A stretch of DNA of 32,163 bases from the IMG/VR virus record IMGVR_UViG_3300029258_004591, positions 1-32,163 of that record; one strand, written 5' to 3'. This stretch comes from a virus. This document shows, piece after piece, positions 1-32,163 of the stretch (position 1 is its first letter; each line of letters begins with the position of its first letter). The translations under genes were made by a program, and so were the position numbers. The notes beneath the pieces were generated by a model. That model was not told the origin of the DNA, did not search any database, and saw only the letters and a list, made by a program, of their open reading frames with translations.

Positions 1-141
1 CAAAAATATCAATCCGCAGCCGTGAACTTTTGATTGTTTTTTCTCGACACGAACAGATTTATTGATTTCGACACGAAGCCGTTGCCGGTATTTGTCGGCT
101 ATGCGTTTCGCCTTTTCGTAATTTTTACGGCCACCCTTCAT
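1..141 (-). CDS. Hypothetical protein, partial at the left edge
   Basis: The ATG overlaps the stop of the upstream gene in a TAATG arrangement, and a GAGGAGG ribosome site lies just before it inside that gene. Forty-seven residues are visible before the window ends. They are strongly basic (MKGGRKNYEKAKRIADKY, then RVEINKSVRVEKKQ). Translational coupling and the good ribosome site argue that it is real and belongs to the leftward tail-fibre cluster. I do not recognise the family; the protein continues outside the window. Confidence 0.6.
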   Translation of the reverse strand, partial: MKGGRKNYEKAKRIADKYRQRLRVEINKSVRVEKKQSKVHGCGLIFL

Positions 142-806
142 TATGCCTCCTCTGTCCAAGTGCCGTACTTCGATATTGTCGCCCAGTCCCCGTTTGAGTC
201 GGCTACCAACATTAAACATTCACCGATAGCGTTCGCTGTTTTATACTTGTTGGCGGTCTGGCCGCTGTCATCCCTGATTGTTGCAGAACCAGGGTCAACT
301 CGTAATTCCTGCGCTGCCTGTACGGCAAAGGCAAACTTCGTCCCCGCCGGTGCTGAAGCTGGCAGGGTAAGCGTAATTGCTCCGCTTGCCCCCAAATTGG
401 AATGCGCTGTTCCGGTTTCCGCTACTGTAAGCGTGTCGTTGGCGGTATGTTCTTCGATTTCCGACCATTCTTCACAATCCCTCGATACGTTAAACCAGTC
501 GAGCGATTTCCATACGCCATCGTCTTTTGTAACCCAGAACATCCATCCATCCTTCAATCGGGGGACAACTTCGTCAAGGTTGTAATCGCCGTGTATATTC
601 GGATAAACATCAACCTCTTCTCCGGCCGCGTCACGGTCAAGGTAGCAAACAATTTTTGTGTCCGATGGTGCATCGGTTTTACAAAACGCCTTACGGTACC
701 CCTCATACCTGACAGCTTTGGTTATTTGTATGCTCTCTGGGGACTGCAACTGTTCATTTTTGGCCGCAATCCTGATTTGGTGTATTTTGTCATCCGTGAC
801 ACTCAA
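141..806 (-). CDS. Tail-fibre-like protein, TTG start
   Basis: A 221-residue protein with no signal peptide. The middle has Trp/Asp-rich strands (DGWMFWVTKDDGVWKSLDWF) and the C-terminal half is rich in Ala, Thr, Gly and Ser with short beta-like stretches, as in phage fibre and appendage proteins. The start is TTG. It is supported by an AGGAGGT ribosome site 7 bases upstream that sits inside the end of the LamG gene, and no ATG fits as well. The gene is tightly packed between two other probable appendage genes, which suggests joint translation. Fibre function is inferred from composition and context; no specific domain is recognised. Confidence 0.6.
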   Translation of the reverse strand: MSVTDDKIHQIRIAAKNEQLQSPESIQITKAVRYEGYRKAFCKTDAPSDTKIVCYLDRDAAGEEVDVYPNIHGDYNLDEVVPRLKDGWMFWVTKDDGVWKSLDWFNVSRDCEEWSEIEEHTANDTLTVAETGTAHSNLGASGAITLTLPASAPAGTKFAFAVQAAQELRVDPGSATIRDDSGQTANKYKTANAIGECLMLVADSNGDWATISKYGTWTEEA

Positions 807-809
807 GGG

Positions 810-2174
810 TCAGACCTCCTGATAGCTTATTTGCAGTCCTGTAATCGCAGCAGGTCCTTGCGAATCCGCAAAGTCGGCTGCGTAGTTCGTGTTTTGAGAT
901 TCGCCTGCTGCGGTCCTGTAGCTGCGAACACAAAAACGATACATCTGTCCGTGGCTCAAAGCACCTGAGGTCCAGCTGAATTCACCGTTGCGCCCCAGCA
1001 TATAAGGAATCGTATCGTCCGGGCTCTCAAAGTCAAATCCCGACCCAGAGTCCATATAGATTTTGAAACCTGTCGGCTCGATCTCTTCGCCGGTCGGAGT
1101 GTATCGCCATCGTATCTTGAATTTTGCCCCCGCCAGTTTTTCTATCGTCAAATCGTCCGGCGGATTCGGTGTACTGCCCACCATGTCCCCGTTCTCGTCA
1201 ATTGCTATTATAAGGGCAGGCGAATCCTCGCTCTCTAATCCACAAGGACGGACCTGCCTGCGGATATAGTGCCATATCGTATTTGGCGGAAGGTCCTGGT
1301 CGTTTACCTGTACCTGCGAATCGTCAATGCCCATCACGGCCTGAACATTGTCATAATCCATATTACCGTCCTGTCCCCGATAAACTCTGTGGTAAATTCC
1401 CAGCTCCTGACCATCACCACCATTATAAACCCAATCCATTTCATCATCGGTCAACTGGCGATTGTATAATGCAATTTCATCAAAATCACCCTCCCAACCA
1501 TTGCCAAATAAATTATTAAGCCACAATATTAAGTCTGAGCCAGAAGCAACATTGATTGTCCCTACTGCCGTTCCGGTCTTAACAAAATTTTTATATGATA
1601 AATTATCAAGACCAACAGTGCCGGTTTTCAAGGTCGCTGTTTGGGCAGAATTATCATAATTGATTGCAACAAAATACGTTGTCCCTGCGTTATGAACTCC
1701 ACTGTCACCAGCCCAATAATTTCTCTTATCCGCATCGCCACTGCCATCAACTGAAATATAAAAGAATGGACGAATTGTAGGACCAGAACCTAAAACCGAC
1801 CCAAGATGATAACTTCGTCCACCAACTCCAACTTCATTCGAAGTACCTTTAGCTAAAATATCTTTGTTTTCCGTGGCGGGTACTTTTTGCCGTGCCCAAT
1901 AACAAAAACACAAATCACCGGTTATGCTCAAAGCGTCATAGTGCGGAACTGAGCTAAAGACAAGCCCACCTTCCTCGTCACCTTCAACGAGAAATTGTCT
2001 TTCAAGGTTTGCGTGTGCAGCGGCTATGGAAAATGTGTTTGTATCTACTTCGCCTTCGTCGCCGTATGCCGTACCGTGAGTACCAACTTCATTGATAATA
2101 ACACTATTGGCAGTATTATCATTGAGCTTTAGGTATAAAACCAAATTGTCGAATCCAGGCGGAACCGCTGCCAT
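810..2174 (-). CDS. LamG/concanavalin-like and fibronectin-like tail protein
   Basis: A 454-residue protein. Residues ~8-245 resemble a LamG/concanavalin A-like jelly-roll, with an opening LVLYLKLNDNTAN, a central LCFCYWARQK strand and a closing IALYNRQLTDDEMDWVYNGG, the usual end of such domains. Residues ~255-300 hold a GQDGNMDYDN segment resembling the GxDGSGxVDY motif of the tail protein at 28977. Residues ~335-430 look like a fibronectin type III domain (FKIRWRY, GFKIYMDSGSG, MYRFCVRSYRTAAGES). Such proteins are surface-exposed receptor or glycan binders on virions. The ATG overlaps the preceding stop by one base. Domain calls are from pattern recognition. Confidence 0.75.
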   Translation of the reverse strand: MAAVPPGFDNLVLYLKLNDNTANSVIINEVGTHGTAYGDEGEVDTNTFSIAAAHANLERQFLVEGDEEGGLVFSSVPHYDALSITGDLCFCYWARQKVPATENKDILAKGTSNEVGVGGRSYHLGSVLGSGPTIRPFFYISVDGSGDADKRNYWAGDSGVHNAGTTYFVAINYDNSAQTATLKTGTVGLDNLSYKNFVKTGTAVGTINVASGSDLILWLNNLFGNGWEGDFDEIALYNRQLTDDEMDWVYNGGDGQELGIYHRVYRGQDGNMDYDNVQAVMGIDDSQVQVNDQDLPPNTIWHYIRRQVRPCGLESEDSPALIIAIDENGDMVGSTPNPPDDLTIEKLAGAKFKIRWRYTPTGEEIEPTGFKIYMDSGSGFDFESPDDTIPYMLGRNGEFSWTSGALSHGQMYRFCVRSYRTAAGESQNTNYAADFADSQGPAAITGLQISYQEV

Positions 2175-2422
2175 TATCCGACTCCCATTGAAACAGGACT
2201 GTAATCTTTGTCGAACTTCGCACTATCAACAACCGATTTCACTCCATTCTTATCAACCAGCCATTGGCCATTCGACAGGACAAAATCTTTTACTTCATCT
2301 GTGTCTGTCATAAAAACACCGGACTTCTGGTCGAGCCTAACCCCACCAGGATAAGGTTTTTTACTTTCCTGAAAACGGTTAGCGTCCACCGTATCGCCTA
2401 ACTTATCTTTATATTCAGCCAT
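2174..2422 (-). CDS. Small tail-cluster protein (82 aa)
   Basis: Eighty-two residues, soluble and charged (MAEYKDKLGDTVDANRFQESK at the start, QWLVDKNGVKSVVDSAKF near the end). It is stop-start coupled to the LamG gene and sits 26 bases after a probable virion protein gene. The ribosome site is weak. The context suggests a fibre-associated or assembly protein. No family is recognised. Confidence 0.5.
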   Translation of the reverse strand: MAEYKDKLGDTVDANRFQESKKPYPGGVRLDQKSGVFMTDTDEVKDFVLSNGQWLVDKNGVKSVVDSAKFDKDYSPVSMGVG

Positions 2423-2448
2423 GATTTGTTGTCGTTCTTCGCCGAATC

Positions 2449-2832
2449 TTATTCATCGAATAGATAACCGAACACATCGATGGTAGCGGTGACATCGGCC
2501 GTCGCTCCGGTAACCGGTTTAATGCCGAACTCATCGCCGGCGTCGAAGATGGTGTACTTTGCGTTATTACCCTCAATGACCATGTAATCGGTCGTTGCCG
2601 TCATGCTCGACAGATCAACCGCATTCTTCCAGGTATCGGCGTTTGCACCATCACCTAAATCAAAGTCCGTTCCGCCGGCCAGGCTTCCCGATGGATTCCT
2701 CGGAACGCAGTGGGTGATAATACATTTTTGGCCTTCTGGAACCTTAAAGAGGATGGTTTTGCCATCGCCGTTTTGTAATTCTACGCCGGTTTTAGTGGTC
2801 AAGCGACTTAATACATTCTGGTCCAAATCCAT
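2449..2832 (-). CDS. Probable virion beta-protein (127 aa)
   Basis: A 127-residue acidic protein with alternating hydrophobic and polar strands (KTILFKVPEGQKCIITHCVPR, DYMVIEGNNAKYTIF, TATIDVFGYLF). This is typical of small beta-sandwich virion proteins such as fibre or decoration subunits. An AAGGAG ribosome site lies 6 bases before the ATG and the gene starts 10 bases after its upstream neighbour. Its place in a run of appendage-like genes supports a structural role, but the exact role is unknown. Confidence 0.55.
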   Translation of the reverse strand: MDLDQNVLSRLTTKTGVELQNGDGKTILFKVPEGQKCIITHCVPRNPSGSLAGGTDFDLGDGANADTWKNAVDLSSMTATTDYMVIEGNNAKYTIFDAGDEFGIKPVTGATADVTATIDVFGYLFDE

Positions 2833-2842
2833 TTTTCACTCC

Positions 2843-3385
2843 TTATGAAATTACTACCTCGTTATCTTTACACACGACTTCATTGTTTTTACACACAACA
2901 TTGTCCGGTGTGAGATTTGTAAAAAGCTGCAGGAACGACTGCCCTCGCAGGTCCCGCACATCGGTAATATCGCCGTCGCTGTCAACGTCAATCTCTGCAA
3001 GTTTCATATGGTCCGCTACGGGCCAGCCGTTGCCGTCGATATCGCTGCCGATAGTGTTATCCCCATTGAGCCAGACACAAGTCGTATCGTTATCGGTCGG
3101 GTTGACATTGCTGCCTGGCGTATAGGTTTTGACCTCGCCCTTATAAAGGTACTTACCGCCCCGAACGTTAAATGTCGATGTTGTCGGGCAGTACACCCCC
3201 AGCGCCCCTGCCCAGGCCAGGGCGTTGACTATTCCCCAGAGAAACTTTACGTATTCGGTTATGAAGTTGTCGTTATTGTCCGTGATTAATTCGATGCCGA
3301 AGTTCTTAATATCGGTGAGCATATCGGCCTCAGGCGGATAGCCGCCCTCCATATTTGTTCCTGCCGTGTAACCTGACCGTGTCAT
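2843..3385 (-). CDS. Tail fibre / appendage-like protein (180 aa)
   Basis: A 180-residue protein. The N-terminus (TRSGYTAGTNMEGGYPPEADMLTDIKNF) resembles attachment segments at the start of phage fibre proteins. The middle has repeated short beta motifs (FNVRGGKYLYKGEVKTY, TTCVWLNGDNTIGSD) and a DVDSDGDITDVRDLRG segment common in fibre proteins. The end contains an imperfect duplication, VVCKNNEVVCKDNEVV. The gene begins one base after the coiled-coil gene, so it is transcribed with the early unit rather than with the rightward late genes. The role is inferred. Confidence 0.55.
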   Translation of the reverse strand: MTRSGYTAGTNMEGGYPPEADMLTDIKNFGIELITDNNDNFITEYVKFLWGIVNALAWAGALGVYCPTTSTFNVRGGKYLYKGEVKTYTPGSNVNPTDNDTTCVWLNGDNTIGSDIDGNGWPVADHMKLAEIDVDSDGDITDVRDLRGQSFLQLFTNLTPDNVVCKNNEVVCKDNEVVIS

Positions 3386-3386
3386 T

Positions 3387-3713
3387 TTATTGCTTCCTTA
3401 ATTCAATAATTTTGTTTTGTAATTCCATCCATTCGCCGAACAACAATTCTTTTTGCTCGTCACCTGCAGTCTTCATTTTTTTACGCAGCTCGCGTGCCTG
3501 CTCTCTCAAGGCATCTATCGCCTTTTTCTTGTCAACCGGCAGTTCCACCGGCCGCTTTTGTTTTACCGGTTTTTGTTTTTGCTCTCGTCTCTCTCGTCTC
3601 TCTTTGATGTCCAGCAGGGCCAACTGATTCGCCTCGAACTCGTCAAAGCCGGCCTCGAGTTGTCGTATTGCAGCTCGCTCCTCGTATTCGTAATCATCAG
3701 CTATTGCTCCCAT
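3387..3713 (-). CDS. Charged coiled-coil protein (108 aa)
   Basis: A 108-residue, extremely charged, helical protein. Residues ~8-60 are Glu/Arg/Gln-rich (ERAAIRQLEAGFDEFEANQLALLDIKERRERRE), followed by a KPVKQKRPVELPVDKKKA linker and a second helix ending EWMELQNKIIELRKQ. It probably forms coiled coils. The ATG overlaps the end of the upstream gene by 17 bases. It lies at the boundary between the replication genes and the fibre genes; no function can be assigned. Confidence 0.5.
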   Translation of the reverse strand: MGAIADDYEYEERAAIRQLEAGFDEFEANQLALLDIKERRERREQKQKPVKQKRPVELPVDKKKAIDALREQARELRKKMKTAGDEQKELLFGEWMELQNKIIELRKQ

Positions 3714-3975
3714 CTTTTTTCCGAGGTACCATGCACAAATCGCTTATCACTATTTTCAAATCCAGTTTTTTCGCCAGCACCACAAGCTGTGCCATAGTTA
3801 TCTCGACGTCCTTGCCGTCCGGCCAGTCTAAAGGCAGCGTAAAGCCCAGCCCGAGGTGACGGTATGCCCCATCGGCAAAGCCTTTAGCATTCATTGCCTC
3901 GGAAATCTGCCTGTCCAATTCCATCCTTTTGGCCGGCATTATCTCAATCGAAACTATCTCGTTTTCATCGCTCAT
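3697..3975 (-). CDS. Hypothetical early-operon protein (92 aa)
   Basis: The likely start is the ATG at 3975, one base after the preceding stop, giving 92 residues (MSDENEIVSIEIMPAKRMEL...). Tightly coupled genes on both sides place it in the early operon. The sequence is mixed alpha/beta (EITMAQLVVLAKKLDLKIVISDL looks like a helix then a strand). It has no membrane segment, signal peptide or recognised motif. Confidence 0.5.
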   Translation of the reverse strand: MSDENEIVSIEIMPAKRMELDRQISEAMNAKGFADGAYRHLGLGFTLPLDWPDGKDVEITMAQLVVLAKKLDLKIVISDLCMVPRKKDGSNS

Positions 3976-3976
3976 T

Positions 3977-4357
3977 TTAACTAACCCCACACGTAGCAAC
4001 TCCGCAGCATACCCTCGTTTCGAAGAGTAGACCCTGCCCTTTGGAGCCCGCTATTTTTTTTCGTTTATATGTCTCGCCGAGGATCCGTTTTGCATCGATT
4101 GCCTTCCCCTCGAGGTAATCTCTCCAGATGTCATCCTCTTTCGTAAGCCAGTATCCGTCCGTCAGTGTCGCCACGATATGCGAGCCGTTTTTGCGAAGGT
4201 ATTTTACAAGGGCTCTTACATGTCGTCTTTGCGATTCGCGGCTGCCGGCGAGCCTGAGCTTCTCGGCCAATTTCGCTGCCACTATCGGCTCGGCGGCCGC
4301 TTCCAGCAGGCTCAGACACCTGGCCGCCTCTAACGTTGTTATATTTGCCTTACTCAT
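3977..4357 (-). CDS. Predicted winged-helix DNA-binding protein (126 aa)
   Basis: A 126-residue protein. Residues ~8-60 look like a helix-turn-helix (LEAARCLSLLEAAAEPIVAAKLAEKLRL, then QRRHVRALVKYLRKNG). A wing-like segment follows (SHIVATLTDGYWLTKEDDIWRDYLEG). Small winged-helix proteins in this position are common in early regions of Mu-like phages. The C-terminal tail contains RVCCGVATCGV, an unusual Cys cluster. It begins 2 bases after the Gam gene. A regulatory or replication-accessory role is inferred. Confidence 0.5.
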   Translation of the reverse strand: MSKANITTLEAARCLSLLEAAAEPIVAAKLAEKLRLAGSRESQRRHVRALVKYLRKNGSHIVATLTDGYWLTKEDDIWRDYLEGKAIDAKRILGETYKRKKIAGSKGQGLLFETRVCCGVATCGVS

Positions 4358-4359
4358 AT

Positions 4360-4878
4360 TTACTCGATGTAATCTACCGCCCCGGGAAAAGATGGCTCGA
4401 CGAAGAATGCATCCTTGATTTTCCGTCGAGCCCCGACTTTAGCCAGTTGCTTCTCCGTAAGCCTGGCAAGCGATTCCTTATCGACCGTCTCTTTAGTCCT
4501 GATATAGGCCTTGGCCTTTGCTTTTGAGAATACCTTTTTGATTAGCTCCAGCGTGGTCTTTTTTATGCTGATTGATGTGCTCTTTCGCCAGCCTAATGTC
4601 CCGAAATACAGTGTTTTGCTTTTTTGCTTGCCGAATTTGTCCTTGTTGGTTTCGGCGAATACCTCGAGACTGCGTGCGTACAGTTTGATTTTTTCCTGCA
4701 GCGTTTTTGTCTTTTCAGCCAGGTCCGCCTTTGCCTCGTCGATTTTATCTTTTGCGGTGTGTTCGGCCTGGTTGATTTCAAGCTGCAGGTCGCCTATTTT
4801 GCGGATGTGTTCATCGGCATTTTCCCAGTCGGTGATTCGAACGATCGTGGGCTTATCCGGTTTTATTCTTTTGGACAT
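4360..4878 (-). CDS. gam: Host-nuclease inhibitor Gam
   Basis: A 172-residue protein of the Mu Gam family, the Ku-like homodimer that coats double-stranded DNA ends and blocks host exonucleases. The visible family pattern is an N-terminal segment with ADEHIRKIGDLQLEINQAEHTAKDKIDEAK, a long helix (AEKTKTLQEKIKLYARSLEVFAE), then a beta region containing TLYFGTLGWRKST and a basic C-terminus. The start at 4878 is chosen because GGAGGT lies 5 bases upstream; a GTG further out would swallow that site. The gene overlaps the gp16-like gene by 26 bases. In Mu, gam is also a semi-essential early gene downstream of A and B. Confidence 0.88.
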   Translation of the reverse strand: MSKRIKPDKPTIVRITDWENADEHIRKIGDLQLEINQAEHTAKDKIDEAKADLAEKTKTLQEKIKLYARSLEVFAETNKDKFGKQKSKTLYFGTLGWRKSTSISIKKTTLELIKKVFSKAKAKAYIRTKETVDKESLARLTEKQLAKVGARRKIKDAFFVEPSFPGAVDYIE

Positions 4879-5374
4879 TACTGACCTCCATGTCACTCTG
4901 GATTTGCTTTAGGTTTGAATAATTCTTGCCCGTCTGCCGGGAAAACATCGACTTTAACGCCTCGATTACATTATATGCCGTCCTGGGTGATAGCTTGCTG
5001 AGATTGTCGGCCGCTCCGTTCGTGGCCTTCTTTAGTATCCCGCATAATTGCTCATCGTTCCATCCCAGATCGCCGGCCAGCTTTTTTATCGCCGACTGCT
5101 GAGCGAAGCTTGCGACATCGCCGTTAATCTCAGCCGCCTTGCGGCGGAAGTGGTCGGCCGCTTTGTCCGGGCACCGCCAGCCGTGCGCCTCGCAGATTGC
5201 CAGGATATCGGTTGATTGCGAATTGTTTAATTGCTTACAGCTCGTAACGCGGCTGCCGTCCGGCCGTTTATACTGGCTGAGCAGGAGCCGGTACCTGGTC
5301 TCAGCCTTTTTCCTGCGGATTCCGGCCGCCTTAACAGCCGTTTGAACCAGTTTTATTTGATTATTATTGAGCAT
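4853..5374 (-). CDS. Mu gp16-like regulatory protein (DUF1018)
   Basis: A 173-residue protein resembling the Mu gp16/DUF1018 family of early phage proteins. An N-terminal helix QIKLVQTAVKAAGIRRKKAETRYRLLL is followed by CKQLNNSQSTDILAICEAHGW, the usual short-domain motif. The C-terminal part (QQSAIKKLAGDLGWNDEQLCGILKKATN and SKLSPRTAYNVIEALKSM) completes the family pattern. It lies between the ATPase gene and gam, as in many transposable phages. The molecular role of the family is not well defined; a regulatory role is inferred. Confidence 0.75.
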   Translation of the reverse strand: MLNNNQIKLVQTAVKAAGIRRKKAETRYRLLLSQYKRPDGSRVTSCKQLNNSQSTDILAICEAHGWRCPDKAADHFRRKAAEINGDVASFAQQSAIKKLAGDLGWNDEQLCGILKKATNGAADNLSKLSPRTAYNVIEALKSMFSRQTGKNYSNLKQIQSDMEVSNVQKNKTG

Positions 5375-5384
5375 TTAAAGGCCT

Positions 5385-5576
5385 CTAAAAAGGCTTATCT
5401 TGTTTGAAGTTCCAAAATCTCTCGACCAGTTCTGCGATTGAGCAGTTAAAATATTTGCACAGCAATACAAGATCATCTATACTCAGCAGCGATAGGTGTA
5501 TTTTCACGCCTCTCAAAATCTCGCACACCGGACTGCCGAGCAGCCATTTGACCCTGTTTTTTTCTTTGTCTGTCAT
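5385..5576 (-). CDS. Small XRE-like protein, possibly a half-domain (63 aa)
   Basis: A 63-residue protein starting 3 bases after the ATPase gene. The C-terminal half, LSIDDLVLLCKYFNCSIAELVE, resembles the second half of a Cro/CI-type helix-turn-helix domain (a helix followed by the conserved cS..eLv turn). The first half is too short for a complete domain. It may be a minimal regulator or a partner protein. The function is unproven. Confidence 0.45.
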   Translation of the reverse strand: MTDKEKNRVKWLLGSPVCEILRGVKIHLSLLSIDDLVLLCKYFNCSIAELVERFWNFKQDKPF

Positions 5577-5579
5577 TTC

Positions 5580-6701
5580 CTATCCTGCCTTTGCCGCTTT
5601 TTGTTCTGCCTCTTCGAGCGGCTCTTTAATCTCGACCGGCAGCCACACCTTGACCGGCAGCCGCATCTGGTCGATGGCGTCCAGAATCAGCTGAGCATCG
5701 ATGCGCTCGGTTTCTTTTGCTATTGTAGCCGTATGCAGTGCCATAATAATCAGCTCGCACGTACGGACCCTTCCGGTCCTGGCCGACCGGCATATTCTCT
5801 GCAGCAGTTTTACTGCATCGTTTGTCAGTCGAATCCCGCCGTACTGATAGAGCTTTCGGATATCTTCTATGGTATAAAGCCCACCATCTTTTTCCGCAGC
5901 CGCTGCATCGAGGTTAAGTATATAACTCAGTCGCGATGTGAACTGGTCGAGCGACTCGCACCCCCGCCGGGACTTTGGCTGCATTATGGTATTTAAGAGG
6001 TCCGCGTTACCTGAAAGTATCAGCGGGCATCTGCATTTGACCGCTATAATCTGCCGTAGCTGGTTCAATTCTTTGACATTGAGCGAAGAGCATTCATCGA
6101 GTATTATTATTACGTGCCTGTTCTGCAGGTTCTCGATGAGCCGTTCGGTGACCTTGGCGAGCATCCCCGATGAATCGACTCCGAGCTTCTTTGCAATCTC
6201 GGCGAATATTGTCGTCGAGCGCATCGTATCGTCGAGCTCGGCGTATATGGTATTTCGATTGGCCTTTGCGTACTGCTGCAGGCATATACTCTTGCCGTGC
6301 CCGGCATCTCCGATAATGATTCCTATTCGGCCTTCGCTGCTGGAAAAATCCTCCGTCTTCTTTATAAGTGCGTATATACTCTGTGCAATGGTTGTTCTCA
6401 CGAACGGTGGCCCCTGCACCTGCCTCTCTTTTCGCTGCACCGAATCCATCCACTGCACGGATTTATTTACCATTTCATCGAGGTTGCCTTTATACTTTTT
6501 CGCAAGGAACTGGCTCAGTCGCGTATTCCCGATATTCAGTAGTCTCGCCACCCGCGTCTGCGTGTATCCCCTCTCTGCCATAAAGCCGGAAAGTTTATCG
6601 GCTACTATGTCGGCCTCTTTTTTTGTCATGTCCCTTGGCATCCTTTCCTGTATTACGCGGGCATCCTGCTCGAGCCATTTCTGGAGCCCTTTTTTATTCA
6701 T
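5580..6701 (-). CDS. muB: MuB-like AAA+ ATPase, transposition target selector
   Basis: A 373-residue AAA ATPase. MuB binds DNA as ATP-dependent filaments, delivers target DNA to the transpososome and gives target immunity. Residues ~25-70 form a helix-turn-helix (ERGYTQTRVARLLNIGNTRLSQFL) like the N-terminal domain of MuB. Walker A GDAGHGKS is at residues 131-138, Walker B VIIILDE ends at 203, and a sensor-1-like LILSGNADLL follows. The C-terminal helical part (residues ~270-345) resembles the MuB C-terminal domain. The ATG overlaps the end of the transposase gene by 8 bases, the order expected for A and B. Confidence 0.93.
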   Translation of the reverse strand: MNKKGLQKWLEQDARVIQERMPRDMTKKEADIVADKLSGFMAERGYTQTRVARLLNIGNTRLSQFLAKKYKGNLDEMVNKSVQWMDSVQRKERQVQGPPFVRTTIAQSIYALIKKTEDFSSSEGRIGIIIGDAGHGKSICLQQYAKANRNTIYAELDDTMRSTTIFAEIAKKLGVDSSGMLAKVTERLIENLQNRHVIIILDECSSLNVKELNQLRQIIAVKCRCPLILSGNADLLNTIMQPKSRRGCESLDQFTSRLSYILNLDAAAAEKDGGLYTIEDIRKLYQYGGIRLTNDAVKLLQRICRSARTGRVRTCELIIMALHTATIAKETERIDAQLILDAIDQMRLPVKVWLPVEIKEPLEEAEQKAAKAG

Positions 6702-8610
6702 CGAAGATTTTTCTCCTTGTCTTTTTGTTTGGGTTCATCGCTGTAAAGTCCAAATCCAGTACAGTCCTTGTCGACTCGGCTCCGGCCGCCTTCTTGACGG
6801 CGCGTACGATGTCGGCCCTCTTATGCTCGGCCACCTGCGAGTCGAACGGAGTTCTTACCGGCCGGATGGTTTTTGTTTTTTGTTTTTCGTGTGTTTTTTG
6901 GCCGGCGGCCATTGCCTTCATCGAAAGCGTCGTTATGTCCATATTCGCGGTAAGCTGCGAATCTTTATATGCCTTGGCGACTTTCAGTGCGGTCGCTTTT
7001 TGCCGCGTCGCTTCTCTATACGCCTCATCTGATACCGCCGAGCCGTATCGCACAAGTTCGTTCTGCTCGGCTCCCGTTACGAGTTTAAGCGTCACCGCAT
7101 CGTATACGTCGATGACGGCTAAGTTGTCCGGGTCATAAGCGACCCTTACCTTTTTACCCTGATAAGCGAGCAGCTTGGGATTGAACTGTCCGTAATACAT
7201 ATTCTTGAATCGCACACCGTTTTTACCGACTGCGATTTCTCCGCTCCACGCCCGCAGCAATAGGTCGATTACCCCTTCGGCCATGACCCGCTGCGAGCGT
7301 CTCTGGCCCAGTACCTCCAGCGGCGCCCTTTTGTCCATCCCCGCCCCGCTGTGAGCCGTATTGTTATAGACCTTTACGTACTGACCGACTAATTTTGTAA
7401 AGCTTTCGATATCATGCGCCTCGGCGATCGCCTTTTCGCTCGACAATAGGTCTTTTAAGTAATCCGGCTTTCGTTCGGAATCTTTACCGCAGTAGGTCGG
7501 CATTGTCTTTGTAAACTGAACATCGAGCGTATCGAAGAACCGCTCGATTAGTTTCGACTGCGGATGGTACGGCAGCGAGAACGATACCGCCACTTCGAGC
7601 ATCGCGTAAAGTCCGGCCACCATATACTCATCAATATAACCCTTGCGAAGCGCCCTTCTCTTTGCTTTTGTAGTCCCGGTCCACATCTGGCTGTCGTAAT
7701 CTTTTCCGTTATCGATTTTGACCGCATCGGGCGGTCCGTAACTTTCGATTGCTTTTTTCATAGCACGCAGAATTGTCGTCTGGTTCGGCGTTGTCGATAT
7801 ATGAAATCCTGTTATGGTCCTGCTCCTGTAATCCTCCCAGGCGGTGACCCACGGCCGCCCCCATTTGCCTCGATGTCGGATCCAGCAGTTAAATTGATGA
7901 TGGTCTCCGACCCACATCGCCCCGGGCTGGACGCTGTCGGGATCGCTCTGTATGTAAGGCGCGTACTTTGCCTGGTAAGCGGCCAGTCCCTCTCGATGCA
8001 GCACCTGTACCGGCTGCGGGATTTGCCTGTTAATATATTTATACATAAAGTCGAGTGACGGCACCCGCCAGCCTTTTTTTTGGCTTTTGTTGATATAGCA
8101 GACGTTTTGCCAGCAGCTCTTTACCGAAAGTCTCTGCTGCGTCAGGTACATCGCCTTGAATAATTCGAAGGCGTCTTTACTGATCGCATCGGCCCCGGCC
8201 ACTCCCCCCCTGGTATCGACCAGGCCGATTAATCCCTGGTGCATGTATTTGGACATACATCTCTGCAGCGTTCGCTTCTTGATATTGTGGGTTGCAACGT
8301 ACAAATCGAGTGCTTTATTTTTACTGATACAGCTACTGCTGCATCTGGCGGCGAATTCCTCGAAGTCTTTTATGATACCCAGCCGTCTCACGGCCTCATC
8401 TCTTTTATGTTTCGCTATAGCCGCTAATTCCGCCGGGTCATGGTCCTTTGATTCGGCTACCGCTAAGGCCGGCTCTGCGGTAGTCGGTATCCGCCACTTC
8501 CCACCTGCTCTTTCGGCGCCGGCAAGTTTTCCTTCCCGGCAGAGCCGGCGGACGTGCCTAGCTGTCTGCCCGAGCAGCTCCGCCGCCGTTTTAATATCAA
8601 GATATTTCAT
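6694..8610 (-). CDS. muA: MuA-like DDE transposase
   Basis: A 638-residue DDE recombinase that should cut the phage ends and join them to target DNA for integration and replicative transposition. Residues 1-45 form a MerR/excisionase-like helix-turn-helix (YLDIKTAAELLGQTARHVRRLCREGKL). A second helical DNA-binding region follows at ~85-195. The RNase H-fold core has D236 (WVGDHHQF), D300 (AVKIDNGKDY) and E356 (QSKLIERFFD), the complete DDE triad. The C-terminal ~200 residues match the beta-barrel and tail of MuA-type enzymes. It starts one base after the preceding gene. All catalytic residues are present, so it looks functional. Confidence 0.95.
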   Translation of the reverse strand: MKYLDIKTAAELLGQTARHVRRLCREGKLAGAERAGGKWRIPTTAEPALAVAESKDHDPAELAAIAKHKRDEAVRRLGIIKDFEEFAARCSSSCISKNKALDLYVATHNIKKRTLQRCMSKYMHQGLIGLVDTRGGVAGADAISKDAFELFKAMYLTQQRLSVKSCWQNVCYINKSQKKGWRVPSLDFMYKYINRQIPQPVQVLHREGLAAYQAKYAPYIQSDPDSVQPGAMWVGDHHQFNCWIRHRGKWGRPWVTAWEDYRSRTITGFHISTTPNQTTILRAMKKAIESYGPPDAVKIDNGKDYDSQMWTGTTKAKRRALRKGYIDEYMVAGLYAMLEVAVSFSLPYHPQSKLIERFFDTLDVQFTKTMPTYCGKDSERKPDYLKDLLSSEKAIAEAHDIESFTKLVGQYVKVYNNTAHSGAGMDKRAPLEVLGQRRSQRVMAEGVIDLLLRAWSGEIAVGKNGVRFKNMYYGQFNPKLLAYQGKKVRVAYDPDNLAVIDVYDAVTLKLVTGAEQNELVRYGSAVSDEAYREATRQKATALKVAKAYKDSQLTANMDITTLSMKAMAAGQKTHEKQKTKTIRPVRTPFDSQVAEHKRADIVRAVKKAAGAESTRTVLDLDFTAMNPNKKTRRKIFDE

Positions 8611-8611
8611 T

Positions 8612-9067
8612 TTAGTCCGCCTCTGCGTATTTTTTTACCGCCTCGGTAAACTTCCCCAGCGCCTCGGTGATTGCAGTCGCCATACGTGCCGCCGCTGCGA
8701 GTATCTCCGATTTTGCTTTGTCGATTTTAATTGCCTTGTCGTAATCGCCCCCCGGCCCTGTTACAATAAACGGCGGCTCCGGCAGTTCGTTAACAACCGT
8801 CCAGTTACCGGAAGGCTTCATCACATTTTCGCCGGCGATTTTATAAGGCTGGTATTTGTGGACGTGCCACCTGTCGTTTTTTTGGAATTGGATTACTTCA
8901 TAGCCCTGGCTGCACTTAAAGCACCAGCCGAAATACGTCCGGATTTTCCTGCCGTACCTGTCTGTTTCATTATCGACTATCGATGGCCACGGCAGGTGGT
9001 GGTAGCATTGAGGGCATATCACCCCTGTGATTTTTTCTTTAATTTCTTCTACTGCGTATGAAACCAT
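8612..9067 (-). CDS. Zinc-binding early protein preceding the transposase (151 aa)
   Basis: The likely start is the ATG at 9067; a GTG 18 bases upstream is possible. The 151 residues hold two Cys pairs, ICPQCYHHLPW at ~17-27 and GWCFKCSQGYE at ~46-56, which together form a probable zinc ribbon. A central segment (RWHVHKYQPYKIAGENVM) and an Ala-rich C-terminal helix (SEILAAAARMATAITEALGKFTEAVKKY) follow. It ends one base before the transposase ATG, so the two are co-translated. A role in early regulation or transposase support is inferred from position only. Confidence 0.6.
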   Translation of the reverse strand: MVSYAVEEIKEKITGVICPQCYHHLPWPSIVDNETDRYGRKIRTYFGWCFKCSQGYEVIQFQKNDRWHVHKYQPYKIAGENVMKPSGNWTVVNELPEPPFIVTGPGGDYDKAIKIDKAKSEILAAAARMATAITEALGKFTEAVKKYAEAD

Positions 9068-9126
9068 AATTGTACCCTGATTCACTATTCGCTAAATATG
9101 CAGCCGATGGTTTGGAATTTACATCG

Positions 9127-9234
9127 GGCCTTTCGGCCACCTACCTGTCCCATCTGCTGCTGTTCGCCCGCCCGTCCTTGTGCGGGCGTTATTCACATTT
9201 CAAAGTTGGCGGGTTTAACCATCCAACCCGCCGA
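9127..9234 (-). promoter_or_regulatory. Three-hairpin leader ahead of the transposase genes
   Basis: The 268 bases between 9086 and 9353 hold no convincing gene. On the minus strand three hairpins follow one another: GGCGGGTT/AACCCGCC (9208-9215 with 9225-9232), CGCCCG/CGGGCG (9169-9174 with 9183-9188), and GGCC-GAAA-GGCC (9127-9138), a GNRA-capped stem. No T tract follows any of them, so they are not simple terminators. They may form a structured leader or processing element separating the lysozyme/zinc-ribbon genes from the transposase genes. Confidence 0.45.
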
Positions 9235-9353
9235 AGGTAAGGAGATTAATCATGCACGCCGGTGTTATTGCCCACCTGACCCACCGCCGGCTGGGGCTGT
9301 GTAAAAAACCAATCTTTCCAATTCCGTTCACTATTGGTCTTGCCCTTGTGTTA

Positions 9354-9545
9354 TTAACTACCAAATACCGGAGCCACCACGCACGTAAGTACCGGCTTGT
9401 TATGCTGGAAATATCTCGCCCCGCACTTATCGCACCCGAGGTCGGCTGCATCTTTGGATACCTTCAATTCGCACTCATCGCCGCACGCCTCGCATACGAA
9501 GTCGTATTTATTCATCCCGCCTTTTTGCTCGACGCACTCAATCAT
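9354..9545 (-). CDS. Small zinc-ribbon protein (63 aa)
   Basis: Sixty-three residues with two Cys pairs, FVCEACGDECELKV and LGCDKCGARYFQH, spaced like an FmdB-type zinc ribbon. The ATG overlaps the end of the lysozyme-like gene by 8 bases. An internal ATG (10 codons in) is an alternative start. Small zinc ribbons of this kind in phages may bind nucleic acid or RNA polymerase, but nothing here shows which. Confidence 0.55.
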   Translation of the reverse strand: MIECVEQKGGMNKYDFVCEACGDECELKVSKDAADLGCDKCGARYFQHNKPVLTCVVAPVFGS

Positions 9546-10053
9546 TTTTTACGTCTCTCCAGTACTCATCCGTTGCCTTTTTTCTCCAGCCTCGCGGCCC
9601 ACCGTTGAATACCCTCGCTGCAATCTCTTCTTTGTACCTGTCCATCCATAGCGTTATATATAGCCGGGCCACTTCTCTTGCCGGCCCGATTTCGCGAACA
9701 TCTTCGAGCTTGTATTCTGTCCCGTAATATTTATTGACATCATCGATCGCCCCCTGATGGATCTGCAGCGGCCCTACGGCGGCCCCGCTGTCGCCGTCCG
9801 GCGGAGAAATCTGTCCGCCCGACTCGGCAAGCCATATCCTCTCGAGTAGTTCGTCCAGCCAGTCAGGCGGATGGGCGCCCCGGGGGGAGTCGGGGCGCCC
9901 CATCAACAACATAGCGGAGGAGGGTTGTTGTATTGCAGTCGCATCTGTCGATGCGTTATTGTCGGTCTGCAGGCCGATTGGCTGCCTCCGGCCTGCAGAC
10001 TGTGATAAAATAATGGCCAAAAGAATCAGAATTATCTTGACAACTTTTTTCAC
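9538..10053 (-). CDS. Secreted lysozyme/transglycosylase-like enzyme
   Basis: A 171-residue protein starting at GTG (no in-frame ATG is available). The N-terminus KKVVKIILILLAIILSQSAG is a signal peptide or signal anchor. A low-complexity linker (~20-65) leads to a lysozyme-like domain: IWLAESGGQ, in which the Glu is the probable catalytic acid, GPLQIHQGAIDDVN, and AARVFNGGPRGW near the end. These motifs match small SLT/lysozyme-like enzymes that cleave peptidoglycan. Finding it second in the early operon rather than in a late lysis cassette is unusual. It may act in lysis with delayed export, or in entry. Confidence 0.75.
   Translation of the reverse strand: MKKVVKIILILLAIILSQSAGRRQPIGLQTDNNASTDATAIQQPSSAMLLMGRPDSPRGAHPPDWLDELLERIWLAESGGQISPPDGDSGAAVGPLQIHQGAIDDVNKYYGTEYKLEDVREIGPAREVARLYITLWMDRYKEEIAARVFNGGPRGWRKKATDEYWRDVKND
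9870..10000. repeat. Three consecutive inverted repeats in the lysozyme linker
   Basis: Within the coding region for the low-complexity linker there are three separate palindromes: GGGCGCCCC (9873-9881) with GGGGCGCCC (9892-9900), CAACAAC (9904-9910) with GTTGTTG (9924-9930), and the perfect 11-base pair GTCTGCAGGCC (9965-9975) with GGCCTGCAGAC (9990-10000). Their density suggests either inserted palindromic elements or folding of the mRNA. Confidence 0.6.
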
Positions 10054-10128
10054 TGCTCTATACTCATTTCGTTCAGGGAGGACAATTTTCAGTTTTTATC
10101 GTATCCGGCACTGCCGGTTTGTTCTCGT

Positions 10129-10155
10129 CTCCGGCGGGTCCTTACCCCGCCGGAG
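10129..10155. repeat. Perfect 10-bp stem hairpin between two early genes
   Basis: CTCCGGCGGG (10129-10138) pairs with CCCGCCGGAG (10146-10155) around a 7-base loop, between the ribbon-helix-helix gene and the lysozyme-like gene. No T tract follows on either strand, so it is not a classic terminator. It could partly attenuate transcription or stabilise an mRNA end. Confidence 0.55.
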
Positions 10156-10172
10156 TAATTAATTATCTCAGC

Positions 10173-10358
10173 CTACGCTGGCTGAGCTTGTGACGGATTA
10201 AATCCTGTTACCTGGCGAACGTGGAAGCGTATGGCGTCCGATTCCGACTGAAACCCATTTCGCTCCCACCATGCCCTGTAAGCGGCCCTCAGATCAGGTG
10301 ACAGCCTGACACAGACGGCTACGGGCTTGGGTTTGTTGTTGTCGTTTTTATTGCTCAT
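10173..10358 (-). CDS. Ribbon-helix-helix protein, first early gene (61 aa)
   Basis: Sixty-one residues. VAVCVRLSPDLRAAYRAWWERNGFQSESDAIRFHVRQV fits the CopG/Arc ribbon-helix-helix fold: a strand, then two helices with a turn. Proteins of this kind bind operators as dimers. It is the promoter-proximal gene of the leftward operon and faces the divergent gene at 10517. That makes it a good candidate for an early autoregulator, in the way Ner acts in Mu, although it is not a Ner homologue. Function is inferred. Confidence 0.6.
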   Translation of the reverse strand: MSNKNDNNKPKPVAVCVRLSPDLRAAYRAWWERNGFQSESDAIRFHVRQVTGFNPSQAQPA

Positions 10359-10516
10359 AATTATGTTTTCTTAAATCCCAATTAAAGCTTACTACATAAT
10401 CGGCACTATGCAACATAAAAATATAAACTTTTATGGTGTGTAACACTAAATATATTATAAATTATTATTATATAAAGACTTGCAAGCCCAAAAAAAAAGC
10501 ATATTTTTATGGTATT
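10359..10516. promoter_or_regulatory. Divergent AT-rich control region
   Basis: A 158-base AT-rich stretch separates the leftward early genes from the rightward genes and must hold the promoters for at least the early operon. TTTTATGGT occurs twice in direct orientation (about 10429-10437 and 10505-10513). TTGCAA near 10480 followed by TA-rich DNA is a possible rightward promoter. Individual boxes are not clear enough to assign firmly. Confidence 0.45.
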
Positions 10517-10819
10517 ATGAAAAAAAGGAAGCGTACATCTTTCGAGTTGACCGAGATTACGGGGCAAATCCTCAAAGAATTAAAACTTGCACGATGGGAT
10601 TATACCGAAGTCCTAAATGCAGGCATAGTGGCTTTTAGCCAGCTTAACGACACACAAAAGCAGTTTTTCAAGGATGCAGCTTACGGCTTAAAGTCGGAAC
10701 ATTCTGAGAATGCTCAAAAGATATTTCGGGACTGGATTCTAAGAGTCGTGGAGGATGCTCAAGGGATAACCTCAGATAAGAAACGCTCTCGGCGGGCCAA
10801 GCCCTCAAAAACTGGGTAA
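10517..10819 (+). CDS. Small basic protein of the divergent region, candidate regulator (100 aa)
   Basis: The start is taken at the ATG at 10517 (MKKRKRTSFELTEITGQILKE); the reading frame extends further upstream but only through AT-rich low-quality sequence. One hundred residues, helical, with basic ends (KKRKRTSF at the N-terminus, KKRSRRAKPSKTG at the C-terminus). No standard helix-turn-helix is clear. Being alone opposite the early operon is the usual place for a lysogeny repressor in Mu-like phages. No other repressor candidate is evident here. Confidence 0.5.
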   Translation: MKKRKRTSFELTEITGQILKELKLARWDYTEVLNAGIVAFSQLNDTQKQFFKDAAYGLKSEHSENAQKIFRDWILRVVEDAQGITSDKKRSRRAKPSKTG

Positions 10820-11000
10820 TTTTCCGGATTTCGAACTCTTTTTGAATGTCAAAAATGATGGCTTGTTGTTGTTTTTCCATCGTAACATCCCTGTATTAAG
10901 AAGGTTACGCTCCCTCGCTGCGGTTTCTCCCCTAAACTCTCCTCGGGTTCGTTTTTCTCGCAGCCGACAGCTTCTGTTATATTAACAGCCTAAAAATTTT

Positions 11001-11027
11001 AAATCAAGTGTAAAATTCCCTTGATTT
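11001..11027. promoter_or_regulatory. Inverted repeat in the 278-base gap upstream of 11098
   Basis: The gap 10820-11097 holds no convincing gene. AAATCAAG (11001-11008) and CTTGATTT (11020-11027) form a perfect 8-base inverted repeat with an 11-base spacer, the geometry of a dimer-binding operator. TTGATT at the right arm with TAAGAT 16 bases later is a weak promoter match reading rightward toward 11098. Confidence 0.4.
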
Positions 11028-11097
11028 CGGACGTTTATCCTGTAAGATGTTCTCTAACCGGAGTTTAATTGGCTGAATATTTTTTTGGGGATTTTTT

Positions 11098-11334
11098 ATG
11101 AAGACCAACAACCCAAAGCATTTACCTTATAGCGTTGCATTTATAATAATAAGCAGTATAGGTATGGTCGTCTCCTTTGTAGGCCTTTTAGGAGCCATTG
11201 TTCAGGTTTCCAAAGACGGGATGTTCGTTTTTGCCTTACTGTTCTTGCTCAGCGTCATCGTGCGCGGTTTAGCCTCTATCATAGAAGCTGTTAATGAAAA
11301 CACTAATGATCTCCGCAAAAGAATGGGGGATTAA
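11098..11334 (+). CDS. Small membrane protein with two TM segments (78 aa)
   Basis: Seventy-eight residues with two hydrophobic segments (~11-34, SVAFIIISSIGMVVSFVGLLGAI; ~42-60, MFVFALLFLLSVIVRGLAS) and a charged C-terminus (NENTNDLRKRMGD). GGGGA lies 6 bases before the ATG. Two-TM phage proteins at this place can be holins or superinfection-exclusion proteins. With the lysozyme located elsewhere, the holin assignment is only a possibility. Confidence 0.55.
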   Translation: MKTNNPKHLPYSVAFIIISSIGMVVSFVGLLGAIVQVSKDGMFVFALLFLLSVIVRGLASIIEAVNENTNDLRKRMGD

Positions 11335-11335
11335 C

Positions 11336-11548
11336 ATGATACTAACAAAAAGATATAAGGCGTATATTGATAGTCTGAGTTATCGCGAGCTTTTGGCTCA
11401 CTGGCGTGATATATCTGCTTCTGATCCATGGTTTCAGGGGCAGACAGGCGAATATTGGAAGAAACGGATGTCTGAATTGAAGGCTATTGACCCTGATGGT
11501 GCTTTAAGAGATTCTGAAAGTATAGGTTTTCGACAGCAAAAAAAATAA
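11336..11548 (+). CDS. Hypothetical small protein (70 aa)
   Basis: The start is taken at the ATG at 11336, one base after the preceding stop and with GGGGGA upstream. Seventy residues, helical and aromatic-rich (KRYKAYIDSLSYRELLAHWRDI, then DPWFQGQTGEYWKKRMSEL). Coupled translation with the membrane protein suggests a shared function. No family is recognised. Confidence 0.5.
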   Translation: MILTKRYKAYIDSLSYRELLAHWRDISASDPWFQGQTGEYWKKRMSELKAIDPDGALRDSESIGFRQQKK

Positions 11549-11558
11549 ATTTTAGTAT

Positions 11559-11586
11559 TTGCATTCATCTTGCCGAAGCGTATATT
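11559..11586 (+). promoter_or_regulatory. Predicted sigma70-type promoter
   Basis: TTGCAT (11559-11564) and TATATT (11581-11586) are separated by 16 bases. This predicts a transcript start near 11593, inside an intergenic region whose only downstream element before 11690 is a strong terminator. Planctomycete promoters may differ from the E. coli consensus, so confidence is moderate. Confidence 0.45.
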
Positions 11587-11592
11587 AGGTAA

Positions 11593-11690
11593 AAATTAAC
11601 GGGTGAGAGTCCTTACCTTTTGCCCGCAGTGGCCTGAAACACATCAGCCCGCTGACTGAGTTTGTGAAACTTGTCAGCGGGCTTTTTATT
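11593..11690 (+). ncRNA. Candidate ~100-nt small RNA or attenuated leader
   Basis: Between the gene ending at 11548 and the gene at 11741 lies a promoter-like element, a folded segment and a strong intrinsic terminator, with no reading frame. GGTAA (11588-11592) can pair with TTACC (11613-11617). GTG-CAC near 11630-11643 could form a small stem. CGGG near 11600 could pair with CCCG near 11623, across the first stem, giving a possible pseudoknot. It may be a free small RNA or a conditional leader of the 11741 operon. No known RNA family is recognised. Confidence 0.45.
11646..11690 (+). terminator. Strong intrinsic terminator
   Basis: AGCCCGCTGAC (11646-11656) pairs perfectly over 11 bases with GTCAGCGGGCT (11673-11683) and is followed by TTTTTATTT. 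This is the best rho-independent terminator in the window. It separates the small regulatory genes from the next gene group. Confidence 0.85.
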
Positions 11691-11740
11691 TAAACCCGCC
11701 CCGAATAACGGATTGTCATTTCTACGGAAAGGAATCCGAA

Positions 11741-11953
11741 ATGCAACGTCACAGGTTATTGTTGGAGCTTAAGAAAGATGACTATATTTCTTTCAAAGTC
11801 CAGGGTTCTGATAAATCTATCGGTCAAGTCAGGTTAGATGAAAAAAGCCCTCTGGCGTATGCAAATCTTGTATTCGAGTTCGTTCCTAATATTGAAATTA
11901 TTAGAGGTCGGGCCAAGAATAAGGCCCAAAATTGTAAACAGAAAGGAGTCTGA
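11741..11953 (+). CDS. Hypothetical small protein (70 aa)
   Basis: Seventy residues with a beta-rich core (HRLLLELKKDDYISFKVQG, IGQVRLDEKSP, YANLVFEFVPNIEIIRG) and a basic C-terminus. AAAGGA lies upstream of the ATG. The pattern is faintly like a CsrA-type fold but lacks the family signature, so I do not assign it. It is the first gene after the terminator and is followed at once by the lipoprotein. Confidence 0.55.
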   Translation: MQRHRLLLELKKDDYISFKVQGSDKSIGQVRLDEKSPLAYANLVFEFVPNIEIIRGRAKNKAQNCKQKGV

Positions 11954-11954
11954 A

Positions 11955-12281
11955 ATGAACCCCAAACTATTAACCCTCGCTATCATCCTGTGTCTCTGTG
12001 CATCTCTGTCTTTTGCCGGCTGTGCTCAAGTTAAGTATGGCGGCGCAGAATATACCCGGCTCGGCGATGTCAAAACAAAAGGAGCTTATGTCGAGAACAT
12101 CATCGGCCCCGCAAAGGTTACTGTTGACCCGAATACTGGTCTGCATAACTACCTGCTTGATGCAAACGGTATCTATACGCGGTTTTCGTTTGATTCACAG
12201 GAAAGCAAAGGCGAGCTCAATATCGATACGCTTGCCGCCACAATCGCAGAGGCCGTAACAGCGGCTCTCGGCGGTACATAA
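11955..12281 (+). CDS. Small lipoprotein (108 aa)
   Basis: The start is taken at the ATG at 11955, with AAGGAG upstream; it directly follows the stop of the previous gene. The N-terminus is a lipoprotein signal: NPK, hydrophobic LLTLAIILCLCASLSF, then the lipobox AGC with Cys23. The mature part is ~86 residues, ending in a helical LAATIAEAVTAALGG. In late phage regions small lipoproteins may be outer spanins or exclusion factors. It lies just upstream of the DUF1353 gene and near the possible lysis region, but nothing here proves a lysis role. Confidence 0.7.
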   Translation: MNPKLLTLAIILCLCASLSFAGCAQVKYGGAEYTRLGDVKTKGAYVENIIGPAKVTVDPNTGLHNYLLDANGIYTRFSFDSQESKGELNIDTLAATIAEAVTAALGGT

Positions 12282-12296
12282 CAATCTAAAAAAACG

Positions 12297-12680
12297 ATGT
12301 CAAAGCAAATTAAATATCGAATTCTCGGCGGCTACAAGTATCTGCTCGAAGAGGAATATCTGTACCCGACAGGTATCGCCCTCGCCGCTCGCATCGAAAC
12401 CGATTACCTGGCTTTGGAAGTCGATGGTGTTTTGTTAATCAAAAAGTCCTATGCATGGGACGGTGCTTCCGGTCCCGCTATCGACACGGCGGATTTCATG
12501 CGGGGCTCACTCGTCCATGATGCCCTTTACCAGCTCATACGGCTCGGCCTGCTGGCTAAAAAATATCGCAAGAGGGCGGACCAGCTCCTGCGTAAAATCT
12601 GCCGCGAGGATGGCATGCCCTTCTGGCGGGCCTTTTACGTTTACAGGGTGGTCCGCAGGTTCGGCGTATTCGTTGTTTAA
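12297..12680 (+). CDS. DUF1353-family phage protein
   Basis: A 127-residue protein matching the DUF1353 pattern: IKYRILGGYKYLLEEEY, KKSYAWDGASGPA, FMRGSLVHDALYQLIRLG, then RKRADQLLRKICREDG and a terminal FYVYRVVRRFG helix. The conserved WDGAS and HDALY motifs are both present. The family occurs in many tailed phages, often near lysis or head genes, and its function is unknown. There is no clear ribosome site before the ATG, so translation may be weak or coupled. Confidence 0.8.
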   Translation: MSKQIKYRILGGYKYLLEEEYLYPTGIALAARIETDYLALEVDGVLLIKKSYAWDGASGPAIDTADFMRGSLVHDALYQLIRLGLLAKKYRKRADQLLRKICREDGMPFWRAFYVYRVVRRFGVFVV

Positions 12681-12696
12681 TAAGGAGACAGTGACT

Positions 12697-13089
12697 ATGG
12701 ATTTTCAGTTGAACATCGCAATGGTCGTTATCGGCGGCTGCGTTTCAATCGTAGGCGCACTTATTGTAGTTAATCTCCGCTCAATCAAGAAGTGCCTGTC
12801 GGGCCTCGGCCTCCGAATCGATAAGCAGGATGACAGGATCGAAAAGACCCGCGATGAGGTAACCGCCCTCTCCGGTAGCATGTCCGCCTGCAAAATCGAC
12901 TGTGACCGCACCTTTGTCAATAGTGAGGTCTTTCTTCGCGAGACCGGTTTTGCCCGCCGGACTTTGGAGAATGTTACTTCGGCCGTCAACAGGGTCGAGG
13001 GCAAGCTGACGGTAGTGGAAAAGTTGCCGCAGATTTGCGGTGACATCAGCAGAGAAATAGTTAAGGAAATGAAAAACGGAGCACCGTAA
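12697..13089 (+). CDS. Mu gp25-like membrane/coiled-coil protein (130 aa)
   Basis: The start is the ATG at 12697, with AAGGAGA upstream. The 130 residues begin with a membrane segment (FQLNIAMVVIGGCVSIVGALIVV) and then a long charged helix (RIDKQDDRIEKTRDEVTAL, FARRTLENVTSAVNRVEGKL). This is the layout of the Mu gp25/DUF2730 proteins found just before the terminase genes. The stop overlaps the next ATG (TAATG). The family function is unknown; a membrane-linked assembly or lysis role has no proof. Confidence 0.6.
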   Translation: MDFQLNIAMVVIGGCVSIVGALIVVNLRSIKKCLSGLGLRIDKQDDRIEKTRDEVTALSGSMSACKIDCDRTFVNSEVFLRETGFARRTLENVTSAVNRVEGKLTVVEKLPQICGDISREIVKEMKNGAP

Positions 13090-13397
13090 TGGACGGAAAA
13101 GTTGAGGCAACAAAAATAAAGCAGATGCGTCGGCTGCTGCTTAACAATATGAACCGGCTGTACCCGACCGCTCTGCAGGTCCAGACCCTTTACAATTCGA
13201 TGTGCGGCTTCGATGAAAACTACGATTTTACCCTCCTCGAAAAGGACATCACTTATCTCAAAGACAAAGGCTACATCGAGTACATCGATGACATGCTCGG
13301 CGGGGCGGACTCTTTCCGCAAGAAATGCGTCAAGCTCACCGCTGAGGGTAAAGAAATCGCCGACCGCACCCAGACCGACCCTGCCCTGGAGATATAA
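13089..13397 (+). CDS. Mu gp26-position winged-helix protein (102 aa)
   Basis: One hundred and two residues with a winged-helix look: KIKQMRRLLLNNMNRLYPTALQVQTLYNSM, DYDF/TLLEKDITYLKDKGYIEYID, and a C-terminal KKCVKLTAEGKEIADRT. This is typical of small phage proteins that sit between gp25 and gp27 homologues. The ATG overlaps the preceding stop by one base. A DNA-binding role in packaging or regulation is plausible but inferred. Confidence 0.6.
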   Translation: MDGKVEATKIKQMRRLLLNNMNRLYPTALQVQTLYNSMCGFDENYDFTLLEKDITYLKDKGYIEYIDDMLGGADSFRKKCVKLTAEGKEIADRTQTDPALEI

Positions 13398-13400
13398 CTG

Positions 13401-14000
13401 ATGGCAAAGCGAACGCACTCATCGCTCGATAAATTGCCCGCCGAGTTGCGGGAGGCATTGACTTCCATGGTGGTCGACAACGCCTGGCCCGCCGACTTTC
13501 CTCGCCGCAAGGCTTTTGGTTTTAAGGCCGATGACAGTGAGCTTATAGGCAAACCGCGTTACGAAGACCTTGTCACTTACTGTGATCACAAAGGCTTCAA
13601 GGTTTCCAGGTCGGCGGTAGGGCGGTTCGGTATGCGAATGAGGATGCTTGCCAAGATGAAAAACGCTGGTGTGGTTGTTCGCGAGGTAATGTCCGACCTG
13701 AATGAAGATAAGGCATCTGCTACACAAAAAGCCGTTGCTGAAATGATAACTGCCCAGACTATAGAGTTCATCGTTTCCCAGGACGATATGAGCTCTAATG
13801 AAATCAAGAACATAGCCAGGGCGATGAAGGACTGCACGCAGATTTCTATTGCTGCTGACCAGTACATCCGCACCCAAATCCAGGAGAAGGTCGAAAAGGC
13901 CTGTGAATCCACAAAGGCCAAGCTCACCAGGGCCGGTGTGGACAGTAAAAAAATCCAGGAAATCATAGATGAGCATTTAGGAGTGGTCAAAAAATCGTAA
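13401..14000 (+). CDS. Mu gp27-like protein (DUF3486), probable small terminase
   Basis: A 199-residue protein of the DUF3486 family. SSLDKLPAELREALTSMV opens the domain; YEDLVTYCDHKGFKVSRSAVGRFGMRM is the conserved helix-turn-helix-like core. A long helical region follows (residues ~85-195). The family sits directly before the large terminase and is regarded as the small terminase/DNA-recognition subunit. The last codons run GTG GTC AAA AAA TCG TAA, and the large terminase frame continues in -1 with no start codon of its own. That makes the end of this gene a possible frameshift site. Confidence 0.85.
   Translation: MAKRTHSSLDKLPAELREALTSMVVDNAWPADFPRRKAFGFKADDSELIGKPRYEDLVTYCDHKGFKVSRSAVGRFGMRMRMLAKMKNAGVVVREVMSDLNEDKASATQKAVAEMITAQTIEFIVSQDDMSSNEIKNIARAMKDCTQISIAADQYIRTQIQEKVEKACESTKAKLTRAGVDSKKIQEIIDEHLGVVKKS
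13979..13994 (+). promoter_or_regulatory. Possible -1 frameshift or non-ATG start signal for the terminase
   Basis: AGGAG at 13979-13983 is followed by an A6 run at 13989-13994 that is read AAA AAA in the gp27-like frame, four bases before that frame's stop at 13998. The large terminase frame is -1 relative to it. An SD-like sequence plus an A-rich slippery site is the arrangement used by dnaX-type -1 frameshifting. Alternatively AGGAG serves an ATC start at 13994. Confidence 0.45.
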
Positions 14001-15379
14001 CCAAGACAGAAACAAAACCGCCGGCCCAAATCTCGCAGGGTTATTTTCTGCCCTATCAGAACGACTGGATACTCGATGACAACCGCTTTAAGCTCTGGGA
14101 TAAGTCCCGTCGTATCGGCGCCACTTACGCCGAGAGTTACAGGGCGGTCCGTCGCCGCAACCTGCTCGACCACAAGCGTGACTATTGGTTCTCCAGCGCC
14201 GATGAATCGGCGGCGGTTGAGTTTTCTCTTTACTGCCAGCAGTGGTGCAAGCTCATCGAGGCCGTGTCCGAGGCCTTTACCGAGGATCTCGAGGACGAAA
14301 AGGGCTACAGGTATAATAATTACGTTGTCGAATTTCCCACCGGCAGCCGCATCAACTGTATGAGCAGTAACCCCCGCCGGTTCCGGTCTAAAGGCGGTGA
14401 CATCTGTCTTGATGAATTCGACTGGCACGACAAGCCCGGCGAGATGCTCGATGCCTCCTCGCCGAGCACGATGTGGGGATATGATATCAGTATCCTTACC
14501 ACGCGAAACGGCGAGGGCTCAGAATTCGATAATCTCGTAAAGACTGCCAGGAAAATCCAGGCCGGTCAGCTTGACCCGGACAAAGATTCCGTCCTTCCCT
14601 GGAGCTATCATTTTGTCCCGATTACCGTTGCCGTTGAGCAGGGCCTCGCCGAGAAGATTTACCGCCTCGATCGTATAGATGCTGCTGCCAGGGAGAAGTT
14701 AATTCGCGAATGCCGCGCCAAGAGCCGCAACGAGGACGCCTTTAACCAGGAGTATATGTGTATCCCCTCGGCGGCCGCCTCGACTCTCATTCCTTATGAT
14801 TTATATCAAAGCTGCGAATTGGCCGACTGCATCCAGTCCCTCGTCCCCCACACAGAAGAACAGCGTCAGTACTTCCTCGGCGGCGATATCGGCCGCGAAA
14901 AACACCTTACCGTATTCTGGCTCTGGGAGCTCGTGGGCGATTGTCTGATTTGCCGCAAAATTATCAAGCTTCACAAAACGCCTTACAGCGTCCAGCTGCA
15001 GACGGCAAGCGACCTGCTCGCTAACCGCAATATATTGAAAGGCTGCATCGACGCCACCGGCATCGGTGACATGCTTACTGAAACGCTCCAGGAAAGGTTC
15101 GGCAGCTATCGTATCGAGAAAATCAAGTTCACCAACCCTGTAAAGGAGCATCTCGCCTCACAGGTCCTCGGCCGGATGGAGGATAAGCGTCTCCGCGTCC
15201 CTGCTGACATGGCTATTCGTGAGAGTTTTCATTCCGTCAAAAAGACGGTAACGGCAGCCGGCAATATTCGTTTCGATGCCGCCAGCACCGAGGCCGGCCA
15301 CGCAGATGAATTCTGGGGCGCTGCTCTGGGGATCGAGGCCGCCGCTTCCGAGTCAAAACCCGAGGTCATTTTACTTTAA
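13994..15379 (+). CDS. Mu gp28-like large terminase
   Basis: About 461 residues counted from a provisional ATC at 13994. The terminase packages DNA into the prohead using ATP and cuts it. Near the N-terminus GYFLPYQNDWILDDNRFKLWDKSRRIGAT contains the gp28-type Walker A-like KSRRIGAT (~37-44). Walker B is ICLDEFDW (~140). The RNase H-like nuclease is at YFLGGDIGREKH (Asp ~298), then CIDATGIGDML, and AGHADEFWGAALGIEA at the end. The frame has no ATG, GTG or TTG between its upstream stop at 13970 and 14264, yet the Walker A region lies in between and is clearly coding. Translation must start unusually, or by frameshift, or there is a sequence error. Confidence 0.88.
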   Translation: MVTKTETKPPAQISQGYFLPYQNDWILDDNRFKLWDKSRRIGATYAESYRAVRRRNLLDHKRDYWFSSADESAAVEFSLYCQQWCKLIEAVSEAFTEDLEDEKGYRYNNYVVEFPTGSRINCMSSNPRRFRSKGGDICLDEFDWHDKPGEMLDASSPSTMWGYDISILTTRNGEGSEFDNLVKTARKIQAGQLDPDKDSVLPWSYHFVPITVAVEQGLAEKIYRLDRIDAAAREKLIRECRAKSRNEDAFNQEYMCIPSAAASTLIPYDLYQSCELADCIQSLVPHTEEQRQYFLGGDIGREKHLTVFWLWELVGDCLICRKIIKLHKTPYSVQLQTASDLLANRNILKGCIDATGIGDMLTETLQERFGSYRIEKIKFTNPVKEHLASQVLGRMEDKRLRVPADMAIRESFHSVKKTVTAAGNIRFDAASTEAGHADEFWGAALGIEAAASESKPEVILL

Positions 15380-15388
15380 GGTCTGATT

Positions 15389-17764
15389 ATGGCAGAAGCT
15401 GTAAAATTAAGTCCCGAAGCCGCTGAGATGTTAAAGGCCGCCATTGATAAGCAGATCGAATCTGCCAAGAAGGGCATCAGTCTGGGCCAGCTTGCCCGTC
15501 TATGGGATACCGGCCAGTCTCTTGTCGATGGCTCTTCCAGTAAACCGAAATATCCGTACAAGCAGGTCGAGCTGGTCTTTGCCTGTATCAACAAGCTCAT
15601 CAGCTCTGTTTCCGGCCTGCCGCCGGTAATCTCTAATATCAAGGAGCAGATTATCGAATCCGGGCCTGCCTATGATTTGTTATTTAAGAGTCCGTCTCTC
15701 AGTTGGGAGCGTTTTGTCACCGAGACGATTGGTCATTACGCACTCAGTCGGGACGTCTTCTGGGTCTTTACCGATATGGCCGGTCGTCAGCCCAAGGAGA
15801 TTACCGTTATAAGCGGCACTCAGATGCACCCCGTCACTCACGACCGCACCGCTGGGGGAATACTTTTGGGTTGGGAGTTTCGCGGCACGGGCGGCCACCG
15901 CGCCACTTTCACGCTCGATGAAGTCTGGCAGTGGAAGAATTTCAATCCGTACGATCCTTATCACGGCATAGGCCCTGCCGCCGCTGCCAAACTGTCTATC
16001 AACTACAGCTACGCCGCCTCGTTATTTAATACCTCGGCCCTCGATAACGGCGCCGAGCCCGGAATCATATTAACAATGCCCGGCTCGCCTGGTGAAGAAC
16101 AGATCCGTATGATGCGCAGCCAATTCGACTCCCGTTACGCTGGTGCCGGCAATGCCAAGAAAACAGCCCTTTTGGTCGGTGGAGTAGATGTTAAGACCGT
16201 GGCACAAACGATGGTCGATTTGGATGTGGCGACTCTTACAGACAAATCAGATAATAAAATCTGCGCCTGTTTCGAGGTTCCGCCTCCTGTTGTCGGCCTT
16301 GTCACTGAGGCCCAGTACTCTCACGGCCCTGCTCAGAAGGATTTTATCTTCAATACGATTATACCGCTGGCTCGTTTGTTCGCCGGTAACATTACCAGTG
16401 GTATCCTGTCTCGTTTTTATACCGATTCGGCTCGCGGTGTTGCCTTGAAAGATGCCCGCCTCTATCACGGACTGAAACACCTCTCGCTGGCGAGAAGGTC
16501 TTCATTCCGTGATGCATACCACAAGGCCGTCTCGCAGAACCGCTCTGTCTTTATATGGTTCGATACCGGCCAGCACCCTGTGGTCCAGGAATTTCAGCGT
16601 GAGACCGCCGAGAAGGTCCTTAATTTCACCAAGTCCGGTGTCGTCCTGAACAACCTTATAGAGGCCCACGATTTACCATACGAATTAAACGAATGGGGCA
16701 ACCACTGGTGGATCGGTATAGGCCTGGTCCCAGCCGAGTATACGCTTGAGGCTGGTCTGGAGGGTCTGACCGGCCCGTCCCTACCGGAGGGCGAAGAGCC
16801 GAAGTCTTTACCCGGACCGGTTACCGAAACAGATCTTGATGTCCAGATCAAGGCCGACCAGCAGCAGGCACTTCGTATCTGGCGCAACTGGGTGACATCA
16901 TGGGCGGGTATCGAGAAGGAATATTCCGAGGCGATGCGTAAATACTTCCTGCGACAGCAGAGGCTCTTACTGGCTCAATTAAAGAAAGCCCTTGCCAGCG
17001 AGACACGAGCCGCTGGTCACGAGTCACGGGCCGCCGGCGATATCATCGCCCGCATCGTTTTCGATTTGAAGCTCGAGAACAACAAAATCAAGGTAATCAA
17101 CAACACCTTTTTCGGCAAGGCTGCCGAGTTGGGTATCCGCCAGTCACTGTCAGAGGCTGCCGGTCTTACCGGCGAGGCCCTTGACGAGGCTGCCGCTGCG
17201 GCCAAGTTGTCACCGAAGGTAAGGGGTAAAATGCTGATTTCGTCGAGTAAAATCACTGGCGTCAATAAAACTACGCAGCAGATGGTTACCGAGCAGTTAA
17301 GTTCCGGCCTCGAATCCGGCGAGGGCCTGAGCGATCTTACCGGCCGCATCAAAAAAGTCCTTGGCTCCAACAGGGCAAGGGCCCTTTCAATCGCCCGCAC
17401 CCAGACGGCGGGCGCTGTCGGCACCGGCCGCCACCAGGGCCTCTCCGCCGCCGGTATTGAGAAGAAGGGCTGGCTTACCAGCGCAGATAGTAACGTCCGT
17501 CCCTCCCACACCTCCGCCGGGCTCAAATACGCCGAAGGTATAGCCGTTGATGTCCCATTCGAGGTCGGCGGTGAGTATTTAATGTACCCGGGTGATCCTG
17601 CCGGCTCAGCCGGTAATATTATCAACTGCCGCTGCGCCGAGATCGCCATCGCCGCCGCCGGCAAAACTTTCGATCTTGCCCATTACAGCAATCTTAAATT
17701 TTATTCTTATAGCGATATGCAAATCGACTTAACCAAAAACAAGGACCATAAAAATGGAAACTAA
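15389..17764 (+). CDS. Portal protein fused to a MuF head-morphogenesis domain
   Basis: A 791-residue fusion. Residues ~50-430 are an HK97-type portal: YPYKQVELVFACINKLISSVSGLPPVI, the LSRDVFWVFTD region, and CACFEVPPPVVGLVTEAQYS. The portal ring forms the DNA gate and contacts the terminase. Residues ~500-620 are helical. Residues ~650-755 carry a MuF domain: ALSIARTQTAGAVGTGRH, GWLTSADSNVRPSHT, and PGDPAGSAGNIINCRCAEI. In most phages portal and MuF are separate adjacent genes. The fusion is in frame throughout. The gene starts shortly after the terminase and overlaps the protease by 11 bases. Confidence 0.9.
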   Translation: MAEAVKLSPEAAEMLKAAIDKQIESAKKGISLGQLARLWDTGQSLVDGSSSKPKYPYKQVELVFACINKLISSVSGLPPVISNIKEQIIESGPAYDLLFKSPSLSWERFVTETIGHYALSRDVFWVFTDMAGRQPKEITVISGTQMHPVTHDRTAGGILLGWEFRGTGGHRATFTLDEVWQWKNFNPYDPYHGIGPAAAAKLSINYSYAASLFNTSALDNGAEPGIILTMPGSPGEEQIRMMRSQFDSRYAGAGNAKKTALLVGGVDVKTVAQTMVDLDVATLTDKSDNKICACFEVPPPVVGLVTEAQYSHGPAQKDFIFNTIIPLARLFAGNITSGILSRFYTDSARGVALKDARLYHGLKHLSLARRSSFRDAYHKAVSQNRSVFIWFDTGQHPVVQEFQRETAEKVLNFTKSGVVLNNLIEAHDLPYELNEWGNHWWIGIGLVPAEYTLEAGLEGLTGPSLPEGEEPKSLPGPVTETDLDVQIKADQQQALRIWRNWVTSWAGIEKEYSEAMRKYFLRQQRLLLAQLKKALASETRAAGHESRAAGDIIARIVFDLKLENNKIKVINNTFFGKAAELGIRQSLSEAAGLTGEALDEAAAAAKLSPKVRGKMLISSSKITGVNKTTQQMVTEQLSSGLESGEGLSDLTGRIKKVLGSNRARALSIARTQTAGAVGTGRHQGLSAAGIEKKGWLTSADSNVRPSHTSAGLKYAEGIAVDVPFEVGGEYLMYPGDPAGSAGNIINCRCAEIAIAAAGKTFDLAHYSNLKFYSYSDMQIDLTKNKDHKNGN

Positions 17765-18515
17765 ATATTTTTTTGCAAACGTCAAAAAAATCAACGAAAC
17801 CGAACGCACCCTCGACGCCGTCGCCTCCACCAGCGCCCTCGACCGTGACAATGACATCATCCTGCCGGAGGCCTTCCGTGAAACCATAGACGCCTTCAAG
17901 GCCAACCCTGTTATTTTAGCCACTCATCAGCACCGCTTAAGCACCGGCTCCTCGCCGGTCATCGGTTCTGCAATCCCTGAATCCATCGTAATAGGTGATA
18001 AAGAGGTCACTTTTACTATGCGTTTCGCCGGGACTCCGCTCGGCGAGGAATACTGGCAGCTCTACAGGGACGGTCATATGCGGGCCTTTAGTATAGGCTT
18101 TATTCCTATCGAGCATGAAGACCAAAAGGATGAGCATCTCGGTTACATTCGTACATATACGAAGATCGAGCTTCTGGAGATCTCCGCCGTCCCCGTCCCC
18201 TCCAACCGCCAGGCCCTTGCCCGTGCCAAGGGCTTCTTCGAGACCGAGGATATCAGGGACGGCATCGCCGAAACTGTTAAGGCCGTCACCGAGCAGGTTA
18301 TCAATGACCAGCTCGACAAATTTACTTTACGTATTGAGGACAGATTAGACCAATTCGAATCTGTTATAGTCGAATCGGACGGATTTGCGAACAGGCTGCT
18401 GCGCGGCGGCCGGCTCGAACCATCCGCTCCTGACGACAATCCCATAGCCGCGCTTAGTCAGTTGGAAAGAATCAAGAATATTTTAATTGATGGAGGTCAT
18501 TCAAATGACACCTGA
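17754..18515 (+). CDS. HK97-type prohead protease
   Basis: A 253-residue serine protease of the U35/HK97 prohead family, which removes the capsid delta region during maturation. Visible motifs are RTLDAVASTSALDRDNDIILPEAF at the start, the probable catalytic His in LATHQH, the Ser in MRAFSIGFIP, and the IELLEISAVPVPSNRQALA end motif. The C-terminal ~90 residues are a charged helical tail. It overlaps both the portal gene and the start of the capsid gene. The order portal-protease-capsid is standard for HK97-like heads. Confidence 0.92.
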   Translation: METKYFFANVKKINETERTLDAVASTSALDRDNDIILPEAFRETIDAFKANPVILATHQHRLSTGSSPVIGSAIPESIVIGDKEVTFTMRFAGTPLGEEYWQLYRDGHMRAFSIGFIPIEHEDQKDEHLGYIRTYTKIELLEISAVPVPSNRQALARAKGFFETEDIRDGIAETVKAVTEQVINDQLDKFTLRIEDRLDQFESVIVESDGFANRLLRGGRLEPSAPDDNPIAALSQLERIKNILIDGGHSNDT

Positions 18516-19884
18516 ACAAATCGAAAATAAATTAAACGAAACGGTCAATACCATTGAGCAGGCAGTTGAAGACATACGTACCAATAAGGCCAGCCGCCAG
18601 GAAGTCGTCGAACTAATCGATGACCGCACCAAATCCGACAAGGAGATGCTCGAAGCCACCAAGACCGACATTGAAACGCTCAATACCGGCATCGCTGAAA
18701 TGAAGGAAGCTACCGATGCCCTGCAGACCCAGGTTCGCACGCTCAGTAAGGCCGGCATAACCGCCCGACTCGGCACTAAGAACAACTACAAGGGCTACTT
18801 CTCCTCTCCGGCCGAAGCAAAGGCCTTTGCTCTGCTTATTATGGCCGCGACCACGTGCCATTCAAGGGTCTCCGAGCATCACGACAGGGCCAAAAAGGCG
18901 CTGGACGATATAGGTCTCGAGCCGCACTGGCTGAATGCCGATGGACGCAAGGCGATGACCGGCTCTTCTCAGACCGGCGGCGGTGCCCTTGTCACCGTCG
19001 AGCAGATACCGACTATCATGATGCTGCTGGAGCAATACGGTAAATTCCGCGCTAACGCCCAGGTTATGCCGATGGGGGCCGGCCAGACCCTGACGCCCAA
19101 GATTGACGGACTGTTGGCCGTTACCTGCCCGGGCGAGGGCGGCACGATTAACGAGCAAGATCCGGAGATTGATATTGTATCGCTGCTGCCGAAGACTCTC
19201 AGTGCCATAACCTGCTACAGTATGGAGCTCGAAGACGACTCTTTAGTCGCCCTGGGTGAAATGCTGGCCGGCCTGTTCGCCCGCAGCTTCGCTTACTATG
19301 AGGATTTATGCGGATTCAAAGGCGATGGCACCAGCACCTATTTCGGCTACACAGGTATCGCAGGCGCCCTTCGTGCCGTCGATGCCACCATCGCCAATAT
19401 CAAGTCTCTCGTGGTCGGGGCCGGTAACGCCTACAGCGAGCTGACCCTTGCCAACTTCGAAGAGGTTGCAGGCACAGCACCTGTTATAGCAGAAGACGAG
19501 TTCCTCAAGTGGTACGTCCATAAGTATTTCTTCTGGACGGTTATGGTTAAATTGGCCCTGGCCGCCGGCAGTGGCACTGCAACTGAAATCCTTACCGGCC
19601 AGGCTCTGAAGCAAAAGACGTATTTGGGCTACTCTGTCGAGTTTGCCCAGGTAATGCCCAAGGCCGAGGCCAACAGCCAGATCTGCGCACTGCTGGCTAA
19701 CCTCAAGCAGGGTGCGATACTTGGCACTCGCGGCGGGATTGAGTTTGCCACATCGTCCGAGCGATACTTCGAGAAGGGCGTTATTGGTGTTCGAGGCCGC
19801 GACCGCATCGCCATCAACGCCCACGGTGTCGGCGATACGACCGATGCCGGCCCTATCTGCGCCCTGATTACCGCTGCATCGTAG
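18505..19884 (+). CDS. HK97-fold major capsid protein
   Basis: The start is the ATG at 18505, 7 bases after GGAGGT; earlier start codons would place that site inside the gene. The 459 residues begin with a ~90-residue coiled-coil delta-like domain (NKLNETVNTIEQAVEDIRTN ... DALQTQVRTL) that should act as internal scaffold and be removed by the protease. An HK97-fold body follows: VTVEQIPTIMMLLEQYGKFRANAQVMPMGAG, FARSFAYYEDLCGFKGDGTSTYFGYTGIAG and FATSSERYFEKGVIGVRGRDRIAINAHG. It overlaps the protease gene by 11 bases. Confidence 0.93.
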   Translation: MTPEQIENKLNETVNTIEQAVEDIRTNKASRQEVVELIDDRTKSDKEMLEATKTDIETLNTGIAEMKEATDALQTQVRTLSKAGITARLGTKNNYKGYFSSPAEAKAFALLIMAATTCHSRVSEHHDRAKKALDDIGLEPHWLNADGRKAMTGSSQTGGGALVTVEQIPTIMMLLEQYGKFRANAQVMPMGAGQTLTPKIDGLLAVTCPGEGGTINEQDPEIDIVSLLPKTLSAITCYSMELEDDSLVALGEMLAGLFARSFAYYEDLCGFKGDGTSTYFGYTGIAGALRAVDATIANIKSLVVGAGNAYSELTLANFEEVAGTAPVIAEDEFLKWYVHKYFFWTVMVKLALAAGSGTATEILTGQALKQKTYLGYSVEFAQVMPKAEANSQICALLANLKQGAILGTRGGIEFATSSERYFEKGVIGVRGRDRIAINAHGVGDTTDAGPICALITAAS

Positions 19885-19898
19885 TGCAGTGAATTGGC

Positions 19899-19928
19899 TG
19901 TTCGTTGTTGGTCGATGAACAACGAACA
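19899..19928 (+). repeat. Hairpin after the capsid gene
   Basis: TGTTCGTTGTT (19899-19909) pairs over 11 bases with AACAACGAACA (19918-19928), 14 bases after the capsid stop. There is no T tract. It may protect the capsid mRNA end or damp read-through. Confidence 0.55.
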
Positions 19929-19968
19929 ATAAACTAAAAAACGATGAACTTATTCGAAAGGAAAAGCG

Positions 19969-20442
19969 ATGGATTTAAGAGCAATGTTAAAGGCCATGAA
20001 GCTCGGCTTAGTGCTCCCGCCGCAATTGAAGGATGACGGTGATTTCGCCGGCAACACTTACTTCGACACCCTGGGGCTTGCAGCTGTTATGTTTGTATTT
20101 TTAGTCGGCACTACCGATGTAGCAGCCGGTGACGCCGTTGGCTCGACCGCCGAAGGTACGGCACCTTTAATTGAGGAATGCGACACCACCGGCGGCGCTT
20201 ATACCGCTGTCACCAGCGCCGCCCTGGCCGATTCCATCCAGCACGATGAAGATGACAGTCTCTTCGGAATCTTCGTCGACTTGGCCAAGACCCATAAACG
20301 CTATATGCGGGCACAGGCCCCGCATTCGGCAGCCGGCGCTGTAAACGGTTCGAACCTTGCCATTTTGGCAATCGGCTTTCCGAGCAATGTAATGCCGAGA
20401 ACTGCAGCCGAGATGGGCCTTACCGAGCTTATTGAAGCTTAA
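19969..20442 (+). CDS. Probable minor head protein (157 aa)
   Basis: One hundred and fifty-seven residues, with GAAAGGAAAAG upstream of the ATG. After a helical start (DLRAMLKAMKLGLVLPPQL) it has a beta-like middle (GLAAVMFVFLVGTTDVAAGDAVG) and an Asp-rich HDEDDSLFGIFVDLAKTHKRYMRAQAP segment. The position directly after the capsid gene suggests decoration, head fibre or head completion. I do not recognise the family. Confidence 0.55.
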   Translation: MDLRAMLKAMKLGLVLPPQLKDDGDFAGNTYFDTLGLAAVMFVFLVGTTDVAAGDAVGSTAEGTAPLIEECDTTGGAYTAVTSAALADSIQHDEDDSLFGIFVDLAKTHKRYMRAQAPHSAAGAVNGSNLAILAIGFPSNVMPRTAAEMGLTELIEA

Positions 20443-20470
20443 GAGCAGGGCCTTTATAGCGAACGTTAAC

Positions 20471-20500
20471 GCCTGCCCGCCGCTTAGTCGGCGGGCAGGT
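20471..20500 (+). repeat. 11-bp stem hairpin between head genes
   Basis: CCTGCCCGCCG (20472-20482) pairs perfectly with CGGCGGGCAGG (20489-20499) around a 6-base loop, between the genes at 19969 and 20539. No T tract follows on the plus strand. It may be an mRNA-stability element or a partial terminator. Confidence 0.6.
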
Positions 20501-20538
20501 ATTGATAAAAAAAACCTAAAAAAAAAGAAAGGTGTATT

Positions 20539-21420
20539 ATGTGGATAAAGATGAAATCGACTTGCGAAGGCTCGGCCGGCATGTTCATAAAGGGCGATAA
20601 GTACGACCTGCCGCCCGGTGTTGTCAAGCTGCTTCCTAAAGGCGAGTACGAAGATATCTGCGCCCCCTGGGACGAACACAAAGATGAAGATGCGGCCCGC
20701 CTGTACTCTCTGCAGGGCCAGTTGGAAGGCCTTCGGTCGAAGGCTGAGCGATTGGCAAATGAAATCGAAGCCGACCGGCGGAAGGCCGACAAGCTCGTCG
20801 CCGAATCCGCCCAAACACAGGCCATTGCTGATGAGGCTGGAATAACAGCCAAAAAGGCTGTTGACGATGCTCAAAAAGAAAACGCCACTGATGACGACAA
20901 ACGCGAAGCCCTTCGGATGGCACGCATTGACGAGATAAAAGATGCGCAGGATATGAAGGTTAAGGCCCTGCTGCAGGTCCAGCTCGCAGAAATCCGTCTT
21001 AAGGTGCTTGATGCCGGTGACGTCCAAACCGAAATCGAGCAGGTCGAATCTCAAATCGCCGAACTAACAGCCAAGGCCGCCGAGAAAAAGGCCAAGGCTG
21101 AAGCGGAGGCTAGGCCCAAGGCCGATGCCGAAGCAAAGGCAAAGGAAGATGTCGAATCAAAGGCCAAAGCCGCCGCCGAGGCCAAAGCAAAGAAAACCGC
21201 AGCCGCCCGGGCCGAGCTCGATAAGAAGGCTAAGGCCGGCGAAAAAGAAGCCGCCGACAAGCTGCTCGGCAATATTACCGATGTCGCCGACCCTCAGCCC
21301 GAAACTACAGATCAGGAAAAGGCAAAAGATAATGCAGGAAAAAAACAAACGCAAAAGCAATCGGCCGACCGAAAGCCGAAAGGCCCAAAGAGCGCCAAAA
21401 GACAAACAGTTTCGCCCTGA
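20539..21420 (+). CDS. Ala/Lys/Glu-rich coiled-coil protein (293 aa)
   Basis: Residues 1-50 form a small domain (CEGSAGMFIKGDKYDLPPGVVKLL) like the short N-terminal modules of phage head-associated proteins. Residues ~55-245 are a long charged helix full of Ala, Lys and Glu (SKAERLANEIEADRRKADKL, AAEKKAKAEAEARPKADAEAKAK), predicted coiled coil. The last ~45 residues are disordered and basic. Position between head genes and the connector suggests a virion or assembly protein. The sequence is too low-complexity for a firm family call. Confidence 0.55.
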   Translation: MWIKMKSTCEGSAGMFIKGDKYDLPPGVVKLLPKGEYEDICAPWDEHKDEDAARLYSLQGQLEGLRSKAERLANEIEADRRKADKLVAESAQTQAIADEAGITAKKAVDDAQKENATDDDKREALRMARIDEIKDAQDMKVKALLQVQLAEIRLKVLDAGDVQTEIEQVESQIAELTAKAAEKKAKAEAEARPKADAEAKAKEDVESKAKAAAEAKAKKTAAARAELDKKAKAGEKEAADKLLGNITDVADPQPETTDQEKAKDNAGKKQTQKQSADRKPKGPKSAKRQTVSP

Positions 21421-21490
21421 AAAGCCGGCCGGTAACTACCGTACAAAGTAGCTTTAACAAGCAGTTAAATCTTTTTTAAGGAGCCGTGAT

Positions 21491-21697
21491 ATGGCTAAAA
21501 AAAAGAGTGTGCCAAACTCTTATATCACCAACATGGAACACTTGCTCAAGCTGGAAAGGAACCGCCTTGCTGTTATAAAAAATAGTCTCAAGGGTGATAA
21601 GCGTGAGCATGATTTACTTACGAAACAAATCAAGCTCCGGGAGAAATACGTAGAGCTCGTTAAGGCCTCTATCGAATTAGGTGTCAAGCCGATTTAA
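21491..21697 (+). CDS. Small helical protein (68 aa)
   Basis: Sixty-eight residues, basic and helical (NMEHLLKLERNRLAVIKNSLKGDKREHDLLTKQIKLREKYVEL). AAGGAG lies 7 bases before the ATG. It probably forms a helical hairpin. It sits just before the connector gene; no family is recognised. Confidence 0.55.
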   Translation: MAKKKSVPNSYITNMEHLLKLERNRLAVIKNSLKGDKREHDLLTKQIKLREKYVELVKASIELGVKPI

Positions 21698-21748
21698 AGG
21701 CCTACAAAAAAGACCACAACATATAATCTGTGTAACAGGTATGTAAAA

Positions 21749-22702
21749 ATGGGTGAATTAGTCTCTAAAACATCTTCGGCCGTCGCCGTCGATGAGAACC
21801 TGACCACTCTTATTGACTGGGTCAATATCGAGCATGTCTCCGGCTTTACTGTAATTATAGATAACGCCGGCGGCGGTAGTGCCGACGACATTACCGATGT
21901 CCAGATAGATACCTCCAATGATGGTGGTACCACGGTAAGTACCGACCAGCACGCCGGCGTGCCCGCCGTCCCTATCGCTTCGGCCAAGGCCTCCGTAGGC
22001 ACCTTTACCGAAACTGCTAATTTCGTCCGCGTCCGCGCCCTCTGCGCAGCCGGCACCGATACCACCGCCGATGTTGTTCTGCTGGCTGATACGGCTGCCG
22101 CCCGGATCTGTACGCTTACCGATGTAAAGGACCGGCTCGGCTTATCTACTACCGACCACGACTCGATGCTCTGTCGATTAATCTTGAACCTGGAAGACAT
22201 CTTTAATTCCTATTGCTCGAGGACCCTCATCCTGAACTCTGTCGATGTCACCGAGTACTATACCGGCGGCAGCGCCCACCTGAAACTCAAGCGATATCCG
22301 GTAGTCTCGATTACCTCTATCAAGGTTGCAGTCGATTACGATTTTACCTCGGCGACCGCTTTAACCGCCGACTCCGATTACCGCCTCATCGACGGCGGCA
22401 AAAAAGGTATTTTATACAGGCTTTATTCTAACTGGTACGAGTTCGACGACTCCATCCAGGTAATCTATAAGGGCGGCTATTGCTCCGCCGGCCAGACGCC
22501 TGGCAGTGGTGAATTTGCACTGCCGAACGATTTGCGAGAGGCGGCCATCGAGCAGGTATCGTTTTTATTCAAGAGAAGGGACGATATCGGCCTGGCCTCC
22601 GTTGGCTTCGAAGGAGGCTCAATCAATAAATTTTCACCGATGGATTTACTGCCTATGGTTCAGAAGGTTTTGGATGATTACGTAAGGCGCAGCCTGCCAT
22701 GA
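21749..22702 (+). CDS. Head-tail connector (gp6-like) with an extra N-terminal domain
   Basis: A 317-residue protein. Residues ~115-315 match gp6-like head-tail connectors: CTLTDVKDRLGLSTTDHDSMLCRLILNLEDIFNSYCSRTL, then LKRYPVVSITSIKV, and a C-terminal RREAAIEQ-type helix (LREAAIEQVSFLFKRRDDIG). The first ~110 residues form an additional beta-rich domain (GFTVIIDNAGGGSADDITDVQIDTSND, FVRVRALCAAGTDTTADVVLL) that connectors usually lack. It may be a fused head-decoration or neck-plug module. AGGT precedes the ATG. It overlaps the next gene by ATGA. Confidence 0.8.
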   Translation: MGELVSKTSSAVAVDENLTTLIDWVNIEHVSGFTVIIDNAGGGSADDITDVQIDTSNDGGTTVSTDQHAGVPAVPIASAKASVGTFTETANFVRVRALCAAGTDTTADVVLLADTAAARICTLTDVKDRLGLSTTDHDSMLCRLILNLEDIFNSYCSRTLILNSVDVTEYYTGGSAHLKLKRYPVVSITSIKVAVDYDFTSATALTADSDYRLIDGGKKGILYRLYSNWYEFDDSIQVIYKGGYCSAGQTPGSGEFALPNDLREAAIEQVSFLFKRRDDIGLASVGFEGGSINKFSPMDLLPMVQKVLDDYVRRSLP

Positions 22703-23286
22703 TGATTCAATTACAGATGGGTCCGAATTTTGTGAAGGCAGTCGATGAGCTGTCCTCAATGGGCACCGCCGTAATCGAGGCCTGCTCGGAGGGCCTGGCC
22801 GTCGGCGTCAAAACCGCTGCAAGTAATGTAAGTAAAAATTACCTGAGCGGCCAGTCTTTGAAGCGCCGCACCGGCGCCCTCGCCCGCGCGGTCGATGGCT
22901 GGCTGGCCGGCCCTCTCGATGGTGTCGTCGGCGTCCGGCCTAATGCCGCAGTTGATAAATATAAATGGCTGCTGACTGACGAGTCCAGGACCATCACTCC
23001 GAAGAAGGCCAAGTTCCTTACGATTCCGATTGGCGAGGGTCTGACCGGCGCCGGTGTCGCCCGGTACAAATCGCCGAGGGACGTCCCCGGCGGTTTCTTC
23101 GTTAAGACCGGCGGCAAATTACTGTTCGGTTACAAGAAGGGCAAACGCGGCAAGTTCCGTCCGCTCTTTGTCCTCGTCAAAAGTGTATTCGTCCAGGGAT
23201 CGGGCGCCCTTTACGATGGCGTCACCGATTCGCTCGATGACATCTCCGGCGAGATTGAGGCCCGGATTGACAGAAAAGTAGGATAA
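22699..23286 (+). CDS. HK97 gp10-like neck/tail-completion protein
   Basis: One hundred and ninety-five residues. NFVKAVDELSSMGTAVIEACSEGLAVGVKTAASNVSKNYLSGQSLKRRTGALARAVDG is the typical start of gp10-like neck proteins: a helix, then a basic RTGAL loop. A beta region with DKYKWLLTDESRTITPKKAKFLTIPI follows. These proteins act at the head-tail joint. The gene is ATGA-coupled to the connector and lies before the tail-terminator-like gene, the expected order. Confidence 0.7.
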   Translation: MMIQLQMGPNFVKAVDELSSMGTAVIEACSEGLAVGVKTAASNVSKNYLSGQSLKRRTGALARAVDGWLAGPLDGVVGVRPNAAVDKYKWLLTDESRTITPKKAKFLTIPIGEGLTGAGVARYKSPRDVPGGFFVKTGGKLLFGYKKGKRGKFRPLFVLVKSVFVQGSGALYDGVTDSLDDISGEIEARIDRKVG

Positions 23287-23290
23287 TTTT

Positions 23291-23767
23291 ATGGCAAACG
23301 ATAGCGGACTAATGGCGAAGCTCGAACAGTGGATGGCCGATACGCTTGCAGCGTTAACTTCCGGCGGCGAAGCTGTCTTTAAGACCGCCGATGTCTGGAA
23401 GCACCAGGTAGCGGTCACCGCCGGCGGTATAGAGGCCTTCGAACGCTACGCCCCCTTTGCCTTCGTCGCTTACCAATCGACCGATACCGCCCGCGAAGGT
23501 GATAACGACCTCCGGCAGGTCCTCGAGTTCGCCGTCCTCATCGGCGTTGTAAGTAAGAGCAAAGGTGTAGCGAGAACGGGCAACACCAGGAACCTCGGCA
23601 CCAGTAAGATTCGCGACCTGGTAATCGCCGCCTTCGACCAGCAGCGGCCTGATGATGTGAGTATCGTGTGCGATGAATTTTATTATACCGGCGGCGCTGA
23701 AGTGCTCGATTCACCGAAGCGTCACGCCCTGCAGATGAATTTTGAAGTCAGTCAGTTAACGACTTAA
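23291..23767 (+). CDS. Probable tail terminator protein (gp37/DUF1834-like)
   Basis: One hundred and fifty-eight residues: an N-terminal helix (AKLEQWMADTLAAL), an alternating strand region (DNDLRQVLEFAVLIGVVSKS), a helix (SKIRDLVIAAFDQQ) and a C-terminal strand (RHALQMNFEVSQLT). This is the fold pattern of tail terminator proteins, and Mu gp37-like proteins occupy this place between neck and tail tube. AGGATAA precedes the ATG. The role is assigned from order and pattern, not from a specific motif. Confidence 0.6.
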   Translation: MANDSGLMAKLEQWMADTLAALTSGGEAVFKTADVWKHQVAVTAGGIEAFERYAPFAFVAYQSTDTAREGDNDLRQVLEFAVLIGVVSKSKGVARTGNTRNLGTSKIRDLVIAAFDQQRPDDVSIVCDEFYYTGGAEVLDSPKRHALQMNFEVSQLTT

Positions 23768-23789
23768 CCCCTTTTTAGGAGGCCATAAT

Positions 23790-24692
23790 ATGGCTACTGT
23801 AAACATGCGATTGGGTCTGCCTCAGGCCATGACAATCAACGGCGTCGACGCCGGCGGCCTGATGACGGCTGTCATCCAGTGCGGCTACGAGAATATTATG
23901 CGCTCGGCACCGGATGGTCTCGAGGTCGGCCTCAAAGACAAGGAAGTCCAGTTTGTTCGCGGCACTATCGTCACCCAGGACTGGGTCGAGGCGGTGAACC
24001 TCTTAACCGGCGCAGTCGGTACTTATATCTTCTACGAGCGCAAGAGCGGCGTCGCCGCCGCCACCGGCTACGTTAAGCACACGCTCACCAACCCTGTCAT
24101 TCATCGTGTCGCCATCGGCATAACCAAGGGCGGTTATGCAGTTGTCACTTTTGATTTCGAGTGCCGTGCCGCCGATGAGACTAAGACTATCGCCGATATG
24201 TGGGCGCTTCTCGACAGCCAGGCCGCCCCGACTTACGTCTCGGCAGCCAGAGGCGGCTATCGTGTCGAAAGTGCCGCCCACGGCGGCTCTATTGACATCT
24301 ATCACGTCACGGCCTTTGATTTCACGCTGACGCTTCCCCTTATAAAGGCCTGCAACGACGCCGACGTCGCCTATACCTGTGTCGATGCCCGTCTTGACGG
24401 CCTGACGGCCGGCGGCTCTATCAGTTTCCAGTGCGGCGAAATCACCGGTGCTATTCTCACCTGCCAGGAGCTGATCGCCGCCTCGGCGGCGGCGTTGGTC
24501 CTGGTTGTTACACAGGGCGGGGGTGCCGCCGACAAAACTATAACAATTGCCGGCTGCGATTTCAGTAATATCGGCAGCTCTTCAAGTGTCGGCGCCCCGT
24601 TTACTGAATACAGCGCTGCCTTTGATGTCGCCAATGATACCGGTACCCAGCTGACCCTCTCCGGCGACAATAAGATTATTACCATAGCATAA
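23790..24692 (+). CDS. Major tail tube protein
   Basis: Three hundred residues, beta-rich, with AGGAGG before the ATG. LPQAMTINGVDAGGLMTAVIQCGYENIMRSAPDG and EVQFVRGTIVTQDWVEAVNLLTGAVGTYIFYERK resemble the first half of tube proteins. The C-terminal ~100 residues (TAGGSISFQCGEITGAILTC, AALVLVVTQGGGA) may be a decorating domain. It is the only candidate for the tube and lies immediately before the tape measure gene. No sheath gene accompanies it, so the tail is probably non-contractile. Confidence 0.75.
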   Translation: MATVNMRLGLPQAMTINGVDAGGLMTAVIQCGYENIMRSAPDGLEVGLKDKEVQFVRGTIVTQDWVEAVNLLTGAVGTYIFYERKSGVAAATGYVKHTLTNPVIHRVAIGITKGGYAVVTFDFECRAADETKTIADMWALLDSQAAPTYVSAARGGYRVESAAHGGSIDIYHVTAFDFTLTLPLIKACNDADVAYTCVDARLDGLTAGGSISFQCGEITGAILTCQELIAASAAALVLVVTQGGGAADKTITIAGCDFSNIGSSSSVGAPFTEYSAAFDVANDTGTQLTLSGDNKIITIA

Positions 24693-24707
24693 ATCACGTG
24701 CAGCGAT

Positions 24708-24731
24708 ATACGAGATACGAGATACGAATAA
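24708..24731 (+). repeat. GATACGA heptad repeats before the tape measure gene
   Basis: Two exact GATACGA units (24714-24720, 24721-24727) follow a partial unit and run straight into AATAAATGG, the start of the tape measure gene. The same GATACGAATAAATGGC junction occurs at 26406-26421. No ribosome site precedes either ATG. Confidence 0.7.
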
Positions 24732-26339
24732 ATGGCCAAAGACATTAACATACACGTAAAGGCCAAGGACACCGGCCGTACCAAGCAGCAGCTTGATGAT
24801 GTCGGCCGGTCTGCAAAAGACGTCGGAACGAAGACTGCCGAAGGTTCCAAGCAGGCCACCGCTGCCACTGACAAAACAACACAGAAGCTTTCCGGTATGG
24901 GGAAAATCCTGGGAACCTTAAAAAGCCAGGTAATGGCTTTTATAGGTGCATGGCTTGGTCTTCAAGCTGTAATAAAGGTAGTCACCTATCTTATCCAAAA
25001 GCTCGAGCGTATCCAGCAGCTTCAAAGAGAAATCTACGAGAAGTCGCTCAGCTTCGCCGAAATCGGCCAGGCCCTCGAGTTTCAGACCGGCACCAAAGGC
25101 CGTCAGCAGCACTGGGCTACCCAGGCAGCCGGCCTGCAGGCCGCAGGAGGCCTTGCCTCTCCTGCAGTCGCCCAGCAGATGCTTATTTCAATGGACATTG
25201 CCTTTGCGGCCCAGGGCGGCATCAAGAGTCCTCAGGTGATGGGTGTCGCCGGCCAGCTCGCTCCTTTTGTCGGCGCCGCCGGTCTCGGCCCTTCTGAGGT
25301 CAGTCAATTATTTAAATTTGCAGGCACAGCCGGCATCGCCCCAACAACCGCCGCATATAAACAGTATTTTGCACAATTACAGGCAGCCTATACTGCCAGT
25401 CAATCTACAGATTTCGGCCAGTTTCTCTCGGGTGCTCAAAAAGGCGTTACTGAATATATAACGCAGGGGGGAACTCTGGGTGAAGGCTTAAGCGCCTACG
25501 GCGGCGCCGTCGCTGTTACGGCCAGTGAGAACTTAGCTGCTACACTCGTTGAGCAGACTGCACGTTTGTCCAGTGGTGCCTATGCGAGACCTCGTCAGGC
25601 GATTGAGAGGGGTCTTGGTGTAAGATGGGAAGCCCTCTCGATGAATGAAAGGATGGATGCCCTCTTGAAATACGTCGGTGGCATCCCCCAATCCCGCCGG
25701 TCTCAGGTCCTCGCCGAACAGGGCTTTCCAGTGGAGCTTACAACCGGAATCGGCAAGATGATTACGCCAGGAGCTATGCAGACAATGGCCGCCACGCGAG
25801 AAGCTGTCGCAGGTGCTTCTGCCGCCGATGTAGATGCACAGACACAAGCCTATTTAGAATCAACGTTAGGAAAAGCAAAAGCTGGTGAGGCCGGTAGGGC
25901 GGCTAAAACTATCGAGGCCGGCCCCGAATTCGCATCCTGGCAGGAGAGATTAAAAACCGCCAGAGCTGAACATGAGATTCTTGTCGGTAAAGGCGAAGAC
26001 CGCTGGATACGTGATAAGGTTGAGCCTTATGTCATGGCTGTCGAAGACCTGCAAAAAGAAATCACTGCCTTCGAACCCCGCACGGAAGAGGAGCGTCTTA
26101 GAAAAGAAGAACTGCTTTTTATAATTAAATCATCAATGATGATGCCGACAGGTCTGCTAACACAATTTTTGGGTACAGCAGGACAGGTTGGCGGTTTAGG
26201 TTATAAATGGACAGGAGAATTTGAAGCCCTTCAGCAGCCCGTAATTATAAATGACAGTTCCGTTAAGTATTATCCGCGAGTTGGCACCGATGACACAGGC
26301 AGGGGCCCGCGTGCTATTCCCCCGGGCGTTGTACCGTAA
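24732..26339 (+). CDS. Tape measure protein
   Basis: A 535-residue protein. The N-terminus (INIHVKAKDTGRTKQQLDDVGRSAKDVGTKTAEGSKQA) is characteristic of tape measure proteins. A hydrophobic segment (QVMAFIGAWLGLQAVIKVVTYLI, ~57-79) and long Ala/Gly/Gln-rich helices follow. The length would set a tail of roughly 80 nm at 0.15 nm per residue. Only 39 bases separate it from the tube gene, so the usual pair of frameshifted tail chaperone genes is absent here. No peptidoglycan hydrolase motif is seen. The start region lacks a ribosome site. Confidence 0.85.
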   Translation: MAKDINIHVKAKDTGRTKQQLDDVGRSAKDVGTKTAEGSKQATAATDKTTQKLSGMGKILGTLKSQVMAFIGAWLGLQAVIKVVTYLIQKLERIQQLQREIYEKSLSFAEIGQALEFQTGTKGRQQHWATQAAGLQAAGGLASPAVAQQMLISMDIAFAAQGGIKSPQVMGVAGQLAPFVGAAGLGPSEVSQLFKFAGTAGIAPTTAAYKQYFAQLQAAYTASQSTDFGQFLSGAQKGVTEYITQGGTLGEGLSAYGGAVAVTASENLAATLVEQTARLSSGAYARPRQAIERGLGVRWEALSMNERMDALLKYVGGIPQSRRSQVLAEQGFPVELTTGIGKMITPGAMQTMAATREAVAGASAADVDAQTQAYLESTLGKAKAGEAGRAAKTIEAGPEFASWQERLKTARAEHEILVGKGEDRWIRDKVEPYVMAVEDLQKEITAFEPRTEEERLRKEELLFIIKSSMMMPTGLLTQFLGTAGQVGGLGYKWTGEFEALQQPVIINDSSVKYYPRVGTDDTGRGPRAIPPGVVP

Positions 26340-26412
26340 TTGAAAGTTGAGAGTTGAAAGTTGAAAGTTGAAATCGATTCACGATTCACAAGATACGAGA
26401 TGCGAGATACGA
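26340..26412 (+). repeat. Three families of 7-bp tandem repeats
   Basis: The whole gap between the tape measure and the next gene is built of 7-base units: five of TTGAAAG-type (26340-26374), two of CGATTCA (26375-26388), and three of GATACGA-type (26392-26412). The last runs into AATAAATGG. Similar simple heptads are known in some host genomes; here they replace a normal ribosome site. Confidence 0.8.
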
Positions 26413-26416
26413 ATAA

Positions 26417-26809
26417 ATGGCTGATTTAGCAACTATTTTCGGAAGTGCTATTAAGGTCGGCGTCCAGCCCCGCCAGTCGGAGCGCCAGTACGCCGGCTTC
26501 CCCGGCGCCCACGGTGTTACCTCCATGGCAATGGGCACTCGCGGCCGCCAGCTCATAATATCCGGCACTTTTTACCAGGCTGGCGGCAGTTACGCCGCAG
26601 CCCGCGCCGCCCTTCAGACCGCTATCGATGTTATTGAGACTTATTTGTGGGCGGCATCCGCCGACTACACTTATGGCAACGAGACTTATTACAACGTCGT
26701 CTTTGATAAGCTCTCTCTCGTTCCTGACGCCCAGGGTAAATTCTTTCACTGGAACGCCGGCGGCTACGTCACCGCTAATTTTGTCTGTTACGGACGTGTT
26801 TTGATATGA
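26417..26809 (+). CDS. Tail-tip / distal tail-like protein (130 aa)
   Basis: One hundred and thirty residues, beta-rich (GRQLIISGTFYQAGGSYAAARAALQTAID, ETYYNVVFDKLSLVPDAQGKFFHWNAGGYVTANFVCYGRV). The strand-loop pattern and the position after the tape measure fit a distal tail or baseplate adaptor. It overlaps the next gene by ATGA. The ATG is preceded by heptad repeats rather than a ribosome site. The family is not certain. Confidence 0.6.
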   Translation: MADLATIFGSAIKVGVQPRQSERQYAGFPGAHGVTSMAMGTRGRQLIISGTFYQAGGSYAAARAALQTAIDVIETYLWAASADYTYGNETYYNVVFDKLSLVPDAQGKFFHWNAGGYVTANFVCYGRVLI

Positions 26810-28980
26810 CGGTAAAGAACGATCACAAAAAGTTGAACCGATTCGCCCAGCGATTGGTTGTTGAATACAAAAAGGCCTCGGGCTCACCGCCCGATTTCGC
26901 CCTGTCCTGGCAGCCTTTGTGGTCGGCCAAGGTCGACCGCATAACAATCAACAGGGCCGGCAGCTCTTCGGTGGCCGTTATCTGGTTCCCTAACCTTCGA
27001 TGGGACGAGGGCATCTCTCTTGCCTGGGGCGATATGGTCCGCATCCGCACCGACCACCGCTTGGAACACAAAAGGACCGTTCTTTTCAAGGGTTTTGTCA
27101 CCAACTATATGAGCGGCTATTGCGGCGGCTCCGATAAGGCCAACACCTCTTACGAGCGCAACGCCGTCGCCTGCTCCGATTTCCGCTGGCTGCTGCGGGT
27201 AACCTCTCCGGTATTCGGCCAGATCGCTCGCGGCCCCGATGACTATACCGGTTACGGTACGCCGAGCCAGACCGCTATCAGCGGCTCCTACACGTATCTG
27301 TCCGGCCGGCGTGTAATATTCAACCCCGGCGGACTTGGCAACTGCGACCGGACCGAGCTTGCTTTTACCAACCCCCTCGATTTAAGCACCTGTAATATTC
27401 CAATATTCTGCAACACCGGCGACGGCGATTTATGGACCGCCCGCAAGATGCTCCGTTACGTCTTGAGCCCGATTTACAACCTCGCTTATAGATATTTTCC
27501 TATCCCCGACCCGAATGACCTGGCCGGTCTCGCTCACGCAGATTTCGACAAGGTCTTATTCAACACTGTCGCCGACGGCCTTAACGTCATCGAGGCCGTA
27601 TCTTCTATTTGTCGTCATGTTGGCTGGGACTTCCGCGAGGATTATTCCAACGATGATACGGTCTCTCTTGTTTTCTTTAAGCCCGGTTCGGCCTCCAGCT
27701 ACAGCCGTTCATCCTCCAGTCAGACCATTCTGCACCACCTCTATTGCCCTCCGGCAGGCGAGAGCATCGCCGCCGCCGTCGCCGCCGGCAGAAAGATATT
27801 ATGGCACATGGATCTCGCCGAGGACATCGCCGCCGTTATCAATAAGCCCTGGGGCTTCGGCGCCCCGCACCGTTTCGAGTTCACCGCCGAATTGGTCCCC
27901 GCCTGGCTCGATTCCCGCCTTGAGCCTGACACGTCAGAAGACAATAGCCGCCTCTTCCTTACCGAGGCCGCTCTGCAGTCTATTACCGATCCGAACTCTT
28001 ACAGTTATTATAAATACTATCATCCGAGAGGTTCGGCCTTCCTTCGTGATGTCGGCCGCAAATGGGCCTTGAACGAGGCCGGCTCTTACACTGATGCCGA
28101 TACTTACGACAGGGGCGTTCCCTTTGACTTTGCCGATGTAATTGACGATGAATACATCAAAGATGCCGACTCCGGCAAGAGGCGTTACGCCCCCTTTAAC
28201 AGGCAGTTATTACCCTGTCTAACGCTCGATAAAGATAGTGTAAATTCCGTAGGTATCAAGGTCGAGTTCAGTTTTGACGGCGGCAAGAACTGGCAGGTAA
28301 TCACCGCCTCTATCAGCTCTCTCCGTTCCGAGGCCGGTATCTATATCAATGAGGCCAATTTGGCTGAGATGGTCGACCAGGCCGAGGGCAAAATCGAAGG
28401 TGGCGCTCTGGATGGTGTCCAGCTCAATTTATGGAGCTCGTTATGTGATGACAAGTTAAGCAATCGAAGTTTCAAAGATGGCAACTGGAAGACCCGCGTC
28501 CGTGTCACCGCCTCCGTCCAGCTCGACAGCCGGCTCGGCTTAAAGGCATCGCCCGCCTCTCCCACAGTGGGCTCACCCTTCCATCATTCGCAGTTGTATG
28601 ATTTCTCCGAGAAATACGGCATCGAGAAGCGCACCACTTCGAGCTCATTTTCCACCAGCTCACTACCCGCCGCTGAGAAGGGCACCGATGAGTGGTTCGA
28701 TAAGCACTTGGAGGCCATAAGGGATGCCAACCAGGATATGAGTATCAGCGGCGCCTTTACCCTGGAGCGATTGTGGCTGGGCGAGGGCGGAGGCTCGCCC
28801 GCCTTCTGTCTGGGCGATGGCATCGAGAAGATTGCCGGCAGGGAGTACCCGTTAAGTATCCAGCTCTCCGGCAGCACTGTCATCTGCCCGGAGATCTGCC
28901 AGATAATATACCTGCCCGATAAGCAGAAGATGAAATTAATCACTCGCGATTTACGTTTCGCAGAGGATGTTCTGATATGA
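26806..28980 (+). CDS. Tail-tip / baseplate hub-like protein (724 aa)
   Basis: A 724-residue protein coupled by ATGA to its neighbours on both sides. The first ~150 residues (DRITINRAGSSSVAVIWFPNLRWDEGISLAWGDMVRIRTDH, RTVLFKGFVTNY) resemble the beta-barrel of tail hub proteins, where the tail tube meets the baseplate. Middle parts hold a ligand-like fold (NVIEAVSSICRHVGWDFRED) and the C-terminal part a beta-sandwich (RVRVTASVQLDSRLGLKASPASP). It is the largest tail protein after the tape measure, as expected for a tail-tip host-contact protein. Assigned from order and overall pattern. Confidence 0.7.
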   Translation: MTVKNDHKKLNRFAQRLVVEYKKASGSPPDFALSWQPLWSAKVDRITINRAGSSSVAVIWFPNLRWDEGISLAWGDMVRIRTDHRLEHKRTVLFKGFVTNYMSGYCGGSDKANTSYERNAVACSDFRWLLRVTSPVFGQIARGPDDYTGYGTPSQTAISGSYTYLSGRRVIFNPGGLGNCDRTELAFTNPLDLSTCNIPIFCNTGDGDLWTARKMLRYVLSPIYNLAYRYFPIPDPNDLAGLAHADFDKVLFNTVADGLNVIEAVSSICRHVGWDFREDYSNDDTVSLVFFKPGSASSYSRSSSSQTILHHLYCPPAGESIAAAVAAGRKILWHMDLAEDIAAVINKPWGFGAPHRFEFTAELVPAWLDSRLEPDTSEDNSRLFLTEAALQSITDPNSYSYYKYYHPRGSAFLRDVGRKWALNEAGSYTDADTYDRGVPFDFADVIDDEYIKDADSGKRRYAPFNRQLLPCLTLDKDSVNSVGIKVEFSFDGGKNWQVITASISSLRSEAGIYINEANLAEMVDQAEGKIEGGALDGVQLNLWSSLCDDKLSNRSFKDGNWKTRVRVTASVQLDSRLGLKASPASPTVGSPFHHSQLYDFSEKYGIEKRTTSSSFSTSSLPAAEKGTDEWFDKHLEAIRDANQDMSISGAFTLERLWLGEGGGSPAFCLGDGIEKIAGREYPLSIQLSGSTVICPEICQIIYLPDKQKMKLITRDLRFAEDVLI

Positions 28981-29447
28981 GTGCTATTGTAACCATAAGT
29001 TTCGTTGTCGGTGTCGGCTATCTGCCCGGCGATTACGCTGTGCTGTTCGGCAATGATGGCAGTGGCGACGTCGACTACAATACCCCGCTGTCGGGCGAGC
29101 TTCCTCTGTACCCTAACGGTGCCGGCATTTACGGATTCGGCCGGGCACCCTGGGGCCGCTTTTACTGGGGACGGGCCTTTAGTATGAAGGCCCCCGGCTT
29201 CGGCCACCTGCCTTTCGGCCGGTTCCCCTGGGGCTGTGGCTCGGCCGTTGTGCAGGCAACGCACGAGGTATTCGATTGCGGCGATTATAAGTTTGCCTTC
29301 GGCTGTTACGACCAGCTTGGCAACGCCCATTCGGGCTCGCCCGAGGAGATCTGTGCCGAGATCCACATCGCCCCGGACTCACCCGAAGGCCTGACTCGAG
29401 TCAGTTACAACAAAACTACTGATGTTTTGATATTAGCAGCAGCATGA
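28977..29447 (+). CDS. Gly/aromatic-rich tail protein with the GYLPGDYAVLFGN module (156 aa)
   Basis: A 156-residue protein, last of the late operon, ATGA-coupled to the hub gene. Residues 1-30 include GYLPGDYAVLFGN and then GSGDVDYNTPLSG. Residues ~50-85 are Gly/Phe/Trp/Arg-rich with FGRAPWGRFYWG and FGHLPFGRFPWG repeats. The C-terminus is a beta-like FAFGCYDQLGNAHSGSPEE segment. The first 30 residues recur, with 24 identical, at the N-terminus of the chimeric methyltransferase gene at 30831. It probably sits at the tail tip. Confidence 0.65.
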   Translation: MSAIVTISFVVGVGYLPGDYAVLFGNDGSGDVDYNTPLSGELPLYPNGAGIYGFGRAPWGRFYWGRAFSMKAPGFGHLPFGRFPWGCGSAVVQATHEVFDCGDYKFAFGCYDQLGNAHSGSPEEICAEIHIAPDSPEGLTRVSYNKTTDVLILAAA

Positions 29448-29488
29448 CCTTACAGCCCTGACAGTACGCTCTTTGACAAGTTAATAGT

Positions 29489-29695
29489 TTACTTGGCTTT
29501 AGGAAAGTGCAGCCGTGCACCTAATGCGTTGAGTATGAGCTGTAGATTGGCGGCGGTCATCTCGCTGCGGCCTGACAAATAATTGTCAATCGCCGCAGTT
29601 GTTATTTGGTAATTGAGTTCTTTAGCTAGAGCGTAGCCGCTGTTGATTTCGAGTTGTTTCATCCTTTTTTTGAGCTGTTGGCGAAAGTCAATCAT
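29489..29695 (-). CDS. XRE-type helix-turn-helix regulator (68 aa)
   Basis: The start is the ATG at 29695, with GGAGG 6 bases upstream and an 8-base overlap with the previous gene. Sixty-eight residues with a Cro/CI-like domain: FRQQLKKRMKQLEINSGYALAKELNYQITTAAIDNYLSGRSEMTAANLQLILNALG. The layout is the same as in antitoxins and small phage regulators. As the last gene of a three-gene operon next to an AT-rich palindrome, it may autoregulate that operon. Confidence 0.75.
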   Translation of the reverse strand: MIDFRQQLKKRMKQLEINSGYALAKELNYQITTAAIDNYLSGRSEMTAANLQLILNALGARLHFPKAK

Positions 29696-30116
29696 TGCCG
29701 GCCTCCATATAAGCATCGTAATCGGCTAAAAACTCCTCTACTTCGCTTAGTAACTGCGTCAGGTCCTCCGGCGGCTCATCTATCCAAACAAAGTTGCACA
29801 GCGTCTCTCCCCTGCGTGTCTCATATTCGAACGGCGGATTAAGTGCCTCATCGGCTTCAACGAGCTCGGCAATAAATCTGGGCTGGCGGGTATGTACTAT
29901 ATAACTGTGCAGTCCGCCTACATCATCCGCCCAGAGCCATTCCGATGGCGGTGGAATCTTGGTGTCAATTTTCCAGCCGGCCTCGACCGGCAGCAGGCCG
30001 GGGATTCGCATAACGAGCGCCTCGTCTCTGCCTTCGGGCAGTTGAAGCGATTCGGCGATTTGCCGCCATTTATCCGGCTGCTTAAAATCGGTTTTTTGAA
30101 TTTTTACAATCAACAT
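29688..30116 (-). CDS. Unknown acidic protein of the cargo operon (142 aa)
   Basis: A 142-residue acidic protein with no signal peptide or membrane segment. Features are KQPDKWRQIAESLQLPEGRDEALVMRIPGLLP in the N-terminal half, SYIVHTRQPRFIAELVEADE in the middle and an acidic C-terminal helix (DLTQLLSEVEEFLADYDAYM). Both ends overlap the neighbouring genes, so it is translated with them. No family is recognised. The operon lies between late genes and the modification locus, a typical cargo (moron) position. Confidence 0.6.
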   Translation of the reverse strand: MLIVKIQKTDFKQPDKWRQIAESLQLPEGRDEALVMRIPGLLPVEAGWKIDTKIPPPSEWLWADDVGGLHSYIVHTRQPRFIAELVEADEALNPPFEYETRRGETLCNFVWIDEPPEDLTQLLSEVEEFLADYDAYMEAGND

Positions 30117-30628
30117 TTTTGCACCCTTTCTTTAAAATGGCTGAAACTCTCATATGGTTCAAGCTCTCTGCCTTCGAATTCTTTCAATGATTCAAAGTCT
30201 TGTTGAGTAATTGCGATTTTTTTGGGGTAATAATCATCTGTTTTACAGTCGAGCGCTTCGAATTTAGCTACCGGCTGCCACCGCTTGCGGCCATCTCTGC
30301 CGATTTGCCGCTCAAATCCGGCAGAGAAAAAATAACGGGTTACAATCGGCTCTGCCCGCTCAGCCAGTACCTTATGGGCAAGCTCAGTTAAATTGGTGTC
30401 GGGATAAAAAAAGTAAGTTCTTCCCATAGTCGAGCCGCTGCCGCCTTTGTAAAACCCGCCGTGATGCCATTCGTCGGCAAAAGGTTTCAATTCTGCGGCA
30501 GTGATTTTTTCACCGCTCATTTTTCGCAGCTTTTTCGCCACTTCGCCTGCCGTAAGCAGCCCGTTGGCCGATGCCTCAGCGTGCCTTTCGCTAACATATT
30601 TGCCTATTTGTTCTATTGCAAGTGCCAT
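30110..30628 (-). CDS. Unknown protein, first gene of the cargo operon (172 aa)
   Basis: The start is the ATG at 30628, 8 bases after AAAGGAG. One hundred and seventy-two residues. Residues ~1-55 look like a helical, possibly DNA-binding, domain (GKYVSERHAEASANGLLTAGEVAKKLRKMSGEKITAAELKPFADEWHHGGF). A middle segment has GGSGSTMGRTYFFYPD. The C-terminal half is mixed (RKRWQPVAKFEALDCKTDDYYPKKIAITQQDFESLKEFEG). No family is recognised. It overlaps the next gene by 7 bases. Confidence 0.6.
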   Translation of the reverse strand: MALAIEQIGKYVSERHAEASANGLLTAGEVAKKLRKMSGEKITAAELKPFADEWHHGGFYKGGSGSTMGRTYFFYPDTNLTELAHKVLAERAEPIVTRYFFSAGFERQIGRDGRKRWQPVAKFEALDCKTDDYYPKKIAITQQDFESLKEFEGRELEPYESFSHFKERVQKC

Positions 30629-30670
30629 TTTAACTACTCCTTTCAATTTCTCTTTTAACTTTTAACTTCT

Positions 30671-30699
30671 ATTATAATTATACAATTATAATTACACAA
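30671..30699 (-). promoter_or_regulatory. Promoter with overlapping palindromic operator for the cargo operon
   Basis: The gap 30629-30830 holds no gene and is AT-rich. ATTATAATT (30671-30679) and AATTATAAT (30684-30692) form a perfect 9-base inverted repeat. On the minus strand TTGTGT (30694-30699) lies 17 bases before TATAAT (30671-30676), which is inside the palindrome. A regulator bound there, perhaps the XRE protein, would block the promoter. Confidence 0.55.
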
Positions 30700-30830
30700 G
30701 TCAAGTAAATTATTTCAAAATAAGCGAAAACTTTTCAAAATCGCTGTTTTTACCTTAAAAACAAGTTTTCTATGCTAAAAATTTTTCGTTAAAAATTACG
30801 CGGGTTATATTCCGGACAATAACTTCTACA

Positions 30831-31523
30831 ATGAGTGCAATTATTACAATCGGCTTTTACGTATCAGCCGGCTACTTACCGGGCGATTATGCCGTTTTGT
30901 TCGGTAACGCCGGCTCCGGCGGAATGGCATTGGGCCTGCAACAAGCCGGACTCGATGTAGTGGCAGCTGTTGAAATCAACAAATCCTGCGTTGAGACATT
31001 GAAAGCGAATAAGGCAAAAGCGTTTCCGAAAATGGAAATAATCCAAGAGGATATCACAACATTGTCCAGCGACTACCTTTTGAAAAAGGTCGGCCTGGCT
31101 AAAGGCCAGCTTGATGTATTGAGCGGCGGTCCGCCCTGCCAGGGATTCACTTTCGCCAGTTCGAGGCGCTCAATAAAAGACCCTCGCTCAGGCATGGGGC
31201 CTGCGTGCGATGTAATACACCGATTCGGTCGCTTGAGGAGTCGTCAGAACACTGGGAAACTGAACTTAAAAAATCAGAGAACAAATTTGGGTATAAAAAT
31301 GAAAATGCCGTTTTTGCCGGTGCATATAATAAGAAGCCGCCGGCTCAAAAAGATTAAAGATGAGGCATTCGCCGAAGGCAAGATTAGTAATAAGAAGCTT
31401 ATCTGCGACCTGCTCGATACGAATAATCAGCTCACCGGCGATGTAAAGATGCTCTCCGGCGGCAAGACCCCTCATCTAAAACGCAGAAAAACCCGCAGAA
31501 AAACTCGCCTTAAAGCGAGCTGA
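30831..31523 (+). pseudogene. Chimera: tail-protein N-terminus + truncated C5-cytosine methyltransferase
   Basis: An open frame of 230 codons made of three parts. Residues 1-30 copy the N-terminus of the tail protein at 28977 (24 of 30 identical, 66% at DNA level). Residues ~28-120 are the first part of a C5-cytosine methyltransferase: motif I AGSGGMALGLQQAG, a motif-II-like AAVEINKSCVETLKANK, and motif IV GGPPCQGF with the catalytic Cys at 103. After DPRS (about 31193) the match stops. Motifs VI, VIII, X and the target-recognition domain are absent. The remainder is unrelated. It cannot be a working methyltransferase. Mu-like phages often keep modification genes here. Confidence 0.7.
31299..31523 (+). 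CDS. Possible small basic protein (74 aa)
   Basis: In the same frame as the chimera, ATGs at 31299 and 31305 could start a separate 72-74-residue protein. It has a charged, coding-like core (KIKDEAFAEGKISNKKLICDLLDTNNQLTGDVKMLSGG) and a very basic tail (KRRKTRRKTRLKAS). The ribosome site is weak (TTTGGG). It is followed at once by a terminator, which supports a real gene end. It may be the 3' part of an older gene fused to the methyltransferase fragment. Confidence 0.4.
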   Translation: MKMPFLPVHIIRSRRLKKIKDEAFAEGKISNKKLICDLLDTNNQLTGDVKMLSGGKTPHLKRRKTRRKTRLKAS

Positions 31524-31528
31524 AATAC

Positions 31529-31550
31529 CCGCCGTTTTTCGGCGGCTTTT
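31529..31550 (+). terminator. Intrinsic terminator
   Basis: CCGCCG (31529-31534) pairs with CGGCGG (31540-31545) around TTTTT and is followed by CTTTT. It lies 6 bases after the stop at 31523. Confidence 0.75.
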
Positions 31551-31555
31551 GAGGG

Positions 31556-31594
31556 CCTGCCGGGGCGAATACCAACCCGCCCCGTTGTTGCAGG
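31556..31594 (+). repeat. Long bulged hairpin in the right-end non-coding region
   Basis: CCTGCCGGGGCG (31556-31567) pairs with CGCCCCG (31578-31584) and, after a TTGTT bulge, GCAGG (31590-31594). CCCC-GTAT-GGGG follows at 31616-31627. A T-rich stretch after 31600 could make the hairpin a second terminator; a structured RNA is also possible. Confidence 0.6.
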
Positions 31595-31702
31595 CTGGAC
31601 ATTTTATTGTCGCAACCCCGTATGGGGCGTAGCTGGTCTTTGAAAATTTCATCGAAAACCGGCCGAGAATTTTACGGCCAAAAATAAATTACTCCCAAAA
31701 CG

Positions 31703-31742
31703 ATGTCCGTTCGGATGTCCGAATGTCCGGTTATGATGTCCG
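31703..31742 (+). repeat. Four ATGTCCG direct repeats
   Basis: ATGTCCG occurs at 31703, 31715, 31723 and 31736 in the same orientation, and once more at 31984 inside the phased array. The cluster lies ~300 bases inside the phage end. It may bind transposase or an accessory protein. Confidence 0.65.
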
Positions 31743-31831
31743 CTCCGCCGGCTTATTTTGAATATTCGATTTCCGCCTGGGGCTGGTTTGGTGCTGTTTT
31801 GAACGGGTATTAAACATCTTCTAAGTTCTGT

Positions 31832-32003
31832 TTAATTTGTGCCACCTTGGGCCAACGTCGGCGGCCTGGTGGCCTGTTTGTGCCACTTACGAAGGCTCTA
31901 CTTGAAATCACCCACTCCCGTAATAATCCGCTCTATCTGCTTAAAAACCGCCTAATCCCGCACAATCCCGTCTAATCCCGCCCATGTCCGCCTTATGCCA
32001 CTT
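31832..32003 (+). repeat. Three T-TGCCAC end repeats, candidate transposase sites
   Basis: Three copies in one orientation: TTTGTGCCACCTT (31836-31848), TTTGTGCCACTT (31877-31888) and CTTATGCCACTT (31992-32003). The last lies 16 bases from the phage end. Mu has three MuA sites (R1-R3) at its right end, with R1 at the terminus, so these are good candidates for the cognate sites of the transposase at 6694-8610. The stretch 31551-32019 has no gene. Confidence 0.6.
31911..32000 (+). repeat. Nine 10-bp-phased units ending mostly in CCG
   Basis: Ninety bases divide into nine 10-base units; seven end in CCG. Units 31951-31980 are the clearest (CCTAATCCCG, CACAATCCCG, TCTAATCCCG), and CCCATGTCCG follows. 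A ~10-base period places the same motif on one DNA face. The last unit merges with the terminal TGCCAC site. Confidence 0.65.
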
Positions 32004-32009
32004 CCCCTT

Positions 32010-32024
32010 AGTTTTTACATCGAG
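32010..32024 (+). other. Prophage right terminus and putative target-site duplication
   Basis: The phage end reads AGTTTTTACA with the last base at 32019, the ACA-3' (TGT inward) end used by Mu-like elements. The reading frame of the host IS256-type transposase is intact up to 32020 and stops exactly here, where the conserved Thr-Asn of RRCLGS-TN should follow. If the duplication is 5 bp as in Mu, it is TCGAG (32020-32024). Confidence 0.7.
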
Positions 32025-32161
32025 CCAAGACAACGACGCAGTGTCTTCGGAAGACCAAGCTTATTGATAGTAAACATCTCATCAATGCCTTCAAGAAGAC
32101 TGCTCGAGGCAGACGGATACTCCTGGCCGAGCCATTTGGCCAGTTGATTCAACTTCTTTTT
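32020..32161 (-). pseudogene. IS256/mutator-family transposase, interrupted by the prophage
   Basis: The minus-strand frame entering from the right edge reads LNQLAKWLGQEYPSASSSLL, EGIDEMFTINKLGLPKTLRRCLGS. This is the C-terminal-third region of IS256-family transposases, in which an RxxL.S is followed by TNxIE. The match ends at the phage boundary, and a stop codon arises four bases into phage DNA. The remaining C-terminal part should lie to the left of the prophage, outside this window. The gene start is also outside. This is host DNA, not phage DNA. Confidence 0.75.
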
Positions 32162-32163
32162 AC

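Follow-up and report, generated by a model that had tools for sequence, protein, structure and literature searches.

How the phage DNA ends in this record, and what lies beyond its last base, is the question raised by the final 160 bases of the window, i.e. the entire IMG/VR record of 32,163 bp, with no record sequence beyond. A preliminary description had placed a TGT-type phage end at 32019, inside an IS256-type transposase frame that runs intact from the right edge and loses its homology after RRCLGS. The analysis below agrees with this at almost every point. The window almost certainly represents most of a planctomycete Mu-like transposable phage that ends at 32019, its last 144 bases being host sequence from a single insertion in an IS256-type gene. 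The junction base, the layout of the end, the varied host flanks and the 5-bp duplication of a related element are direct observations.

An IS256-type gene interrupted at 32019/32020

The minus-strand frame 32161-32018 reads KKKLNQLAKWLGQEYPSASSSLLEGIDEMFTINKLGLPKTLRRCLGSM and then meets a TAA stop. This 48-aa transposase fragment displayed a weak match to the NCBIfam IS256 model (E 0.046, profile positions 252-297 of 338) and no match to Pfam. Relatives were found in 18 of the 397 genomes searched from one planctomycete class. The closest copy (L068) was 94% identical at the DNA level over 142 bp (E 1e-61), and its alignment stopped exactly at position 32020 of the window, after ...GGCTCGA, where the loss of homology had been proposed. 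Being uninterrupted across that base, it runs on as CTAATGTGATTGAG, which is read as LGS-TNVIES (onward TNVIESPNSG...). The conserved Thr-Asn was indeed lost at the break, and the phage end lies inside an IS element that the insertion disrupted.

Comparison with intact copies led to the same point. RRCLGTTN was present in longer uninterrupted relatives (439 and 432 aa), TN.I[ED]S also occurred in further copies with longer open frames, and the fragment closely matched planctomycete IS copies bearing the TN.IE motif. Since uninterrupted relatives read on in this way, the IS family does not naturally end with RRCLGSM. A frame that is phage-encoded, or that naturally has this ending, would explain why a stop is reached soon after the join; yet uninterrupted relatives extend some 70-80 residues further, through TN.I[ED], and the fragment, used as a query, had no relative in the viral contigs or related phages searched, so that this explanation can practically be dismissed.

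On the other side of the interruption, phage DNA opens with TGT at 32019 (minus strand) and continues as TGTAAAAACTAAGGGGAAGTGGCATAA. Judged from these alignments, the last 144 bases are bacterial host DNA, and the junction marks the phage end to the base. Coordinates are collected in Table 1.

Table 1. Features of the window, with strand and supporting evidence
Feature	Position	Strand	Evidence
GemA-like protein	4853..5374	-	Pfam GemA 7e-9
MuB-like AAA ATPase, next to MuA	5580..6701	-	Pfam AAA_22, TniB
MuA-type DDE transposase	6694..8610	-	Pfam Mu-transpos_C, HTH_Tnp_Mu_2, DDE_2, rve
Mu Gp27-like protein	13401..14000	+	Pfam Phage_Mu_Gp27 1e-16
Portal fused to Mu F-like domain	15389..17764	+	Pfam Phage_portal, Phage_Mu_F
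HK97-type major capsid protein	18487..19884	+	NCBIfam TIGR01554 1e-34
Core site 3, AGGTGGCACAA, at +173 (41 bp beyond core 2)	31837..31847	-	40-41 bp spacing in relatives with recognisable cores 2 and 3
Second core site AAGTGGCACAA, +132 from the end	31878..31888	-	Predicted, site layout
10-bp-phased CGGGA/TGGGA array, starts +40, +50, +60, +100 from the end	31916..31984	-	24/26 GGGA motifs phased over nine ends
Phage terminus, Mu attL type: TGT-N13-AAGTGGCATAA; core site 1 for the transposase at +17 to +27	31993..32019	-	Right ends of eight further phages share the layout
5-bp target TCGAG adjoining the phage end	32020..32024	+	Fits Mu target pattern NYNRN; second copy absent from the record
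Host DNA: interior of an IS256-type transposase gene broken by the phage	32020..32163	-	L068 94% identical over 142 bp of DNA and unbroken at this base

Layout of the terminus

The string TGT-N13-AARTGGCAYAA occurred once in the window, at the 32019 end (0.00 expected from shuffles). In exact or degenerate form, it also closed the right ends of eight other phages among the oriented relatives, in agreement with the terminus proposed at 32019, and these eight ends adjoined unrelated host DNA. Exact occurrences numbered 5 in 707 kb, against 0.05 expected, and every one was at an end. One of the relatives (G002, MuA 77% identical) ends with TGTAAAACTGAGGTTGAAATGGCACAA, beyond which nusG (recognised by profile) and an rplK-like gene (by eye) are both uninterrupted. 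The exact right-end 29-mer was found in no other record of the viral contigs searched.

These ends also bear on whether the IS flank could be an assembly artefact, i.e. an unrelated IS fragment joined by chance to a phage end, the IS never having been interrupted by the phage. The flank is just 144 bp long, IS copies are repetitive and disrupt assemblies, and an identical record (G001, see below) has a different host flank at its other end. However, the base at which phage and IS are joined is also the one at which eight related phages terminate, a coincidence not expected from a random chimera, and we consider such an artefact very improbable. The end call at 32019 holds even with a chimeric flank. 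The flank of the interrupted IS gene may nevertheless represent one molecule rather than a dominant lysogen, because 144 bp is about one read length.

Between the first and second core sites, right ends displayed GGGA motifs, 24 of 26 of which were in 10-bp phase (shuffle mean 0.47, maximum 4), although the nine sequences concerned are related to one another and do not amount to nine independent tests. Mu has its packaging site some 32-54 bp inside the left end, where it overlaps the Mu array. The phased array is a possible packaging or bending site. A broader proposal, which we put forward tentatively and at slightly less than even chances, is that a helically phased GGGA array is an attL landmark common to Mu, B3 and the planctomycete phages, probably marking where packaging starts or bending the DNA intrinsically. 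If true, the packaging end of uncultured Mu-like phages would be readable from sequence alone.

The opposite end and a probable second insertion

One end had initially been described as fixed to the base in an otherwise unbounded phage. The first part stands but the second does not, since the other end was located in G001 (IMGVR_UViG_3300017987_004248). This record was 100% identical to window positions 1-22834 (22,834 bp) and extended 3,986 bp leftward of window base 1. It displayed TGTAGTGTTGGCCTCAAAGTGGCATAA at its base 822, the core site being 16 bases away, as it is at the end of the window; this TGT-N13-AAGTGGCATAA end, with its N13 spacing kept, sits 3,165 bp beyond window base 1. Because G001 carries the opposite end, the genome would measure 3,165 + 32,019 = 35,184 bp (~35.2 kb). 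Mu-like transposable phages have genomes of about 36-39 kb; the present value is slightly under this range, and three relatives with both ends span 32.7-37.8 kb. Left ends of the same kind, some of them degenerate, were present in ten further relatives, and those with a recognisable core displayed a second one 20 bp later. Searched in the viral contigs, the exact left-end 27-mer was found in G001 only.

The left flank of G001 is a broken gene for an HNH protein, a relative of which continues for about 80 residues past the break, and the 5-mer adjoining the phage is CTAGG, versus TCGAG in the window. Since both the flank genes and the adjacent 5-mers differ, the two records most likely show two different insertions. 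G001 thus speaks neither for nor against the left junction initially predicted, with TCGAG and the Thr-Asn part of the transposase, which did not turn up in the viral contigs searched. They might also stem from the same copy, inserted once in a target that was then rearranged, leaving HNH and IS flanks without matching duplication; the 100% identity over 22.8 kb and the adjacent deletions or inversions that replicative transposition can leave would agree with this. Yet the 5-mers are different and Mu-like phages use many sites, which makes two insertions the simpler account and a single one unlikely. None of the 397 genomes of the class contained this phage as a complete prophage between its two flanks, nor did any of the records searched contain both flanks of this IS insertion.

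Target sites

NYNRN is a looser form of the Mu target pattern, and it fitted 11 of 16 flanks (p 2.9e-4), as compared with 1-7 of 17 in outward-shifted control windows. Insertion sites of the same or related phages were unrelated, being found in the IS256 gene, in the HNH gene and upstream of nusG. A perfect 5-bp target duplication, CCAGG, was observed at both outer ends of a related 17.6-kb element (G006 and G007). Mu makes a 5-bp duplication (PMC8705779) and its reported target preference is CYSRG (PMC5977238). In two relatives having both ends in one contig (G008 and G021), the 5-mers differed between sides, which would also be expected if contigs mix insertions or stem from replicative transposition and is not a positive sign. 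If the IS gene carries the TCGAG duplication, AATCACATTAGTCGAG (or the strain's own variant) should stand directly before TGTAGTGTTGG.

The 17.6-kb element (L027 of G006, positions 128-17699, with Mu-type ends; identical in L028) is composed of two modules in tandem and has an internal end at 9090; genes for MuA, MuB, an HK97-like capsid, a protease-like and an HTH protein occur in each module. An inspection of the ORFs by eye showed neither terminase nor portal. The whole may represent two small Mu-like elements, or satellites, that encode capsids.

Gene content, host and proposed mode of transposition

With the gene set of Table 1, the MuA-type protein would bind the AARTGGCAYAA sites and, aided by MuB, join the TGT ends to nearly random target DNA at cuts staggered by 5 bp. 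Mu-type transposition, here into an IS gene, is the most likely account. In the manner of Mu-like transposable phages, the phage would replicate by transposition and package host DNA by the headful, starting from the attL-type end at 32019. A planctomycete is the probable host, from the class to which the genome with the 94% identical IS copy belongs, and related MuA genes were located in Planctomycetota assemblies.

Some additional features were recorded. A C5-methyltransferase ORF (30831-31523) looks truncated, its Pfam match being limited to the first quarter of the model; a short conserved phage protein (MKMPFLPVHII...) is fused to it in frame. Segments on the tail-fibre side differed in order (window 1-1435 versus 29602-31509 in G002). 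In L020, positions 2637-4205, overlapping window 1-219, code for a protein of 522 aa that gave a weak trypsin-like match; its gene is close to the attR-type end and next to a glycosyltransferase-like gene.

Comparison with Mu and other transposable phages

The junction itself is ordinary for a Mu-like phage. This study provides base-exact ends, core sites and a target pattern for a little-known group of Planctomycetota Mu-like phages, and a literature search for such phages in Phycisphaerae found no paper. Prophages of this kind can now be delimited in metagenomes and their insertion sites collected.

Position 32019 had been called the right end, which is exact to the base and correct by coordinate. 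By its site layout, however, it is the counterpart of the Mu left (attL) end, an analogy based on the match of both the site spacing and the 10-bp-phased GGGA array. In Mu (Muvirus, Escherichia; NC_000929), the left end has CGAAA cores at 22, 127 and 167 and the right end, on the same strand, at 22 and 44 (distances from the respective end); the right-end cores of the window start at +17, +132 and +173 and left ends of the group display two, 20 bp apart. Both phages have TG ends, a first core half-site at +17, a distance of about 40 bp between sites 2 and 3 at one end, two neighbouring sites at the opposite end and, at attL, a GGGA array with 10-bp phasing, together with homologous MuA and MuB. 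They differ in core motif (AARTGGCAYAA versus the CGAAA type of Mu) and in the distance from site 1 to site 2 (115 versus 105 bp). Unlike in Mu, MuA of the window phage is not near attL but some 10 kb away from the attR-type end (for most of the planctomycete group, the distance to the left end is about 9-12 kb), and late genes are transcribed towards the attL-type end.

Similar GGGA arrays were observed at the left ends of SfMu and B3. They are not universal, the left end of D3112 having a single GGGA and those of RcapMu and BalMu-1 none. Bacillus phage BalMu-1 provided the closest annotated MuA in the phage collection searched, only 27% identical to that of the planctomycete group. Its core-like sites (+17/+124 and +17/+39) resemble those of the window phage, but it is distant, has its MuA 3.2 kb from the left end and lacks the GGGA array. 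Much closer are uncultured planctomycete Mu-like phages (e.g. IMGVR_UViG_3300031566_013099 and Planctomycetota contig JAUWIG010000054.1), whose MuA is 64-77% identical to that of the window and which share the same TGTAAA or TGTAGT ends where present, while their insertion sites and cargo are different.
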